From Aequitasia blattaphilus (GTDB taxonomy: Bacteria > Bacillota > Clostridia > Lachnospirales > Lachnospiraceae), in contig NZ_JAMXOD010000006.1 in NCBI RefSeq assembly GCF_024721305.1, positions 1-64,000 on the forward strand: a DNA stretch of 64,000 nucleotides. Direction: 5' to 3'. The notes under the pieces were generated by a model, which did not search any database, had not been told where the DNA came from, and worked only from the letters and a program-made list of their open reading frames with translations. Positions 1-64,000 of the stretch are shown piece after piece. Each line of letters begins with the position of its first letter. The stretch's first letter is position 1. The position numbers were made by a program, and so were the translations under genes.

Positions 1-701
1 GAAATTTAAATCAAAACAATGCACTGGCGATTGATTTTGGAATTAATAACTTAGTCGCAGCAGTTACTTCTAAAGGAAAGAGCTTCATCATTGATGGACG
101 GAAATTAAAATCTCTCAATCAGTGGTTCAACAAATGCACAGCCCGATTACAGCGTATTAAGGATAAGCAAAAGTATGGTAAGAAAACCACCAATCAGCAA
201 AAGGCTCTTGCCCGCATCAGGAATAACAAAGTCAATGATTATATGGCAAAAACTGCCCGTACGGTTATCAACTATTGTTTAGACCATGATATCGGTCATC
301 TTGTAGTGGGCTATCACAAAGAGTTTCAAAGGGACTGTAATATCGGAACCATCAACAATCAAAACTTTGTAAACATTCCTTTTGGAAAGCTCCGGGATAA
401 ACTGGAATATCTGTGTCAGCTCTATGGCATTGGTTTCACCGAACAAGAAGAGAGCTATACCAGTAAAGCATCCTTTTTTGACCAAGACATCATCCCTATA
501 TACGGAGAGGATACTCCGTTAGAACCAAGTTTTAGTGGAATCCGCATCAAACGAGGACTCTACCAAACCGGAAAGGGTTCTGTTTTGAATGCCGATGTAA
601 ATGGAGCATTAAACATCCTAAGAAAAAGTAGCGTTGTGTCCTTAAATGGACTATACAGTAGGGGCGAAGTGGACACGCCCATAAGAATAAGGATTGCCTA
701 G
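1..701 (+). CDS. tnpB: TnpB-family RNA-guided nuclease / IS605 OrfB, 5' end outside window
   Basis: The reading frame is open from base 3 and ends at the TAG at 699-701, giving about 232 visible residues; the N-terminus lies upstream. Three RuvC-like motifs are visible: AIDFGINNL (first Asp) near the start, ESYTSKASFFD (Glu) and LNADVNGALNI (last Asp), so the catalytic triad looks intact. The CxxC...CxxC zinc ribbon that most TnpB/OrfB proteins carry between the second and third motif is absent; that stretch has no cysteine. The ESYTSK-SF-D-D signature is, from memory, typical of a cysteine-free OrfB subgroup in Firmicutes. Family members are associated with IS200/IS605 elements and use an omega RNA from the element's right end to cut target DNA. 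No tnpA is visible. The call to the family is firm; activity is inference. Confidence 0.88.
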   Translation, partial: NLNQNNALAIDFGINNLVAAVTSKGKSFIIDGRKLKSLNQWFNKCTARLQRIKDKQKYGKKTTNQQKALARIRNNKVNDYMAKTARTVINYCLDHDIGHLVVGYHKEFQRDCNIGTINNQNFVNIPFGKLRDKLEYLCQLYGIGFTEQEESYTSKASFFDQDIIPIYGEDTPLEPSFSGIRIKRGLYQTGKGSVLNADVNGALNILRKSSVVSLNGLYSRGEVDTPIRIRIA

Positions 702-789
702 TAATCAAACTTCTTAAACGGGTTCGTAAGAACCCCAGAAGCTCCCACTTCAAATTTCGTGGAGTGAAATTAAGTGGTGAGTCGTTCAC
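702..789 (+). mobile_element. Right end of the IS605-type element, probable 3' part of the omega RNA
   Basis: Just after the tnpB stop there are two stem-loops: a small one at 720-735 (GGGTTC-GTAA-GAACCC) and a long imperfect one at 742-781, in which CTCCCACTT plus AATTTC pairs with GAAATT plus AAGTGGTGAG. The block ends with TTCAC at 785-789, resembling the hairpin-plus-TTGAC/TTCAC right ends of IS605-type elements. The hicA-like frame resumes at 788, which fixes the junction to a few bases. In this family the RNA covering the tnpB 3' end and the right end acts as guide scaffold, and bases just past the junction act as guide. Exact RNA ends are unknown. Confidence 0.65.
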
Positions 790-940
790 AAAAAGACTTG
801 AGGAAGGTGGATATGTTTTTCTAAGACATGGTGCAGAACACGATATATACAGCAAGGGGAAAGACAAGATACCAGTCCTGCGGCACAAAGAAATAAATGA
901 GAGATTAGCAAGAAATGAATTGAAGAAGAGAGGATTGTGA
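788..940 (+). pseudogene. hicA: hicA toxin remnant, 5' end removed by the IS605-type element
   Basis: Reading from 788 gives 50 codons to the TGA at 938-940. They include LEEGGYVFLRHGAEHDIY and VLRHKEINERLARNELKKRGL, which match the HicA mRNA interferase fold (double-stranded RNA-binding-like). The His in GAEHDIY is at the place of the catalytic His. Only the first handful of residues, including the start codon, is missing, because the IS right end abuts the frame. No start codon with a ribosome site is visible, so it is probably not translated as a normal toxin. It sits directly upstream of a HicB-like antitoxin remnant, in the usual hicA-hicB order. Confidence 0.75.
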
Positions 941-967
941 AATCCCATCCTCTTCGAGTCTAAATAG

Positions 968-1273
968 ATGAGAGAGCAAGAGAGCAAGATGTTCAAGAAA
1001 AAAGGAGAGAATAAGAATGGAGAGTCAGTACCAATGGCATCAAATATTGAGAATATTGATATTACAAAGGGGATGTTTACAGAAGATGGGAAGAGTTTTA
1101 TATCTTATGTTGATGTTGATTTTAATGAGTATCGAAGAAAGATGGATAATAAGGTTGTAAGAACAAATGTTACACTTCCGAATTGGTTGAAACAAAAGGC
1201 CGATAAGGAAGGAATGAATCTTTCAAAAACATTACAAGAAGCCCTTATAAGTAAAATGGGTGTATCAAGATAA
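968..1273 (+). pseudogene. hicB: hicB antitoxin remnant (C-terminal ribbon-helix-helix half)
   Basis: From about position 1034 the protein reads like the C-terminal half of HicB: PMASNIENIDI, then SYVDVDFNEYRRKMDNK and a ribbon-helix-helix tail VRTNVTLPNWLKQKADKEG followed by NLSKTLQEALISKMGV. Normal HicB has an N-terminal RNase H-like domain of about 70 residues that neutralises HicA; only a short unrelated-looking leader of about 20 residues stands in its place. The open frame starts at ATG 968, while AAAGGAG at 1000-1006 would serve a later start poorly, so the true start is unclear. A DNA-binding fragment could still be made. It lies 27 bp after the hicA remnant. Confidence 0.7.
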
Positions 1274-1291
1274 AAAGAATTTCATAAGCAA

Positions 1292-1328
1292 AGAGCTGGA
1301 AGCTGATTTACAACAGCTTTCCAGCTCT
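1292..1328. terminator. Bidirectional terminator-like hairpin between hicB remnant and lipoprotein gene
   Basis: A 14-bp stem (AGAGCTGGAAGCTG at 1292-1305 with its complement at 1314-1328, one bulged T) lies between two convergent genes. Neither side has a long T run, so strength is uncertain. Confidence 0.55.
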
Positions 1329-1338
1329 TCGTATTTGG

Positions 1339-2745
1339 TTATTGAGCAACCTCAAAACAGAGTTTTTTTATAGTTTCCAGCGAATGTTTATTTTCCACAG
1401 AACCATAAAGATGTGTCATTAAATAAGCATCATCAACCTTTTGAATTGCTACATAGGAGTAGAATGGAAGATCATTATACAGGTAGCTGAATTCATAGTA
1501 ATAGATTTCCCCAGCTACTTCTTGAAAATCGACTTCTACAACATCCTTGCAGTGAAAAGGATCTTGTTCGTACATTTCAAATTGCTGTGCGCGCAATTCT
1601 TCAGGTTCTATATATTGTGACAAGAGATCGTATTCGACTCTTTGAAAATTGTCATTGGCAAAATAGAGATGCGTAGCATCTTCCATTACCATGGGATATA
1701 AGGTAAAGTCATCTAACATGTTGAGTGTGGCTTTCTTGCTTTTATCATCCTTGCAAAGGATGGGATAGTTTCCATTTTTATCCTGATATTGGGCAATTGC
1801 AGCTTCGTCTTCGGCGATGGACTTCTCATATTCGGCCTCTGCTTTCTCGGCCTCATCCAACTCCTCTTGAACCACTGCATTTCCAGTGTCTTCATCCCAC
1901 GTAACGACGAGATCCAAGTCGTAAGGAATGCGTTCATAAGGGCTGTCTTCCAAGGCTTTTAATTCTTCATAGGCTTCTTTTCGAGCGGCTGTTTTACCTC
2001 CATTGTTGATTGGATACTCGCCACTCCAGAATTGGTAGCCATAAAGATAGCTTTCTGCTAAGCCCTCCCAATTACTATAGAGTTCCTGCAATTCTTGTCC
2101 AATTGGCAAAGAGATATCCATACATTCACTTAAATTTAAGTAGCCGGCATGATAGCAATCTCCAATCACCTGTAGCGCACGAGAATAATCCCAACCTTTA
2201 ATCCCACTTTTAGGAAATATTTGCCGGACTTCTAAGGCAACTAAAAGCTGTGCCTTTTTCTTGTCGTCATAGGAACTATTATCCTGAATAGATGCTTCTG
2301 TCAATTTTTCTTTCTTAATTTCATCCAAACATTCACCATAGACTTTGCTGTGTCCTTCTGTAACAAGCCAACGCAGCTGCTTAATTGCAGTTTTTCGGTT
2401 TGTTATTTTCCATCCGGATTTCAGCTCGCCTTGCATTTTTATTTTAATTGCCTCGGTCATATTGCCATAATCTTCTTCCAGGCCACCAATCAAATCTAAA
2501 TCCTTGCCGTTCGCATAGGTAAAAATTGCATAGGCGGTGTTAAACCATTGAACGGTATCACTTTCAATATGCTGCTGACCAAAAGCTAAGGGCTTGTATT
2601 TTTCTTTTTCTACCTTAGCAAGTGCTGCGAGTATAGCATTTTCTTCCGAGCTCTGCTCTTTGGATTGCTTTGTGCAGCCTCCCAAGATTCCTGTAAAACT
2701 TATTATGACACATAATAATAAAGAAATTACTTTTTTTCGATTCAT
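1339..2745 (-). CDS. DUF1266-like secreted lipoprotein
   Basis: The 468-residue protein begins with a basic start, a hydrophobic stretch and the lipobox LGGC (Cys at residue 24), so it should be a lipid-anchored surface protein. Residues about 180-245 (GWDYSRALQVIGDCYHAGYL ... SNWEGLAESYLYGYQFWSG) look like a DUF1266 domain, whose function is not known. A Glu/Ala-rich, probably coiled stretch follows at about 300-320, then a C-terminal beta-rich domain that I do not recognise. The start has AGGAG eight bases upstream. It lies 9 bp downstream of the DUF4317 gene on the same strand, so the two are very likely cotranscribed. No function is offered. Confidence 0.8.
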   Translation of the reverse strand: MNRKKVISLLLCVIISFTGILGGCTKQSKEQSSEENAILAALAKVEKEKYKPLAFGQQHIESDTVQWFNTAYAIFTYANGKDLDLIGGLEEDYGNMTEAIKIKMQGELKSGWKITNRKTAIKQLRWLVTEGHSKVYGECLDEIKKEKLTEASIQDNSSYDDKKKAQLLVALEVRQIFPKSGIKGWDYSRALQVIGDCYHAGYLNLSECMDISLPIGQELQELYSNWEGLAESYLYGYQFWSGEYPINNGGKTAARKEAYEELKALEDSPYERIPYDLDLVVTWDEDTGNAVVQEELDEAEKAEAEYEKSIAEDEAAIAQYQDKNGNYPILCKDDKSKKATLNMLDDFTLYPMVMEDATHLYFANDNFQRVEYDLLSQYIEPEELRAQQFEMYEQDPFHCKDVVEVDFQEVAGEIYYYEFSYLYNDLPFYSYVAIQKVDDAYLMTHLYGSVENKHSLETIKKLCFEVAQ

Positions 2746-2754
2746 TTCCAGCTC

Positions 2755-3876
2755 CTATTTATTCACATCAATTCCATTCACCATCAAGTGGTCATCAATC
2801 GCAATGACCAAGCATTTACGGCCGTCAATCTCTCGGGTTTCTACTAAATCTGTTCTTTTAGGATTCACTTTTACAACGATATCAGGTGTCTTAATCTCAA
2901 AGCTCTTTGTGTTGGTTAAGTTTGTAGCCATAAGAGAATGATCATCTCCTAAGGTTTCTTCATATTCCCGGTCAAAGGTCTCCATTTTTTCCTCTGGAAC
3001 TCCAGACTTTTCTAAAATATGTTTGATGTCTGGTTTTGAAAGGGTCAAAGGATTTGGTTCATCTTTTGCTTCCTCCAGCATTTCATTCAATGTTTCATGA
3101 ATGGTTTTGATGGTTTCAAAGTCTGCTTCATCCTCTAAGGTATCACTGACGATTGCTTCGAAGCCATACTGCTGATCCTTTGCAGTAAGAGGTTCATTGC
3201 TTCCTAAAACACCAGAGACAAACTCAGGTTTAATATCCTCGGGTAGCTTTGAATAGTAGAGTACACTGTGAATGTCACTGCTACGGTCTGTAAATGAGGG
3301 AAATAAAAATCCGTTTAATGGTGGATCTACAATCCAGTCTCTCATACGGTCTTCGATATTATTCGTTGCTGCATTATAGCTAAGAGCTGCTTTGCTTAGG
3401 TTTACAGGACAAATAGCACAGATAATATGACTGTATACTGTGTCAGAGGCATCATGCATTTCCAAGGAATCCGTGCCTTTCCCAGGGACGTCATAGTTGC
3501 TATGAATTAATACGATAAAATAGTTCTCTGGATAGGGATAATTTTGAATGACATAATCATAGAAAACATCCAAAAGCTCTTCTGATTCCAGCTTCGAACG
3601 ATTTAATTTTACGAGAAGATCGTGAGGAGTTCCAGATTCTTCATCTTCAAGAGAATAATCAAGAGAAAAAAGATTTTTTCCAAGGGTACCAGAAAGAACT
3701 TTTTTGAACAAGTCAAAATACTTAAAACTTTCATCTTCCGGAAGAGTGAGGAAAGAACGATTAAACTCCACTTTCTTTACCTTCTCATGATCTACGTAGC
3801 ATCCACATATTTTATCAATTGTACAGCGCTCATGAGTGAGCTGCTTTTTTACTTCTAATACTTCTTTTTTATTCAT
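2755..3876 (-). CDS. DUF4317 family protein
   Basis: The 373-residue protein opens with MNKKEVLEVKKQL and CTIDKICGCYVDHEKVKK, the recognisable start of DUF4317 proteins, a family of Clostridia with no established function. No signal peptide, membrane segment or known catalytic motif is visible; it should be cytosolic. Charged and acidic overall, with a helical region near residues 240-290. A promoter with TTTACA and TAGAAT 17 bp apart is readable on the minus strand at 3936-3908. It is the first gene of a two-gene unit with the lipoprotein downstream. Confidence 0.8.
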   Translation of the reverse strand: MNKKEVLEVKKQLTHERCTIDKICGCYVDHEKVKKVEFNRSFLTLPEDESFKYFDLFKKVLSGTLGKNLFSLDYSLEDEESGTPHDLLVKLNRSKLESEELLDVFYDYVIQNYPYPENYFIVLIHSNYDVPGKGTDSLEMHDASDTVYSHIICAICPVNLSKAALSYNAATNNIEDRMRDWIVDPPLNGFLFPSFTDRSSDIHSVLYYSKLPEDIKPEFVSGVLGSNEPLTAKDQQYGFEAIVSDTLEDEADFETIKTIHETLNEMLEEAKDEPNPLTLSKPDIKHILEKSGVPEEKMETFDREYEETLGDDHSLMATNLTNTKSFEIKTPDIVVKVNPKRTDLVETREIDGRKCLVIAIDDHLMVNGIDVNK

Positions 3877-3907
3877 TTTATATTCCTGCCTTTTCTCAAC
3901 TTTCTAA

Positions 3908-3958
3908 ATTCTAACACAAGAAATTGTCATTGTAAACGAGAAGAACGAGCCTTATAAT
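3908..3958. promoter_or_regulatory. Overlapping divergent promoters for DUF4317 unit (-) and sdaAB-sdaAA (+)
   Basis: Plus strand: TTGTAA (3930-3935), 17 bp, TATAAT (3953-3958), facing sdaAB. Minus strand: TTTACA (3936-3931), 17 bp, TAGAAT (3913-3908), facing the DUF4317 gene. The two -35 boxes share five bases, so polymerase cannot occupy both at once. Predicted by eye only. Confidence 0.6.
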
Positions 3959-3984
3959 ATATAGAAGAAAGAGAGGTAAAAAGT

Positions 3985-4659
3985 ATGGGCAATATATTTG
4001 ATATTATCGGACCTGTGATGGTAGGTCCCTCCAGTTCTCATACCGCAGGGGCTGTTAAGATTGGAAATATATGCAGACAGCTCTTAGGAGAAACGCCAGC
4101 AAAGGCGACAATTTATCTGCATGGTTCTTTTGAAGCAACGGGAAAAGGCCACGGCACGGATCGGGCTGTGGTTGCAGGTCTTTTGGGGATGAGACCGGAC
4201 AACTTGGATATACCAAAGAGTTTTGAGCTTGCAAAAGAGGCGGGGATGGAGTTTACAATCGAGGGAAAAGTCATTCGCAGTGCTCATCCGAACACGGTAT
4301 TGATGACTTTATATGGAAAAGATGGAAGGGACATTACCGTTCAGGCAAGTTCAATTGGTGGTGGGCGTATTATGGTCAACAAGCTGGGTGGGCTTGAGGT
4401 GAATTTTAGAGCCGAGCAAAACACCTTGATTGTGAATAACGAGGATACCCCGGGACATGTGGCGGACGTGGCAAATGCCCTTGCCCAGAAGCAAATCAAT
4501 ATAGCTACTTTGCAATTGTATCGTAACGAAAGGGGAGGTACAGCGGTGATGGTGATTGAGACAGATCAGGTGATTCCTCCTAAGGCAATTGATTGGCTGT
4601 TAAGTTTGGATGGAATATTAGGTGTTACATTTTTAAATGTGACGGGAGAAAAGGAATAG
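3985..4659 (+). CDS. sdaAB: L-serine dehydratase, iron-sulfur-dependent, beta subunit
   Basis: Beta subunit of the [4Fe-4S] L-serine dehydratase that turns L-serine into pyruvate and ammonia in the cytosol. The 224-residue protein has the family start FDIIGPVMVGPSSSHTAGAVK, a HGSF and GKGHGTDRA segment, and a C-terminal ACT domain from about residue 147 (IVNNEDTPGHVADVANALAQ) that may bind an amino-acid effector. Length fits the two-subunit type. A GAGAGG ribosome site precedes the ATG. The alpha subunit starts 13 bp downstream, and both likely run from the promoter at 3930-3958. Confidence 0.95.
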   Translation: MGNIFDIIGPVMVGPSSSHTAGAVKIGNICRQLLGETPAKATIYLHGSFEATGKGHGTDRAVVAGLLGMRPDNLDIPKSFELAKEAGMEFTIEGKVIRSAHPNTVLMTLYGKDGRDITVQASSIGGGRIMVNKLGGLEVNFRAEQNTLIVNNEDTPGHVADVANALAQKQINIATLQLYRNERGGTAVMVIETDQVIPPKAIDWLLSLDGILGVTFLNVTGEKE

Positions 4660-4672
4660 GGGGGAAGCATAG

Positions 4673-5542
4673 ATGTCTTTTCAATCAATGGAAGAAGTAC
4701 GCAGCTATTGTAAAGTAAAAGAGGTAGAGTTCTGGGAAGCAATTATGCTTGCAGACATGAAGGAACGTGGAGTTACAAGAGAAGCCTCCTTTAAAGAGAT
4801 GACCAGTATGTGGGAATCTATGAAGGAAAATTTAGTGGCTTATGAGCCGAACCTTATGTCCAGAAGTGGGTTGGTAGGCCCAGAAGGTGGTCAGATGGAA
4901 ACGTATGTCAATAATGGAGATACCCTCTGTGGCGATTTTGTTGGTAAAGTTATGACTAATGCTCTTAAAATGGGATGTAATAATGCTTGTATGAAAAGAA
5001 TTGTGGCTGCACCTACAGCAGGTGCTTGTGGTGTAATGCCGGCAGTTTTAGTAACCTACTTTCAGGAGAATGAGGTAGATGACGATAAGATGGTAAAGGC
5101 AATGTATGTTGCGGCAGGAGTGGGAGAAGTAATTGCTTACCGCGCATTTTTGGCAGGAGCATTAGGGGGATGTCAGGCAGAAATCGGGTCGGCGGCAGCA
5201 ATGACTGCGGCGGCAATTACTTATATAAGAGGTGGAGATATTAGCCAAATAGAGAATGCTTGTGCAATTAGTTTGAAGAACCTGATGGGTCTCGTTTGTG
5301 ATCCGGTCGGAGGACTGGTGGAAGTACCTTGTGTTAAGAGGAATGTGATTGGGGCATTGAATGCTCTGAGTGCGGCGGATATGTCACTTGCGGGAATCAT
5401 AAGTCAGATACCAGTGGATCAGGTGATTGATGCCATGCGGGAAGTAGGAGACAAGATGGATATTTCCCTGAAAGAAACGGGAACAGGGGGTGTTGCCGGA
5501 ACGGATAAGGGAAAAGAAATTTCAAAAGCTCCCACCTATTAG
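4673..5542 (+). CDS. sdaAA: L-serine dehydratase, iron-sulfur-dependent, alpha subunit
   Basis: Catalytic alpha subunit of the two-part L-serine dehydratase, 289 residues as expected. Conserved cysteines that would hold the oxygen-labile [4Fe-4S] cluster occur in APTAGACGVMPA, GALGGCQAEIGSA and GLVCDPVGGLVEVPCVKRN. The C-terminus carries the Gly-rich ETGTGGVAGTDKGKE. It forms an operon with sdaAB (13-bp gap, GGGGGAAG ribosome site). The pair feeds serine nitrogen and carbon to pyruvate in an anaerobe. No terminator is visible after the stop; a repeated motif begins two bases later. Confidence 0.95.
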   Translation: MSFQSMEEVRSYCKVKEVEFWEAIMLADMKERGVTREASFKEMTSMWESMKENLVAYEPNLMSRSGLVGPEGGQMETYVNNGDTLCGDFVGKVMTNALKMGCNNACMKRIVAAPTAGACGVMPAVLVTYFQENEVDDDKMVKAMYVAAGVGEVIAYRAFLAGALGGCQAEIGSAAAMTAAAITYIRGGDISQIENACAISLKNLMGLVCDPVGGLVEVPCVKRNVIGALNALSAADMSLAGIISQIPVDQVIDAMREVGDKMDISLKETGTGGVAGTDKGKEISKAPTY

Positions 5543-5543
5543 A

Positions 5544-5632
5544 AAAAGTCCTTCAGAAAAGTGTAAGAGGATAAGCAAAAGTCCTTCAGAAAAGTGTATC
5601 AAATCGATAGAATTACCTTCAGATTTGTGTTA
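5544..5632 (+). repeat. Three direct copies of a CCTTCAGA-(A/T)GTGT motif upstream of the AAA ATPase
   Basis: Two identical 22-bp copies (5544-5565 and 5577-5598, AAAAGTCCTTCAGAAAAGTG then TA) are followed by a diverged third copy, CCTTCAGATTTGTGTTA, at 5616-5632. Start-to-start spacing of the CCTTCAGA core is 33 then about 34 bp, roughly three helical turns. The last copy ends 33 bp before the ATPase start codon. It could be an iterated operator or repeated promoter elements; nothing in the sequence decides which. Confidence 0.75.
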
Positions 5633-5665
5633 GACTAATAGAAACAAGTTCTGGAGGTGATGGAA

Positions 5666-6952
5666 ATGAAGCGATTTGCGATGGATAATCTTTTGAAATG
5701 GAAAGATAAAAAAAACAGAAAACCATTAATCCTCAAAGGAGCGCGTCAAGTAGGAAAGACTTGGTTGATGAAATCCTTTGGGGAGCAATACTTTGAGAAT
5801 GTTGCCTACGTCAATTTTGACAATAATCAGCGGATGCGAGAAACGTTTGAATTGGATTATGACATAGAACGTATTATCATGGCGATTAATATAGAGACGA
5901 AACAACCAATTGTCCCAGGGAAAACACTGATTTTATTTGATGAAGTACAAGAGGTGCCTCGGGCAATTTCGGCATTGAAATATTTTAATGAAAATGCGCC
6001 GGAATACCATATTATTGCTGCAGGATCACTCTTAGGAGTTGCCATACACTCGGGAGTATCGTTCCCTGTTGGGAAAGTAGAAACTTTGCAAATTGAACCG
6101 ATGAATTTCCGTGAATTTCTTTTGGCAATTGGAGAGCAATCCTTAGCAGATTTGATTGATAAAGAGGATTATCAGATGATGCAGCCATTTAGCGGCGTTT
6201 ATGTGGATTGGCTTAAAAAATACTATTACATTGGTGGAATGCCAGAAGTGGTAGAAAACTTTGTGGAAAATCGGGATTTTTCTATGGTAAGAGAACTTCA
6301 AAACACGATTCTGGAACTCTATGAAGATGATTTTGGAAAACACACAGAAGCGACAGAGCTACCAAGAATTCGAATGGTCTGGAATGCAGTCCCTATGCAA
6401 TTGGCAAAAGAAAATAAGAAATTCTTTTTTGGTAATATCAAAACGGGAGCGAGGGCAAAAGACTTTGAGATGGCAATCGAATGGCTTTTAGATTGTGGGC
6501 TGATAAAAAAAGTTCCCCGCATACAAAAACCTGGAATGCCATTAAAAGCATATATGGATTTTTCGGCATTCAAGATTTATCTGTTAGATGTGGGACTTCT
6601 AGGTGCTATGAGTGAGCTGGATGCTCTTTCTATTTTGGAAGGCAATAGTATTTTTACAGAATTTAAGGGAGCATTGACAGAGCAGTATGTGTTACAACAA
6701 TTGGAGGGAGATACCCCTTATACTCCTTACTATTTTTCTGCAAGTGAACACAATGAGATTGATTTTATCATTCAAAAAGGACGTGGGGTGGTGCCAATTG
6801 AAGTGAAAGCAGAAGCTAATTTGCAATCAAAAAGCTTGAAAGCATATTGCGACAAATACAAACCAAACTATGCTGTTCGCACCTCCATGCTAGACTATAA
6901 AGAACAGGAGTGGATGACAAATATACCACTTTATGCAATTCATAATATATAG
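5666..6952 (+). CDS. AAA ATPase with C-terminal DUF4143 domain
   Basis: A protein of about 428 residues with an N-terminal P-loop domain: LKGARQVGKTWLM is the Walker A, LILFDEVQEVPRAISALKYF the Walker B region, and AAGSLLGVA a sensor-like segment. The C-terminal half is DUF4143, with the nuclease-like end EHNEIDFIIQKGRGVVPIEVKAE (D-x(n)-E-x-K). The family is common and often strain-variable in gut bacteria; its role is unknown, with defence or mobile-element links only suggested. The frame opens at GTG 5657, but GGAGG at 5653-5657 fits the ATG at 5666 (spacing 8) best. It stands alone between the serine dehydratase genes and a strong terminator. Confidence 0.88.
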   Translation: MKRFAMDNLLKWKDKKNRKPLILKGARQVGKTWLMKSFGEQYFENVAYVNFDNNQRMRETFELDYDIERIIMAINIETKQPIVPGKTLILFDEVQEVPRAISALKYFNENAPEYHIIAAGSLLGVAIHSGVSFPVGKVETLQIEPMNFREFLLAIGEQSLADLIDKEDYQMMQPFSGVYVDWLKKYYYIGGMPEVVENFVENRDFSMVRELQNTILELYEDDFGKHTEATELPRIRMVWNAVPMQLAKENKKFFFGNIKTGARAKDFEMAIEWLLDCGLIKKVPRIQKPGMPLKAYMDFSAFKIYLLDVGLLGAMSELDALSILEGNSIFTEFKGALTEQYVLQQLEGDTPYTPYYFSASEHNEIDFIIQKGRGVVPIEVKAEANLQSKSLKAYCDKYKPNYAVRTSMLDYKEQEWMTNIPLYAIHNI

Positions 6953-6999
6953 AAAATCGGATGTCCTTCGAAAGAGAAGAACATCCGATTTTCTATATT
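6951..6999 (+). terminator. Strong rho-independent terminator after the AAA ATPase gene
   Basis: A 14-bp perfect stem (AGAAAATCGGATGT at 6951-6964 with its complement at 6981-6994) begins inside the ATPase stop codon and is followed by a U-rich tail. It separates this gene from the fatty-acid operon promoter that follows immediately. Confidence 0.85.
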
Positions 7000-7002
7000 T
7001 TC

Positions 7003-7060
7003 TTGACAAAATCCTCTCCTATGATATACTTTGAGAGTCAAAGTAATTGAGACTCAAAGT
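7003..7060 (+). promoter_or_regulatory. fab operon promoter with two adjacent FabT-type palindromes
   Basis: TTGACA (7003-7008), 16 bp, TATACT (7025-7030). A perfect interrupted palindrome ACTTTGA-GAG-TCAAAGT at 7028-7044 overlaps the -10 and the expected start site. A second, weaker copy (TTGAGACTCAA core at 7047-7057, right half TCAAAGT) follows one site-length later, at 7044-7060. FabT of streptococci, a MarR-family regulator, binds TTTGA...TCAAA palindromes, and a FabT-like gene ends this operon at 17163-17600. Autogenous repression by FabT, likely helped by acyl-ACP, is therefore inferred. Confidence 0.75.
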
Positions 7061-7101
7061 AATCAAACAGACAGAAAACCAATTTTAGAAAGAGGATAAT
7101 A

Positions 7102-8031
7102 ATGGTAGGTAAAATAAAAGGAACAGGGTCTTATACTCCCCAATACAGAATGGATAACAATGAATTGTCTACAATGGTAGAAACCTCTGATGAATGGATT
7201 CGAGAACGGACAGGTGTGGTTGCCAGACATATTGCGAAAGAAGAGACAAATTCTGAAATGGCATCAAAAGCTGGTGAAAATGCTATGAAGAATGCCAAGG
7301 TAGATCCCTTGGAGGTAGACCTTGTAATTGTAGCGACCAATTCTCCAGAAGTGCAAATTCCCAGTATTGCATGCCTGGTTCAAGATAATTTAGGACTGAA
7401 AAATGCAACCTGTTATGATTTAGTGGCGGCTTGTTCTGGTTTTGTGTATGCCTATAATGCTGGTCTTTCCTATATCATCAGCAAGATGTATAAATGTATA
7501 TTGGTAATAGGAAGCGAAGCACTTTCTACGATAGTTGACTGGAGTGACAGAGGGACGTGTATATTATTTGGTGATGGAGCTGGAGCTGTCGTATTAAAAG
7601 AAGAAGAAGGAAACTATTACCTTCCGGCCACACATACGGATGGAAGCAAACACAATTCTCTCAAACTATATCCAAAGGAAAGTCCATACGTACAGATGGA
7701 TGGTGGAGAGGTTTTCAAGTTTGCTGTCTCGAAAGTACCAACGGTTGTGGAAGAGGTTTTGGAAAAAAACCAGGTGGAAAAATCAGAAATTAAATACTAT
7801 GTTTTACACCAGGCAAATAAAAGGATTGTTGAATCCGTTGCAAAAAGACTGAAAGAGCCAATGGAGAAATTCCCGATGAATGTTATGGAGTATGGAAACA
7901 CTTCAGCAGCCAGTGTACCAATCTTATTGGATGAAATTAATCAAAAAGGTATGCTTGAAAAGGGAGATAAAATAGTAATTGCAGGTTTTGGCGGAGGCCT
8001 TACCTGGGGAGCAAGCATTATTACATGGTAA
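7102..8031 (+). CDS. fabH: beta-ketoacyl-ACP synthase III
   Basis: FabH starts fatty-acid synthesis by condensing a short acyl-CoA with malonyl-ACP. The 309-residue protein has the thiolase-fold catalytic triad: Cys111 in AACSGF, His in VLHQANKRI, and Asn in YGNTSAASVP. The C-terminal GFGGGLTWGA is typical. Residues VETSDEWIRERTG near the start match the family. It is the first gene of the fab operon, about 60 bp after the FabT-like operator, with GAAAGAGGAT upstream of the ATG. Confidence 0.96.
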   Translation: MVGKIKGTGSYTPQYRMDNNELSTMVETSDEWIRERTGVVARHIAKEETNSEMASKAGENAMKNAKVDPLEVDLVIVATNSPEVQIPSIACLVQDNLGLKNATCYDLVAACSGFVYAYNAGLSYIISKMYKCILVIGSEALSTIVDWSDRGTCILFGDGAGAVVLKEEEGNYYLPATHTDGSKHNSLKLYPKESPYVQMDGGEVFKFAVSKVPTVVEEVLEKNQVEKSEIKYYVLHQANKRIVESVAKRLKEPMEKFPMNVMEYGNTSAASVPILLDEINQKGMLEKGDKIVIAGFGGGLTWGASIITW

Positions 8032-8091
8032 CAACGCCGAAGAGGCGATGGTTATAGATAAAATCATACGTACATAAAAGGAGAAAAAGAA

Positions 8092-8316
8092 ATGTTAGAA
8101 AAAGTAAAAGAGATAATTGTAGAAAACCTGGGAGTAGAAGAAGCAGATGTAAAGCCTGAGTCAAATTTCAAGGAAGATTTGGGAGCAGATTCATTAGATT
8201 TATTTGAACTTGTAATGGCACTTGAAGAAGAATATGGTGTAGAGATTCCAACAGAAGATTTGGAGAAAATCGCTACAGTTAACGATGTAATTGAGTACAT
8301 TGAGTCACATAAATAA
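8092..8316 (+). CDS. acpP: acyl carrier protein
   Basis: A 74-residue acidic four-helix protein with the phosphopantetheine site [20 protein letters not shown]; Ser34 is the attachment residue. It carries the growing acyl chain between the Fab enzymes. It follows fabH after 60 bp, and an AAAGGAG ribosome site lies upstream. The position between fabH and fabK matches the Streptococcus order. Confidence 0.96.
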
Positions 8317-8336
8317 GTAAGAAAGAGGGAAGTTTT

Positions 8337-9275
8337 ATGAAGACAGAAGTAACCAGTTTATTAGGAATAGAATATCCAATCATTCAAGGCGGAATGGCGT
8401 GGGTTGCAGAGTATCATCTTGCTGCTGCGGTGTCCAATGCAGGAGGTCTTGGTCTGATTGGAGCAGCATCGGCACCACCGGAATGGGTAAGAGAACAAAT
8501 TCGGGAGGCGAAAAAACTTACGGATAAACCTTTTGGTGTAAATATCATGCTGATTAGCCCCCATGCAGATGATGTGGCTAAAGTAGTGATTGAAGAAGGT
8601 GTAAAAGTAGTTACAACTGGTGCAGGAAGTCCGGAAAAATACATGGAAATGTGGAAAAAAGCTGGAATAAAAGTGATTCCTGTGGTTGCTTCTGTTGCCC
8701 TCGCGAAAAGAATGGAAAGATGTGGAGCTGACGCAGTTGTTGCAGAAGGAACAGAAGCTGGTGGACACATCGGAGAGAATACAACAATGGTATTGGTTCC
8801 CCAAGTAGCGGATGCAGTATCAATTCCTGTGATTGCAGCCGGTGGAATTGCCGATGGAAGAGGAATGGCGGCAGCATTTATGCTGGGAGCGAAGGGAATA
8901 CAGTTAGGAACAATCTTTGTAGTATCCAATGAAGCACAAGTTCATGAGAATTACAAAGAAAGAATTATAAAGGCAAAAGACATTGATTCAAGGGTTACGG
9001 GAAGAAGTACAGGCCATCCGGTTCGAGCCCTTAGAAATGATATGACAAAGAAATATATTGAATTAGAAAACAAAGGTGCAAGTTTTGAAGAGCTTGAGTT
9101 ACTCACTCTTGGCGGCCTCAGAAAAGCTGTAGTTGAAGGAGATGTAAAAGCAGGCAGTGTTATGTCTGGGCAGATTGCAGGTTTAGTAAAAGAGAGGATG
9201 TCCTGTCAAGAGATTGTACAGAAGCTGGTAGTGGAAGCAGATGGGTTGATTAAAGGAGCGAAATTTTATGAGTAA
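8337..9275 (+). CDS. fabK: enoyl-ACP reductase II (FMN-dependent)
   Basis: FabK performs the last reduction of each elongation cycle, enoyl-ACP to acyl-ACP, with NAD(P)H and FMN. The 312-residue TIM-barrel protein begins LLGIEYPIIQGGMAWVAEYH and carries AEGTEAGGHIGENTTMVLVPQV, whose His is the catalytic one of the family, plus the FMN-phosphate loop VIAAGGIADGRG. FabK-type enzymes are structurally unrelated to FabI and are insensitive to triclosan. The gene overlaps fabD by 8 bp. A second, longer relative sits later in the operon at 16085-17140. Confidence 0.95.
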   Translation: MKTEVTSLLGIEYPIIQGGMAWVAEYHLAAAVSNAGGLGLIGAASAPPEWVREQIREAKKLTDKPFGVNIMLISPHADDVAKVVIEEGVKVVTTGAGSPEKYMEMWKKAGIKVIPVVASVALAKRMERCGADAVVAEGTEAGGHIGENTTMVLVPQVADAVSIPVIAAGGIADGRGMAAAFMLGAKGIQLGTIFVVSNEAQVHENYKERIIKAKDIDSRVTGRSTGHPVRALRNDMTKKYIELENKGASFEELELLTLGGLRKAVVEGDVKAGSVMSGQIAGLVKERMSCQEIVQKLVVEADGLIKGAKFYE

Positions 9276-10182
9276 GATTGCATTTATTTATCCAGGTCAA
9301 GGAGCACAAACTCCTGGAATGGGTAAAGACTTTTATGAAAATAGCCAATTCGCCAAGGACCTTTATGATAGAGCCAGCAAAGAGCTGGACCTGGATCTGA
9401 AGGCACTTTGCTTTGAAAAAAATGAAAAACTTGACGTTACAGAATATACACAAGCAGCTTTAGTTGTAACTTGTCTTGCAATGACAAGAGTATTCATGGA
9501 AAAAACTGGTATTAAGCCGGATTTGACAGCTGGGTTAAGCTTAGGAGAGTATTGCGCAATTGCTGTGGCAGGCGGATTAGAGGATGTGGATGCAGTGAAA
9601 CTGGTTCGAAAAAGAGGGATTTTGATGGAGCATGCCTATCCCTCAGGAGAAGGTGCAATGGCGGCCATTCTTGGATTAGATGCTGAGAAAGTAAATGAAG
9701 CAATAAAGGATATCGACGGTGTGAGCGTGGCGAATTATAATTGCCCAGGGCAAATCGTCATTACGGGAGAAAAAAATTCCGTTCAGACAGGAGTCGATGC
9801 CCTAAAAGAGGCAGGAGCAAAAAGAGGAATTCTATTAAACGTAAGTGGTCCTTTTCATTCGCCATTTTTAAAAGAGGCAGGCCAGGAATTAAGAAAAGAA
9901 TTGGATCAAACAAATTTCCATGAGCTAAGCATTCCTTACGTGACAAACGTAACGGCGGATTATGTTCATGACATAAAGGAGACAAGAGGACTTTTGGAAA
10001 GACAGGTCAGTGATTCTGTTTGCTGGCAGCAGAGTATGGAGAAAATGATTGCAGATGGTGTGGATACATTTTATGAAATTGGTCCGGGAAAGACACTAAA
10101 TGGTTTCCTTAGAAAGATAAATAGAGATATTAAAGTGATAAATATTGCCAAATGGGAGGATGTTGAGAATGGAATACAATAA
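9268..10182 (+). CDS. fabD: malonyl-CoA:ACP transacylase
   Basis: FabD moves malonyl groups from CoA to ACP. The 304-residue protein has the entrance motif YPGQGAQTPGMGKDFYE, the nucleophile elbow GLSLGEYCA with catalytic Ser, and the catalytic His in SGPFHSPFL. The ATG overlaps the end of fabK by 8 bp, a typical coupling arrangement. Its 3' end overlaps fabG by 14 bp if fabG starts at 10169. Confidence 0.95.
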   Translation: MSKIAFIYPGQGAQTPGMGKDFYENSQFAKDLYDRASKELDLDLKALCFEKNEKLDVTEYTQAALVVTCLAMTRVFMEKTGIKPDLTAGLSLGEYCAIAVAGGLEDVDAVKLVRKRGILMEHAYPSGEGAMAAILGLDAEKVNEAIKDIDGVSVANYNCPGQIVITGEKNSVQTGVDALKEAGAKRGILLNVSGPFHSPFLKEAGQELRKELDQTNFHELSIPYVTNVTADYVHDIKETRGLLERQVSDSVCWQQSMEKMIADGVDTFYEIGPGKTLNGFLRKINRDIKVINIAKWEDVENGIQ

Positions 10183-10909
10183 AGTCGCAGTTGTGACAGG
10201 GGCTTCTAGAGGAATTGGTGCAGCAATTGCAAAACGTTTGGCAAAGGATGGAGCCTTCGTTATTATCAATTACAATGGCTCTTTCGAGAGTGGGAAAAAG
10301 GTAGAAGAAGAGATTAAAAGTGAAGGCGGAAATGCAGTTACAATGAAATGCAATGTAGCAGATTTTAACCAATGTGAAGCCTTCATTAAAGAGATACTGG
10401 AAACTTATAAGAGAATTGATATTCTGGTAAATAATGCAGGAATCACGAAAGATAACCTTCTTATGAAAATGTCAGAAGAAGAATTTGATCAAGTTATTAA
10501 TATCAATCTTAAAGGAGCGTTTAATACAATCCGCTTTGCAATCAGACAGATGATGAAGCAAAGAAGCGGAAAGATTATTAATATTTCCTCGGTTGTAGGT
10601 GAAACGGGAAATGCAGGCCAGGCAAATTATGCGGCATCAAAAGCTGGGATCATAGGTCTTACAAAAGCAACTGCAAGAGAAGTGGCATCCAGAGGGATTT
10701 TGGTGAATGCGGTAGCACCTGGATTCATTGCCTCAGATATGACAGAGGTTTTATCAGATAAAGTTAAGGAAGCAACTCTGGGACAAGTACCTCTGGGAAG
10801 ATTAGGAAGTGGAGAAGATGTTGCAGCTGCCGTAGCTTTCTTGGCATCGGAGGACAATAAATATATTACGGGACAGGTAATCAATGTAGATGGCGGAATG
10901 GTCATATAA
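10169..10909 (+). CDS. fabG: 3-oxoacyl-ACP reductase
   Basis: FabG reduces beta-ketoacyl-ACP with NADPH. It is a short-chain dehydrogenase with the cofactor loop VVTGASRGIGAAIAK, NNAGIT, catalytic Ser in INISSVVGE and the YAASK Tyr/Lys pair. The frame is open from ATG 10145 or 10160, but the GGGAGGA at 10154-10160 fits only the ATG at 10169 (spacing 8), giving 246 residues starting MEYNKVAVV, the usual length. Confidence 0.94.
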   Translation: MEYNKVAVVTGASRGIGAAIAKRLAKDGAFVIINYNGSFESGKKVEEEIKSEGGNAVTMKCNVADFNQCEAFIKEILETYKRIDILVNNAGITKDNLLMKMSEEEFDQVININLKGAFNTIRFAIRQMMKQRSGKIINISSVVGETGNAGQANYAASKAGIIGLTKATAREVASRGILVNAVAPGFIASDMTEVLSDKVKEATLGQVPLGRLGSGEDVAAAVAFLASEDNKYITGQVINVDGGMVI

Positions 10910-10921
10910 GGAGGAAAAAGA

Positions 10922-12163
10922 GTGAAAAGAAGAGTGGTCGTAACCGGTCTTGGAGCAGTTACTCCTATCGGAAATAATGTGGAAGAATTTTGGAAAAGCG
11001 TCAAAGAAGGTAAAGTTGGAATCGGTGAAATCACGAAGTTTGATGCCACTGACTATAAAGCCAAAGTTGCAGCAGAAGTAAAAGATTTTGTTGCAAAGGA
11101 GCATATGGATTTCAAATCGGCAAAACGTATGGATACATTTTCTCAGTATGCAGTTGCAGCAGCAAAAGAGGCAGTAGAAGATTCTGGCATTTCAATTAGT
11201 GAGGAAGATCCCTACAGAGGTGCTGTTATAGTAGGTTCTGGAGTGGGAAGCCTTCAAGAAATGGAAAAGAGTCATATTAAGCTTTTGGAGAAAGGGCCAG
11301 GTAAGGTAAATCCTTTACTTGTTCCAATGATGATCTCCAATATGGCAGCAGGTAATGTATCGATTCAAACAGGGTTTAAAGGGAAATGTACCAATGTTGT
11401 CAGTGCGTGTGCATCTGGAACACACTGTATTGGAGACGCTTTCCGTGCCATTCAATATGGAGATGCAGATTTTGCTTTGGCAGGTGGGGCAGAGGCTTCT
11501 ATTTGTCCAATTGGAGTGGCAGGTTTTGCAGCATTGACGGCACTATCAACGGCTACGGATCCGTTAAAGGCTTCTCGTCCTTTTGACCAAGACAGAGATG
11601 GCTTTGTCATAGGAGAGGGAGCAGGAATAGTTGTTTTAGAAGAATTAGAACATGCAAAGAAAAGAAATGCAAAAATTTACGGTGAAGTTGTAGGTTATGG
11701 TGCCACAGCCGATGCCTATCATATCACGTCCCCTGCTGAAGATGGAGGCGGTGCGGCGAAAGCAATGGAATATGCAATGGAAGATGGCGGGATTTCACCA
11801 GAGGAAGTGGATTATATTAATGCTCATGGAACGAGTACACCGGTTAACGATTTGTTTGAAACAAGAGCGATTAAACTTGCGTTTAAGGATGCCGCAAAGG
11901 ATGTTGTGATTAACTCTACAAAATCTATGATCGGACACTTATTAGGGGCAGCAGGAGGAGTGGAATTTATTACTTGCATTAAAACAATTCAAGATGGATT
12001 TATCCACCAGACTATGGGAAGTGAAGTGCCGGAGGAGGAATTGGATTTGAATTACGCAATCGGTGCTCCCGTATTAAAAGATGTCACATATGCCATGTCC
12101 AATTCTTTGGGATTTGGTGGACACAATGCCACACTATTGGTAAAAAAATACGAAGAAAACTAA
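10922..12163 (+). CDS. fabF: beta-ketoacyl-ACP synthase II
   Basis: FabF elongates acyl-ACP with malonyl-ACP. The 413-residue protein starts with GTG after a clear AAGGAGG. It has the active-site Cys in VVSACASGTHCIGDA and the two catalytic His residues in NAHGTSTPVND and KSMIGHLLGAAG. The glycine-rich end SLGFGGHNATL is present. With no FabB in this cluster, FabF would have to extend any unsaturated intermediate as well. Confidence 0.96.
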   Translation: MKRRVVVTGLGAVTPIGNNVEEFWKSVKEGKVGIGEITKFDATDYKAKVAAEVKDFVAKEHMDFKSAKRMDTFSQYAVAAAKEAVEDSGISISEEDPYRGAVIVGSGVGSLQEMEKSHIKLLEKGPGKVNPLLVPMMISNMAAGNVSIQTGFKGKCTNVVSACASGTHCIGDAFRAIQYGDADFALAGGAEASICPIGVAGFAALTALSTATDPLKASRPFDQDRDGFVIGEGAGIVVLEELEHAKKRNAKIYGEVVGYGATADAYHITSPAEDGGGAAKAMEYAMEDGGISPEEVDYINAHGTSTPVNDLFETRAIKLAFKDAAKDVVINSTKSMIGHLLGAAGGVEFITCIKTIQDGFIHQTMGSEVPEEELDLNYAIGAPVLKDVTYAMSNSLGFGGHNATLLVKKYEEN

Positions 12164-12176
12164 GGGAGAGTCTACA

Positions 12177-12602
12177 ATGAAGTTTGAAAATCTATTGGAA
12201 TTAATAAAGGCAGTATCCGATTCCTCTTTAACAGAGTTTAAATATGAGGAAAATGATATTTCTGTAAAGTTAGCAAAAAATAGTGGAGTAGTTCAAGTAG
12301 TAGAGGCTCCTCAGACAGTTGTGAGCGCTCCGGTGGCTGAGCCGGCAGAGGCAGTGGAAACAACAGTTGGAAAAGTGATTACATCTCCATTAGTAGGAAC
12401 TTTTTATGCGGCTCCGGGAGAAGATATGGATGCATTTGTAAAAGTTGGAGACCGTGTGGAAAAAGGACAGGTTTTGGCAATTGTAGAAGCAATGAAGCTT
12501 ATGAACGAAATCGAAAGCGATATAGATGGTGTAATTGAAGAAATTTTGGTAGAAAATGCACAAATGGTGGAATACGGACAGCCATTGTTCCGTCTTCAGT
12601 AG
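12177..12602 (+). CDS. accB: biotin carboxyl carrier protein of acetyl-CoA carboxylase
   Basis: AccB carries the biotin arm of acetyl-CoA carboxylase. The 141-residue protein has the biotinyl domain at its C-terminus with VEAMKLMNEIES, Lys being the biotinylated residue, preceded by SPLVGTFYAAPGED. An Ala/Val/Pro-rich linker (about residues 45-65) joins it to an N-terminal helical part. It follows fabF after 13 bp in the same operon. Confidence 0.95.
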   Translation: MKFENLLELIKAVSDSSLTEFKYEENDISVKLAKNSGVVQVVEAPQTVVSAPVAEPAEAVETTVGKVITSPLVGTFYAAPGEDMDAFVKVGDRVEKGQVLAIVEAMKLMNEIESDIDGVIEEILVENAQMVEYGQPLFRLQ

Positions 12603-12611
12603 GAGGGAAAA

Positions 12612-13040
12612 ATGAATTATCTGGATATTAATGGAATTAAGGAAATTATACCCCACAGACATCCTTTTTTATTGTTGGACTATGTAGAGGATTATAAACC
12701 AGGTGAGTACTGTACGGCCTATAAGTGCGTCTCTTACCGGGAAGATTTTTTCAAAGGACATTTTGAAGAAAAACCAGTTATGCCGGGAGTTTTGACGATT
12801 GAGGCTCTGGCACAGGCAGGAGCAGTTGCAATTCTGTCTCAGGAAGAAAACAAAGGAAAAATTGCATTTTTTGGAAAAATTGATAAATGTAAATTCAAGG
12901 GACAAGTAGTTCCAGGAGATAAATTAAAATTAGAAACAAAAATAATTAAGGTAAAAGGACCTGTTGGTGTTGGTGAAGCAATTGCAAGTGTAGATGGAAA
13001 AGTTGTCGCAAGTGCAGAACTAACCTTTATGATTGGATAG
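12612..13040 (+). CDS. fabZ: 3-hydroxyacyl-ACP dehydratase FabZ
   Basis: FabZ dehydrates 3-hydroxyacyl-ACP to trans-2-enoyl-ACP. The 142-residue hot-dog protein has the catalytic His in PHRHPFLLLD and the catalytic Glu in MPGVLTIEALAQAGAV, plus FKGHFEEKPVMPG. FabZ does not normally isomerise the double bond, so the operon needs another enzyme for unsaturated chains; no fabA, fabM or fabN is visible. An AGGAGG ribosome site precedes the start. Confidence 0.95.
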   Translation: MNYLDINGIKEIIPHRHPFLLLDYVEDYKPGEYCTAYKCVSYREDFFKGHFEEKPVMPGVLTIEALAQAGAVAILSQEENKGKIAFFGKIDKCKFKGQVVPGDKLKLETKIIKVKGPVGVGEAIASVDGKVVASAELTFMIG

Positions 13041-13049
13041 GGGAGAAGC

Positions 13050-14405
13050 ATGATTAAGAAAGTTTTAATTGCAAATAGAGGTGAAATTGCGGTGCGCATT
13101 ATTCGCGCTTGTCGTGAGATGGGTATCGAAACTGTTGCCGTCTATTCTACGGCAGATAAAGAAGCTCTCCATACGCAACTGGCAGATGAGGCTATCTGCA
13201 TAGGAGAAGCACCGTCGAATCAGAGTTATCTTTGCATGGATAAAATCATTAGTGCAACGATTGTATCTGGAGCAGATGCAATCCATCCGGGATTTGGCTT
13301 TCTATCAGAAAATGCAAAGTTTGCAAAGCTTTGTGAGGAGTGCAGCATTATTTTCATCGGACCGAAGTCCAAGGTTATTGAAAAACTCGGCAATAAGCAA
13401 GAGGCCAGAAAAACCATGATGGCAGCAAATGTACCGGTGATTCCAGGGACTAAGGAGGCAGTTTATGATGCTCAGGAAGGCAAAAAGCTGGCAAAAGAAA
13501 TTGGTTATCCTGTTATCATAAAAGCAGCTCTCGGTGGTGGTGGAAAAGGTATGCGGGAAGCACATACTCCAGAGGAATTTGTTCAAAGCTTTAATACAGC
13601 ACAAACAGAAGCAAAGAATGCTTTTGGGGATCCTACAATGTATATCGAGCATTTTGTTCAGAACCCACGGCATATCGAGTTTCAGATACTGGCAGATAAT
13701 TATGGAAATGTCATTCACTTGGGAGAAAGAGATTGTTCCATCCAACGAAATCATCAAAAAATGGTTGAAGAGTCTCCCTCTATTGCACTGGATGAAGATC
13801 TGAGACAGAAAATGGGAGAAGCGGCTGTACGAGCAGCGGAAGCTTCTGGCTATGAGAATGCAGGTACGATTGAGTTTCTATTAGAAAAAAATGGAAACTT
13901 CTATTTCATGGAGATGAACACTAGAATACAAGTAGAGCATCCTGTGACCGAGTGGGTTACAGGGATTGACTTGATAAAGGAACAAATAAAAATTGCGTCG
14001 GGAAATAAGCTTTCCTACACGCAAGATGACATTAAGCTGACGGGACACGCCATAGAATGTCGAATCAATGCGGAAAACCCAAGAAAAGGATTTGCTCCAT
14101 CACCAGGAACTATTACAGACATGTATCTTCCAGGGGGGAAAGGAATTCGAATTGATGCTGCAATATATAGTGGATATACGATTCCCCCTTATTACGATTC
14201 CATGGTTGCAAAATTAATTGTATGGGCAAAGAATCGAAAGGAAGCGATTCACAAGATGCGAAGCGCTCTTGGAGAGGTAATTATTGAAGGAATTGAAACA
14301 AATGTGGATTACCAGTATGAGATTCTAAATAATGAAGATTTTCAGGCAGGTAATATTGACATTGAGTTTATAGAAAAACATAAGGGTGAAATTCTATGCG
14401 ATTAG
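13050..14405 (+). CDS. accC: acetyl-CoA carboxylase, biotin carboxylase subunit
   Basis: AccC uses ATP and bicarbonate to carboxylate biotin on AccB. The 451-residue ATP-grasp enzyme has the N-terminal [21 protein letters not shown], the glycine-rich ATP lid [12 protein letters not shown], and the catalytic block [17 protein letters not shown]. The C-terminal biotin carboxylase domain is complete. It ends overlapping the fused accDA gene by 10 bp. Confidence 0.96.
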
Positions 14406-16072
14406 CAAATATGTTTAAGAAAACTAAGTATACAACCATCTCTGGAAAGAATTCGGAAGTACCAGAAGGACTTCTTAAAAAATGCAACAAGTGTGGTTCT
14501 GCGATTATTACAGAAGATGTTAAAAAAGAATTTTATACGTGTCCTCATTGCAAGGGTTATTTTCGTGTTCATGCATATCGCAGGATTGAAATGATTGCAG
14601 ATGAAGGAAGCTTTCAAGAGTGGGACTGGGATTTAGAAACAAAAAACCCACTGGATTATAAAGGCTATGAAGAAAAGCTATTATCCCTTCAGGAAAAAAC
14701 AAATCTGAAAGAAGCAGTTGTAACAGGAGAAGCCCAAATAAATGGACAAAGAACAGTTCTTGGTGTTTGTGATGGTCGATTTCTGATGGCAAGTATGGGA
14801 TGGGCAGTTGGTGAAAAGATTACAAGAGCCATAGAAAAGGCGACAAAGGAAAAATTACCAGTTATTCTATTTGCCTGTTCGGGAGGTGCCAGAATGCAGG
14901 AGGGAATCGTTTCCCTTATGCAGATGACGAAAACCAGTGCAGCGCTTAAGCGTCACTCAAAAGCTGGAGGGCTTTATGTAAGTGTTTTGACAGACCCTAC
15001 TACAGGAGGAGTAACTGCAAGTTTTGCTATGCTGGGAGACATTATTCTGGCAGAACCAAAGGCTTTAATTGGCTTTGCAGGACCAAGAGTTATTGAGCAA
15101 ACCTTAGGGCAAAAGCTCCCCAAAGGATTTCAGAGAAGCGAATTCCTATTAGAACATGGATTTATTGACGAAATTGTGGAACGTTCTGCAATGAAAGAGA
15201 CCCTCAGTGAAATTCTGAGAATGCATGAGAAAAAGACAATTACTTTTACAATCGAAGAGGAAGAAGTAAAAACAGAATTCCAAAATAAATTAGCAGATCC
15301 CTGGGATCGAGTGCTTCTGTCCCGGATGAAGGACAGACCGGTAGGAGAAGACTATATTCATGGAATGTTTCCAGACTTTATTGAGTTTCACGGAGATCGC
15401 CTTTATGGAGATGATGCAGCGATAATCGGAGGGATTGCAAGCTTCCAAGGAATGCCTATAACCGTTATCGCTCAGGGGAAAGGAAGAGATACCAAAGAGA
15501 ATATCAGAAGGAACTTCGGGATGCCATCTCCGGAAGGCTATCGAAAAGCAAGAAGACTCATGATGCAAGCAGAAAAATTCAATCGTCCGATTTTATGTCT
15601 TGTTGATACTCCAGGTGCATTTTGTGGAATTGAAGCAGAAGAACGAGGACAAGGGGAAGCCATTGCAAGAAATCTTTTTGATATGTCCGATTTAAAAGTT
15701 CCAGTCCTTTCTATCGTAATAGGAGAAGGCGGAAGTGGTGGGGCATTAGCTATGGCAACGGCAAATGAGGTATGGATGTTGGAAAATTCCATATACTCGA
15801 TACTTTCACCAGAAGGATTCGCCAGCATTTTGTGGAAGGACGCCGGAAAAGCAAAAGAAGCAGCAGGTGTGATGAAACTGACAGCAAAGGATTTATTTGA
15901 TCTTGGTATAGTAGAGAAGGTAATTGAAGAACCAGGACATTTTACGATTTTAAATCTGAACACAGTGATAAAAATACTGAACCGGGAAATGGAAAAGTTC
16001 TTACGTAAATATTCTTCTATGACAGCAGAGGAACTAGAGACACAAAGATACCAACGATTCAGAAATATGTAG
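14396..16072 (+). CDS. accDA: acetyl-CoA carboxylase carboxyltransferase, AccD-AccA fusion
   Basis: One 558-residue frame holds both carboxyltransferase halves. Residues about 1-290 are AccD (beta): a four-Cys zinc ribbon CNKCGSAI ... [10 protein letters not shown] near residues 30-52, then [13 protein letters not shown] and the oxyanion glycine pair in SGGARMQEG. Residues about 300-558 are AccA (alpha): [29 protein letters not shown] and [12 protein letters not shown]. AccD and AccA are separate genes in most bacteria. No frameshift or stop separates them. The start overlaps accC by 10 bp with AAGGGTG upstream; ATG 14411 is an alternative start. Confidence 0.94.
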
Positions 16073-16084
16073 GAGAATAAAGGA

Positions 16085-17140
16085 ATGGCAAAGGAAGTTA
16101 GAATTGGAGAATTAAGCTTGAAAATACCTGTAATCCAGGGAGGAATGGGCGTAGGTGTCAGCCTGTCTTCTTTAGCAGGAGCTGTGGCAAAGGCAGGAGG
16201 AATGGGGATTATCTCCACTGCACAAATCGGATTTGCAGAACCGGATTTCGATACAAATACAAAAGAAGCAAACGAAAGAGCAATCTTAAAAGAGTTTCAA
16301 AAAGCAAAAGAAATTGCACCGGAGGGTGTGATAGGCTTTAATATTATGGTTGCTTTAAAAGATTATGCACAGCATGTAAAGGCAGCAGTGGAAGCCGGAG
16401 CGGATATTATTATATCTGGAGCAGGAATTCCTACGGAACTTCCAAAGTATGTGGGAGCTGCAAAGACAAAAATTGCGCCAGTAGTCTCTACAATCAAATC
16501 GGCAAAGGTTTTGCTAAAATTCTGGGATAGAAAGTATAAGAGGATACCGGATTTATTAGTGATTGAAGGTCCAAAAGCAGGAGGCCATTTGGGATTTTCG
16601 AAAGAGAGTTTAGATCAAATGAATGATGAGACCTACAAAGCAGAAGTAAAAGGAATTCTTGAATTGAAAAAGGATTATGAAATAGCTTATAATCAAAAGA
16701 TTCCAGTTGCTTTAGGGGGTGGAATCGAGGATAAAGAGTCAGCAGATGCTGCTTTTTCCTTAGGTGTAGACGCAGTAGTTGTTGGGACAAAGTTTATTAC
16801 AACAGAAGAGTGTGATGCTCATCCTTCCTACAAAGAAGCCTTTATTCAAGCAGATGAAGAGGATGTTGTTCTGACAAAGAGTCCGGTAGGAATGCCGGGA
16901 AGAGCAATAAAAAACCAATTTCTGGAACGAGTCAACAAAGGTGAAAAAATACCTCATACTCCATGTCACGGGTGTCTTGCAAAGTGCAATCCATCAGACA
17001 TACCTTATTGTATTACAGATACACTTGTAGCAGCAGTAACGGGAGATGTGGAAAATGGATTAATCTTCTCGGGAGAGTATGGATATAAAGCGACAAAAAT
17101 TACTACAGTTAAGGATGTAATTAGTGCTATAATAGACTAA
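16085..17140 (+). CDS. NMO/FabK-superfamily flavoprotein with C-terminal cysteine cluster; FabX-like candidate
   Basis: A 351-residue FMN TIM-barrel protein starting LKIPVIQGGMGVGVSLSSLAGAV, with IEGPKAGGHLGF (the His position of FabK/NMO enzymes) and the phosphate loop VALGGGIEDKESAD. Unlike FabK, the C-terminus carries CHGCLAKCNPSDIPYC (Cys294, 297, 301, 309), a probable Fe-S site. Databases would call it nitronate monooxygenase. Its place between accDA and fabT in the fatty-acid operon argues for a lipid role. FabX of Helicobacter, an NMO-family FMN/Fe-S enzyme, makes unsaturated acyl-ACP, and this operon has no other isomerase. The FabX-like role is inference; the superfamily call is firm. 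Confidence 0.8.
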   Translation: MAKEVRIGELSLKIPVIQGGMGVGVSLSSLAGAVAKAGGMGIISTAQIGFAEPDFDTNTKEANERAILKEFQKAKEIAPEGVIGFNIMVALKDYAQHVKAAVEAGADIIISGAGIPTELPKYVGAAKTKIAPVVSTIKSAKVLLKFWDRKYKRIPDLLVIEGPKAGGHLGFSKESLDQMNDETYKAEVKGILELKKDYEIAYNQKIPVALGGGIEDKESADAAFSLGVDAVVVGTKFITTEECDAHPSYKEAFIQADEEDVVLTKSPVGMPGRAIKNQFLERVNKGEKIPHTPCHGCLAKCNPSDIPYCITDTLVAAVTGDVENGLIFSGEYGYKATKITTVKDVISAIID

Positions 17141-17162
17141 ATGAAAGGAGGCTGGGATTGGA

Positions 17163-17600
17163 ATGAATGATGCGTATAAGACAATTAATCAAACATTGGT
17201 TGGTTTGTTTAATGAAATTATGGAGCTAGAGGAAAAGGCTCTGACAGGAAGCAGCTTTACGGACTTAACCAACAATGATATGCACGTAATTGAGGCCATT
17301 GGCCTTGAAGAAGGCAACAATATGAGTAAGATTGCCAAGAAGCTCAATATTACAGTTGGCTCCTTAACTACTGCCATGAACAGCCTTGTAAATAAAAAGT
17401 ATGTCGTAAGAAAACGAAGCGAAGTTGACCGGCGGGTTGTATATGTAAAACTGACCGAAAAAGGTATTCAGGCATTCTTGCACCATGAAGAATATCATAA
17501 GAAAATGACAGAGGCAATTTTGGAGAAACTATCAGAAGAGGAAATACCAGTGCTGGTAAAAACCCTGGACGCTCTAACAGATTTTTTTAATGCCTATTGA
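17163..17600 (+). CDS. fabT: MarR-family regulator of fatty-acid synthesis, FabT-like
   Basis: A 145-residue MarR protein with a winged helix-turn-helix: MSKIAKKLNITVGSLTTAMNSL is the recognition region and RRVVYVKLTEKG the wing. Dimerisation helices lie at both ends. Being the last gene of the fab operon, whose promoter holds two TTTGA/TCAAA palindromes, it most likely acts as the FabT repressor of its own operon. In Streptococcus fabT sits at the head of the cluster next to fabM; here it sits at the tail next to the NMO-like gene. AAAGGAGG precedes the ATG. Confidence 0.88.
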   Translation: MNDAYKTINQTLVGLFNEIMELEEKALTGSSFTDLTNNDMHVIEAIGLEEGNNMSKIAKKLNITVGSLTTAMNSLVNKKYVVRKRSEVDRRVVYVKLTEKGIQAFLHHEEYHKKMTEAILEKLSEEEIPVLVKTLDALTDFFNAY

Positions 17601-17655
17601 CAATCTACTTCCCAGGAAGTAATATTATTGTAAGCAAAACCGAAACGTTTCGGTT
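17597..17655 (+). promoter_or_regulatory. Promoter of the aldo/keto reductase-sensor operon with LacI-type operator
   Basis: TTGACA (17597-17602, overlapping the fabT stop codon), 17 bp, TAATAT (17620-17625). An 18-bp perfect palindrome, AACCGAAACGTTTCGGTT, lies at 17638-17655, just past the expected transcription start, the usual place for a LacI-family repressor. The identical 18 bp occurs at 33331-33348 before the aldolase-lacI operon. Confidence 0.82.
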
Positions 17656-17677
17656 TGAGAAAGGAGAATACAAAAAA

Positions 17678-18661
17678 ATGACAAAAATGATGAAACTGGG
17701 GAATGAAAATGAAATTCCTGCAATTGGAATGGGGACATTTGGTTCAGATCGCTTTACACCGGCTCAAGTAGCAGAAGCTGTTGAAGGAGGAATCCGGGCG
17801 GGTTACCGATTGATTGATTGTGCCTCAGTATATGGAAACGAAAAGGAAATTGGCGAGGTCTTTCGTAAGCTGACTGACGAAGGAGTTGTGGAAAGAAAAG
17901 ATTTATTTATTATGTCCAAAGTATGGAACGATATGCATAGAGATGTAAAAGCAGCTTGCCAAAAAACGATTCAGGACTTACAATGTGGTTACTTAGACAT
18001 GTATTTTATCCACTGGCCTTTCCCGAATTATCACGCACCGGGATGTGATGTGGATGCAAGAAGTGCAGATTCCAGACCGTTTAGTATCGATGAATTTTGT
18101 GATACGTACCGTCAAATAGAAGAGCTTTATGAAGAGGGGCTTGTGAAAAATATAGGAGTTTCTAATATGACAATTCCTAAATTTGAAGAGGTATTGCCAA
18201 AACTCAACATAAAACCAGCAGCCCATGAGATGGAATTACATCCTTGTTTTCAGCAGGAAGAGTTATTCAACTATACAAAAGCACAAGGAATGCTGCCGAT
18301 AGCATATATGCCTATGGGTTCACCAAGAAGACCAGAAAGAGACATAGATCCAAACGATATTGCGGATTTGGAGTTGCCAGAAATGAGACAGATAGCAGAA
18401 AATCATGGAATACATCCAGCGTCTGTTGCCCTTAAGTGGGCGGTACAAAGAGGACAGCTTCCCATTCCGTTTTCAACAACACCAAAGAATTATCAGAGTA
18501 ATCTGCAGTGTATTGAAAAAGATATGCTGACAGAAGAGGAAATGAAAAAGATTTCAACTCTGGATAAAGGCAATCGCCTTGTAAAAGGTCAGGTGTTCCT
18601 GTGGGAAGGAGCAAAAGATTGGCATGATTTATGGGACGAAGAAGGGGTAATCGTCCAGTAA
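17678..18661 (+). CDS. aldo/keto reductase
   Basis: A cytosolic NAD(P)H-dependent reductase of 327 residues. The AKR tetrad is readable: Asp in RLIDCASVYGNE with its Tyr, Lys in IMSKVW and His in MYFIHWPFP. NADPH-site residues appear late, near STTPKNYQSNL. The frame is open from 17597, but AAGGAG at 17661-17666 and the promoter-operator upstream place the start at ATG 17678. It is the first gene of a unit with a two-component system and a sugar-binding sensor. The shared LacI operator suggests the substrate belongs to sugar metabolism: an aldose to be reduced to its alditol, or lactaldehyde from fucose. Specificity cannot be read from the sequence. Confidence 0.88.
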   Translation: MTKMMKLGNENEIPAIGMGTFGSDRFTPAQVAEAVEGGIRAGYRLIDCASVYGNEKEIGEVFRKLTDEGVVERKDLFIMSKVWNDMHRDVKAACQKTIQDLQCGYLDMYFIHWPFPNYHAPGCDVDARSADSRPFSIDEFCDTYRQIEELYEEGLVKNIGVSNMTIPKFEEVLPKLNIKPAAHEMELHPCFQQEELFNYTKAQGMLPIAYMPMGSPRRPERDIDPNDIADLELPEMRQIAENHGIHPASVALKWAVQRGQLPIPFSTTPKNYQSNLQCIEKDMLTEEEMKKISTLDKGNRLVKGQVFLWEGAKDWHDLWDEEGVIVQ

Positions 18662-18672
18662 CGGAGGTTATT

Positions 18673-20262
18673 GTGTATAAAATATTATTGGTAGATGACG
18701 AGATTTTAGTACGTGAAGCGATACGAGATAATATGAATTGGAATGAATTGGGGTTTGAATTAGTTAAAGACTGTGAAAATGGAAAGGATGCGATTTCATA
18801 TTTGAAAGAGCATCCTGTTGACGTTGTTTTAACAGATATTTGCATGCCTTACGTAGATGGTATGGAGTTGAGCAAGTATCTGTATGAAGAACATCCGGAT
18901 ACGGCAATTATAATTTTTAGCGGATATGATGATTTTGAGTATGCGAAGCGGGCAATTAAGTATCAAGTATCGGAGTATATGTTAAAGCCGGTCACAGGAC
19001 AAGAGTTGAGAGAAACCTTATTACGGATAAAGGAAAAACTAAATAAGAGTCATCAGTTGACTAAGGTTTATAAAAATTACACGAAAAATGAAGATGTAAT
19101 TCTATCAAAGATTCTAACCAATTTAATCAAAGGAACGCAGCAGGTGGAAACATGCTTGAGAGAGCTGCTGGAATATGGAATTGAGATTAAGGGCAGTGCT
19201 TATCGTGTGGCAGTATTAGATATTGATATCTATTCTGATTTATATGAGGTAGATGAGGAGACCAAAAAAGAAAGTGCCTTGATGGCTTTTGTAACCAACA
19301 ATATAGCCAAGGAAATTGTGGGTCGTAATAAATCAGGAATTGTGTCTCAAGATACCGATAATAGAAGTTATATCCTTTTTTATACGAATCTCGTAAAAGA
19401 GGACAAAAAGGAAGTAAAAAGAATTTCAAAAGAGATTCAAGATAAGGTATGGGAAACCACAGGTCTATCCCTTTCTGTTGGAATCGGCGAATTGGTCTTT
19501 TCCTTAAATGAATTGGATACATCTTATGGAAGTGCAATCAATAGCTTAACCTATCGGTACACGAAAGGAAATGGTGTAATTTTTGATTGTGTAGAAAGTG
19601 ATTTTAAAAAGAATAGCGTAGAGCTGGATGATATTTTAGCTTTGATGCTTACTGAAATCAGAAAAGGAAACAAGGATGCATCCCTCGTTACTTTAGAACA
19701 ATTAAGGCTATGGATACAGACGAATGATATCAGTAAAAATGAAACAATTGCATATCTTCATCAGGTTCAATGCCGTATATATGAAAGTATATCTGAGATT
19801 AATGAATGTTTTGAGCTTCGAGATGATGACATATCAAAAATATCAGGTGCGAGAAATTTGGAAAGTGCGACAGAGGTATTAAAAGAATATATCGTTCACG
19901 CTCTTTCAGCTGTTGCCCAGGTAGTTTATTCAAGCAAAGAACGGCAGACGGGGCTTGCTCTGGATTTTATACATTCCAATTATGGGAATCCCAATTTGAC
20001 ACTACAGGAAGTTTGTGATTATTTAAAGATTAGTACGAGCCACTTCAGCACAATTTTCAAGGAGAAAACAGGCAAAACCTTTTTGGAAGTATTGAATGGA
20101 GTTCGCATGGAAAAGGCAAAGCAGCTCTTAAGAGAGACCAGTCTCAAAAATTATGAGATTGCGGAGAAAGTAGGATTTAGTGATCCCCATTATTTTAATA
20201 TTGCCTTTAAAAAACTTACAGGAACAACGCCAAAGAACTATGCCAAGGAGCATTCGGCATGA
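18673..20262 (+). CDS. AraC-type response regulator, YesN-like
   Basis: Two-component response regulator of about 529 residues starting at GTG 18673 after GGAGG. The receiver domain is at the N-terminus (YKILLVDDE acidic pocket, phospho-Asp about residue 55 in VVLTDICMPY, Lys in MLKPV). A long middle linker of about 280 residues follows. The C-terminal 100 residues form an AraC double helix-turn-helix ending GFSDPHYFNIAFKKLTGTTPKNY. The gene follows the aldo/keto reductase by 11 bp and overlaps the sensor kinase by 4 bp (ATGA). It most likely activates the ABC transporter operon downstream; this is inferred from position. Confidence 0.93.
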   Translation: MYKILLVDDEILVREAIRDNMNWNELGFELVKDCENGKDAISYLKEHPVDVVLTDICMPYVDGMELSKYLYEEHPDTAIIIFSGYDDFEYAKRAIKYQVSEYMLKPVTGQELRETLLRIKEKLNKSHQLTKVYKNYTKNEDVILSKILTNLIKGTQQVETCLRELLEYGIEIKGSAYRVAVLDIDIYSDLYEVDEETKKESALMAFVTNNIAKEIVGRNKSGIVSQDTDNRSYILFYTNLVKEDKKEVKRISKEIQDKVWETTGLSLSVGIGELVFSLNELDTSYGSAINSLTYRYTKGNGVIFDCVESDFKKNSVELDDILALMLTEIRKGNKDASLVTLEQLRLWIQTNDISKNETIAYLHQVQCRIYESISEINECFELRDDDISKISGARNLESATEVLKEYIVHALSAVAQVVYSSKERQTGLALDFIHSNYGNPNLTLQEVCDYLKISTSHFSTIFKEKTGKTFLEVLNGVRMEKAKQLLRETSLKNYEIAEKVGFSDPHYFNIAFKKLTGTTPKNYAKEHSA

Positions 20263-22058
20263 AAAGAGAAAGCCTTAAAAAAAGTATATTTCGAAAATTC
20301 AGAAGCACGCAAAGTACCATGATGGTGTCGTTCTCACTTCTCATGGTGCTTGCCATGCTTATTTTTTTATTTATTGCCTTAAGTCATACGAAAAATGTTG
20401 CCTTTGAAAACTCAGTGGAAGCAACCTCCAGCATTACAAAGCAGGTGAATGACAATATTGATTCCTATATTGAGAGCATGGAAAATATAGCTGCCGTTGT
20501 TGCGAATGGATCGGAGGTATCAGCATATCTTTTTAGCAATGAAGAAGCAGCGGAAGAGGAGCAACTAAATAAGAACCGAATTGTTTCCCAATTTGAGACC
20601 ATAAAGAACAGTCGTGATGATATTTCCAATATTGCGGCAGTGGGGAATAATGGTAAATATATTGTTAATGATGGTCAGGATACATTAAGCGACTACGTAA
20701 ATATAAAAAATCAGCGATGGTATCAGACAACATTGTCTTCAAGAAGTGGTCAAGTCATCTCATCATCTCATGTACAAAATGTTATTCCAAGCAGCTATAA
20801 GTGGGTGATTACCTTAAGCAAGGCATTAATCAATAATCAAACAGGAAAAAGAGAAGGTGTCTTTTTTGTGGATTTAAATTATGAATCCATCAGCGATTTA
20901 TGTAACCGAAACCGCATTGGAAGTAAGGGTTACGTTTTTATACTGGATGAATTGGGAAATGTTGTTTATCACCCCAAGCAGCAACTTATGTATGGAGGAT
21001 TGAAGACAGAAAATATCGACCAAATAATGAGGAGTGATGCCTCCTATATTATAAATGAGTCTGGAGATGACAGTATTATTTATACGAAGTCAATCTCCGC
21101 AAAGACTGGATGGAGTGTGGTAGGAGCTACGTATGCATCAGATTTATTGAAAAATAATACCCAAACACAATTGATTTATTTTTTGGCGATGTTTTTACTT
21201 TTGGCAGGAGTACTTATTCTTTCAAGCTTTATTTCCAGAGAGATTACCAAACCAATCCGGGAGTTAAAAGATTCTATGATATTGGTAGAGAGGGGACAAT
21301 TTGAGCAAGCCAATGTGGAAGTAATTGCCAATAATGAACTGGGGTCACTGACGAAATCCTTTAATATTATGACGGAGCGAATTCAAAATCTGATGGAAGA
21401 AAATGTTCATGAGCAAAAGGAAAAGAGAAAGAATGAGCTAAAGGCTCTTCAAGCACAAATCAACCCTCATTTCCTGTATAATACTTTAGATTCTATTATC
21501 TGGATGTCAGAGGCTAAGAAAAATGAAGAGGTGGTTTTGATGACGTCAGCCCTTGCCCGCCTATTCCGTCAGGCAATTAGTAATGACAAAGAAGAAGTCA
21601 GCATTCGAGAAGAAATTGAATACGTAAAAAATTATTTGACGATTCAAAAAATGCGCTATAAGGATAAAATGGATTTTGAGATTCAAATCGATCCGAGAAT
21701 AGAAGGGATACCAATTATTAAGTTCGCAGTACAGCCCTTGGTAGAGAACAGTATTTATCACGGCTTGAAGGTGAAAGATACCAAAGGGAATTTACAAATT
21801 ATAGGTGGAATTGAGGGTGGAAATGCGTATATCGAGATTGAGGATAATGGCGTAGGAATGGAGAAAGAAACACTGGAACATATCTTTGATGATCAGAAAA
21901 AGGACTATAAAAGAAACGGTGTAGGAGTGAACAATGTACAGCGTAGACTAAAGCTTTATTACGGTGAGGCTTATGGGATTTCATATGAAAGCAAGGTGGG
22001 AATCGGGACAAAGGCAAGGATTTGTGTTCCCATTGAAAGAGAGAAAAGATATGAGTAG
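20259..22058 (+). CDS. YesM-type sensor histidine kinase
   Basis: A 599-residue membrane kinase: TM1 at about residues 21-44, an extracellular Cache-like sensor domain of about 250 residues, TM2 at about 305-327, a HAMP linker, then a His_kinase domain with the phospho-His in INPHFLYNTLDSI (near residue 405) and an HATPase with IEDNGVGM. The LytS/YesM class usually pairs with AraC-type response regulators such as the one upstream. The gene overlaps the regulator by 4 bp and the downstream binding-protein gene by 8 bp, so the three are translationally coupled and probably form one sensing complex. Confidence 0.93.
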   Translation: MKRESLKKSIFRKFRSTQSTMMVSFSLLMVLAMLIFLFIALSHTKNVAFENSVEATSSITKQVNDNIDSYIESMENIAAVVANGSEVSAYLFSNEEAAEEEQLNKNRIVSQFETIKNSRDDISNIAAVGNNGKYIVNDGQDTLSDYVNIKNQRWYQTTLSSRSGQVISSSHVQNVIPSSYKWVITLSKALINNQTGKREGVFFVDLNYESISDLCNRNRIGSKGYVFILDELGNVVYHPKQQLMYGGLKTENIDQIMRSDASYIINESGDDSIIYTKSISAKTGWSVVGATYASDLLKNNTQTQLIYFLAMFLLLAGVLILSSFISREITKPIRELKDSMILVERGQFEQANVEVIANNELGSLTKSFNIMTERIQNLMEENVHEQKEKRKNELKALQAQINPHFLYNTLDSIIWMSEAKKNEEVVLMTSALARLFRQAISNDKEEVSIREEIEYVKNYLTIQKMRYKDKMDFEIQIDPRIEGIPIIKFAVQPLVENSIYHGLKVKDTKGNLQIIGGIEGGNAYIEIEDNGVGMEKETLEHIFDDQKKDYKRNGVGVNNVQRRLKLYYGEAYGISYESKVGIGTKARICVPIEREKRYE

Positions 22059-23049
22059 AAAAGTTAAAACAAATATAATCGGAATTGGAAGTATTCTTCT
22101 TTTTCTCATTGTAATGGGAATATATGCTTTTGGAGAGTATCGACAGGAGAATGAAAGAAATAGAGAGTATCATTTTGTTTTAATCCCCAAAACATTGGAC
22201 AATCTGAACGGGTTTTGGACTTCCTTAATTGAAGGAGCAAAGCTGGGGGCATCAGAATACAATATTAATCTTTCGGTGTATGGTACTTATTCAGAAGATG
22301 ATATAAAAGGTCAAATTGAAAAGTTGGAAAATGCGATTCTGGAAGAACCAGATGGGATTATTATTGCGCCAACCAGTACAGAGGAGATTACACCTTCCTT
22401 AAAAAAAGCAAAAGAAAAAGGCATTGAAATAGTATTGGTGGATTCTACAATAACAGAAGATATTGGTGTCAGTTTGGTTTCGACAGACAATTATAAGGCA
22501 GGGGTTAATATTGGTCAATATGCCAAAAGATTGTTGGATGAAGATTCTCAAATCGGTATGGTAGGACACATCAAAGGGGTATCAACTGCTGTTGAAAGAG
22601 AAGCGGGTATGCGAGAAGGCTTGGGGGAATTTGAAGAAAAAATCCGGGAGGTTGTTTTCTGTGATTCCACCTATGAAAAAGCTTACAGCTTAACAATTGA
22701 AATGATGGAGAGGTATCCTGAAATTGATTTGATTATGGGATTGAATGAGTATTCTGCAGTAGGTGCTGCCAGGGCAATAAGAGATTTGGGACTGGCAGGA
22801 CAAGTCAATATGGTAGGCTTCGATAGCTCCATAGAAGAAATACAGTTTTTGGAACAGAATATATTTGATGCAATTATTATTCAAAAACCAGTTAACATGG
22901 GATATCTGGCAGTCGAACAAGGAATCAAGGCTTTGCAAGGGAAAAACGTAGAAAGCTATGTGGATTCCGGAAGTGTTTTAATCAATAGAGGAAACATGTA
23001 TCTAGATGAGAATCAGAGACTTCTTTACCCGGTGTCCGGGCAGGAGTAA
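22051..23049 (+). CDS. Membrane-anchored periplasmic-binding-protein-like sugar sensor
   Basis: A 332-residue protein with one N-terminal membrane segment (IIGIGSILLFLIVMGIYAF) and no lipobox, followed by a Peripla_BP_4 type sugar-binding fold (FVLIPKTLDNLNGFWTSL, DGIIIAPTST, VGFDSSIEEIQF). The true start is ATG 22051, overlapping the kinase gene by 8 bp. It is not the transport binding protein, which is a lipoprotein encoded at 27002. Binding proteins coded with YesM-type kinases usually present the sugar to the kinase, making a three-component system. The ligand is unknown. Confidence 0.88.
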   Translation: MSRKVKTNIIGIGSILLFLIVMGIYAFGEYRQENERNREYHFVLIPKTLDNLNGFWTSLIEGAKLGASEYNINLSVYGTYSEDDIKGQIEKLENAILEEPDGIIIAPTSTEEITPSLKKAKEKGIEIVLVDSTITEDIGVSLVSTDNYKAGVNIGQYAKRLLDEDSQIGMVGHIKGVSTAVEREAGMREGLGEFEEKIREVVFCDSTYEKAYSLTIEMMERYPEIDLIMGLNEYSAVGAARAIRDLGLAGQVNMVGFDSSIEEIQFLEQNIFDAIIIQKPVNMGYLAVEQGIKALQGKNVESYVDSGSVLINRGNMYLDENQRLLYPVSGQE

Positions 23050-23058
23050 AAAGAAAAC

Positions 23059-23124
23059 AGTAGAAAAAGCACTATATCGGGTACTCGAGACGTTGCAGGC
23101 ACCCGCTATAGTGCTTTTTCTACT
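23059..23124. repeat. Large hairpin A with a loop related to hairpin B
   Basis: An 18-bp perfect stem (AGTAGAAAAAGCACTATA at 23059-23076 with its complement at 23107-23124), then a CGGGT/ACCCG inner stem. The cap contains CTCGAGACGTTGCAGGCACC (23085-23104). It starts 9 bp after the sensor gene stop, and the right arm is T-rich (CTTTTTCTACT), so it may also terminate transcription. The cap is nearly the reverse complement of the cap of hairpin B. Confidence 0.85.
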
Positions 23125-23127
23125 ATA

Positions 23128-23204
23128 TACATTTAGTCTTAGAGCCCAGAGTGCTTGGCTCCATGTTGGACATGAATCGCCAGGATGCCGCTCCAACTAA
23201 TGTA
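23128..23204. other. Possible three-way-junction RNA between the two large hairpins
   Basis: A closing helix TACATT/AATGTA (23128-23133 with 23199-23204) encloses two further helices: GAGCC/GGCTC (23142-23146 with 23157-23161) and GTTGGA/TCCAAC (23165-23170 with 23192-23197). There is no credible coding frame here. The helices are short, so this is a suggestion only. Confidence 0.35.
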
Positions 23205-23232
23205 CACCAACATTTTTCGCAACTATAAGTTG

Positions 23233-23292
23233 CCATAACACCCTCGGTCAGGTGCCTGCAACGCCTCGAGTGCCTGACCGAGGGTGTTATGG
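23233..23292. repeat. Large hairpin B with a loop complementary to hairpin A
   Basis: A 20-bp perfect stem, CCATAACACCCTCGGTCAGG at 23233-23252 with its complement at 23273-23292. The cap, together with the stem edge, reads GGTGCCTGCAACGCCTCGAG (23251-23270), the reverse complement of hairpin A's cap except for one base. The stem sequence is unrelated to that of hairpin A. No T run follows, so this is not an ordinary terminator. Confidence 0.88.
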
Positions 23293-23306
23293 TAATTTAC
23301 AGAACG

Positions 23307-23352
23307 AAAAAAGGTTAAAAAACTCCGTAGTGGAATTTTTTAACCTTTTTTT
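23307..23352 (+). terminator. Rho-independent terminator upstream of the ABC operon
   Basis: A 16-bp stem AAAAAAGGTTAAAAAA (23307-23322) pairs with TTTTTTAACCTTTTTT (23336-23351) and runs into T residues. It should end transcripts from the aldo/keto reductase-sensor operon before the transporter genes. Confidence 0.85.
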
Positions 23353-23388
23353 GTAGATATTTCAATTTTATAAAAACTCCAAAAAAAT

Positions 23389-23420
23389 TATACTAAGTCT
23401 AGTTTAAAGAATTGGAGGAG
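23389..23420 (+). promoter_or_regulatory. Putative ABC operon promoter and ribosome site
   Basis: A good -10 box TATACT (23389-23394) has no recognisable -35 box 16-18 bp upstream, as is usual for promoters that need an activator. GGAGGAG at 23414-23420 sets the TTG start at 23427. The AraC-type response regulator upstream is the natural candidate activator (inference). Confidence 0.5.
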
Positions 23421-23426
23421 TGAAAA

Positions 23427-24413
23427 TTGGAAAAGTTAAAAAACAATGCTTTTATCAAGAAGGTTGGCTTTAACAGACTGGTATTGTTTGTGGTATTGCT
23501 GTTGATGTATGGAATATTCGCAATTCTTAGCCCTACGTTTTTGAGCTATAACCGTATCTTAAGTGCTCTTAACTATGCGTACTTTTTAGGGTTTTTAGCG
23601 TTAGGAGTTACATTTGTAATTGCAACAGGGGGAATTGATTTCTCCATAGGACCGGTTATGTTTTGTGCGGCGCTTATCAGTGGATATCTACTGACACAGA
23701 ATGGTCTGCCCCTTATTTTATGTTTATTGATTTCCATTTTAGTGGGAACCTTGTTTGGATGTTTAAACGGATATTTAGTAGCCTATTGGAACTTACCTTC
23801 TTTCATAACATCTATGGCGAGTATGATGTTGGCAAAAGGAATTGGTTCCGTATTTACGAAGACACAATCTGTAAGCTGGCCACAGGCGGTACAAGAAAAT
23901 GGAGAGTTTCGAAAACTTGTAAAGATTATGACAAGTGATGGAACGCAGATTCCTACTGGATTAGTAGTATTAATAATAGCATCTGTTATTTGTGCAGTTA
24001 TTTTAAATAAAACAAAAGCCGGACGTTATATTTTATGTATTGGAAGTAATAAAGAAGCCGTTCGTTTGTCCGGTGTTAATGTGAAAAAGTGGGAAATGCT
24101 TGCATATGTTATCTGTGGAACTTTGGCTGGAATGGCAGCTATCATCTTTGTAGGAGCATATTCAACCGTACAGCCAGGGCTTGGTGATACCTACAATAAC
24201 GAAGCAATTGCCGGTTGTGTTATGGGTGGAACCGCTATGAGTGGAGGAACTGCTTCTATAGGTGGAACGTTTATCGGCGTATTAATCATTGCACTCCTGC
24301 AGGAAGGAATACTTGCAATGGGATTCCAGAAGGACTGGCAGTACGTTATCACAGGTTTGATTGTTTTGGTAGCAGTATACGCAAATGTTCGCAGCCATAA
24401 AAGAAAGAATTAA
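23427..24413 (+). CDS. Sugar ABC transporter permease, RbsC/MglC type (first)
   Basis: A 328-residue integral membrane protein of the BPD_transp_2 family with about 8-10 membrane segments and the family block ATGGIDFSIGPVMFCAALISG. It starts with TTG, supported by GGAGGAG six bases upstream. It should pair with the second permease at 25936 and the fused ATPase at 24429 to import a monosaccharide. The motif LVAYWNLPSFITSMASMM and SGGTASIGGTFIGVLI are typical of ribose/galactose/xylose importers. Substrate is suggested by the neighbouring fucose genes but not proven. Confidence 0.93.
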   Translation: MEKLKNNAFIKKVGFNRLVLFVVLLLMYGIFAILSPTFLSYNRILSALNYAYFLGFLALGVTFVIATGGIDFSIGPVMFCAALISGYLLTQNGLPLILCLLISILVGTLFGCLNGYLVAYWNLPSFITSMASMMLAKGIGSVFTKTQSVSWPQAVQENGEFRKLVKIMTSDGTQIPTGLVVLIIASVICAVILNKTKAGRYILCIGSNKEAVRLSGVNVKKWEMLAYVICGTLAGMAAIIFVGAYSTVQPGLGDTYNNEAIAGCVMGGTAMSGGTASIGGTFIGVLIIALLQEGILAMGFQKDWQYVITGLIVLVAVYANVRSHKRKN

Positions 24414-24428
24414 AAGGAAGGTGAAATC

Positions 24429-25925
24429 ATGGGAGAAGTAATTTTGACAATGAAAGGTATTGATAAATCCTTCCCGGGAGTACATGCCCTTGATCATGTA
24501 GAGCTTGAAGTGAAAAAAGGGGAAGTACACGCTTTAATGGGCGAAAATGGTGCAGGAAAATCTACCTTAATGAAGGTGTTAACAGGTATTTACAAAAAAG
24601 ATGAAGGAACGATTACTTACGAGGGAAAAGAAGTCGAATTCACAAATCCAAAAGAGGCACAGGAAGCCGGTGTCATGATTGTACATCAAGAGTTAAACAT
24701 GCTGAGTCATTTGACAGTTGCTCAAAATATTTTCATCGGACGAGAGAAAATGAGTGGAAAAATCATCAATGATTCTCAGATGAATAAAGCAGCAAGAGAG
24801 TTGTTTGATAAGCTCAACATCGACATAGATCCCACGGAGCAAATGGGAAATCTTACGGTAGGAAAGCAGCAAATGTGCGAGATTGCAAAAGCAATTTCCC
24901 ATGAATCAAAGGTGATTGTATTTGATGAACCAACTGCAGCGCTGACAGAATCCGAGATTGAGGAGTTGTTTAAGATTATTAGAGACTTAAGAGAAAAACA
25001 ACTGGGTATTGTCTATATTTCTCATCGTATGGATGAAATTAAAGTGATTACCAATCGAGTTACGGTAATGCGTGATGGAGGATATGTGGGCACAATCGAT
25101 ACGGAGACAAGCACAAAAGAAGACATCATCAACATGATGGTTGGCCGGGTTATATATGAAGATCCCAAGACAGCAAGTAATGTTCCGTCAGGTGCTCCAG
25201 TGGTATTAGAAGTAAAAGATTTGAATGCAGGTAAGATGGTCAAAAATGTGAGTTTCAAACTACACAAAGGTGAAATTTTAGGGTTTTCAGGATTGATGGG
25301 GGCAGGAAGAACCGAAACCGCCAGAGCAATCTTTGGAGCAGATCCAATTGATAGTGGAGAGATTTTTATTAATGGAAAAAAGGTAAATATTAAATCTCCC
25401 AGTGATGCGGTTCAAAATGGAATTGGATACTTATCAGAAGACCGGAAGAGATTTGGAATTGCAGTCGAGAAAACGGTTGCAGAAAATTCCACTATGGCTT
25501 CTTTGGATCATTTTATGAAAGGTATCTTTATTGATAAGAAAAAAGAAGCGGATGTGGCAAAGAAGTACGTAGAACAGCTAAAGACGAAGACACCATCTGT
25601 AGAACAATTGGTTGTAAATCTTTCTGGTGGAAACCAACAGAAGGTTGTTATAGCAAAATGGTTGGTGCGTGACTGTGAAATTCTGATTTTTGACGAGCCA
25701 ACAAGAGGTATCGACGTTGGAGCGAAAAGTGAAATTTATCATTTAATGAATGAATTGGTAAAAATGGGTAAATCCATTATTATGATTTCCTCTGAAATGA
25801 CCGAAATACTTAGAATGAGCGATCGTGTAGTGGTAATGTGCGAAGGAAGAAAGACAGGAGAAATGTCAATCGAAGAAGCTTCGCAAGAGACTATTATGCA
25901 TGCGGCTACAAGAAGAGAAGGGTAG
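24429..25925 (+). CDS. Sugar ABC transporter ATP-binding protein, RbsA/MglA type
   Basis: A 498-residue protein with two ABC domains in tandem. The first has Walker A GENGAGKST, a signature region replaced by NLTVGKQQMCEIAKA and Walker B VIVFDEPTAAL; the second has a degenerate Walker A (GLMGAGRTE), a proper signature LSGGNQQKVVIAKW and Walker B ILIFDEPTRGID. This pattern of one intact and one degenerate site is normal for the CUT2 family. It powers the two permeases flanking it and is spaced 10-15 bp from both. Confidence 0.95.
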   Translation: MGEVILTMKGIDKSFPGVHALDHVELEVKKGEVHALMGENGAGKSTLMKVLTGIYKKDEGTITYEGKEVEFTNPKEAQEAGVMIVHQELNMLSHLTVAQNIFIGREKMSGKIINDSQMNKAARELFDKLNIDIDPTEQMGNLTVGKQQMCEIAKAISHESKVIVFDEPTAALTESEIEELFKIIRDLREKQLGIVYISHRMDEIKVITNRVTVMRDGGYVGTIDTETSTKEDIINMMVGRVIYEDPKTASNVPSGAPVVLEVKDLNAGKMVKNVSFKLHKGEILGFSGLMGAGRTETARAIFGADPIDSGEIFINGKKVNIKSPSDAVQNGIGYLSEDRKRFGIAVEKTVAENSTMASLDHFMKGIFIDKKKEADVAKKYVEQLKTKTPSVEQLVVNLSGGNQQKVVIAKWLVRDCEILIFDEPTRGIDVGAKSEIYHLMNELVKMGKSIIMISSEMTEILRMSDRVVVMCEGRKTGEMSIEEASQETIMHAATRREG

Positions 25926-25935
25926 GGGGAGTAAA

Positions 25936-26937
25936 ATGGAAAAGAATGTTAAAAAAGGAAATGCCTTTACAAATAATCCGGTTGTTAAAATGATTGGAAC
26001 TCAAAAAATTGTTGTCTTAGGTGTGATTATACTCCTTGCGATATTTTTTAGTATATTAAGTCCGGCCTTTCGTCAATACTCTACAGTAGTTAGTATTTTT
26101 GATTACTCTTACTATGTGAGTCTTATGGCGATTGGTGTGACATTTGCACTCATTACTGGAGGAGTGGATTTATCAATCGGAACAGGAACAATTGCAGCCG
26201 GTCTGGTTGGAGGATACGTTGTAGGCCATTTTGATTTACCAGTGGCAGTGGGAATGCTGGTCTGCATAGCTTTTGGACTGTTTTTGGGGGTTTTCAATGC
26301 AATCTCAGTAGCAGTTTTAGGATTACCGCCATTTATTGCAACTCTTGGTTCTATGATGGTTGCAAGAGGATTGGGCTCCATTATGGCAGGTGCAAGTAGT
26401 ATTACTTGGCCACAGGCGGGAACACCAAACGGTTGGTTTCGAAGTATTTTCAAAATCAATGTGGGTGGAAATATGATTCCTATAGGTTTTATCATTGTTA
26501 TTGCTATCGTTATTATTATGTCTATTATCTTGAATAAAACAAGACCAGGCCGTTATATTATCGCAATAGGAAGTAACAAAGAAGCAACCAGGTTATCTGG
26601 AATTAATGTAGTGAAATGGCACTCACTTGCTTACTTGATTTCAGGATTTTTCACAGGTCTTGCAGCAATTGCTTATGCAGCAACCTTTCAGGCGGTCGTA
26701 CCTGGAACAGGAGCAGGATTAGAGCTGGATGCAATCGCAGGAGCGATTATTGGCGGAACATCTATGACTGGTGGAGCGGGAACGGTTGGAGGAACTCTTT
26801 TGGGAGTATTCGTAATGTCCCTTTTAAAGACAGGGTTACCTTTTATCGGATTACAAGCAAACTGGCAGCAGATTATTACAGGTATTGTATTATTGATTGC
26901 AGTGTTTGTTGATATTTTGAAGAACACAAAAAAATAG
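25936..26937 (+). CDS. Sugar ABC transporter permease, RbsC/MglC type (second)
   Basis: A 333-residue membrane protein homologous to the first permease, with ITGGVDLSIGTGTIAAGLVGG and GGTSMTGGAGTVGGTLLG. The frame is open from 25900 inside the ATPase gene, but the ribosome site AGGGGGAG fits ATG 25936. Many CUT2 importers use a homodimer of one permease; two different permeases flanking one ATPase suggest a heterodimer. Confidence 0.93.
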   Translation: MEKNVKKGNAFTNNPVVKMIGTQKIVVLGVIILLAIFFSILSPAFRQYSTVVSIFDYSYYVSLMAIGVTFALITGGVDLSIGTGTIAAGLVGGYVVGHFDLPVAVGMLVCIAFGLFLGVFNAISVAVLGLPPFIATLGSMMVARGLGSIMAGASSITWPQAGTPNGWFRSIFKINVGGNMIPIGFIIVIAIVIIMSIILNKTRPGRYIIAIGSNKEATRLSGINVVKWHSLAYLISGFFTGLAAIAYAATFQAVVPGTGAGLELDAIAGAIIGGTSMTGGAGTVGGTLLGVFVMSLLKTGLPFIGLQANWQQIITGIVLLIAVFVDILKNTKK

Positions 26938-26940
26938 GAT

Positions 26941-26968
26941 ATTAATTTCACTCAAGATGTGAATTAAT
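26941..26968 (+). other. Intercistronic hairpin before the binding-protein gene
   Basis: ATTAATTTCAC (26941-26951) pairs with GTGAATTAAT (26959-26968) with one bulge. Hairpins between permease and binding-protein genes often protect the mRNA so that the binding protein is made in excess; that role is inferred here. Confidence 0.45.
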
Positions 26969-27001
26969 AAATAAAATTCATCCAAAAAGGGAGGAAGAAC
27001 G

Positions 27002-28123
27002 ATGAAAAGAAAAGTAATTAGCGCACTTCTATGTGTCGCACTTGTTGGAACAATGTTAGTTGGTTGTGGATCCAAAAAAGCAGATGAATCAAGTAACGGA
27101 GGCGATGCAGCAGGGGAAGCTGCAACAGGTGGTGAAAAGATTGAAATCGTTTCAAAAGGATTCCAGCATCAATACTGGCAAGCAGTTAAAAAGGGTGCAG
27201 ATCAAAAAGCTGAGGAACTTGGAGTAACCATTAACTTTGTAGGTCCAAACTCAGAATCAGATATTGCAGACCAGGTTCAGATGTTCCAAAGTGCAATTAA
27301 CCAGAAACCTGCAGCTCTAGGACTGGCAGCACTTGATACAGACGCTCTTTTAGATGCTATTTCTCAAGCACAGTCAGCAAACATTCCAATCATTGGATTT
27401 GACTCAGGAGTTCCCGGAGCACCAGATGGCGCTATTCTTGCAAATGCTTCTACCGATAACTATGCAGCAGGAGAAATGGCAGCAGAGGAAGGGTATAAAG
27501 CAGCACTTGGAGATCGTATTAAAAACGCAGATGGTCCGGTAAGAGTTGGAGTTATGGCTCAGGATGCTACAGCAGAATCTATCATCAATCGTGGACTTGG
27601 ATTTATTGATAAGTTAGGTGAATTAGTAGAAGCTGACGGAAAAACAATTTCAATTACAGGAAATGAAAAGTATGTTGGTGACTCTGGAATTGAAGATAAG
27701 AAGAGTGAAGAAGGCGATGTAATTGTTGAAGTAGTGGTACCTTCTCAGGTAACAAACGAGCTATCAGCAGTTGATTGCCAGACATTGTTAAATAAAAAAG
27801 ATATCATCTGTATCTATGGTTCAAACCAACATTCAGGTGAAGCTATGATCACAGGAAATGCAAATCTTGACAAATTCGGTGAGGGAGATGACAAGGTTAT
27901 TGGTATTGCATTTGACTCAGGTGAGAACATTAAGAAAGCAGTGAAAGACAAAGTATTTATCGGTGCAATTACACAAGCACCAGTATCAATGGGAGAGACA
28001 TTAGTTGATCTTTGTGTAAAGGCAGCAAGAGGAGAATCCGTTTCGGACGTAGATACAGGTTGTCAATGGTATACATCTGACAATATGGATTCAGAAGAAA
28101 TTTCTCAGAACTTATATGACTAA
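27002..28123 (+). CDS. Sugar ABC transporter substrate-binding lipoprotein
   Basis: A 373-residue lipoprotein: basic start, hydrophobic stretch, lipobox LVGC (Cys23), then a Ser/Gly-rich linker and a Peripla_BP_4 fold (IEIVSKGFQHQYWQAVKKGA, IPIIGFDSGVPG, NASTDNYAAGEMAAEEGYKA, VIGIAFDSGENI). It captures the sugar outside the membrane for the permease pair upstream. GGGAGG lies upstream of the ATG. The gene ends the ABC operon at a bidirectional terminator. Ligand candidates from context are L-fucose or a related hexose; the sequence alone does not decide. Confidence 0.94.
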   Translation: MKRKVISALLCVALVGTMLVGCGSKKADESSNGGDAAGEAATGGEKIEIVSKGFQHQYWQAVKKGADQKAEELGVTINFVGPNSESDIADQVQMFQSAINQKPAALGLAALDTDALLDAISQAQSANIPIIGFDSGVPGAPDGAILANASTDNYAAGEMAAEEGYKAALGDRIKNADGPVRVGVMAQDATAESIINRGLGFIDKLGELVEADGKTISITGNEKYVGDSGIEDKKSEEGDVIVEVVVPSQVTNELSAVDCQTLLNKKDIICIYGSNQHSGEAMITGNANLDKFGEGDDKVIGIAFDSGENIKKAVKDKVFIGAITQAPVSMGETLVDLCVKAARGESVSDVDTGCQWYTSDNMDSEEISQNLYD

Positions 28124-28136
28124 TATCTAAAAAAAT

Positions 28137-28161
28137 GAGGGTTGTCGTAATGACAATCCTC
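28137..28161. terminator. Bidirectional terminator between ABC operon and araC-type gene
   Basis: GAGGGTTGTC (28137-28146) pairs with GACAATCCTC (28152-28161), with one G-U pair and a 5-base loop. A T-rich tail follows on the plus strand and an A run precedes it, giving a U tail on the minus transcript too. Confidence 0.8.
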
Positions 28162-28164
28162 GTT

Positions 28165-29010
28165 TTACTTTAGATATTGTTTCGGTGTTACGCCTTTATA
28201 CTTTTTGAAGGTTTTTATAAAATAGCTTAAGTCATTAAATCCAGAGTTGTAGGCAATATCGGTTATAGAATCATCTGTGGTCAATATTTTATAGCATGCC
28301 CGTTCTACCCGATAGTAATTCAGATAGTCAATTGGTGTTCGTTTCGTCATATCCTGAAAGAAGCGACAGAAATACTTGGGAGACATATGGACAGTATCTG
28401 CAATTTCTTTTAGTGTAATTGAATTTTGATAAGAGGATTCAATGTATTCTAAAGCCACCTTAAGCTGTAGAATCCGTTTTTGAGAGTGGAGGCCTTTATT
28501 TTGCACAGGACTAAAGTATTGTTTTGAAAAAATCGTCCCAAAGAACAGATAAAGAGATCCCTCTACAATCATTTGATAACCAGGATTTTTTGAAGCAACG
28601 GCATCAAACATGGTCCAGATAATGTTGTGAATATCTTTATAGGATGAGTCAAACACATGGCGTAAGTCCAGGTCGTGGTTATGAATGCTTTTAATCAGCT
28701 GCTTAAAAGAGTCATTTCTACTAATCAGCATATTCATATCAAATACAATACACTCATAAACACAGTCAGAAGGGGTGCCTTCGTGGAGCAGACCAGAAGG
28801 AACAAACACCACGGAACCCTCCGATACTTCGTAGGTTGTTTCGTCCAGGGTAAGGCGGAAGGTATTTTTGAGAATACGAATAATTTCATATTCCATATGC
28901 CAATGCAAAGCCATATGATATTGGGGATGATTGGAAGTGACATGATGGTAATCAACAGGAAAGTCTGTGGTACCCCTTGTCCTTCGTTCCAGATAATTCA
29001 AATACTGCAT
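28165..29010 (-). CDS. AraC-family transcriptional regulator
   Basis: A 281-residue regulator with an N-terminal cupin sensor domain (HWHMEYEIIRIL, SEGSVVFVPSGLLHEG) and a C-terminal AraC double helix-turn-helix (TLKEIADTVHMSPKYFCRFF; NSGFNDLSYFIKTFKKYKGVTPKQY). The frame is open from 29070, but GAGGAG on the minus strand points to the ATG at 29010-29008. It is divergent to the kinase-fucI-fucU genes and most likely controls them in response to a sugar. It is the third regulator type in this island, next to the two-component system and LacI. Confidence 0.92.
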   Translation of the reverse strand: MQYLNYLERRTRGTTDFPVDYHHVTSNHPQYHMALHWHMEYEIIRILKNTFRLTLDETTYEVSEGSVVFVPSGLLHEGTPSDCVYECIVFDMNMLISRNDSFKQLIKSIHNHDLDLRHVFDSSYKDIHNIIWTMFDAVASKNPGYQMIVEGSLYLFFGTIFSKQYFSPVQNKGLHSQKRILQLKVALEYIESSYQNSITLKEIADTVHMSPKYFCRFFQDMTKRTPIDYLNYYRVERACYKILTTDDSITDIAYNSGFNDLSYFIKTFKKYKGVTPKQYLK

Positions 29011-29128
29011 AATATCTCCTCGGGTGAATATCGTTATACTTTTAATCATTATAACACAAGAAAGAGACAAAGGACAATGCTATACTCAAGGAGATAACGA
29101 TGGTGAAATCTGAATAAGGAGGAAGCTT
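29011..29128. promoter_or_regulatory. Divergent control region between araC-type gene and sugar kinase
   Basis: Contains an inverted repeat GTTATA...TATAAC (29033-29055), a TATACT (29081-29086) facing the kinase, and AAGGAGGA (29116-29123) before its GTG start. A five-codon frame, ATG 29100 to TAA 29117, has its own AAGGAG. No clear -35 box is visible, which suits an AraC-activated promoter. Confidence 0.45.
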
Positions 29129-30610
29129 GTGGCGAAAACAAAAAATCAAGTTTTAGCATTTGATTTTGGGGCATCAAGTGGAAGAGCAATTATTGGCTAC
29201 TTAGAAGATGACAAAATCAAAATGGAAGAGGTATATCGATTTTCGAATGACCCGGTAATTGTGGGGAAAACGATGTACTGGGACACATTAAGACAATATT
29301 ATGAAATCAAACAGGGTATGCTCAAAGCAAAGCAAAAAGGCGGATTCAAAAGTCTGGGGATTGATACCTGGGGAGTGGATTTTGGTCTGTTAGATGAGCA
29401 TGGAGTGCTTTTGGAAAATGCAGTTCATTATCGGGATGATCGAACGATTGGGATGCAGGAAGAGGCTTTTGAGAAGATACCAAAGGAAGAAATTTATCAT
29501 TTAACAGGAAACCAGTTCGAAAATTTTAATACAGTTTTTCAGCTGTATGCTTTGGTGAAGAAAAGACCATGGCTATTAGAAAGAGCAGAAACCCTTTTGC
29601 TTACGCCAGATTTGTTCAACTATTTTTTAACTGGAAAAAAGAAGGCTGAGTATACAATGGCAACTACGACACAATTAATGGATGCAAAGAAAAAGGTTTG
29701 GTCGGAGGAAATCCTATCTGCACTTCAAATTCCACAGCATATTTTAGCAGATATTGTTCCAAGTGGAACAGAAATTGGAGAGATATCTGATGACATATGT
29801 GAGGAGCTGGGATTAGAGAAGGCGAAAGTAGTCTCAGTTGCAAGCCACGATACACAAAGTGCAGTGGTAGCAGTACCAACCCAGAAAGAGGATTTTCTAT
29901 TTATCAGTTGCGGCACATGGAGCTTGTTTGGAACAGAATTAGAAGAACCAATTATAAATGAAGACTCCTTAAAATACAATGTCAGTAATGAAGGTGGATA
30001 TGGGGAAACGACCACCTTGCTTAAAAATATTATTGGCCTTTGGCTTGTGCAGGAAAGCAGAAGACAATGGATGCGGGAAGGCGTTGAATATGGATTCGGA
30101 GAGCTGGAAGAGATGGCGGCTAAGGTGAAGCCCTTTGAAAGCTTTATTGATCCAGATGCACCAGAGTTTAATTCCACAGGAAATATTCCAAAAAGAATTC
30201 AACAATTTTGTGCCCGTACCGGTCAGAAGATTCCAGAGACGGTAGGAGACGTGGTATGTTGCATTAATCAGAGTCTGGCCCTGAAATATCGTTATACTTT
30301 GGAACAGATAGAGGCTTGTACAAAGAAGAAGTATCCGGAAATCCACATGATTGGAGGAGGGATACAAAGTGCCCTTTTGTGTCAGATGACAGCAAGTGCG
30401 AATAACAAAAAAGTGATTGCAGGACCAATTGAGGCTACAGCGCTAGGAAATATTGCAGTTCAATTGATGGCATTAGGTGAGATTGAGAATCTAAAAAGAG
30501 CAAGAGAAATCATCCGTAACTCTGAGAATACAAAAGAATATACTCCCCAAAATACAAAACAGTGGGAAGAAGCATATTGTAAATTCAAAGAAATCATCAT
30601 TCATAATTAA
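29129..30610 (+). CDS. FGGY carbohydrate kinase, rhamnulokinase-like (probable L-fuculokinase role)
   Basis: A 493-residue ASKHA-fold kinase starting with GTG. Visible are the phosphate loop VLAFDFGASSGRAIIGYL, SLGIDTWGVDFGLLDEHG with catalytic Asp, ASHDTQSAVVAVP, CGTWSLFGTE and the C-terminal IHMIGGGIQSALLCQ. Overall it resembles rhamnulokinase RhaB more than FucK. As it lies 14 bp before L-fucose isomerase, it more likely phosphorylates L-fuculose (or D-ribulose) at C1. No rhamnose isomerase is present to support a rhamnose role. The family is firm; the substrate is inferred from neighbours. Confidence 0.88.
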   Translation: MAKTKNQVLAFDFGASSGRAIIGYLEDDKIKMEEVYRFSNDPVIVGKTMYWDTLRQYYEIKQGMLKAKQKGGFKSLGIDTWGVDFGLLDEHGVLLENAVHYRDDRTIGMQEEAFEKIPKEEIYHLTGNQFENFNTVFQLYALVKKRPWLLERAETLLLTPDLFNYFLTGKKKAEYTMATTTQLMDAKKKVWSEEILSALQIPQHILADIVPSGTEIGEISDDICEELGLEKAKVVSVASHDTQSAVVAVPTQKEDFLFISCGTWSLFGTELEEPIINEDSLKYNVSNEGGYGETTTLLKNIIGLWLVQESRRQWMREGVEYGFGELEEMAAKVKPFESFIDPDAPEFNSTGNIPKRIQQFCARTGQKIPETVGDVVCCINQSLALKYRYTLEQIEACTKKKYPEIHMIGGGIQSALLCQMTASANNKKVIAGPIEATALGNIAVQLMALGEIENLKRAREIIRNSENTKEYTPQNTKQWEEAYCKFKEIIIHN

Positions 30611-30624
30611 GGAGGAAGTAAAAA

Positions 30625-32427
30625 ATGGCAAAATCAAGACTTGTTGGAGATTATCCAGTAATAGGAATCAGACCAACTATCGACGCAAGAAGAGGAGCAC
30701 TTAAGGTAAGAGAAGGTTTAGAAGAACAAACCATGAACATGGCGAAATCGGTAAAAGCACTGTACGAGGAGACATTAAAATATTCAAACGGTGAACCAGT
30801 AAAGGTTGTGATTGCAGATACGACCATTGGCCGTGTGGGAGAAACAGCAGCTTGTGCGGATAAATTTAGAAAAGAAGGTGTAGACATTACCGTCACCGTT
30901 ACACCTTGTTGGTGCTATGGCTCTGAGACAATGGATGCAGACCCTCTTACAATTAAGGCGGTTTGGGGATTCAATGGAACAGAAAGACCTGGAGCAGTAT
31001 ATCTTGCTTCTGTACTTGCAACCCATGCACAAAAGGGTCTTCCAGCTTTCGGAATTTATGGACATGATGTTCAGGAAGCAGATGATACCGCGATTCCAGA
31101 GGACGTAAAAGAAAAGCTTCTTCGCTTCGGTCGTGCGTCAGTAGCAGCAGCAACAATGCGTGGTAAATCTTATCTTCAAATTGGTTCTATATGTATGGGA
31201 ATCGGAGGATCAATCATTGATCCTGCATTTATTGAAGAGTATTTAGGAATGCGTGTGGAGTCCGTGGATGAGGTGGAAATTATTCGCCGTATGACAGAAG
31301 GAATCTACAATGAGGAAGAATTCCAAAAAGCACTTAAGTGGACAAAGGAAAAATGTATAGAGGGATTTGATAAGAATCCGGAAGAATTACAAAGAACCAG
31401 AGAGCAAAAAGATGAGGACTGGGAATTTGTTGTAAAGATGATGTGTATCATCAAAGATTTAATGAATGGCAATCAGGATTTACCAGAGGGCTGTGAAGAA
31501 GAAATGGTTGGACACAATGCTCTTGCAGCAGGTTTCCAGGGACAAAGACAATGGACAGATTTCTATCCAAACTGTGATTATCCAGAAGCCCTTCTTAACA
31601 CATCCTTTGACTGGACAGGAGCAAGAGAGCCATATATCCTTGCAACAGAAAATGACGTATTAAACGGTCTTGGAATGATGTTTGGAAAGCTGTTGACCAA
31701 TTCAGCACAGATATTTGCAGATGTGCGTACTTATTGGAGCCCTGAAGCAGTAAAGAAAGCAACAGGCTATGAATTGGAAGGAAAAGCAAAAGAAGCAGAT
31801 GGAATGATTCACTTAATCAACTCTGGAGCAGCTTGCTTAGATGCAAATGGTCAGGCTAAGGACGCAGATGGAAACAATGTGATTAAACCATGGTATGATG
31901 TGACACCAGAGGATCAGGAAGCAATCTTGAAAGCCACCACATGGAATCCGGCAGACAATGGGTATTTCAGAGGTGCAGGATATTCTTCAAGATTTGTTAC
32001 AGAAGCAGAAATGCCTGTAACAATGATTCGCTTGAATCTTGTAAAGGGACTTGGACCTGTGGTACAGATTGCAGAAGGATGGACCGTAAAGCTTCCAGAT
32101 GAAGTAACAGATACGCTTTGGAAACGCACAGACTATACATGGCCTTGTACATGGTTTGCCCCAAGAGTAACAGGAAAAGGATATTTTAAGACTGCATATG
32201 ATGTAATGAATAACTGGGGTGCAAATCACGGAGCAATCAGCTATGGACACATTGGAGCAGATTTAATTACTCTTTGTTCAATGCTTCGTATTCCTGTAAA
32301 TATGCATAATGTAGATGAAGATACAATCTTTAGACCATCAGCATGGAATGCATTTGGATCTGATAAAGAAGGACAGGATTATAGAGCTTGCCAGGCATAC
32401 GGACCATTATATAAGACAATTCGCTAA
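30625..32427 (+). CDS. fucI: L-fucose isomerase
   Basis: Converts L-fucose to L-fuculose (and D-arabinose to D-ribulose) with Mn2+ in the cytosol. The 600-residue protein keeps long stretches shared with E. coli Fuc[63 protein letters not shown] and VQIAEGWTV. The metal-binding Glu and Asp are in ATENDVLNG and VFADVRTYW (near residues 340 and 364). AAGGAGG precedes the ATG. It is followed by the fucose mutarotase gene after 15 bp. A fuculose-phosphate aldolase (fucA) is not in the window. Confidence 0.97.
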
Positions 32428-32442
32428 GGAGGAAAAGGAAAA

Positions 32443-32883
32443 ATGTTAAAAGGAATACCACAGATTATTTCTCCCGAGCTTTTAAAGGTTCTTTGTGAAA
32501 TGGGACACAGTGATCGTCTGGTAATTGCAGATGGAAATTTCCCGGCAGAAAGCATGGGGAAAGATGGGATTGTAATCCGTTGTGATGGACATGGAGTACC
32601 GGAAATCTTAGATGCAATCTTAAAGGTTTTTCCGTTAGACACCTATGTAGAGCATCCTGTCAGCTTAATGGAAGTTATGAAGGGTGACACAGTAGAAACT
32701 CCAATCTGGGATGAATATAAAGATATTGTTGCAAAACATGATGACAGAGGAGACTCTTGCATTGGCAATATCGAAAGATTTAAATTCTATGATGAATCAA
32801 AAACAGCTTATGCAATTATTGCAACAAGTGAAAAAGCACTCTATGCAAATATTATGCTTCAAAAAGGTGTAGTGGTAGAGTAG
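32443..32883 (+). CDS. fucU: L-fucose mutarotase (RbsD/FucU family)
   Basis: A 146-residue RbsD/FucU protein that speeds interconversion of fucose anomers. Family segments are MLKGIPQIISPELLKVLCEMGH with the catalytic-site His, DGNFPAES, and IERFKFYDESKTAYAIIATSE. It follows fucI after 15 bp with AAGGAGG, and ends the operon before a hairpin region. Length is normal. Confidence 0.94.
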   Translation: MLKGIPQIISPELLKVLCEMGHSDRLVIADGNFPAESMGKDGIVIRCDGHGVPEILDAILKVFPLDTYVEHPVSLMEVMKGDTVETPIWDEYKDIVAKHDDRGDSCIGNIERFKFYDESKTAYAIIATSEKALYANIMLQKGVVVE

Positions 32884-32886
32884 ATA

Positions 32887-32951
32887 TAATATAGCCTAGG
32901 AGATAAAGTCGGTGTTTGTAAACTTCCGATATATAGCCTAGGCTATTATTA
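32887..32951 (+). terminator. Long hairpin after fucU, possible terminator
   Basis: TAATATAGCCTAGG (32887-32900) pairs with CCTAGGCTATTATTA (32937-32951) with one bulge, and an inner GTCGG/CCGAT helix extends it. The right part is itself the palindrome ATAGCCTAGGCTAT. There is no classic T run after it, so termination is uncertain. The following stretch to 33134 is AT-rich and shows nothing coding. Confidence 0.5.
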
Positions 32952-33134
32952 AACACATAAAATGTATCAATTAATACAAAGTATTGACTGAAATTAAAAA
33001 AAGATATAAATGTGATTCTGGATAAAATAAAAATTAATGAAAAATTAAGTTTGAAATAATTGTGTTAATAGTCGATATAATATACTCTATACATAAGAAT
33101 TTTACGGTCAAAAGAGAAGAGAAAGGATTATAGC

Positions 33135-33275
33135 ATGAAGATAATAAGCAATATATTTAGAATAGTAATCTGTTTTACTTTGTATATGATATATGTATTT
33201 TTCGTGGAATGCTTTTTGGGTATTGGAACAAAAGACCGGTGGGAAAGTTTTAAAAAGAGGATGAAGAAGGATTAA
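33135..33275 (+). CDS. Small single-pass membrane protein, 46 residues
   Basis: ATG 33135 to TAA 33275 encodes 46 residues: a short basic start (MKIISNIFRIVI), one hydrophobic helix at about residues 8-30, and a very basic tail (KDRWESFKKRMKKD). AAAGGA seven bases upstream and a TATAAT at 33076-33081 support expression. It lies between fucU and the aldolase operon, 18 bp before the next -35 box. I recognise no family; it could be a small membrane modulator, or a chance frame. The amphipathic layout makes a real gene more likely than not. Confidence 0.5.
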   Translation: MKIISNIFRIVICFTLYMIYVFFVECFLGIGTKDRWESFKKRMKKD

Positions 33276-33293
33276 CATAGACCATGTTTTATA

Positions 33294-33348
33294 TTGACAG
33301 CAGAGAAAGAAAAGAGTATGATATAATCAAAACCGAAACGTTTCGGTT
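33294..33348 (+). promoter_or_regulatory. Promoter of the aldolase-lacI-kinase operon with LacI-type operator
   Basis: TTGACA (33294-33299), 17 bp, TATGAT (33317-33322), followed by the perfect palindrome AACCGAAACGTTTCGGTT at 33331-33348. The central GAAACGTTTC is typical of LacI-family sites, and a lacI-type gene is second in this operon. The same 18 bp control the aldo/keto reductase operon at 17638-17655. Confidence 0.85.
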
Positions 33349-33372
33349 AAATCAAAAATGGAGGATGAACAT

Positions 33373-34224
33373 ATGTCATTAGTAACATCAAAAGAAATGC
33401 TTTTAGAAGCGCAAAAGGGCGGGTACGCAGTAGGTGCTTTTAATGTAGAAAACATGGAAATGGTCTTGGCAGTCATTGAAGCGGCAGAAGAAAATAACGC
33501 ACCGGTTATGCTTCAAACTACACCATCCACAGTAAAATACGCATCCTTAGAAATGTATTCCGCAATGGTAGCTGCAAGAGCAAAGAGTGCAAGTGTCCCG
33601 GTATGTATCCACTTAGACCATGGAACAGACTATAATCTTGCAATTGGAGCAATGGATGCAGGATATACTTCAGTAATGATTGATGGCTCCCATGATTCTT
33701 TTGAAGAAAATATTAAAAAGACAAAGGCAGTTGTTGATGTTGCAAAGGCAAAAGGAATTCCCGTTGAGGCAGAATTGGGAAAAGTAGGTGGCAAAGAGGA
33801 TGATTTGGTATCAGATGGAAATGCCAACACAGATCCTATGGAGGCAAAAGAGTTTGTAGAGAGAACGGGTGTCGATTCTCTTGCAATCGGAATTGGTACA
33901 GCTCATGGTTTCTATGTGGGAGAGCCAGTACTTGACAAGGAGCTTGTATCCAAGGTAAAAGAGGTAGTCTCCATCCCTCTCGTTCTTCATGGTGCATCCG
34001 GTTTAAGTGACGAAGACGTAAGGGAATGTGTACAACGGGGAATGTGTAAGGTGAATTTTGCAACAGAGCTTCGGGTAGCATACACAGATGCAATGAAAAA
34101 ATTGGCAAAAGAAAAACCGGAAACCTTTGATCCAAAGAAATATGGAACAGTAAGCATGGCAGCAGTAAAAGAACAGGTAACAAACCGCATGAAGGTTTGC
34201 GGATGCATAGGGAAAGCAAAGTAA
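33373..34224 (+). CDS. Class II aldolase of the FbaA/GatY/KbaY family
   Basis: A zinc-dependent ketose-1,6-bisphosphate aldolase of 283 residues that would split fructose- or tagatose-1,6-bisphosphate into dihydroxyacetone phosphate and glyceraldehyde 3-phosphate. Metal and active-site motifs are CIHLDHGTDYN, IGIGTAHGFY and LVLHGASGLSD. The length matches the short GatY/KbaY/Bacillus-FbaA type. The frame opens at ATG 33358, but GGAGG (33360-33364) fits ATG 33373. Its stop overlaps the lacI start (TAATG). Neighbouring GatD-like and PfkB genes favour tagatose-1,6-bisphosphate; fructose-1,6-bisphosphate cannot be excluded. Confidence 0.9.
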   Translation: MSLVTSKEMLLEAQKGGYAVGAFNVENMEMVLAVIEAAEENNAPVMLQTTPSTVKYASLEMYSAMVAARAKSASVPVCIHLDHGTDYNLAIGAMDAGYTSVMIDGSHDSFEENIKKTKAVVDVAKAKGIPVEAELGKVGGKEDDLVSDGNANTDPMEAKEFVERTGVDSLAIGIGTAHGFYVGEPVLDKELVSKVKEVVSIPLVLHGASGLSDEDVRECVQRGMCKVNFATELRVAYTDAMKKLAKEKPETFDPKKYGTVSMAAVKEQVTNRMKVCGCIGKAK

Positions 34225-35216
34225 TGGCTGCGACAATGAAAGATCTGGCGAGGGAGACGGGTCTTGGGCTGGCCACAATATCCTCTTATTTCAATGGGGG
34301 AAATGTAAGAGAGAAGAATAAAGAGAAAATAGAGACTGCTATCAAGAAGTTAAACTTTGAAATCAATGAGGTAGCAAGAGGATTAAAGACGAATCATACG
34401 AAGTTGATAGGAGTTGTCATTCCGGAGCTGGATATGATATTTTGTGCCCAGATTATTACAGAAGTAGAAGATATCCTGAGAAACTATGGTTATGCTACGA
34501 TTGTATGTGACTGCCGTTCCGATGAAAAGCGTGAAGAGGAAGCATTGGACTTTCATTTTCATAGAAGAGTGGATGGTTTAATTATTATGCCGACATCCAC
34601 AAACGGCAAAGGGCTTAAACGATTTCTGGAGCATAATAAGCCAGTCGTTGTAATCGACCGAAAAATAGATGGAGTCGATTGTGACTGCGTCCTGGTGGAT
34701 AATGAAAAGGCTGTAAAAGATGGGATTGCAAGGCTGATAGAGGAAAAGCACGAGAAAATTGGATTGATTGCAGGTCCATCTGATATTTATACATCAAAAG
34801 AGCGAATAAAAGGGTATCACAAAGCACTAAAAGAGAGAGGATTGCAAGTAGACAAATCCCTGATTTCCTGTGGAGATTTTACGATTTCAGGAGGTGCAAA
34901 GGCTATGGCAAGACTCTTGGATACGAGACCAGATATGACAGCAGTCTTTGTATCAAACTATGAAATGACCTTGGGAGCTATGATTGAATTAAATGAAAGA
35001 GGAGTCAAGATTCCACAGGAACTTTCATTTATAGGGTATGACAATAAAGAGTTTGCTTATGCAAGTAATCCACAGTTATCTATTGTTGCACAGCCAACAA
35101 AAGAAATGGGAAAGGCTGTAGCACAATTAATACTGAAACGACTGCAAGGTGATGGCAACGGGAAGAGAAAGATATGGAAGCTGGAAACGGAGTTTATTGA
35201 AGGGAAGTCAATTTAA
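34224..35216 (+). CDS. LacI-family transcriptional regulator
   Basis: A 330-residue repressor: helix-turn-helix TMKDLARETGLGLATISSYF with hinge helix AARG-like EVARGLKTNHT, then a sugar-binding-protein-like core (LIGVVIPELDMIF, VDGLIIMPTS, VVVIDRKIDG, LSFIGYDNKEFAY). The frame is open from 34197, but the start is taken at ATG 34224, overlapping the aldolase stop by one base with AGGGAA upstream. It most likely binds the AACCGAAACGTTTCGGTT palindromes at 33331 and 17638. The inducer may be a phosphorylated or free sugar of the operon. Confidence 0.92.
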   Translation: MAATMKDLARETGLGLATISSYFNGGNVREKNKEKIETAIKKLNFEINEVARGLKTNHTKLIGVVIPELDMIFCAQIITEVEDILRNYGYATIVCDCRSDEKREEEALDFHFHRRVDGLIIMPTSTNGKGLKRFLEHNKPVVVIDRKIDGVDCDCVLVDNEKAVKDGIARLIEEKHEKIGLIAGPSDIYTSKERIKGYHKALKERGLQVDKSLISCGDFTISGGAKAMARLLDTRPDMTAVFVSNYEMTLGAMIELNERGVKIPQELSFIGYDNKEFAYASNPQLSIVAQPTKEMGKAVAQLILKRLQGDGNGKRKIWKLETEFIEGKSI

Positions 35217-36734
35217 ATGGAGTCAAGGAAAAAGTATTTATTGGGCATTGATCTTGGAACCAGTGCATGTAAGGTGGCGATATTTGATAAGTCAGGTGAG
35301 GTGGTTGAAAGCGGAGCCGGAGATTACCCTGTTTACTATCCAAAGGAAGGATGGGCAGAGCAAAACCCTGATGAATGGTGGGAGGCCATTTGCCACTCGA
35401 CGAAGGAGTTGTTCAAAAAGTGCAATATCTCCCCAGAGGAAATTGCAGGAATTGGGGTGGATGGGCAAAGCTGGTCTGCTATTCCAATCGACAAAAGTGG
35501 GCAAGTACTTTGTAACACTCCAATCTGGATGGATACCAGGGCGGATGAAATATGCCAGAAAGTAAAAGAAAGAATATCTGAGAAAGAAATGTTTCAGCTC
35601 TGTGGAAATCCCTTTAAGCCATCCTACACAACTCCTAAAATTCTCTGGTATGAGCAAGAGCAGCCAGAGATTTACAAAAAAATTGATAAGATTTTGCAGT
35701 CCAATAGTTTTGTTGTGTTTAAGCTAACAGATTGTTATTCTCAAGATTTGTCACAGGGGTATGGCTTACACTGTTTCAATATGCGCACAGGAGAATGGGA
35801 CGAAAAAATGGCTGAAAAGTTGGGCATTCCCATGTCTTTCCTGCCAAGGATATACCAATGTCATGAGATTGTAGGAAAGGTAACAAAAAAAGCGGCCAGG
35901 GAAACAGGATTGGCAGAGGGTACACCAGTTGTGGCAGGGGGATTGGATGCTTGTTGTGGAACTCTTGGAGCAGGAGTGATTCATCCTGGTGAAACCCAGG
36001 AACAAGGTGGACAGGCTGGTGGAATGAGTATATGTATGGATGAGTACCATTCTGATCTCCGTTTGATTTTAGGATTTCACGTGATCCCGGATAAATGGCT
36101 TTTGCAAGGCGGAACTACTGGTGGTGGTGGTGTTATGCGCTGGCTCCATCGTGAATTCGGTGCGTATGAAGATTCCAGGAAGAAAGAACTGGGAAAAAGC
36201 GCGTTGGTTCAATTTAATGATCTGGCAGAAGTGGTACCTCCCGGAAGCGAGGGGCTCGTATTTCTTCCCTACATGGCAGGAGAGCGTTCGCCGATATGGG
36301 ATCCAAAGTCAAAGGGAGTCTATTACGGATTAGATTTTTCAAAGACAAAAGGACATCTGATCAGAGCTTCCATGGAAGGGGTGGCATTTTCCCTTCGCCA
36401 TAACCTTGAAGTGGCAAAAGAGGCTGGAGTAGAAGTGCAGGTAATGAAGGCAATAGGTGGATCTGCGAACTCACTTTTATGGACGCAAATCAAGTCGGAT
36501 ATTACAGGGAAACCGATTGTGGTTCCTTCTTCTGATGCAGCGACGACATTAGGAGCCTGTATTTTAGCAGGAGTTGGAGTTGGGCTGTATAAAGATTTTG
36601 AAGAGGCGGTTTCACTTACAGTGAAAGAAACGAGAAGCCATGAACCGAACGAAAGAAACAAAGAAATATATGAAAGAAACTATAATAAGTATATAGAAAT
36701 ATATAAAAATCTAAAAACAGTGATGGATGATTAG
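35217..36734 (+). CDS. FGGY-family carbohydrate/polyol kinase, xylulokinase-like
   Basis: A 505-residue FGGY kinase starting directly after the lacI stop. Motifs: LLGIDLGTSACKVAIFD (phosphate loop), GIGVDGQSWSAIPID with the substrate-contact region, GGLDACCGTLGAGV (catalytic Asp), LQGGTTGGGGVMRWL, PYMAGERSPIWDP and KAIGGSANSLLWTQIKSD. Databases would call it xylulokinase, but no xylose isomerase is present. Followed by a GatD-like dehydrogenase, it is a candidate for phosphorylating an alditol or ketose. Substrate is inference. Confidence 0.88.
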   Translation: MESRKKYLLGIDLGTSACKVAIFDKSGEVVESGAGDYPVYYPKEGWAEQNPDEWWEAICHSTKELFKKCNISPEEIAGIGVDGQSWSAIPIDKSGQVLCNTPIWMDTRADEICQKVKERISEKEMFQLCGNPFKPSYTTPKILWYEQEQPEIYKKIDKILQSNSFVVFKLTDCYSQDLSQGYGLHCFNMRTGEWDEKMAEKLGIPMSFLPRIYQCHEIVGKVTKKAARETGLAEGTPVVAGGLDACCGTLGAGVIHPGETQEQGGQAGGMSICMDEYHSDLRLILGFHVIPDKWLLQGGTTGGGGVMRWLHREFGAYEDSRKKELGKSALVQFNDLAEVVPPGSEGLVFLPYMAGERSPIWDPKSKGVYYGLDFSKTKGHLIRASMEGVAFSLRHNLEVAKEAGVEVQVMKAIGGSANSLLWTQIKSDITGKPIVVPSSDAATTLGACILAGVGVGLYKDFEEAVSLTVKETRSHEPNERNKEIYERNYNKYIEIYKNLKTVMDD

Positions 36735-36746
36735 GAGGTATCATAC

Positions 36747-37793
36747 ATGAAAGCGGCAGTAGTTGTAGCAAATGAAGATGTAAAATATATGGAAGTTGAA
36801 GAACCAAGTGCAGGTCCAGGAGAAGTGAAAGTAAAAGTTAAAATGTCTGGAATCTGTGGATCAGATATTCCAAGAGTTCTTCATAACGGTGTACATTTTT
36901 ATCCCATCGTACTGGGACATGAGTTCTCAGGAGATGTAGTAGAAGTTGGAGAAGGTGTTACAAAGACAAAAGTCGGAGATCGGGTATCAGGAGCGCCGCT
37001 CGTTCCTTGTATGAAATGCGAGGATTGTCAGAAGGGAAACTACTCTCTGTGTAAGAACTACACGTTTATTGGGTCAAGGGTACAAGGAAGTAATGCAGAC
37101 TACGTTGTGATTCCGGAGGCAAATGCAGTTGTTTTTGACGCTTCTATTCCTTACGAACAAGGGGCGATGTTTGAACCTTCTACCGTTGCACTTCACGGAG
37201 TTACCTGTAATGACTATCAAGGAGGAGAATACGTTGCAGTTTTGGGTGGTGGAACCATCGGAATGTTTACCATGCAATGGGCAAAAATCTTTGGCTCTAA
37301 AAAAGTGGTAGTCTTTGATATCAGTGATGAAAGGCTGGAGCTTGCCAAACGATTAGGTGCAGATGCAGTCATTAATACATCAAAAGAAAACTATATGGAG
37401 GAGGCTCTTGCACTGACGGAAGGAAAAGGATACGGATATGTCTTTGAAACAGCAGGACAGCCGGCAACGATGCATATAGCTTTTGAAATCGCCGGCAATA
37501 AGTCTTACGTATGTTTTATTGGTACACCCCATGTAGACTTAAGCTTTACCCCCCAAATGTGGGAAAATATGAATCGAAAAGAATTTAAGCTAACGGGATC
37601 ATGGATGAGCTACTCGGCTCCATTTCCAGGGAAAGAGTGGGAGTTGACTGCCCATTACTTTAAAACAGGACAGTTAAAGTTTGATCCGGGATTTATCTAT
37701 AAAAAAATACCTATGAGTCAAGCCCACGAGGCATTTCAGATGTTTAAAACTCCTGGATTGGTTCAAGGAAAAATATTGTTATATAATGAATAG
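36747..37793 (+). CDS. Zinc-dependent dehydrogenase, galactitol-1-phosphate 5-dehydrogenase-like
   Basis: A 348-residue medium-chain dehydrogenase. Catalytic zinc residues lie in SGICGSDIPRV and VLGHEFSG; the structural zinc cysteines are in PCMKCEDCQKGNYSLCKN; the NAD fold has VLGGGTIGMF. Segments NGVHFYPIVLGHEFSG, FETAGQPATMHIAFEIAG and GSWMSYSAPFPGKEWE closely follow E. coli GatD from memory, which oxidises galactitol 1-phosphate to tagatose 6-phosphate. It follows the FGGY kinase by 12 bp and precedes a PfkB kinase. A sorbitol-type dehydrogenase is the alternative. Confidence 0.85.
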   Translation: MKAAVVVANEDVKYMEVEEPSAGPGEVKVKVKMSGICGSDIPRVLHNGVHFYPIVLGHEFSGDVVEVGEGVTKTKVGDRVSGAPLVPCMKCEDCQKGNYSLCKNYTFIGSRVQGSNADYVVIPEANAVVFDASIPYEQGAMFEPSTVALHGVTCNDYQGGEYVAVLGGGTIGMFTMQWAKIFGSKKVVVFDISDERLELAKRLGADAVINTSKENYMEEALALTEGKGYGYVFETAGQPATMHIAFEIAGNKSYVCFIGTPHVDLSFTPQMWENMNRKEFKLTGSWMSYSAPFPGKEWELTAHYFKTGQLKFDPGFIYKKIPMSQAHEAFQMFKTPGLVQGKILLYNE

Positions 37794-37804
37794 GAGAATT
37801 CCAG

Positions 37805-38737
37805 ATGATAGTAACAGTTACACTGAATGCGGCCATAGATAAGAGATATGTGGTAGAGGAGTTTAAAGAAGGAGAAGTAAACCGGGTAATAGAGTGCGAA
37901 TATACTCCAGGAGGAAAGGGACTTAATGTATCGAAGTCTTTGAAGATACTGGGAACGGAGGTATGGGCAACTGGATTTGTCGGCGGCTTTGCCGGACAGT
38001 ATATTGTGTCAGAGGTGGAAAAGCTGGGTATTACCAGTAAGTTTTTTTCTCTGAAGGGAGAAAGCAGATCCTGTATCAATATTTGGGATGAAGGAAAGAA
38101 GATGCAAACGGAGTTTTTGGAACCGGGAGTAGAAATTTCAAAGAGAGAGCAGGAGGACTTTCTAAAGGCGTTTACAGAAACAATTCGGGAAACGAATATC
38201 GTAACCATATCCGGGAGTGTACCCAAAGGAGTAGCAGCCGACTTTTATAATCAAATGATTGGGATTGCGAAGGAGATGAATAAAAAGGTTATCTTAGATA
38301 CCAGTAGTCCTTTACTGGACGAAGGAATTAAGGCGCAGCCGACGATGATTAAACCGAACATTGACGAAATCCGGGCACTGACAGGAAAAAAATGCGACTG
38401 TATTGATGAGATCATTGAAGCGGCATGTGATTTGCAACAAAGAGGGATTGAAGTGGTGGTTGTATCCCTCGGCAGTGAAGGTTCTTTAATGGCTTGCAAA
38501 GAGGGGGGCTATCAGGCGATTGTACCAAAGATAGATGCTGTCAACACGGTAGGGTGCGGAGATGCGATGATTGCAGGCTTTGCATATTCCTTTGATAAGG
38601 GATGGGACTACGAGGAGGCATTAAAAATGGCCAGTTCGGTTTCTACGGCCTCGGCTATGCACGAGAAAACAGGATTTTTCCATCTCCAGGATCAAAAAAA
38701 GATTTACAGAGAAGTAAAAGTTGTAAAAAGAAAATAA
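37805..38737 (+). CDS. PfkB-family sugar-phosphate kinase (tagatose-6-phosphate / 1-phosphofructokinase type)
   Basis: A 310-residue ribokinase-fold enzyme of the FruK/LacC branch: MIVTVTLNAAIDKRYVVE, substrate motif YTPGGKGLNVSKSLK, and the ATP/catalytic block VNTVGCGDAMIAGFAY with the catalytic Asp. It would phosphorylate a ketose monophosphate to the 1,6-bisphosphate used by the aldolase at 33373. With GatD upstream, tagatose 6-phosphate is the most consistent substrate. It is the last gene before a terminator. Confidence 0.9.
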   Translation: MIVTVTLNAAIDKRYVVEEFKEGEVNRVIECEYTPGGKGLNVSKSLKILGTEVWATGFVGGFAGQYIVSEVEKLGITSKFFSLKGESRSCINIWDEGKKMQTEFLEPGVEISKREQEDFLKAFTETIRETNIVTISGSVPKGVAADFYNQMIGIAKEMNKKVILDTSSPLLDEGIKAQPTMIKPNIDEIRALTGKKCDCIDEIIEAACDLQQRGIEVVVVSLGSEGSLMACKEGGYQAIVPKIDAVNTVGCGDAMIAGFAYSFDKGWDYEEALKMASSVSTASAMHEKTGFFHLQDQKKIYREVKVVKRK

Positions 38738-38759
38738 AGAATGTGAATAAAACATTAAA

Positions 38760-38815
38760 ATGCACCTGAAATCAGCGGGAAAAACCGGGTTTTAGGTGTA
38801 TTTATTTTGTTTTAT
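38760..38815 (+). terminator. Rho-independent terminator after the PfkB gene
   Basis: ATGCACCTGAAA (38760-38771) pairs with TTTTAGGTGTAT (38790-38801) using G-U pairs, with a short inner CGGG/CCGG-type helix, and a T-rich tail follows. It separates the sugar operon from the pilus locus. Confidence 0.75.
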
Positions 38816-38861
38816 ATGATAAAATATTTAAAAGTAAAAAAAAGTGTTTTCGGTGAAGTTT

Positions 38862-41800
38862 ATGAAAAAGGGCATGTATTTAAAACAAAAGACAAATAGG
38901 AAAGGGTTTACACAGGTAGAGTTGATTGTGGTGATGACAATCATGGTAATTCTACTTTCTTTTGCTGTGTTTGGACTTGTACATTATCAAAGATATGCGT
39001 CATTTAAGCGTAATAATTCCTATGCAAAGGAACTCTTTACAGCAGCACAATCACAATTATCTTATTACAAATCAAATGGAAGACTTGAAGAATTAGAAAC
39101 GGAATTAAAGGAAAGTGAAGACGCTGGAAAAGCCGGGGCAGATATTTCCAGAGCAGCAAATGCAGAGGAACGCCTCTACTACGTTCAGATTCCTGCCGAG
39201 TTAACAGGAGATGAATTAAAGAACAGCTGGGTATATAAACTTACAAAAGATTATATATACGATAAAGCAATCTATACATCTGGCGCAGTACGAATCGAAA
39301 TGGATCCGGTGGAAGGTGTGGTTTATTCGGTTTGCTACAGTGACAAGGCTGACTCTTTTGATGAAAGCACATCAAAAGGTGAAGATGGGATTATTGGAGT
39401 AAGTGTTCCAAATAGAGAATACGAAGTACGAAAAGACATGCTACTTGGTTACTATGAATCGGATATGACGAATCCAGCTCCGGTCAATCGAAATGTACCG
39501 GATATCCAAGAGGCAGTTCTGATAAATGAGGAGAGCTTATATGTAGAGTTTTCGATTGAAAACTCCCAAAAGTTAAATCCCAGGGATTATGGATATTTAC
39601 TAGAGGTCAATGATAATTCTGGTAAAAAGGTAATGGATATTAGGTTGAATGATATTAACAAGGTATCCAGTAAGCTTCCAAATGGAACGGGAGAAGTAAC
39701 GGTTACCTGTGAAACCAGATTTTATGATGCACAAGGGAATGTTATTAAGCAAGGACAAGAGGAGTCTGTTGACTATAAGTACAGAGCCTATATAACCACA
39801 GATAAAAAAATCGGTCTCCTGTTAGATGCAGTGGATTTGAAAGCCAGCAGTATACTTTTGGCGCGCTACCATTCTTACAACAATAATGATAAGCCGGAAA
39901 ATGCAAAGCCTCAGGATTTTAAAGAAACATTTAGTATTATCCGCTTCGGTTTGGAAGAGAATGAAAAGATTAATGTAACAGTAGCTGCATTTGACTCTCT
40001 TAATGCAAAAGGAGAGGCAAAGGATACAAATCTGGAAAACCCTATCATGGAAAGTGTCAGTAAAAAAGATGATGCAAAAGAGTGCAGCATGTCGAATGCG
40101 AGACATCTCTTTAACATAAGATTCCTGGAAATGAAAAAAGGTGAAGGTGGAAATACATACGTACAAACCGGGGATATTGATTGGGCAAGTGAAGCAGGGA
40201 TTATAAAGAAAAAGCGTGTGTATGACAGTAATAATGGGGCGGATAAAGTTGTGATTTCCTACGAAGAGAATTATAAGGAGAATCAGCCATTTCCACATCT
40301 GCCAATATTAAAGAGTAACAGTCGATTCAATGTCAAGAAAGATGGACAAGATAAATTTTATTTTTTGAGTGCATTCGTTATGGTGGCACAGAGTGATCGC
40401 CATGGAATGGGGCTCTTTTTGACGAATGATGGGGCAATAGAAGATATCCATATAAAAAACTTCTATGTCCATCGAAACACCAATGTTCAAAAGCACTATG
40501 CAGGTGCAATTGCCTCCACGAATAATGGACTGATCAAAAATTACTATCTGGAAGATGTAGAGGTAGAGGCTCATAGCTGGGTGGCAGGAGTAGCAGGGAT
40601 TAATAATGGAACCATTGAAAATGGTTATGAGAAAAATGTACATGTTATTGCTGATTATCAGGTGGCAGGTTTGATTGCGGGACAAAATGATGGAACCATT
40701 AAAACGCAAAAAGGCACCGGAATCTTAGAGAATTGCAGTGTGAATGGTAATACAGGAATAGGGGGAGCTGCTGGAGTAAATAAGGGAACAATCAGCAATA
40801 TTTCTTTTAAGGGCTCAACCAGTATTACAGGGAAACGAACCGGGAATTCTACGGCGGGAGGAATTGCAGGAGAAAATCTTGAAGGTGCAGCTATTCGTGT
40901 TGAGGGAGAAATAGATGAGATAAAGCTTGTTGATTTTAGCATAACGGACAGTGCTGTAATGGGAGGAGTTGCAGGAAAAAATGTTGGTAGTGTATCAGGC
41001 TATACCATCGGAAGCAATGTGACCATTCGAACAGCAGTCAGCGCAGGAGCAACGGCATGTGCAGCAGGGGGAATCGTTGGACGAAATGAAGCCCTGGGGA
41101 CGGTGGTGGTTGGAGATGGAAATACAGAACTTTCCAACTATGTTATAGAATGTCCTCACAATGCAGGGGGAATTATCGGATATAATCAAGGAAGTTTGGC
41201 CAATGGAAGTGGAATCGATATACATAATATCTCTGTTACCGGGATAGGTAGTAACATTGGAGGGCTTATTGGACAGAACGATTCTCTTGTTGAAGGATAT
41301 TACTTATATCATGCAGATGTAAGCGGAACGTCAACTTATCTAAGCGGCGGAGTAGGAGGATTGGTTGGGAAAAACAATGCCAATGGAACTGTTAGACCAG
41401 GAGCGAACAGACCCAATGTACTGCAAAATGTATATGTTTCTGGGTTTGCAGCAGCAGGAGGTATTGTTGGAGAAAATTTTGGCTCTGTATGGGATTATAC
41501 GGTTGACAGCAGCTGCAGTATAGATGGAAGTTATCCTCTCAATAGTTCAGGCTATTACCGTGTTCTTGGTGGAGTAATCGGGATTAATAGTGGAACCCTT
41601 GAAAGCAGTGGGGAAATAAGAGCAGTGGACCAACCGCAGATTAATAACAAGGGAAATCGAATGGATATCGTAGGTGGTATCGTAGGAGAAAATGAGGGGA
41701 AAGCCTCAGGGTATACTGTTACAGAAGGAACAACCATCACTGGAAATGGGAATCCGGGAGTGACCAATTCTGCAACGGGCGGTATGGTTGGAAGAAACAG

Positions 41801-44800
41801 AGGAGAATTCACAATAGGCGATGGAAACATTGGTGCCAATGGCTTGACTGTAAATGGAGTGTCAAATGTTGGTGGAGTTATTGGATGGAATGAAGGAACT
41901 TTTGCAAAAGGAAATGCCAACACAGTAATCAGCAGTATGAGGGTCATTGGGACGGATTCGAATGTAGGTGGACTAATTGGACAAAATGCAACAACGATAG
42001 AAGGATATCAGGTGCATACTTCCCATGTTGAGCAAACGGGAACAAGAAGTGTGGCGAATGTAGGTGGGATGATTGGACACAATACAACGAGTGGAAAGTT
42101 AAAGCCCATCAAAAAGGAAATCTATCAACTTACAGAAAACTATGTCCAAGGCTTTAGCATGGTAGGAGGCGTGGTTGGACAAAATGATGGACTCTTACAA
42201 AACTATGGAGTAGGAGAAAACTATATTGTCAAGGGAAATTATACGAGCCCGTCAAACAGCTACACCAGTCCATTAGGTGGTATTGCTGGTGGAAACACGG
42301 GAACCTTGGAAAATGTAGACAACAAAAAAACTGCTATACCGGTTAGAAATACGTCGATTGGAGCCGAGTTTGTGGGTGGCTATGTCGGTGGAATTGTAGG
42401 AGAAAATGCAGGAAAAGTTTCAGGATATGAAGTGGGTGAAGGGGTTGCAATAGAAGGAAAAAACCAGGCGAGCTCAAAAAGCTATAGTGCTACAGGAGGT
42501 TATGTAGGCAGAAATCATGTAGGTGCCAGTCTAAGCATTGGAGACGAGAAAACAGAAACTCTCGTTATGGGACTGGAAATAAAAGGTGTTCACAATGTAG
42601 GTGGAATCATCGGCTGGAACGAGGGTGATTTGGAAGACGGTGCTAAAAATAAGGAGAAAAGATTAGTCAGTATCTTTGATATTAGTGTTCAGGGAAGTGG
42701 ATCGAATATTGGTGGGCTAATCGGGCAAAATGCATCTTCTGTTTTGGGGTATCGAGTGGATCAGTCTACCATAACACAAACGGGAACTGGAAGTGTGGCA
42801 AATGTAGGTGGTGTAATTGGCTATAATACAGAGACAGGAGTACTCCAGCAAATTCAAAAAGAAATCATCCAGCTGGAAGGAAATACTGTTCAAGGCTTTA
42901 GCATGGTAGGAGGCGTGGTTGGACAAAATGATGGAACTGTTTCCAACTATGGAATTGGCAAAAACTATGTAGTGAGCGGGAACTACTCAATCTCCAACCA
43001 CAATTTCACAAGTCCTTTAGGTGGTATTATTGGTGGAAATACAGGTGTTTTAAGTAATGTCAGCAATAAAAAGGAAAATATAAAGGTAGAAAATGCCTCC
43101 ATTGGAGAAAACTATGTGGGTGGCTATGTCGGTGGTATTGTAGGAGAAAACGCAGGAGAAGTGTCAGGATATGTCGTAGAAAGCAGCACCGTGATAGAAG
43201 GAAAAAATACAGTAAGTTCAGCACTGTATGGGGCTACAGGTGGATACATTGGACGGAACCATACAGAAGGCACTTTAAGCATTGGGAATGGAAAAACACC
43301 GGTTCAAGGACTTCATGTTCTAGGAACTTACAATGTAGGTGGAGTGATTGGCTGGAATGCTGGTGAATTCTCCAATATAGTAACCAAAGAAGGGAGTGTT
43401 ACCGGAACCAATCGTGTTGGAGGTTTGATTGGGTATAATCAAGCCAGTGGAAAAATGGAAGGATTGATTAACGGAAATGATGTACAGGCAGCTAAGAAAA
43501 ATGCAGGAGGGGTCATTGGGTATAATGAGAATCCAGCTGAAACCCAGCTGATCTTGGAAAATAGCATTAATTATGGAAATGTAACAGGTGATGTGAATCT
43601 TACAGGAGGATTGGTTGGACAAAGCTCAGGTGCTCTGGAAGTAATCCAGTGCCGTAACTATGGGAAAGGTACAGCACAGCCCACTCTGCTGGGAACGATT
43701 GATCATAATGTAAAGATACAAGATTCTTTCCAGATTCCTACCATAACAGAGGTTGTTTCTGACAACACAACCCCATATTATTCTGCCCTCACTGAAAACA
43801 GCGGAATCATTGTAGAGGGAAGCTACTATTTCAACACAGGAATGAGCGCAGACACGGTGGAGACTCATTTAGTGGTTGTAGGAAATGGCAGTAAGTTTGA
43901 TGGAAAAGCTGAGGATATCCTTATCCTTAAAGGGATGGATGTGGATCCGGAAGCGCCTTCACTGACAGGAGAAGAGTTATACGTAGGAATCGATGAGGCA
44001 ATAAAAAGCTACTATCAAACGAGGAGCCTGATGGAGCCATTAACCGAAAGCCTAAAAGGTGTTACCGAAAGTGTTCTCCCAATTGAGGCCAAGGATTTAA
44101 TTCCTGAGATAAAACAAAAAGAAGAAAATCAAGGAAGTGTAGAGCAGCCGGCAGAACCGGCAGAGCCGGAAACTGAGCCAGTGGAACCAAATGAACCAAA
44201 TGAACCAATGGAACCCGAGCCAGAGCTTCAGTTAAATGTAATGGTCACAGCAAAAGCAGCAGTTCTTTCTACAGAGGAATTTACAAATGAAGGGGTACAG
44301 CTGACTCTTACTGATGAAGAAGGAAACCCAGTAAGCAGAGAAGTGAAAATTGTTATTGGTGATACATTGATAGAGGATACATTTACCCTGGAGGGAAGTT
44401 ATTCAATCACAGGCATTCCAGTTGAGCAGGCTGGACAAGAGATTGGGATTTTGATAGAGGAAGAAGAGTATCGTTTCACGTTACCAAAAGTACGTATGGA
44501 TGCGTTGGAATTAGTTCCTCAGGAATACGAAGATGTTTATCCGGAATTGTCAGGAGAAAATCCAATTCACATATGGCGAGACGGGGTTTTATGGAAGCAT
44601 AATACAGACACAAGTAAATATGAAGCTTATATAACCAGTCTCGGATATCCAAGTGATTTGATGCCGGATGTTGTTGAAGGTGACTATTATCTGGAGATTG
44701 ACGATGCAGAAGGCAGCGTTACAGTTCGTGAGTGGGATGAAGAAACGGGAAAATGGGTTTTAGTGAAACGAAACTTTCAGGATGTTTCCCCGGAATATGT

Positions 44801-45275
44801 GACACAAGAACAATATGAAAAAGATGAGATGCCAATACGTTTGGAAGAAGTAGAAATCAAGAATTATGGATATATACTTCCCTTGGATGAAGAGCGTACT
44901 TTGGATATGCAAAGCATTAAGGTTCAAAAGATAACAAGAAATGGCGAGGTTTATTATCGTATTCTGTTGCCAGATGTCAGGTGGATCCAGATTGGTGAAG
45001 AGAACTTTGCAAATGAATATTTGTACACGGGAAATGTGACAGTAAGACAAAAGGAAAGTGTAAATCCTAACTTTATAGAATCCGAAAGAAGTCAGTGGAT
45101 ACGTCAGATAAACCGCTATAATAGTGATGAATTAGGATTGAGGCTACGAGAATTAAAGCCAGAAGAACGTTCGGATGGAGCTTTTGAATCAGAAGAAATA
45201 TACCTTCCGTTTAAATGGAAAAAGGAGCAGGGAGAGTTGCCTTATGAAAATCAGAAAAACAATCCACTCCCTTAG
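38862..45275 (+). CDS. Giant type IV prepilin-like adhesin with GLUG repeats
   Basis: About 2,137 residues. The N-terminus is a type IV prepilin: basic leader ending TNRKG, cleavage before FTQVELIVV with Glu at mature position 5, then one hydrophobic helix (VVMTIMVILLSFAVFGLV). A non-repeat region of about 500 residues follows. From about residue 555 to 1593 there are dozens of GLUG-type repeats (GGLIGQN, GGIVGEN, GGVIGWN), a beta-helix-like fold. Three blocks of about 248 residues are tandem copies. A Pro/Glu-rich spacer (near 1763-1788) leads to a C-terminal domain. There is no LPXTG. It most likely caps the pilus as an adhesin; ligand unknown. Start ATG 38862 is chosen with GGTGA upstream; GTG 38844 and ATG 38874 are alternatives. 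Confidence 0.88.
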   Translation: MKKGMYLKQKTNRKGFTQVELIVVMTIMVILLSFAVFGLVHYQRYASFKRNNSYAKELFTAAQSQLSYYKSNGRLEELETELKESEDAGKAGADISRAANAEERLYYVQIPAELTGDELKNSWVYKLTKDYIYDKAIYTSGAVRIEMDPVEGVVYSVCYSDKADSFDESTSKGEDGIIGVSVPNREYEVRKDMLLGYYESDMTNPAPVNRNVPDIQEAVLINEESLYVEFSIENSQKLNPRDYGYLLEVNDNSGKKVMDIRLNDINKVSSKLPNGTGEVTVTCETRFYDAQGNVIKQGQEESVDYKYRAYITTDKKIGLLLDAVDLKASSILLARYHSYNNNDKPENAKPQDFKETFSIIRFGLEENEKINVTVAAFDSLNAKGEAKDTNLENPIMESVSKKDDAKECSMSNARHLFNIRFLEMKKGEGGNTYVQTGDIDWASEAGIIKKKRVYDSNNGADKVVISYEENYKENQPFPHLPILKSNSRFNVKKDGQDKFYFLSAFVMVAQSDRHGMGLFLTNDGAIEDIHIKNFYVHRNTNVQKHYAGAIASTNNGLIKNYYLEDVEVEAHSWVAGVAGINNGTIENGYEKNVHVIADYQVAGLIAGQNDGTIKTQKGTGILENCSVNGNTGIGGAAGVNKGTISNISFKGSTSITGKRTGNSTAGGIAGENLEGAAIRVEGEIDEIKLVDFSITDSAVMGGVAGKNVGSVSGYTIGSNVTIRTAVSAGATACAAGGIVGRNEALGTVVVGDGNTELSNYVIECPHNAGGIIGYNQGSLANGSGIDIHNISVTGIGSNIGGLIGQNDSLVEGYYLYHADVSGTSTYLSGGVGGLVGKNNANGTVRPGANRPNVLQNVYVSGFAAAGGIVGENFGSVWDYTVDSSCSIDGSYPLNSSGYYRVLGGVIGINSGTLESSGEIRAVDQPQINNKGNRMDIVGGIVGENEGKASGYTVTEGTTITGNGNPGVTNSATGGMVGRNRGEFTIGDGNIGANGLTVNGVSNVGGVIGWNEGTFAKGNANTVISSMRVIGTDSNVGGLIGQNATTIEGYQVHTSHVEQTGTRSVANVGGMIGHNTTSGKLKPIKKEIYQLTENYVQGFSMVGGVVGQNDGLLQNYGVGENYIVKGNYTSPSNSYTSPLGGIAGGNTGTLENVDNKKTAIPVRNTSIGAEFVGGYVGGIVGENAGKVSGYEVGEGVAIEGKNQASSKSYSATGGYVGRNHVGASLSIGDEKTETLVMGLEIKGVHNVGGIIGWNEGDLEDGAKNKEKRLVSIFDISVQGSGSNIGGLIGQNASSVLGYRVDQSTITQTGTGSVANVGGVIGYNTETGVLQQIQKEIIQLEGNTVQGFSMVGGVVGQNDGTVSNYGIGKNYVVSGNYSISNHNFTSPLGGIIGGNTGVLSNVSNKKENIKVENASIGENYVGGYVGGIVGENAGEVSGYVVESSTVIEGKNTVSSALYGATGGYIGRNHTEGTLSIGNGKTPVQGLHVLGTYNVGGVIGWNAGEFSNIVTKEGSVTGTNRVGGLIGYNQASGKMEGLINGNDVQAAKKNAGGVIGYNENPAETQLILENSINYGNVTGDVNLTGGLVGQSSGALEVIQCRNYGKGTAQPTLLGTIDHNVKIQDSFQIPTITEVVSDNTTPYYSALTENSGIIVEGSYYFNTGMSADTVETHLVVVGNGSKFDGKAEDILILKGMDVDPEAPSLTGEELYVGIDEAIKSYYQTRSLMEPLTESLKGVTESVLPIEAKDLIPEIKQKEENQGSVEQPAEPAEPETEPVEPNEPNEPMEPEPELQLNVMVTAKAAVLSTEEFTNEGVQLTLTDEEGNPVSREVKIVIGDTLIEDTFTLEGSYSITGIPVEQAGQEIGILIEEEEYRFTLPKVRMDALELVPQEYEDVYPELSGENPIHIWRDGVLWKHNTDTSKYEAYITSLGYPSDLMPDVVEGDYYLEIDDAEGSVTVREWDEETGKWVLVKRNFQDVSPEYVTQEQYEKDEMPIRLEEVEIKNYGYILPLDEERTLDMQSIKVQKITRNGEVYYRILLPDVRWIQIGEENFANEYLYTGNVTVRQKESVNPNFIESERSQWIRQINRYNSDELGLRLRELKPEERSDGAFESEEIYLPFKWKKEQGELPYENQKNNPLP

Positions 45276-45789
45276 AGAGGATAAAAAGGGGGATGCCATG
45301 ATTGTCGTATTGGTGGTCATGACAATCCTGGTTGTATTAAGTCTTACAATCCTGCTTTCTGCGTCTACCTTGCTAGGGTCTGCCAGAAAAAATGTGATAC
45401 ACGAAAGATTAAGAACTATGGTTGTTTCCTTTAATGAGACCATAACAAAGGAAGTGGTCTCAGATGAGGAAACAGAAATAAAGACATATATAAAGACAGA
45501 GATTACATCAAAAGCATGGAAAAATGACGAAGATAGAAGCTTGAAAATTACAAATGGACTCACCTCTATGGAGGATTTAACAGAAGGTTATACGGTAGAT
45601 GTAAAGATGAAGTGGTCAGGAGATGACTATCAGAATTACCAGGAGCTGGAGGATTACGCAGGTATTAAGCTTTTCATTACGATGACAGCAAAGAAGGATG
45701 AAGAGCAATACATTATTAAAACCAGCTATATTATGAGGTATGATAATGAGGATGCAACGTGGCGCTGGGAAAAGGAGGAATCAAGATGA
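45244..45789 (+). CDS. PilX/GspK-like minor pseudopilin
   Basis: A 181-residue protein starting MKIRKTIHSLREDKKG, with the prepilin-like site KKG-DAMIVVLVVM and a single long hydrophobic helix. Glu at mature position 5 is missing, as is common for PilX/GspK-type proteins that sit at the pilus tip. The rest is a soluble alpha/beta domain. ATG 45244 lies inside the end of the giant prepilin gene (32-bp overlap), so translation is coupled; GGGAGAG lies upstream. The frame is open from 45175 but has no ribosome site there. Confidence 0.75.
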   Translation: MKIRKTIHSLREDKKGDAMIVVLVVMTILVVLSLTILLSASTLLGSARKNVIHERLRTMVVSFNETITKEVVSDEETEIKTYIKTEITSKAWKNDEDRSLKITNGLTSMEDLTEGYTVDVKMKWSGDDYQNYQELEDYAGIKLFITMTAKKDEEQYIIKTSYIMRYDNEDATWRWEKEESR

Positions 45790-46094
45790 TAAATAATAGA
45801 AAAGGTTCTTCTATGGTATCTGTTCTTATTGCGTTTGCTGTTTTGATGATAGGGCTATCTATTTTTTCGACATCGATTTACTCTGCTGTGCAGACGATTC
45901 AGGTGGCAAACAGCTTGAATAAAAGATCCGATGCAGCGTTCTATGAGTATTATACGAATGATCCAGCAGGAAGCAGTATCTTAAATGCAGGGAATAAAAT
46001 TTATCTGGAGGACGAGGAAACCAAGAGTTTTTCATTAGAGGGAGATGCGTATCAGCAGGAGACAGAGGAATTGGCAGTTTATTACTTTAAATAG
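45786..46094 (+). CDS. Small PilV/GspI-like minor pseudopilin
   Basis: A 102-residue protein, MINNRKG followed by SSMVSVLIAFAVLMIGLSIF, a class III signal with Val instead of Glu at mature position 5. The soluble part is short. ATG 45786 with AAGGAGG upstream overlaps the preceding gene by 4 bp. Its place between the PilX-like and PilW-like genes fits the usual tip-complex gene order. The upstream in-frame ATG at 45759 lacks a ribosome site. Confidence 0.72.
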   Translation: MINNRKGSSMVSVLIAFAVLMIGLSIFSTSIYSAVQTIQVANSLNKRSDAAFYEYYTNDPAGSSILNAGNKIYLEDEETKSFSLEGDAYQQETEELAVYYFK

Positions 46095-46108
46095 CAGGGG
46101 ATGAGAAC

Positions 46109-46651
46109 ATGATTAAGAGATTGAAAAGTAAAAAGGGATTTACTCTTGTAGAGCTTATCGTCACCTTTGCATTAATTGGTATCATTATGATTATAACGAC
46201 AGGAGTTATTGCAAGCTCAATACGGGTGGAATATCGAGTAGAAAATTTGTCCAATGCTCAAGTTGTATCCAGAACGATTCTGGATACCGTTATATCGGAA
46301 CTGGCACCGGCAACGAAACGCCCTTTAGAGTCAGGGAGTGATATTGCCATAAGAAGTCAAAATGGAATGACGGAATTTACAGATAAGAATGGGATTCCCG
46401 TTGTACTTTCTGTAACGGATGAGGGATTATTGAATTTGAAATACAATACAGGAGATGAAAATGTTGACTGGTCTTACGGTAAAAAGTCTTATATGAATAA
46501 TCGGATTGAATCTTTAAGCTTTGAAAAGGAGAGAGAGAATCGAGTATCTGTTACCCTTAAGCTGAAAAACGAAAAGACAGGTTTTGAGTACACAACGAAA
46601 AAAATAATCACATTTTATAATTTAGAAGCAATAAATATGGATTTCCGATAA
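46109..46651 (+). CDS. Type IV minor prepilin, PilW/GspJ-like
   Basis: A 180-residue prepilin: leader MIKRLKSKKG, cleavage before FTLVELIVTFALIGIIMII with Glu5 present, then a soluble domain. The gene is 14 bp after the PilV-like gene, in the same transcription unit. It would join the priming complex with the other minor pseudopilins and probably the giant prepilin. Assignment to PilW/GspJ rests on order and size. Confidence 0.82.
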   Translation: MIKRLKSKKGFTLVELIVTFALIGIIMIITTGVIASSIRVEYRVENLSNAQVVSRTILDTVISELAPATKRPLESGSDIAIRSQNGMTEFTDKNGIPVVLSVTDEGLLNLKYNTGDENVDWSYGKKSYMNNRIESLSFEKERENRVSVTLKLKNEKTGFEYTTKKIITFYNLEAINMDFR

Positions 46652-46707
46652 AAATATAAAGTATTTATGAATAAAATGTAATTTATGTAATAAATGCGCA
46701 TAAAGCA

Positions 46708-46736
46708 TTGTGAAATCAAAAAAAATATGATAGCAT
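46708..46736 (+). promoter_or_regulatory. Putative promoter of the major pilin gene
   Basis: TTGTGA (46708-46713), 17 bp, TAGCAT (46731-46736) with an extended TGn in front, in a 141-bp AT-rich gap. A separate promoter would let the major pilin be made in excess of the minor ones. Confidence 0.4.
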
Positions 46737-46792
46737 AAATTTATTAGGATACATTGCATTTAGAGGCATTGGGATGATATGGAGGAGAAAGA

Positions 46793-47224
46793 ATGAAAGT
46801 ATTAAACAGATTTAAAAAAGCGATGAAAAACAAAAAAGGTTTTACCCTTGTAGAGCTTATTGTTGTAATTGTTATTATTGGTATTTTGGCAGCGATTTTA
46901 GTACCATCAGCACTTAAGTGGATGGATAAAGCAAAAGACCGCCAACTTATGTCAGAAGGACGTGCAGTTTATAATGCAGTTCAGACTACAGTTGCAGAAT
47001 TTGTATCTGAGGATAAAGAAAAAGATGTTCCATCTGGTGAGATTCCAATTAACTCAAGTGGCGCAGCAGATACTTTTGTTGGCGAGGTATATGAAAATGC
47101 AGGCATTAAAAAGACTTATTCAGCAACGGTAACGCTAGATGCCAAGAAGCAGATTAGTGCATTTGCCTATACACAAGGTGGAAAGACAGCAACGTATAAG
47201 GATAGCAAGTGGGAAGTAAAATAA
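46793..47224 (+). CDS. pilA: Major type IV pilin
   Basis: A 143-residue prepilin with leader MKVLNRFKKAMKNKKG, cleavage before FTLVELIVVIVIIGILAAIL, Glu5, then an alpha helix and a small beta domain (residues about 60-143). No cysteines, so no disulfide loop of the Gram-negative type. GGAGG precedes the start. Its own upstream gap and compact size mark it as the bulk subunit polymerised by PilB/PilC after PilD processing. Confidence 0.92.
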   Translation: MKVLNRFKKAMKNKKGFTLVELIVVIVIIGILAAILVPSALKWMDKAKDRQLMSEGRAVYNAVQTTVAEFVSEDKEKDVPSGEIPINSSGAADTFVGEVYENAGIKKTYSATVTLDAKKQISAFAYTQGGKTATYKDSKWEVK

Positions 47225-47247
47225 ATTTATAAGAATTGGTGGAATGA

Positions 47248-47679
47248 GTGGAAAAGTATATCAGTATTAAAAGTTTTTTACGATATATATTGATAATTGT
47301 CATGAGTGTGGCAGCGGTTGGGGCCGCTGCCACTTATTTTGGTTTGAGGCAGGAAGCCCGTACTGTGCTTGGCCAGGCCAAAAGTATACAGCTGTGTCTG
47401 AATTTGCTGAGTATTCAGGCAATCGGTGAGGATGAATATATTGTTGATTCTGCTCAGACAAAAAGAATTTCAAAGTGGGCAGAAGAAGAATTGAATTGGC
47501 ACATGGACGAAAATGTGAAAATTAATTTGATTTATTTTTATCCGAAGAATAATGGGGAAATAAAATTCTACTATTCAAAGAACGGATTTCAAGTTATTGT
47601 AGAGGGAGATAATGATTATCTGAATGCATACCGGGTATACTACAGGGGATTTACAATACTGAAGAATAAGGCAGGCTAA
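47248..47679 (+). CDS. Hypothetical one-TM protein of the pilus locus
   Basis: A 143-residue protein beginning at GTG 47248. It has one N-terminal membrane helix (YILIIVMSVAAVGAAATYFGL) but no Gly-Phe/Glu5 prepilin site, then a soluble alpha/beta domain with NLIYFYPKNNGEIKFYYSKNG. It lies between pilA and pilD with 23-bp and 3-bp gaps, so it belongs to the operon. I do not recognise the family. It could be a non-cleaved pilin-like accessory or an assembly factor. Confidence 0.75.
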   Translation: MEKYISIKSFLRYILIIVMSVAAVGAAATYFGLRQEARTVLGQAKSIQLCLNLLSIQAIGEDEYIVDSAQTKRISKWAEEELNWHMDENVKINLIYFYPKNNGEIKFYYSKNGFQVIVEGDNDYLNAYRVYYRGFTILKNKAG

Positions 47680-47682
47680 ACT

Positions 47683-48438
47683 ATGGCAATTATATACCTA
47701 TTGATTTTTATGATGGGAGCATCAGTATTCTCCTTTCTGAATGTTTTAATTTATCGGGTTCCAAGAAAGATGAATTATGTAAGTGGAAGAAGCATGTGTC
47801 CCAGCTGTGAGCATGAGCTGAACTTTTTGGATATGGTACCGGTTTTTGGCTGGATATTTTTAGGTGGGAAATGCAGATACTGTAAAGAAAAAATTTCTTC
47901 CAGATATATGTTAATTGAAGCGTTGGGGGGAGGATTCTCCGTCTACTTTTTTTATTTGTATAAATGGAGTATTCAAACCCTTTTTGTGTTTGTTCTTTTT
48001 GCTCTTTTGACCTTGATTGCTTTCGTGGACATAGACACGATGGAAATTCCAAATGGATTTGTAGTGTTTGGATTGCTTTTGAGCCTTGTTTCATGGGTGC
48101 TTTTCCCAGGTCTGATGTGGTATGAGAGAATCATTGGGATATTCTCAGCGGCTTTGATTCTTTTGATTATCACCTTGATTGTCCCAGGAGCATTTGGAGG
48201 GGGAGACATAAAAATGATGGCCGCTTTTGGCATTTTACTAGGGTGGAAAATGTCCCTTCTGGCATTGTTTCTTGCAGTGCTGATGGGAGGAATTTATGGC
48301 ATCGTTTTATTGATTCGAAAAAAAGTGAACCGAAAAGATCATTTTGCCTTTGGCCCCTTCCTCTGTATTGGGGTAGGCGCGGCCTTTTTGTGGGGCGGGG
48401 AGATCTTGAGAGTTTATTTAAGTATATGGTCCTTGTGA
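47683..48438 (+). CDS. pilD: Prepilin peptidase
   Basis: A 251-residue membrane aspartic protease that removes prepilin leaders and N-methylates the new end. The N-terminal methylase part has two CxxC pairs (MCPSCEHEL and KCRYCKEKI). The peptidase Asp residues are in AFVDIDTMEIPNG and AFGGGDIKMMAAFG. About 7-8 membrane segments follow. It starts 3 bp after the previous gene. Targets in this locus are the giant prepilin, the minor pseudopilins and PilA. Confidence 0.94.
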   Translation: MAIIYLLIFMMGASVFSFLNVLIYRVPRKMNYVSGRSMCPSCEHELNFLDMVPVFGWIFLGGKCRYCKEKISSRYMLIEALGGGFSVYFFYLYKWSIQTLFVFVLFALLTLIAFVDIDTMEIPNGFVVFGLLLSLVSWVLFPGLMWYERIIGIFSAALILLIITLIVPGAFGGGDIKMMAAFGILLGWKMSLLALFLAVLMGGIYGIVLLIRKKVNRKDHFAFGPFLCIGVGAAFLWGGEILRVYLSIWSL

Positions 48439-48471
48439 TCAAGTATTTAGCAGAGGAAACTGGAGGGAAAT

Positions 48472-49674
48472 ATGGCAAAATATAAATTTAAGGCAACCGA
48501 TGCTTCTGGGAAAAAGGTAAGTGGTATTATGGAAGCAGCTACAGAAGAAGCCTTGTATGAGAAGCTGAGACAGCAGAATCTATATGTCTTGTCTTTTACT
48601 TTGGGAGGAGCAAAAGGAAATAAAAAAAAGATTCCAACCCAAGTTCTGGCAGAATTTTCAAGACAGATTGGAACATTGCTCAAAGCAGGTGTTTCTTTAG
48701 TACGTGCTCTTGGAATTATTTCGGGAGACGAGTTAACTAAAAAGAAATACAAAAGCATCTATAATGAGGTTTTAACAAGTGTAAGACAAGGAACAACTCT
48801 TTCGGATGCCATGGAGGATCAGGGAGAAGCATTTCCGCCGTTGATTATCAATATGTATCGTTCTGCCGAGGCAAGTGGAGAACTGGATAAGGTCGCATTA
48901 CGAATGGCCATCCACTATGAAAAAGAAAGCAGAATGAAGACAAAGATGAAAAACGCCATGATTTATCCGTGTATCTTAGGAGTTTTAATTGTTGCAGTGG
49001 TAATGATCTTGTTTGTCTTTGTAATCCCTCAGTTTAAGGAATTATTTGATACCATGGGAGAGCTTCCTTGGATTACCAGGCTTATGATGGGAATTAGCAG
49101 CGTGGTCCAAAGGTTTTGGTGGGTAATTATCCTTGGGACAGCACTGCTAATCTACTTGATTCGTATCTTATTTAAAGTTCCAGAAGTAAAATATCAAAAG
49201 GACAAGCTCAAACTCCATTTACCACTATTTGGAAAACTTTTGAAGGTGGTTTATACGGCCAGATTTGCAAGAACCTTGAGCTCTCTTTATTCAGCAGGAC
49301 TTCCCATTACAATGTCCTTGCCGATTGCTTCTACTACAATTGGAAATGCATACATAGAAGGACAGTTTGAGTCCGTAATTGCCAAGGTAAGAGGCGGTGC
49401 AAATCTATCCACATCTTTGGCAGAAATAAATGGTTTTATTGGAAAACTGATTTCTTCGATTATGGTGGGAGAAGAGACAGGAAGCTTAGACAGTATGCTA
49501 GACTCAATTGCAAACGATTTAGATTATGAATCAGAGATGGCAATTGGAAGAATGATGACCTTTATAGAACCGGTTATGATTATTATTATGGCGATTATTG
49601 TAGGGGCAATTATCATATCCGTAATGCTTCCGTTAATGGGATCATATGATGCAATTGGAAGTATGGGAATGTAG
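48472..49674 (+). CDS. pilC: Type IV pilus inner-membrane platform protein
   Basis: A 400-residue GspF/PilC protein with two related cytosolic domains (residues about 60-185 and 265-385) and three membrane segments (near 165-190, 215-240 and 365-390). Typical strings are FSRQIGTLLKAGVSLVRALG and FARTLSSLYSAGLPITMSL. It links the ATPases to the growing pilus. GGAGGG precedes the ATG. Next in order is the PilM-PilN fusion. Confidence 0.94.
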   Translation: MAKYKFKATDASGKKVSGIMEAATEEALYEKLRQQNLYVLSFTLGGAKGNKKKIPTQVLAEFSRQIGTLLKAGVSLVRALGIISGDELTKKKYKSIYNEVLTSVRQGTTLSDAMEDQGEAFPPLIINMYRSAEASGELDKVALRMAIHYEKESRMKTKMKNAMIYPCILGVLIVAVVMILFVFVIPQFKELFDTMGELPWITRLMMGISSVVQRFWWVIILGTALLIYLIRILFKVPEVKYQKDKLKLHLPLFGKLLKVVYTARFARTLSSLYSAGLPITMSLPIASTTIGNAYIEGQFESVIAKVRGGANLSTSLAEINGFIGKLISSIMVGEETGSLDSMLDSIANDLDYESEMAIGRMMTFIEPVMIIIMAIIVGAIIISVMLPLMGSYDAIGSMGM

Positions 49675-49694
49675 GAAAGGGAAGGATAAAACGT

Positions 49695-51164
49695 ATGTCA
49701 ACATCAATTTATTTATCCAATAATATTATTCGGATTATCGTGGGAGCAGGAAGCGGTAAAAACATTGAAATAAAGAAAGAGATTACCAGAAATATTCCAG
49801 AAGGAAGCTTGATTAATGGTGTTATTACGAATCATCAAGACTTAGAAGAAGAGCTTCGGACTATTTGGAAAGAAGAACAGCTCGCTGTGAAAGATGTTTT
49901 TCTTGTAGTCCACAGCAGTAAGTTTGTTTCCAAGCAGCTGACTCTGGCAGGCGGATCAAAAAAGCAGCTGGAACAAATGCTGCCCTTAGAGTTTTCCGAT
50001 GTAGAAAGATATGAAGAGGCTGTCTATGACTACATGTTGATGCCAAAAACAAAAAGTGGCAATAAAAACGTGGAAGAGCTTTTGGGTGTTATGGCAGAAA
50101 GAAACTTTGTAACGGAGTATATTGAATTGTTTCAAAGGCTTGGAATTAAGCTGTCTGGTATCATCAATGGCATTGGTGCGGCTGTAAAATCCCTGGAGAA
50201 TCTAAAACAGTTAAATCGTAGAAGCTGCATTGTACAAGTGGTAGACGGAGCAAATCTCGAAAGTATACTTTGGGTAGAGGGAGAATACAAGTATTCAATG
50301 AATCGAAGAGTGTTCGCCGCTCCCGGCTCCAGAGAATTTGGAACAGAGGTGATTCGTCATACGAACTCGGTATTGCAATTCTATGGATCGATGAAAATGG
50401 ATATCCCAATTACTGAAATGCTGGTTTGTGGGGCTACTGCTAATGAAATTCAGCTGTTTAGAGAGATTTCAGATGAAGCAGAGATGAATCTGCAAATTCA
50501 TCCATTGGATGTGGCATCAGAGGTGAAAGGAATCGGAAAGACCGAAAAGCTGGCAGACTATATCTACCCATATGGAGCCTTGATTCCCAGAAAGAAAGAC
50601 ATCAACCTTCTGAATACCTATAAAAAGAACCGGGAGTCGATTTCTAAGGAAAGAGAGAAAATGAGACTTATGCTGCCAGGAATTGTGGCATTGATTATAT
50701 GCCTCATTGGTGTGGGTATAGGTGGTGTGATTTACGGTGTGAACAGTTATAAGTACAACCAGGTGGCGGAATATACGACAGACCCGTCAAATCGTGCAAA
50801 ATCCGACGAAGTAATTGAGCTGGAAAGCAAACTTGCAGTAATCGCTTCAAAGGAAAATGAAATGAATTTAACAAAAGAAATGATTTCATCTTATCCTCTT
50901 TTAAACCAGAGTGTTGTCCATACAATCCTGAGCAAGAACACCGGTGATATTTCGGGACAAATCGTAGGATATCTTGCAGAAGAAGGAAAGCTTACTCTGG
51001 ATGTAAAAGCAAAACAGATTACAGCAGTTAACGGCTACGTAACAGCGTTGAAAAACACGAACCTGTTTAGCACAATCGAGTATTCCGGTTACACTTATAT
51101 GGAGAGTGATAATGAATATACTATGAGTATTAGCTGCTATTTGACAGAAAGGGGAGAAGAATAA
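49695..51164 (+). CDS. pilMN: PilM-PilN fusion protein
   Basis: A 489-residue single frame. Residues 1 to about 295 form an actin-like PilM domain (STSIYLSNNIIRIIVGAG; ELLGVMAERNFVTEYIELFQ; GTEVIRHTNSVLQFYGS; MLVCGATAN). Residues from 301 carry DINLLNTYKKNRES, the conserved N-terminal motif by which PilN binds PilM, then a membrane helix at about 322-345, a coiled-coil stretch and the PilN ferredoxin-like end. In other bacteria these are two proteins; here no stop separates them. It is followed with no gap by the PilO-like gene. Confidence 0.85.
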   Translation: MSTSIYLSNNIIRIIVGAGSGKNIEIKKEITRNIPEGSLINGVITNHQDLEEELRTIWKEEQLAVKDVFLVVHSSKFVSKQLTLAGGSKKQLEQMLPLEFSDVERYEEAVYDYMLMPKTKSGNKNVEELLGVMAERNFVTEYIELFQRLGIKLSGIINGIGAAVKSLENLKQLNRRSCIVQVVDGANLESILWVEGEYKYSMNRRVFAAPGSREFGTEVIRHTNSVLQFYGSMKMDIPITEMLVCGATANEIQLFREISDEAEMNLQIHPLDVASEVKGIGKTEKLADYIYPYGALIPRKKDINLLNTYKKNRESISKEREKMRLMLPGIVALIICLIGVGIGGVIYGVNSYKYNQVAEYTTDPSNRAKSDEVIELESKLAVIASKENEMNLTKEMISSYPLLNQSVVHTILSKNTGDISGQIVGYLAEEGKLTLDVKAKQITAVNGYVTALKNTNLFSTIEYSGYTYMESDNEYTMSISCYLTERGEE

Positions 51165-51842
51165 ATGAGCACGATTACAGAAAAAGATAAAAAGCTCCTT
51201 TCCTTTTTGGCATGCTTTGTGATTGTTACAATATTAGGCTTTTTTGTGGTTTGGCCGATTTGGTCAAAAGGATTTGAAAAAGGAGAACAGGTTCAGCAAG
51301 AAGAGATGGTAAAAGGCGAGATGGAAGGACGGATAGCAAGACACCAGGCTGTCCAAAAAAATCTTGGAAAAAAAGAAGCAGAAGTGGCAAAAGTACAAGA
51401 GGAGTTCTATCCTTTAATGGAAAGCCAGGACATCGATAAAGCAATTACCAAAATGGTCATAGACAGAGGACTTCGTATTGAAGATATGCAAATAGAAATG
51501 CCAACGGATCCCCTTTGGGTGATACCTTTTCAAGACTCACAAATGGCACAGTCTGTAAAAGCAGCAGAAGAAGCGGCTGCGGCAGAAGCAGAAGATTCGA
51601 GTGAAACCGATACTTATGAAGAGGAGGATGCTGTAACGGCAGATAAACCAGAGGGAGCAATTACCCAGACGAAGGAAGTCTACGGAGCAAAGGTAAAACT
51701 GACGGTTGCCGGGAGCGTAGATGGATTTTGGAATTTGATTGATGGAATATCAAAAACTGAGAAGAAAATGCAGGTAACAGAAATTAGTGTTTCAGAGGAT
51801 GATAAGCAAACCATTAATCTGGAATTATACATGGTGAAATGA
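51165..51842 (+). CDS. pilO: PilO-like alignment protein
   Basis: A 225-residue protein with a short cytosolic start, one membrane helix (LLSFLACFVIVTILGFFVVWPIW), a coiled coil at about 40-85 and a ferredoxin-like C-terminal domain (VKLTVAGSVDGFWNLIDGIS). A low-complexity Ala/Glu-rich insert lies at about 125-155. Pairing with PilN through the coiled coils is the family role. Its ATG starts directly after the pilMN stop. Confidence 0.8.
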   Translation: MSTITEKDKKLLSFLACFVIVTILGFFVVWPIWSKGFEKGEQVQQEEMVKGEMEGRIARHQAVQKNLGKKEAEVAKVQEEFYPLMESQDIDKAITKMVIDRGLRIEDMQIEMPTDPLWVIPFQDSQMAQSVKAAEEAAAAEAEDSSETDTYEEEDAVTADKPEGAITQTKEVYGAKVKLTVAGSVDGFWNLIDGISKTEKKMQVTEISVSEDDKQTINLELYMVK

Positions 51843-51852
51843 GGGAAAAATC

Positions 51853-53529
51853 GTGGCAAATATTAAAAATATACCGATAGGAGAGCTCCTTAAGGAAAGT
51901 GGTTATATAACCGAAGAACAGATTCAAAAGGCCCTCGCTTATCAAAAGGAAAATAGAGGGAAGCGTCTTGGAGCAATCTTGATTGAACTGGGATTTGTAA
52001 CAGAAAGACAGACGTTAGAGGCATTGGCTAAACGTTTTGATTTACCCATTGTAGATCTGGGTAATTATGAAGTGGACATTGAAGCGGTAGCAAAAATACC
52101 GAAACAGCTGGCGGAGAAATATCATATGCTGGCAATTAAACAAGATGAGCAGTCTTTAACAGTTGCAACCAATGATCCTTTGGATTTTTATGGATTTGAG
52201 GATGTAAAGCAAGTAACCGGAATGGATCTGGAGACAGTACTTTCTGAAAAAGGTGTTTTGCAAGGGGCGATTAACTACTTTTATTCAGAAGTTTCTGCAA
52301 AACGGGCGGCACAAAAAGCCAATACAACTTCGGTGGAAATCGATGAAATCGATTTGGATATTAATGAAGAGGATGGGGATGCCCCTATTGTCAATCTTCT
52401 GAATTCGTTAGTTGCAAGGGGATATAGTGTCAATGCCAGTGATATTCACGTAGAACCTTTTGAAACCCAATCCAATATCCGGATGCGTATTGATGGAACG
52501 ATTGTAGATTACGTTACATTGCAGAAGTCTCTTCATGCATCTCTGATTGCAAGAATAAAAATTATATCTGATCTGGATATTGCAGAAAGACGTATTCCTC
52601 AGGATGGACATTTCAAAACAAAAATTGGAGATACCTATGTAAATGTGCGTGTGTCTGTGATACCAACGGTATTTGGAGAAAAGGCAGTCCTGAGACTTTT
52701 GGCATCCAGAGGAAGCATTGATTATCCGGCAACCTATGGAATGTTAGATGAAGATTATGAGAAGTTTTCTTCTATGCTTCAGTCTCCCAATGGAATCCTA
52801 TACCTTACAGGACCCACTGGCTCCGGTAAAACCACTACCTTGTATATGGTGCTTGAGGAGCTTTCCAAAAGACAGGTGAATATATCAACGATTGAAGACC
52901 CAGTGGAGAAAAATCTTCCGAAAATCAATCAAATGCAGACCAATAACATGGCAGGGTTAACCTTTGAAGTGGGACTTCGTGCGCTATTGAGACAAGATCC
53001 GGATATTATTATGGTAGGAGAGACCAGAGATTCTGAAACGGCGGCAATTTCAATACGTGCAGCCATTACAGGACATTTGGTGCTTTCAACCCTTCATACC
53101 AATAATGCGGCAGCTACAGTAGTTCGTTTGATTGATATGGGTATGGAGCCCTACATGATTGCAAGTTCTCTGGTAGGAGTAGTGGCGCAACGTCTGATGC
53201 GAAAAGTATGTAAACACTGTGGAACCCAAAGGCCGGTAAGTCAAAGAGAAAGAGCCTTCCTAAGGGATGAAATCCAGGTGGTACAAGAAGCTCATGGATG
53301 CACCCGCTGTAATAACACAGGGTACTCTGGCAGAATTGCGATTCATGAAATTCTGATGATTGATGAGCAGGTGCGGAAAATGATTACAGCAGGATCCAGT
53401 GTGGAAGAAATTGTGGAGTACGGGATTCGGGAACAAGGAATGTATACTCTGGCAAGCAGAGCAGAGCAGCTTGTGGCAGAAGGAGTTACAACAGTAGAAG
53501 AATTATTAAAGATTGCATATTATTCCTAA
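51853..53529 (+). CDS. pilB: Type IV pilus extension ATPase
   Basis: A 558-residue GspE/PilB ATPase starting at GTG. The N-terminal GspE-N domain (residues 1-150) is complete. The core has Walker A GPTGSGKTTTLY near 319-330, the Asp box with ISTIEDPVE, Walker B RQDPDIIMVGETRD near 380 and the His box. A four-Cys zinc module, CKHCGT and CTRCNN, lies near 453-486. The C-terminal RAEQLVAEGVTTVEEL is typical. It drives pilus polymerisation at PilC. Confidence 0.95.
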   Translation: MANIKNIPIGELLKESGYITEEQIQKALAYQKENRGKRLGAILIELGFVTERQTLEALAKRFDLPIVDLGNYEVDIEAVAKIPKQLAEKYHMLAIKQDEQSLTVATNDPLDFYGFEDVKQVTGMDLETVLSEKGVLQGAINYFYSEVSAKRAAQKANTTSVEIDEIDLDINEEDGDAPIVNLLNSLVARGYSVNASDIHVEPFETQSNIRMRIDGTIVDYVTLQKSLHASLIARIKIISDLDIAERRIPQDGHFKTKIGDTYVNVRVSVIPTVFGEKAVLRLLASRGSIDYPATYGMLDEDYEKFSSMLQSPNGILYLTGPTGSGKTTTLYMVLEELSKRQVNISTIEDPVEKNLPKINQMQTNNMAGLTFEVGLRALLRQDPDIIMVGETRDSETAAISIRAAITGHLVLSTLHTNNAAATVVRLIDMGMEPYMIASSLVGVVAQRLMRKVCKHCGTQRPVSQRERAFLRDEIQVVQEAHGCTRCNNTGYSGRIAIHEILMIDEQVRKMITAGSSVEEIVEYGIREQGMYTLASRAEQLVAEGVTTVEELLKIAYYS

Positions 53530-53545
53530 GGTAAGGAGATACAAG

Positions 53546-54592
53546 ATGAGAATAGACGACATCATAAGGAGTGCCAGAGAAAAGGGAGCCTCTGATATAC
53601 ATATAACAGAAGGACTGAAAACTTATTTCCGCATAAATGGAACGCTGGCAGAAAGTGGGTTTGAGTTTTCAAATGAAGAGACAAAAGCAATCATACTTGA
53701 AATGATGAACCAGAGACAGAAGGAATATATGGCAGAAGGACATGAAGTGGATTTTGCTACAAGAAGCCAGGAAGGTTTCCGGCAAAGAGTCAATGTATTC
53801 TATCAACAAGGAAGGATTGCGGCTACGATACGATTGCTCAATGATCATATTCCGAATCTGGAGGAATTAAATCTTCCAAGGGTTTTGGAGGAGCTGGCAA
53901 ATCAGCCTCGAGGGCTTGTTTTGGTAACAGGGCCAACAGGGAGTGGGAAATCCACCACTTTAGCAGCAATTGTCAATTACATCAATCGGAAAAAGGCACA
54001 GCATATAGTGACCATAGAAGACCCGATTGAGTATGTTTTTGAGGGGGATAAATCCATTATCCATCAAAGAGAGGTTGGTATCGATACTTTGAGCTTTGGA
54101 GCAGCCCTTCGTGCCGTATTAAGGGAAGACCCGGATGTGATTTTAGTGGGGGAGATGCGGGATTATGAAACGATCGGAGCAGCTATTACGGCAGCAGAGA
54201 CCGGTCACCTTGTATTGGCTACCCTTCATACAACGGGAGCGGCTCAAAGTGTAGACCGAATTATTGATGCTTGTCCGGGAGATGTACAGAATCAAGTTCG
54301 AACACAACTCTCTGGAATTTTAAAAGGAATTGTGACCCAGTGTCTGATTCCGACCCAGGGGGGACAGGGAAGGGTTCCGGCAACAGAGATTCTCGTTGGA
54401 ACGGATGCAGCATTGAATTTAATTCGAGAAAATAAGGCCCACCAGATGAGCACAATTATGCAGTCTGGACAGGCCTATGGAATGCACACCTTGAATAAGG
54501 ACTTAATCCGGTTGGTGAACCAGGGATTCATCTCAATTCAGGAGGCATATCAATATTCCAATGATAAAAAAGACTTAGAGCAATTCTTATAA
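53546..54592 (+). CDS. pilT: Type IV pilus retraction ATPase
   Basis: A 348-residue PilT: N-terminal PAS-like part (GASDIHITEGLKTYFRINGTL), Walker A GPTGSGKSTTLAA near residue 130, Walker B DPDVILVGEMRDYETI near 195, His box AETGHLVLATLHT and no zinc module, which separates it from PilB. The start is ATG 53546, with AAGGAG upstream, rather than 53513 inside pilB. The presence of PilT suggests dynamic pili capable of retraction (twitching or DNA uptake). It ends 2 bp from the convergent hydF. Confidence 0.95.
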   Translation: MRIDDIIRSAREKGASDIHITEGLKTYFRINGTLAESGFEFSNEETKAIILEMMNQRQKEYMAEGHEVDFATRSQEGFRQRVNVFYQQGRIAATIRLLNDHIPNLEELNLPRVLEELANQPRGLVLVTGPTGSGKSTTLAAIVNYINRKKAQHIVTIEDPIEYVFEGDKSIIHQREVGIDTLSFGAALRAVLREDPDVILVGEMRDYETIGAAITAAETGHLVLATLHTTGAAQSVDRIIDACPGDVQNQVRTQLSGILKGIVTQCLIPTQGGQGRVPATEILVGTDAALNLIRENKAHQMSTIMQSGQAYGMHTLNKDLIRLVNQGFISIQEAYQYSNDKKDLEQFL

Positions 54593-54594
54593 GA

Positions 54595-55785
54595 TTATTG
54601 ATTTTCAAAGGGTTTCAGGCTTTTTGCCAGAATCCCTTTTATTTTTGCAATGGCTGTTCCATAGTTCGTAATGGGAACGTGGTTATCCTTTGCACAGCGA
54701 ATCCGGTATTTCATTTCCCGCTCATTCAGCATACATCCACCACAGTGAATAATCAAATCATAGGCAGATAAATCCATGGGAAATTCGGTTCCGCTGGTAA
54801 AGCTAAGCTGCAGGCTGGCTCCGGTATATTCCTTTAACCACCGTGGAAGCTTTACCGTTCCAATATCATCGCATTGCCTGTGGTGAGTGCATCCTTCGCT
54901 GATTAAGACATGACTCCCATCTTTTAAAGAATCTAATGCGTCAGCACCTTCGACTAATGCATCCAAATCTCCCTTATAACGAGCAAAAAGAATAGAGAAG
55001 GAAGTCAGAGGAATACGAGAAGGAAGAATGTTGTTTACTGTTTGGAAAACCTGGGAATCCGTAATGACTAAAGCAGGATCTTTTTGTAAAGAAGCAAGGG
55101 TTTCCCTTAAAGTATTCTCTTTCGCAATTATGGGAAGGGCATTTGCCTCCAATAAATCCCGTATGGTTTGCTGCTGGGGCAGAATGAGGCGTCCTTTTGG
55201 GGCAGCAGAATCAATAGGCACCACTAAAACGACAACATCATTCTCATTGATCAAATCCCGGACGATGGGCTTGTCTCTATTTTCATCAGGAAGAAGAGCG
55301 GCAATTCTTTCCTTTAACTGGAAGATGTTTTCCTGATTTCTGGCACTCACTAAAATAGAAGATTCAATAGGTAATGGAGTCTCTTCCGGGAGTAAATCAG
55401 ATTTATTATACACAACCAGATATGGGATTTCCTTTTCTTTTATACGGTTAAGAATCTGCTGGTTTTCTGAAGAGAAGCCCTCAGAAGCATCCACAATAAG
55501 CAGTGCGATATCTGTTTTGTTAAGAATCTGATAAGTCTTTTTGATACGCTCTTCCCCTAAAACACCTGTATCATCAAGCCCAGGTGTGTCAATCATGACA
55601 ACTGGGCCTAAAGGCAGCAGCTCCATAGTTTTCAAAACTGGATCAGTAGTTGTTCCCTTTACATCAGATACGATAGCCAAATCTTGACCGGTTAAAGCAT
55701 TGATAAGACTTGATTTTCCAGCATTTCTTTTTCCGAATATTCCAATATGAATCCGCTCAGAGGCGGGGGTATTTTGCATGCTCAT
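54595..55785 (-). CDS. hydF: [FeFe]-hydrogenase maturation GTPase
   Basis: HydF is the scaffold on which the diiron site of [FeFe] hydrogenase is built before transfer to HydA. The 396-residue protein has a GTPase domain (GIFGKRNAGKSSLINALTG, VKGTTTDPV, MIDTPGLDD, VVYNKSDLL) and a C-terminal domain with the Fe-S ligands CTHHRQC and HCGGCMLNEREM. AAGGAG lies upstream of the ATG. It is last in hydE-hydG-hydF. Confidence 0.95.
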   Translation of the reverse strand: MSMQNTPASERIHIGIFGKRNAGKSSLINALTGQDLAIVSDVKGTTTDPVLKTMELLPLGPVVMIDTPGLDDTGVLGEERIKKTYQILNKTDIALLIVDASEGFSSENQQILNRIKEKEIPYLVVYNKSDLLPEETPLPIESSILVSARNQENIFQLKERIAALLPDENRDKPIVRDLINENDVVVLVVPIDSAAPKGRLILPQQQTIRDLLEANALPIIAKENTLRETLASLQKDPALVITDSQVFQTVNNILPSRIPLTSFSILFARYKGDLDALVEGADALDSLKDGSHVLISEGCTHHRQCDDIGTVKLPRWLKEYTGASLQLSFTSGTEFPMDLSAYDLIIHCGGCMLNEREMKYRIRCAKDNHVPITNYGTAIAKIKGILAKSLKPFENQ

Positions 55786-55795
55786 AGAAAACTCC

Positions 55796-57217
55796 TTAAA
55801 ATCTAAAATCCCTACGATTCATTTCCCGAATTAATCGCAGATTTTCAGCTACAGTTTTTCGTACATTTTCACTGGGAACATTGGCAATTTCTTTCGAAAT
55901 CAATTTTTCTCCCAAAGCTTTTGTCGTAGGAGAAGCGTAATCCATCAAATATTCTTGTAAAGTCATTAAGGCATTTGGATGGCAACAGTTTTGAATTTGT
56001 CCGCTTTTCAGCAGACTCATAAAGCGATCTCCAGTTCTGCCAAGGCCGTAGCACGCAGTACAAAAACTTGGAATATAATCCATCTGAATCAGCCACTGTA
56101 CAACTTCATCCAAGGTTCTGGTATCACTTAACTCAAATTGGGAAGAATCCCCTTCGGATTCGGTCTCCTCATTGTATCCACCAACGGTGGTTTTCGAACC
56201 ACCACTAAGCTGAGAAACACCAAGCTTGAGTACGCGTTCTCGAACAGACTGGCTTTCTCTGGTTGAAATAATCATACCAGTATATGGGACAGAAATGCGG
56301 ATACAAGCAACAATTTTAGCAAAGGTATCGTCATCGATTCCATTTTTAAATTCACTTGCGTCAATGTCATCAGCATCCTTGAGTCGTGGAACACTTATGG
56401 TATGAGGACCAACGCCAAAAGCAGCCTCTAAATGCTCGGCATGCATAAGAAGTCCGGCAAATTCATAGCGGTATTGTTCAAGACCAAACAATACACCAAG
56501 TCCAACATCGTCAATTCCACCTTCCATAGCCCGATCCATAGCTTCTGTGTGATAATCGTAATTGCCTTTTGGACCAGTTGGATGAAGCAGCTCATAATTC
56601 TCTTTGTTATAGGTTTCCTGGAAGAGAATATAGGTACCAACCTCCGCCTCTTTCAGCAAGCGGTAATTATCTACAGTAGTTGCGGCGATATTGATATTAA
56701 CCCGACGTATAGCACCGTTTTTATGCTTGATACCATAAATGGTTTTGATGGATTCCAAATAATAGTCCATGGTGTTGTGGACGGGATCCTCACCAGCTTC
56801 CAGGGCAAGACGTTTGTGTCCCAAATCTTGGAGTGCAATGACTTCTTTTGCGATTTCTTCCTGACTTAATTGTTTCCGTGGAATGGTCTTATTCTTCATA
56901 TGATATGGACAGTAAGTACATCCATTAATGCAGTAATTGGAAAGGTATAAAGGGGCAAACATAACAATGCGGTTGCCATAGAAGTTTTCTTTAATTTCCT
57001 TTGCCAGTTTAAATATTTCCTGGTTTTTCTCCTCATCTGTACAGGCTAAGAGTACAGAAGCCTCACGATGGGTAAGTCCTTTTTGTTTTCTGGCCTTTTC
57101 GATCAGCTTGCTTATCAGCTCCAGATTATCCTTGTTTTCCTCTGCGTATTGCAGGGTTTCCAAGATTTCACCGTGATGAATAAAATCTTGGGCGTTTTTC
57201 GAGTTTACATCATACAT
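55796..57217 (-). CDS. hydG: [FeFe]-hydrogenase maturation radical SAM tyrosine lyase
   Basis: HydG splits tyrosine to give the CO and CN ligands of the hydrogenase H-cluster. The 473-residue protein has the radical SAM cluster CINGCTYCPYH (CX3CX2C), and the C-terminal auxiliary cluster motif FCTACYGLGRTGDRFM ... CCHPNALMTL. GEDPVHNTMDYY and TVGGYNEE are typical. AGGAGG overlapping the hydE stop gives the ribosome site. The gene lies 13 bp after hydE. Confidence 0.96.
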   Translation of the reverse strand: MYDVNSKNAQDFIHHGEILETLQYAEENKDNLELISKLIEKARKQKGLTHREASVLLACTDEEKNQEIFKLAKEIKENFYGNRIVMFAPLYLSNYCINGCTYCPYHMKNKTIPRKQLSQEEIAKEVIALQDLGHKRLALEAGEDPVHNTMDYYLESIKTIYGIKHKNGAIRRVNINIAATTVDNYRLLKEAEVGTYILFQETYNKENYELLHPTGPKGNYDYHTEAMDRAMEGGIDDVGLGVLFGLEQYRYEFAGLLMHAEHLEAAFGVGPHTISVPRLKDADDIDASEFKNGIDDDTFAKIVACIRISVPYTGMIISTRESQSVRERVLKLGVSQLSGGSKTTVGGYNEETESEGDSSQFELSDTRTLDEVVQWLIQMDYIPSFCTACYGLGRTGDRFMSLLKSGQIQNCCHPNALMTLQEYLMDYASPTTKALGEKLISKEIANVPSENVRKTVAENLRLIREMNRRDFRF

Positions 57218-57230
57218 TTTTCATTTCCTC

Positions 57231-58271
57231 CTAGGTATTTAGTGAATCGCCGATATCTGTTACGGCATAATAACCCTCCTTTTTTAATGCTTTAAAAAAT
57301 GGACTATCCAATCGAATGTCAATATCACCGGCTCTTTCCTTATTTTTATAAAGAGTATAATTTACACGGGCTTCCTTCGGTGTAATATTTTGCATTACCA
57401 CATTGGCACCAGCCTTGATTCCTAAAATCCGGCCATCCTCTCCCAGAGTGCCGAGAGCTGTAGTTGAGGGAAGCAATATTTCCGGAATCATAATGCGCAG
57501 CAGCGACAAAATAAAAAGAGTTTGGTGCAGCGTTCCTGAGGGCATATTGAAAAAAGGTGTATCAGGGTGGGTGATATATGGTCCAACTCCAAGCATTTGA
57601 GGATTTAGTGCTTTAATAAAGAGCATATCTTCTGCTAAATTCTCATTGGTTTGATAAGGGGAACCAACCATAAATCCAGAGCCAACCTGATAGCCGATTT
57701 CTTTTAGGTTCAGCAGACATTGCTGACGATTTTCTGCGCTTAAGCTTGCAGGGTGTAGTTTGGCGTAATGGCTGGGAGAGTAAGTTTCATGACGAAGCAG
57801 AAACCGACTTGCACCAGCATCATAATAAGCTTTATAACTTTCGTAGCTTTTTTCTCCAATAGAAAGGGTAATAGCGCAGTCTGGATAGAGCTTGTGAATG
57901 CTTGCTATTATTTGAATCATTCTCTCATCGGTAAAATAGGGATCTTCGCCGCCTTGAAGGACAAAGGTTCTATATCCGGCTTCATAGCTTCTTTCACAGC
58001 AATCTAAGATTGCCTCTGTACTAAGCCGATACCGAGCTGTCTTTTTGTTCCCCTTTCGAATACCACAATAAAAGCAATCGTTTTTACAGTAGTTTGTAAA
58101 TTCAATGAGTGCTCTTACATAGACTTTGTTTTGATAGACTTTTTTGTACAAATCCCCTGCTAGTTTAGCTGCATATTGTTCTAAATCGTTATTTTGATGA
58201 TTGAGAAGAAAAATCCACTCTTCTTTTGAGAGTTTTTTTTCTTTGTTGAGTTTTTCAATTAAATTTTTCAT
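57231..58271 (-). CDS. hydE: [FeFe]-hydrogenase maturation radical SAM enzyme HydE
   Basis: HydE helps assemble the dithiolate-bridged diiron unit. The 346-residue protein has the radical SAM motif NYCKNDCFYCGIRKGN and LQGGEDPYFTDERM, with SGFMVGSPYQT and VMQNITP farther on. It is first of the hydEGF operon. Upstream of ATG 58271 there is no ribosome site, and TATACT (58286-58281 on the minus strand) ends only nine bases before the start, so the transcript may be leaderless. The hydrogenase gene itself is not in the window. Confidence 0.94.
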   Translation of the reverse strand: MKNLIEKLNKEKKLSKEEWIFLLNHQNNDLEQYAAKLAGDLYKKVYQNKVYVRALIEFTNYCKNDCFYCGIRKGNKKTARYRLSTEAILDCCERSYEAGYRTFVLQGGEDPYFTDERMIQIIASIHKLYPDCAITLSIGEKSYESYKAYYDAGASRFLLRHETYSPSHYAKLHPASLSAENRQQCLLNLKEIGYQVGSGFMVGSPYQTNENLAEDMLFIKALNPQMLGVGPYITHPDTPFFNMPSGTLHQTLFILSLLRIMIPEILLPSTTALGTLGEDGRILGIKAGANVVMQNITPKEARVNYTLYKNKERAGDIDIRLDSPFFKALKKEGYYAVTDIGDSLNT

Positions 58272-58280
58272 ACATCAAAT

Positions 58281-58322
58281 AGTATAACACAAACTTGACA
58301 AAATTACATTTCATGGTATTAT
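58281..58322. promoter_or_regulatory. Divergent promoters of hydE (-) and valS leader (+)
   Basis: Plus: TTGACA (58295-58300), 16 bp, extended TGG-TATTAT (58317-58322). Minus: TATACT at 58286-58281 facing hydE, no good -35. The plus start would be near 58329, at the head of the T-box leader. Confidence 0.65.
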
Positions 58323-58328
58323 TATCTG

Positions 58329-58603
58329 TAGTTTATATAGATTGAAAATGCTGAGAAAAAGAGGAGCAGACATTCATTTCATTAAGAGAGAATCATCCAT
58401 GGCTGAGAGGTGATTTATGGAGAGATAGCTGCAGGTAGCTTTGGAGCAGGGTTATTGAAACAAGGAGTAGATAATCCCGGAATCGTTCCCGTTAAAGAAT
58501 ATGAGAAGTGATATGGCAGCGCCATATAATAAAGGTGGTACCGCGGTAAAAATGATTCGTCCTTTTATTATAATAGTATATTATAGTAAGATGACGTTTT
58601 TTT
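58329..58603 (+). ncRNA. T-box leader of valS, specifier codon GUA (Val)
   Basis: The T-box sequence AAGGTGGTACCGCGG is at 58532-58546, with the UGGU bulge that would pair with an ACCA tRNA end. Stem I can be built: TGCT/AGCA (58349-58352 with 58445-58448), a kink-turn-like bulge, AAAG/CTTT, the specifier loop holding GUA at 58435-58437, then GCAG/CTGC; the distal loop has GGCTG (58401-58405). Stem III is ATATGGC-AGC-GCCATAT (58511-58527). The terminator stem spans 58558-58596 and is followed by seven T. Uncharged tRNA-Val should favour read-through into valS. Confidence 0.93.
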
Positions 58604-58643
58604 ATTTGTGAACAATGTGTGATGAGAGAAAGGAAAAAAAGAA

Positions 58644-61295
58644 ATGAGTCAAAACCTAAATACGACATATGATCCACAAAATATGGAAAAGAGATTGTAT
58701 GAAAAATGGATGAATAAAAAATATTTTCATGCTGAGGTAGATCGGAGCAAAAAGCCCTTTACAACGGTAATGCCTCCTCCAAATATCACAGGCAAACTCC
58801 ATATGGGACATGCACTGGATAATACCTTGCAGGATATCATTATCCGATATAAAAGAATGCAGGGCTACAATGCTTTGTGGATTCCGGGAACGGATCATGC
58901 GGCAATTTCCACAGAAGTAAAGGTTACGGAAGCCTTAAAGGATCAGGGAATTGATAAACGAGAGCTAGGCAGAGAAAAGTTTTTGGAAAGAACTTGGCAG
59001 TGGAAAGATGAGTATGCAGGAGCAATTGAAGAACAGCTAATGAAGCTAGGTGTTTCTTGTGATTGGGACCGGGAACGTTTTACCTTAGATGAAGGCTGTT
59101 CAGAAGCGGTAGAGGAAGTGTTTTTACGCCTTCATGAGAAAGGATTTATTTATCGTGGAAACCGTATTATTAACTGGTGTCCAGTATGTAAAACAACCAT
59201 ATCTGATGCAGAAGTAATCCACGAGGAGCAAGAAGGAAACTTCTGGCATATTAAATATCCAGTAAAGGATAGTGATACTTTCTTGGAAATTGCAACTACC
59301 AGACCGGAAACAATGCTGGGAGATACTGCAATTGCTGTAAATCCAAAGGATGAAAGATATGAAAATCTGGTTGGAAAAACGGCAATACTTCCTCTTGTAA
59401 ATAGAGAAATTCCAATTGTTGCAGATGAGTATGTAGACATGGAGTTTGGAACAGGTGCAGTAAAAATCACACCGGCTCATGATCCAAATGACTTTGAAGT
59501 GGGAAAAAGACATAACCTAGAAGAAATCAACGTAATGAACGATGATGCCACTATCAATGAAAACGGCGGGAAATATGCGGGAATGGGACGGTATGAAGCC
59601 AGAGAACAAATGGTACAAGATCTGAAGGATCTGGGATTACTGGTTAAAATTGAAAAGCATGTACATAATGTAGGAACCCATGATCGTTGTGGAACAACTG
59701 TGGAACCAATGGTGAAAAAGCAATGGTTCGTAAAAATGGAAGAGCTTGCTAAGCCAGCAATTGAGGTGTTGAAAAAAGGAGAACTCAAATTTGTTCCAGA
59801 GCGTTTTGACAAGGTTTATTTGCGGTGGCTTGAAAATATCAGAGACTGGAACATATCCAGACAAATATGGTGGGGGCATAGAATTCCAGCATATTACTGT
59901 CAAAGCTGTGATGAAATCGTAGTAGCAGATAAGATGCCAGAGGCTTGCCCGAAATGCGGACATCATGAATTTAGACAGGACGAAGATACCCTGGATACAT
60001 GGTTTAGCTCAGCTCTATGGCCTTTCTCTACCTTGGGATGGCCACAGAAGACAGAGGAGTTAGATTATTTCTATCCTACAGATGTATTGGTAACGGGATA
60101 TGACATTATTTTCTTCTGGGTAATCCGTATGGTATTTTCAGGATTAGAGCAAACAGGACAGTCTCCTTTCCATACCGTATTGATTCACGGCTTAATACGA
60201 GACGACCAGGGAAGAAAAATGAGTAAATCCCTGGGAAATGGAATTGATCCGTTGGAAATTATTGATGAGTACGGTGCAGATGCCCTGCGTATGACTTTAG
60301 TAACGGGAAATGCACCAGGAAACGATATGCGTTTTTATCGGGAAAGAGTAGAAGCAAGCCGTAACTTTGCAAATAAAGTATGGAATGCATCCCGTTTTAT
60401 TTTGATGAATATTGAAAAGTATGGAGTTACTACACCTGAGGCAGCCAGTACACATCCGGCAGATAAATGGATTGTATCCAGATGCAATGAAATGATAAAA
60501 GAAGTAACAGACAATATGGATAAGTTCGAGCTCGGTATTGCCTTGTCTAAAATATACGAATTCTTATGGGATGAATTCTGTGATTGGTATATTGAGATTG
60601 CAAAATACAGAATCTATCATGCAGAAGAAGAAAAAGAAGAGGCTAATCAAGCGTTATATACATTGCAAACAGTTCTTGGAAAGTCCTTGAAGCTTTTACA
60701 CCCATATATGCCTTTTATCACAGAGGAGATTTATGGAAATCTGATGCCGGATGAAGAATCTATTATGATTTCTCAATGGCCTAAGTATCAGGAAGAAGAA
60801 CGATTTTCAGAGGAAGAAGATGTATTAAATCATTTCAAGGAGATTCTAAGAGGAGTACGTAATATTCGCTCAGAGATGAATGTGCCAAATGGAAGAAAAG
60901 CAAGAATTTATGTAGTGACGGAAAAGGACAATTTAATTAAGGGATTGGAAGCATTGAAAGAGTCTGCACTTATGATGGCAGCAGGAAGTGATTTTATCGT
61001 TCAAAAGACCAAGGAAGGAATTGCAAAAGATGCAGTTTCTGTTGTGGTTCCCGATGCAACAATCTATTTGCCATTAGAGGAACTGATAGACTTTGAGCAA
61101 GAGCTTCTTCGCTTAACGAAAGAAGAAGAGAGACTGGGGAAGGAAATCAACCGGGCGAAGGGAATGCTTGGAAACGAAAGGTTCTTATCAAAAGCACCTC
61201 AGGCAAAGGTAGAGGAAGAAAAAGAAAAATTGGAAACCTATGAACAAATGCTTGAACAGGTCAAAGAGCGGGTTACCCAGATTAAAAACAGATAA
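58644..61295 (+). CDS. valS: Valyl-tRNA synthetase
   Basis: An 883-residue class I synthetase that charges tRNA-Val. Motifs: PPPNITGKLHMGHALDNT (HIGH box, HMGH near 53-56), the editing domain TTRPETMLGDTAIAV, a four-Cys zinc pair CQSC ... CPKC near 418-437, GRKMSKSLGNGIDP (KMSKS near 525) and a C-terminal coiled-coil arm rich in Glu/Lys. GAAAGGA precedes the ATG. Expression is under the T-box leader upstream, whose GUA specifier matches. Confidence 0.98.
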   Translation: MSQNLNTTYDPQNMEKRLYEKWMNKKYFHAEVDRSKKPFTTVMPPPNITGKLHMGHALDNTLQDIIIRYKRMQGYNALWIPGTDHAAISTEVKVTEALKDQGIDKRELGREKFLERTWQWKDEYAGAIEEQLMKLGVSCDWDRERFTLDEGCSEAVEEVFLRLHEKGFIYRGNRIINWCPVCKTTISDAEVIHEEQEGNFWHIKYPVKDSDTFLEIATTRPETMLGDTAIAVNPKDERYENLVGKTAILPLVNREIPIVADEYVDMEFGTGAVKITPAHDPNDFEVGKRHNLEEINVMNDDATINENGGKYAGMGRYEAREQMVQDLKDLGLLVKIEKHVHNVGTHDRCGTTVEPMVKKQWFVKMEELAKPAIEVLKKGELKFVPERFDKVYLRWLENIRDWNISRQIWWGHRIPAYYCQSCDEIVVADKMPEACPKCGHHEFRQDEDTLDTWFSSALWPFSTLGWPQKTEELDYFYPTDVLVTGYDIIFFWVIRMVFSGLEQTGQSPFHTVLIHGLIRDDQGRKMSKSLGNGIDPLEIIDEYGADALRMTLVTGNAPGNDMRFYRERVEASRNFANKVWNASRFILMNIEKYGVTTPEAASTHPADKWIVSRCNEMIKEVTDNMDKFELGIALSKIYEFLWDEFCDWYIEIAKYRIYHAEEEKEEANQALYTLQTVLGKSLKLLHPYMPFITEEIYGNLMPDEESIMISQWPKYQEEERFSEEEDVLNHFKEILRGVRNIRSEMNVPNGRKARIYVVTEKDNLIKGLEALKESALMMAAGSDFIVQKTKEGIAKDAVSVVVPDATIYLPLEELIDFEQELLRLTKEEERLGKEINRAKGMLGNERFLSKAPQAKVEEEKEKLETYEQMLEQVKERVTQIKNR

Positions 61296-61306
61296 GAGGG
61301 ATATGA

Positions 61307-63451
61307 ATGAAGATACAAATTTCCGTTATTAAGGAACATTTGAGGAAGCGTAAAATAAGAAGAGAGTACATTTTATCGCAAAGAAGGAATAGTGGATTTT
61401 ACAGAAAGATGATGCCGGTTTATACGATATTAAATAAGTATTCCCTATTTTTTCATGTTCTGTTAGCTTGTTTTTTGAATTTGATAATTGAGTCCATTTC
61501 CAGACATTCACTAATAAAGGGGCTCCAATACTTGTTTGGTTCACCAATGGTATTTCTATACAATGCCTTTATGATTTTTTGTACATTGTCCATTGTTTAT
61601 ATATTTAGAAGGAGAACCTTTGCCCGAATTATTATCAGTGTTTTGTGGCTGGTTCTGGGTGTTACCAATGGATATATGTTGTTGAAAAGAGTAACTCCTT
61701 TCAATGCTCAGGATATTAAGGTTGCCAAGGATGGATTAACCCTTTTGACAAACTATTTTAATGCATTTGAAATTGTAGTGCTTAGTATTGGCATTGTTGC
61801 AGTGAGTGTTTGGGTTGTTTCCATGTGGAAACGAGGCGGGCAGTATAAGGGAAGGATGCATCGAGTGGTAGCCATTATTGGAAGTGGTGTTTTCTTTGCT
61901 CTGTTTGGCCTGGCGACAAATCAGGCAATTGACAAGAGAGTGGTATCAACGTATTTTGGCAATATTGCCTTTGCATATGAAGATTATGGTCTGCCTTATT
62001 GTTTTATGGCATCTCTCTTTAATACAGGCATTAATCAGCCGAATAATTATACAGAGGAGTCCATTGAAGCAATCAGTAATAATGGAGAGATTACGAAATC
62101 TGAGACAGGGAGAGCAACAGAAGCCCGTCCTAATATTATCGTGGTACAGCTGGAATCTTTTTTCGACGTAAGTGATGCAGAGTTTTTTGAAACATCTATT
62201 GATGCCTTACCAAATCTGCGAGAGATGTTTGAAAACTACTCCACAGGATATTTTAAAGTTCCATCAGTAGGAGCAGGAACGGCAAATACGGAGTTTGAGG
62301 TTTTAACAGGAATGAATCTGCGCTATTTTGGACCAGGGGAATATCCCTATAAGACTTATGCGAAGGAAACGCCCTTAGAAAGTGCTGCAACAGCCCTGAA
62401 TGTCTTGGATTACGGAACACATGCCTTACATAATAATGGTGGAAATTTTTACAGTAGAGCCCAAGTGTTTGATCATATGGGATTTGATACCTTTATCAGC
62501 AAGGAATTTATGAACATCCTTCAAACCACACCGAATGGATGGGCAAAGGATGATGTTTTGGTTCAGGGGATTTTAGATTCCATGGACACCACAGAGGGGA
62601 AAGACTTTGTCTTTACAGTGAGTGTGCAGGGACATGGAGATTATCCGGAAGAAAAGATGATTGAAAATCCAGCGGTTACTGTAAGTGGTATCGAAGATGA
62701 AGCTCTTAAAAATAAATGGGAATACTATGTCAATCAGGTCTATGAAATGGATCAGTTTGTTGGAAAGTTAAAAGAGAAGATTGAGGAACGTGGAGAGCCT
62801 ACGGTTATGGTGTTTTACGGGGATCATTTGCCAACCCTTGGATTGCAGTCTGAGGATTTGAAAAGTCGTTATCTGTATAATACAAACTACGTAATATGGG
62901 ATAATATTGGTTTAGAGAAGCGAGATGGGAATATCGCATCTTATCAACTTTTGGCCGATGTATTTGAGCGATTGGATATCCACTCAGGAACAGTCTTTAA
63001 TTATCATCAAGAGAGACGAAAAACGAAACATTATTTGGAGGATTTAGAACTTCTTCAATACGATCTTTTATATGGTAAGCAGTATGTATATGGAGACAAT
63101 TCACCAATTGATGAAGGTCATATGGTGATGGGAGTACGAGATGTAACGGTAACAGACATTACACCACAAATAAAAAAGGGATTTAGTTTGTACGGAACGA
63201 ATTTTACAAAATCCAGCAAAGTATATGTGAATGGTGAGAAGCAAAAGAGCAGCTTTTTGAATAATACACATATTAATCTGCCTGAAACGAATCTTGAAGA
63301 GGGAGATGTTTTGGTTGTAAAACAAATGGGCTCCAGCAATACGGAATTTAGGAGAAGTAATGAATATGTTTACCAGGATGGAACGTTGGTAGAAAGTCCG
63401 GGGACGGCAACAGATAAAGGTGTGTCATGGGCAAAGCAAGAACAAGAATAG
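61307..63451 (+). CDS. LtaS-family membrane sulfatase (LTA synthase-like)
   Basis: A 714-residue protein with about five N-terminal membrane helices (residues about 45-220) and an extracellular sulfatase-type domain. Active-site pieces of the LtaS family are visible: VVQLESFFD (Glu), VGAGTANTEFEVLTG (Thr nucleophile) and MVFYGDHLPTLG (Asp-His metal ligands), plus SVQGHGDYP. It likely transfers glycerol-phosphate from phosphatidylglycerol to a cell-surface polymer or glycolipid. After residue about 600 there is an extra beta-rich region (ITPQIKKGFSLYGTNFTKSS) resembling an IPT/TIG fold. It follows valS by 11 bp. Confidence 0.9.
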   Translation: MKIQISVIKEHLRKRKIRREYILSQRRNSGFYRKMMPVYTILNKYSLFFHVLLACFLNLIIESISRHSLIKGLQYLFGSPMVFLYNAFMIFCTLSIVYIFRRRTFARIIISVLWLVLGVTNGYMLLKRVTPFNAQDIKVAKDGLTLLTNYFNAFEIVVLSIGIVAVSVWVVSMWKRGGQYKGRMHRVVAIIGSGVFFALFGLATNQAIDKRVVSTYFGNIAFAYEDYGLPYCFMASLFNTGINQPNNYTEESIEAISNNGEITKSETGRATEARPNIIVVQLESFFDVSDAEFFETSIDALPNLREMFENYSTGYFKVPSVGAGTANTEFEVLTGMNLRYFGPGEYPYKTYAKETPLESAATALNVLDYGTHALHNNGGNFYSRAQVFDHMGFDTFISKEFMNILQTTPNGWAKDDVLVQGILDSMDTTEGKDFVFTVSVQGHGDYPEEKMIENPAVTVSGIEDEALKNKWEYYVNQVYEMDQFVGKLKEKIEERGEPTVMVFYGDHLPTLGLQSEDLKSRYLYNTNYVIWDNIGLEKRDGNIASYQLLADVFERLDIHSGTVFNYHQERRKTKHYLEDLELLQYDLLYGKQYVYGDNSPIDEGHMVMGVRDVTVTDITPQIKKGFSLYGTNFTKSSKVYVNGEKQKSSFLNNTHINLPETNLEEGDVLVVKQMGSSNTEFRRSNEYVYQDGTLVESPGTATDKGVSWAKQEQE

Positions 63452-63462
63452 GAGAGTTAAAT

Positions 63463-64000
63463 ATGGATTATCAATCTGCCGTAGCTTATATTGAGAGCAT
63501 TCCAAAATTCACGAAGAAAAATTCACTTTCACATACAAGATATTTACTGATAAAGTTGAAATATCCAGGAGTTCTAAGAAAAATAACCCATGTGGCTGGA
63601 ACAAATGGAAAGGGCTCTGTATGTATTTATTTAAGAGATATACTTTTGGGGGAAAAGAAAAGTGTGGGGACTTTCACATCACCTCATTTGGTACGCATCA
63701 ATGAACGGTTTTTAATCGATAAAGATGAAGTATCCGATGAAGGATTTCTGGAGGCCTTTCATGAGGTTTATGATACGGTGAAAGAAATGGAAGCAGAGGG
63801 GTATGAACATCCCACTTACTTTGAATTTCTGTTTGTAATGGCCATGGTAATTTTTGAAAAAGCAGATGTGGAGTACATTGTTTTAGAAACAGGGCTGGGA
63901 GGCAGGCTGGATGCAACCAATAGTGTCATCAAGCCAACTCTTTCTATTATTACATCAATTGGACCGGATCACCAAAGTATTTTAGGGGAAACTATTGAAG
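63463..64000 (+). CDS. folC: Folylpolyglutamate/dihydrofolate synthase, 3' end outside window
   Basis: The frame from ATG 63463 (GGAGAG upstream) stays open for 179 codons to the window end. It reads as the N-terminal part of FolC: SLSHTRYLLIKLKYPG, the P-loop ITHVAGTNGKGSVCIYLRDIL, FTSPHLVRINERFLID, and ETGLGGRLDATNSV with the Mur-ligase-like metal region, then TSIGPDHQSILG. It adds glutamate to folates. It follows the LtaS-like gene by 11 bp. About 250 residues should lie beyond the edge. Confidence 0.94.
   Translation, partial: MDYQSAVAYIESIPKFTKKNSLSHTRYLLIKLKYPGVLRKITHVAGTNGKGSVCIYLRDILLGEKKSVGTFTSPHLVRINERFLIDKDEVSDEGFLEAFHEVYDTVKEMEAEGYEHPTYFEFLFVMAMVIFEKADVEYIVLETGLGGRLDATNSVIKPTLSIITSIGPDHQSILGETIE

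Follow-up and report, generated by a model that had tools for sequence, protein, structure and literature searches.

A giant prepilin with GLUG repeats heads a type IV pilus gene cluster in Aequitasia blattaphilus and has long relatives in other Lachnospiraceae

The window analysed here, a stretch of 64,000 nucleotides from Aequitasia blattaphilus (contig NZ_JAMXOD010000006.1, positions 1 to 64,000), contains a gene for a giant protein of 2,137 amino acids (228 kDa). This gene is a single open frame on the forward strand, running from an ATG at 38862 to the stop at 45275 without an internal stop codon (an alternative GTG start at 38844 would add six residues); it has one match in its own 3.2 Mb genome, which is intact. 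As originally predicted, it heads a minor-pilin cassette, and its 3' end is overlapped by the following gene, which begins at 45244. Three small prepilin-like proteins, a probable major pilin and the pilus proteins PilD, PilC, PilB and PilT are encoded downstream (Table 1); one further small protein is encoded between the probable major pilin and PilD. Gene order and weak similarity were the basis for the minor-pilin letters K, I, J and H. As the three small minor pilins are accounted for, gene count and order make the giant protein a candidate for the fourth, H-type minor-pilin place. Furthermore, PilB carries an MshE-type c-di-GMP-binding domain (NF053729, 68.1 bits; cut-off 38). Because PilT is encoded in the same operon, the pilus is potentially retractable, and to this extent the retractable pili of the original prediction are borne out.

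Genes of fucose catabolism (L-fucose isomerase and others) lie upstream of the giant gene. Three upstream genes adjoin the giant in one genome of the same genus (L071) but, at E 1e-20, in none of seven other loci; among these, L070 has just ~3 kb of upstream sequence. Being shared with one of these eight loci, the neighbourhood was given no weight as a hint at mucin binding.

Table 1. Features of the giant pilin gene and of the pilus genes downstream of it (positions in the window; residues of the giant protein).
Feature	Position	Strand	Basis
Prepilin leader, residues 1-15, last Gly15	38862..38906	+	TIGR02532 and alignment
Pilin module, residues 16-205: Glu5, 54-residue helix 18-71, small alpha/beta head	38907..39476	+	Predicted model and PilE1 profile match
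Beta-sandwich, residues ~210-396, Ig/FnIII-like (weak)	39489..40049	+	Predicted model
Right-handed beta-helix (predicted), residues ~397-1640, 28 GLUG cores at 634-1555	40050..43781	+	Model, fold search, repeats
Acidic Pro/Glu-rich spacer, residues ~1755-1790	44124..44231	+	Sequence
Lineage-specific C-terminal region, residues 1793-2137	44238..45272	+	No Pfam match
Small prepilin-like protein without Glu5, K-like by position	45244..45789	+	No family match above cut-off
Small prepilin-like protein without Glu5, I-like	45786..46094	+	Weak matches under cut-offs
Small prepilin with Glu5, J-like	46109..46651	+	TIGR02532 23.1 bits, N_methyl 29.3 bits
Probable major pilin	46793..47224	+	TIGR02532 34.4 bits
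Prepilin peptidase PilD	47683..48438	+	PF06750 103.7 bits, PF01478 66.1 bits
Platform protein PilC	48472..49674	+	PF00482 172.8 bits
PilM- and PilO-like genes	49695..51842	+	Named by position; first without NCBIfam match at E 1e-10
Extension ATPase PilB	51853..53529	+	TIGR02538 535.7 bits, below cut-off 675.65
Retraction ATPase PilT	53546..54592	+	TIGR01420 450.8 bits, cut-off 319.1

The N-terminus of the giant protein carries a class III prepilin site, TNRKG/FTQVELIVVMTIMVILL (the slash marks the cleavage position), in which Glu5 of the mature form is residue 20. The protein passes the TIGR02532 cut-off (18.2 bits against 16.3) and comes slightly under the gathering score of Pfam N_methyl (21.2), with 19.1 bits for the whole protein and 20.7 for its N-terminal piece. 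Gly15, Thr17 and Glu20 are invariant in 26 of 26 aligned long relatives, which shows consistency and is no test, as these rows were selected for having the site. The pilin-module profile matches Streptococcus sanguinis PilE1 in the PDB (E 1.9e-7). Counted from Met5, the leader would comprise 11 residues; prepilin leaders of 6-51 residues have been reported (PMC6916266). There is only one transmembrane-like stretch (residues 14-43). Scans of the full length for motifs and hydrophobicity revealed neither LPxTG or LPxTA nor a C-terminal hydrophobic stretch, in agreement with the claim that no sortase motif is present.

The protein contains 28 core motifs G[GA]xx[GA]xN with a spacing of 27-37 residues, as against a mean of 0.06 and a maximum of 2 in 2,000 shuffles. 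Pfam GLUG was not detected when the protein was scanned whole; two sub-segments scored 26.0 and 42.7 bits (6 and 9 stretches), above the gathering score of 20.5. The original description, in which a Glu5 prepilin is joined to a giant GLUG protein, is therefore upheld for both of its parts. The protein repeats are divergent, although three supra-repeats of 236-248 amino acids each are 39-62% identical in pairwise alignment. In the DNA of the gene, Tandem Repeats Finder reported a 9-base repeat and nothing else. No PDB sequence matched the repeat region at E 1 or better.

Structure prediction, proposed in the original prediction for the repeats and the C-terminus, was informative for the former: in the model of residues 1-800 a pilin module is followed by a sandwich and a beta-helix, whereas the C-terminal region was modelled with low confidence (mean pLDDT 39). 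As modelled, the architecture is that of a modular pilin, i.e. a prepilin joined to a non-pilin domain, with a long helix and a small beta-containing head predicted for the pilin part. The non-pilin domain is, according to the model of residues 1-800, a GLUG-type right-handed beta-helix, and its course past residue 800 is deduced from the repeats. The assignment rests on VIA-align, because Foldseek alone was weak (best match 7uvk, E 8.6e-4, TM-score 0.20 by query length). The VIA-align rows contain no pilin folds; they mostly cover residues 222-800 and are thus uninformative on the pilin module.

The best folds in VIA-align were IgA1 proteases and 3n6z, which is annotated as a putative one, and they could point to an IgA1-protease-like enzyme carried on the pilus. 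However, the part of 7uvk and 6xjb that is matched is itself a beta-helix. HExxH is the active-site motif of M26 metalloproteases; it is absent from the whole sequence of the giant protein, and neither Pfam (sub-segments included) nor NCBIfam scans gave a protease family match, so that such an enzyme is extremely improbable. The protein could also be a DNA receptor for transformation, like ComZ, a pilin whose beta-solenoid binds DNA (PMC6561018). All six tested segments of the giant protein are nevertheless acidic (pI 4.1-5.4), and we regard this function as very unlikely.

With the whole giant protein as query, 32 of 398 genomes of the family gave a match at E 1e-8. A 26-row N-terminal profile revealed head-bearing open frames of at least 1,000 amino acids in at least 45 of the 398, the window genome included. 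A tally of 166/398 genomes was rejected as a count of giants, many of its rows being short pilins that match the signal helix only. Loci were taken from 38 genomes, and 36 giants of at least 1,000 amino acids were read in 34 of them. Their lengths range from 1,103 to 7,662 amino acids (median 3,206; one ends at the locus edge), with examples in Ohessyouella blattaphilus PAL227 (1,542 aa), Cuneatibacter caecimuris DSM 29486 (2,834 aa), Lactonifactor longoviformis DSM 17459 (2,951 aa), Diplocloster agilis ASD5720 (3,025 aa), Eisenbergiella tayi DSM 26961 (3,054 aa) and, with a frame cut off at the locus edge, Blautia parvula NBRC 113351 (at least 3,965 aa). Of the 36 giants, 34 retain the prepilin site and 33 have at least five GLUG-like cores. 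At class level, 12 of 391 genomes matched at E 1e-14; nine of these lie outside the family, three of them with frames of more than 1,000 amino acids. Judged by sequence, the window protein is one of a broad family of mostly larger prepilins, which the original prediction had not recognised. Its claim of an outstanding size holds against ordinary pilins, which the protein exceeds more than tenfold in length, but not against its 36 long relatives, whose median lies above it.

The first ~450 residues can be aligned across 26 long relatives. In contrast to this constant base, residues 1841-2137 of the window protein have a match in only one of 387 other genomes searched. We surveyed 72 C-terminal ends of 450 amino acids (including that of the window and ten from frames shorter than 1,000 amino acids; the near-duplicate L115 was dropped). 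GLUG was found at 15 of them, DUF285 and leucine-rich-repeat families at up to three each, and an F5/8 type C domain at one; another single end, that of the 7,662-residue prepilin of G180, has NlpC/P60 and cell-wall hydrolase domains. At the level of sequence, an unvarying carrier whose ends change matches what would be expected of a device that displays adhesins or other effectors. As the C-termini vary most, the GLUG region, originally suggested to take part in binding, is better read as a stalk.

The hydrolase domains could also speak for a main role in assembly, in which the giant would start the filament or aid its passage through peptidoglycan, adhesion being secondary or absent; the presumed place of the giant as one of four minor pilins, deduced from the operon, is in line with this. 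Such domains, however, are confined to one of the 72 ends, and Pfam scans of the whole window protein and its sub-segments detected no hydrolase domain. Moreover, so wide a variation in length and C-terminus is unexpected for an assembly part, which makes a mainly assembly-related role improbable.

The giants mostly lie beside pilus genes. In a set of 31 loci, 28 contain a head-bearing frame of at least 600 amino acids (the head is short or interrupted in L049, L053 and L064), and pilus genes adjoin this frame in 27 of these 28. In 26 of the 27, at least two genes resembling the pilus cassette of the window are present in the same stretch; the 27th, G185, has two giants side by side with the entire cassette immediately downstream. 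The sole exception, L067, is an 819-residue frame on a short contig. Of 45 genomes with a giant, 41 have PilT above the cut-off, as against 200 of the 353 without one (Fisher p 2.7e-6, kinship ignored; counted by hand, with the giant genomes, at least 45 in number, judged by E-value).

The four giant genomes without PilT above the cut-off are G127, G292, G352 and G365. PilD is kept in G352, and both PilD and the prepilin site are kept in G365. In G127 and G292 the A24_N prepilin-peptidase domain (PF06750) is missing as well, and their giants have an ordinary-looking hydrophobic N-terminus in place of the prepilin site. Among the genomes read, those that retain the prepilin peptidase also retain the pilin signal. 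As the giant persists in G127 and G292, where neither PilD nor PilT was detected, its extracellular part can work without pili. This could even suggest that these are surface proteins in general, with the prepilin helix serving as a membrane anchor and the protein not being built into pili. We consider this unlikely, although less so than the other alternatives, as the prepilin site is present in nearly all giants read and the window gene adjoins the minor pilin genes and overlaps the next one.

We therefore prefer the interpretation, which we regard as probable, that the protein is a giant modular type IV pilin, an H-type minor pilin at or near the pilus tip whose GLUG rod displays a lineage-specific C-terminal effector, most likely an adhesin. 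The precursor would be inserted in the membrane and cleaved by PilD after Gly15. Its long N-terminal helix would then pack with the neighbouring small minor pilins into a pilus-starting complex and so become incorporated. PilB, which c-di-GMP may control, would extend the filament, and PilT would retract it. Outside the cell, the beta-sandwich would be followed by a stiff GLUG beta-helix rod, estimated at 20-30 nm, keeping the lineage-specific C-terminal domain off the pilus as a binding effector. The presence of Glu5 argues against the tip-most (very first) subunit place for the giant; the two adjoining small prepilins without Glu5 are better candidates for it.

More tentatively, and with more doubt than belief, giant effector pilins may be supposed to form a class of their own in Lachnospiraceae and some other Clostridia, larger than any other pilins described and placed in the fourth (H-type) slot of a type IVa operon. 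A constant base of pilin, sandwich and beta-helix would bear swapped ends (repeat adhesins, carbohydrate-binding-like domains and once, in the protein of 7,662 amino acids, peptidoglycan hydrolases). As monoderms have no secretin gate, the size of these proteins would not be limited, and arms tens of nanometres long could be extended and pulled back.

The literature searched contains no account of pilins of this size or of giant GLUG pilins in Lachnospiraceae, although GLUG pilins may be present in the supplementary dataset of PMC8179133. A published pilin finder (PMC3244431) applied a limit of 350 aa along with its rules and would therefore miss genes for giant pilins. If our reading is right, it provides a candidate, testable pilus adhesin for many species, including the named strains C. 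caecimuris DSM 29486, L. longoviformis DSM 17459, E. tayi DSM 26961 and O. blattaphilus PAL227. It also raises the question of how the filament machine assembles and retracts a 228 kDa subunit through a thick wall, or one of roughly 800 kDa (estimated) in the case of the longest relative.

Several known systems resemble parts of this protein. The GLUG/IgA1-protease beta-helix (3n6z, 7uvk, 6xjb) is not carried on a pilin, and no protease signature was found in the giant. PilC/PilY1 is likewise a large modular effector at the type IVa pilus tip, but it is not a pilin and has a C-terminal beta-propeller (PMC8179133, PMC10191384); it is reported to be absent from monoderms (PMC9934059), and the C-terminal piece of the giant had no Pfam match to such a propeller up to E 10. 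ComZ of Thermus thermophilus, argued to be located at the tip, is a pilin bearing a beta-solenoid as well (PMC6561018). However, T. thermophilus is a diderm, and the solenoid of ComZ, ~380 residues long, is inserted between the last strands of the pilin sheet. In the model of the giant, which covers residues 1-800, the order is pilin module, sandwich, beta-helix. More than 1,200 proteins with 264 architectures make up the established class of modular pilins, in which an 860-residue protein is named as the most extreme multi-domain example (PMC8179133). The worked examples are the adhesins PilB and PilC of S. sanguinis (PMC8179133, PMC9934059), which share with the giant the type IVa pili of a monoderm, a Glu5 pilin module with a non-pilin C-terminal module, and a location with the pilus genes as minor pilins. 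Adhesion has been shown for PilB and PilC and is what we infer for the giant. They are proteins of ~50 kDa with vWA and lectin modules, in place of which the 228 kDa protein of the window has a predicted beta-sandwich, a GLUG beta-helix and a lineage-specific end.

Some loci carry more than one large prepilin. On contig C36 of relative genome G185 (loci L046 and L151), two giants, each of more than 3,100 aa, stand in tandem and head one complete pilus cassette. At three further loci, a second large prepilin (1,136-1,557 aa), free of GLUG-like cores, is encoded immediately upstream of the giant. Two other giants, of 1,430 and 1,788 aa (L147 and L148, also designated L100 and L113), possess an ordinary-looking hydrophobic N-terminal stretch where the prepilin site would be, and in their host genomes neither an A24_N peptidase nor PilT was found above the cut-off.

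In the window, PilB contains an MshE-type cyclic-di-GMP-binding domain, and pilus extension may therefore be under c-di-GMP control. The operon is preceded by genes for deoxy-sugar catabolism, and the gene for the [FeFe]-hydrogenase maturation GTPase HydF directly follows pilT.

Coordinates of the pilus-related and flanking features
Feature	Location	Positions	Strand
Second large prepilin upstream of giant	L095	5280-9953	
Second large prepilin upstream of giant	L106	5811-9221	
Second large prepilin upstream of giant	L110	261-3839	
7,662-aa prepilin	G180, contig C19 (L138-L140)	310577-333565	minus
PilB	window	51853-53529	
L-fucose isomerase, fucose mutarotase-like, rhamnulokinase-like, 1-phosphofructokinase	window	29129-38737	
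HydF	window	54595-55785	minus

Relative genome G180 encodes a prepilin of 7,662 aa; PilT and PilB genes adjoin it. An NlpC/P60 domain (60.3 bits) and a cell-wall hydrolase domain (55.4 bits) lie within its final 312 aa. Judged from its sequence, this protein is a pilin with predicted peptidoglycan hydrolases on its far end.
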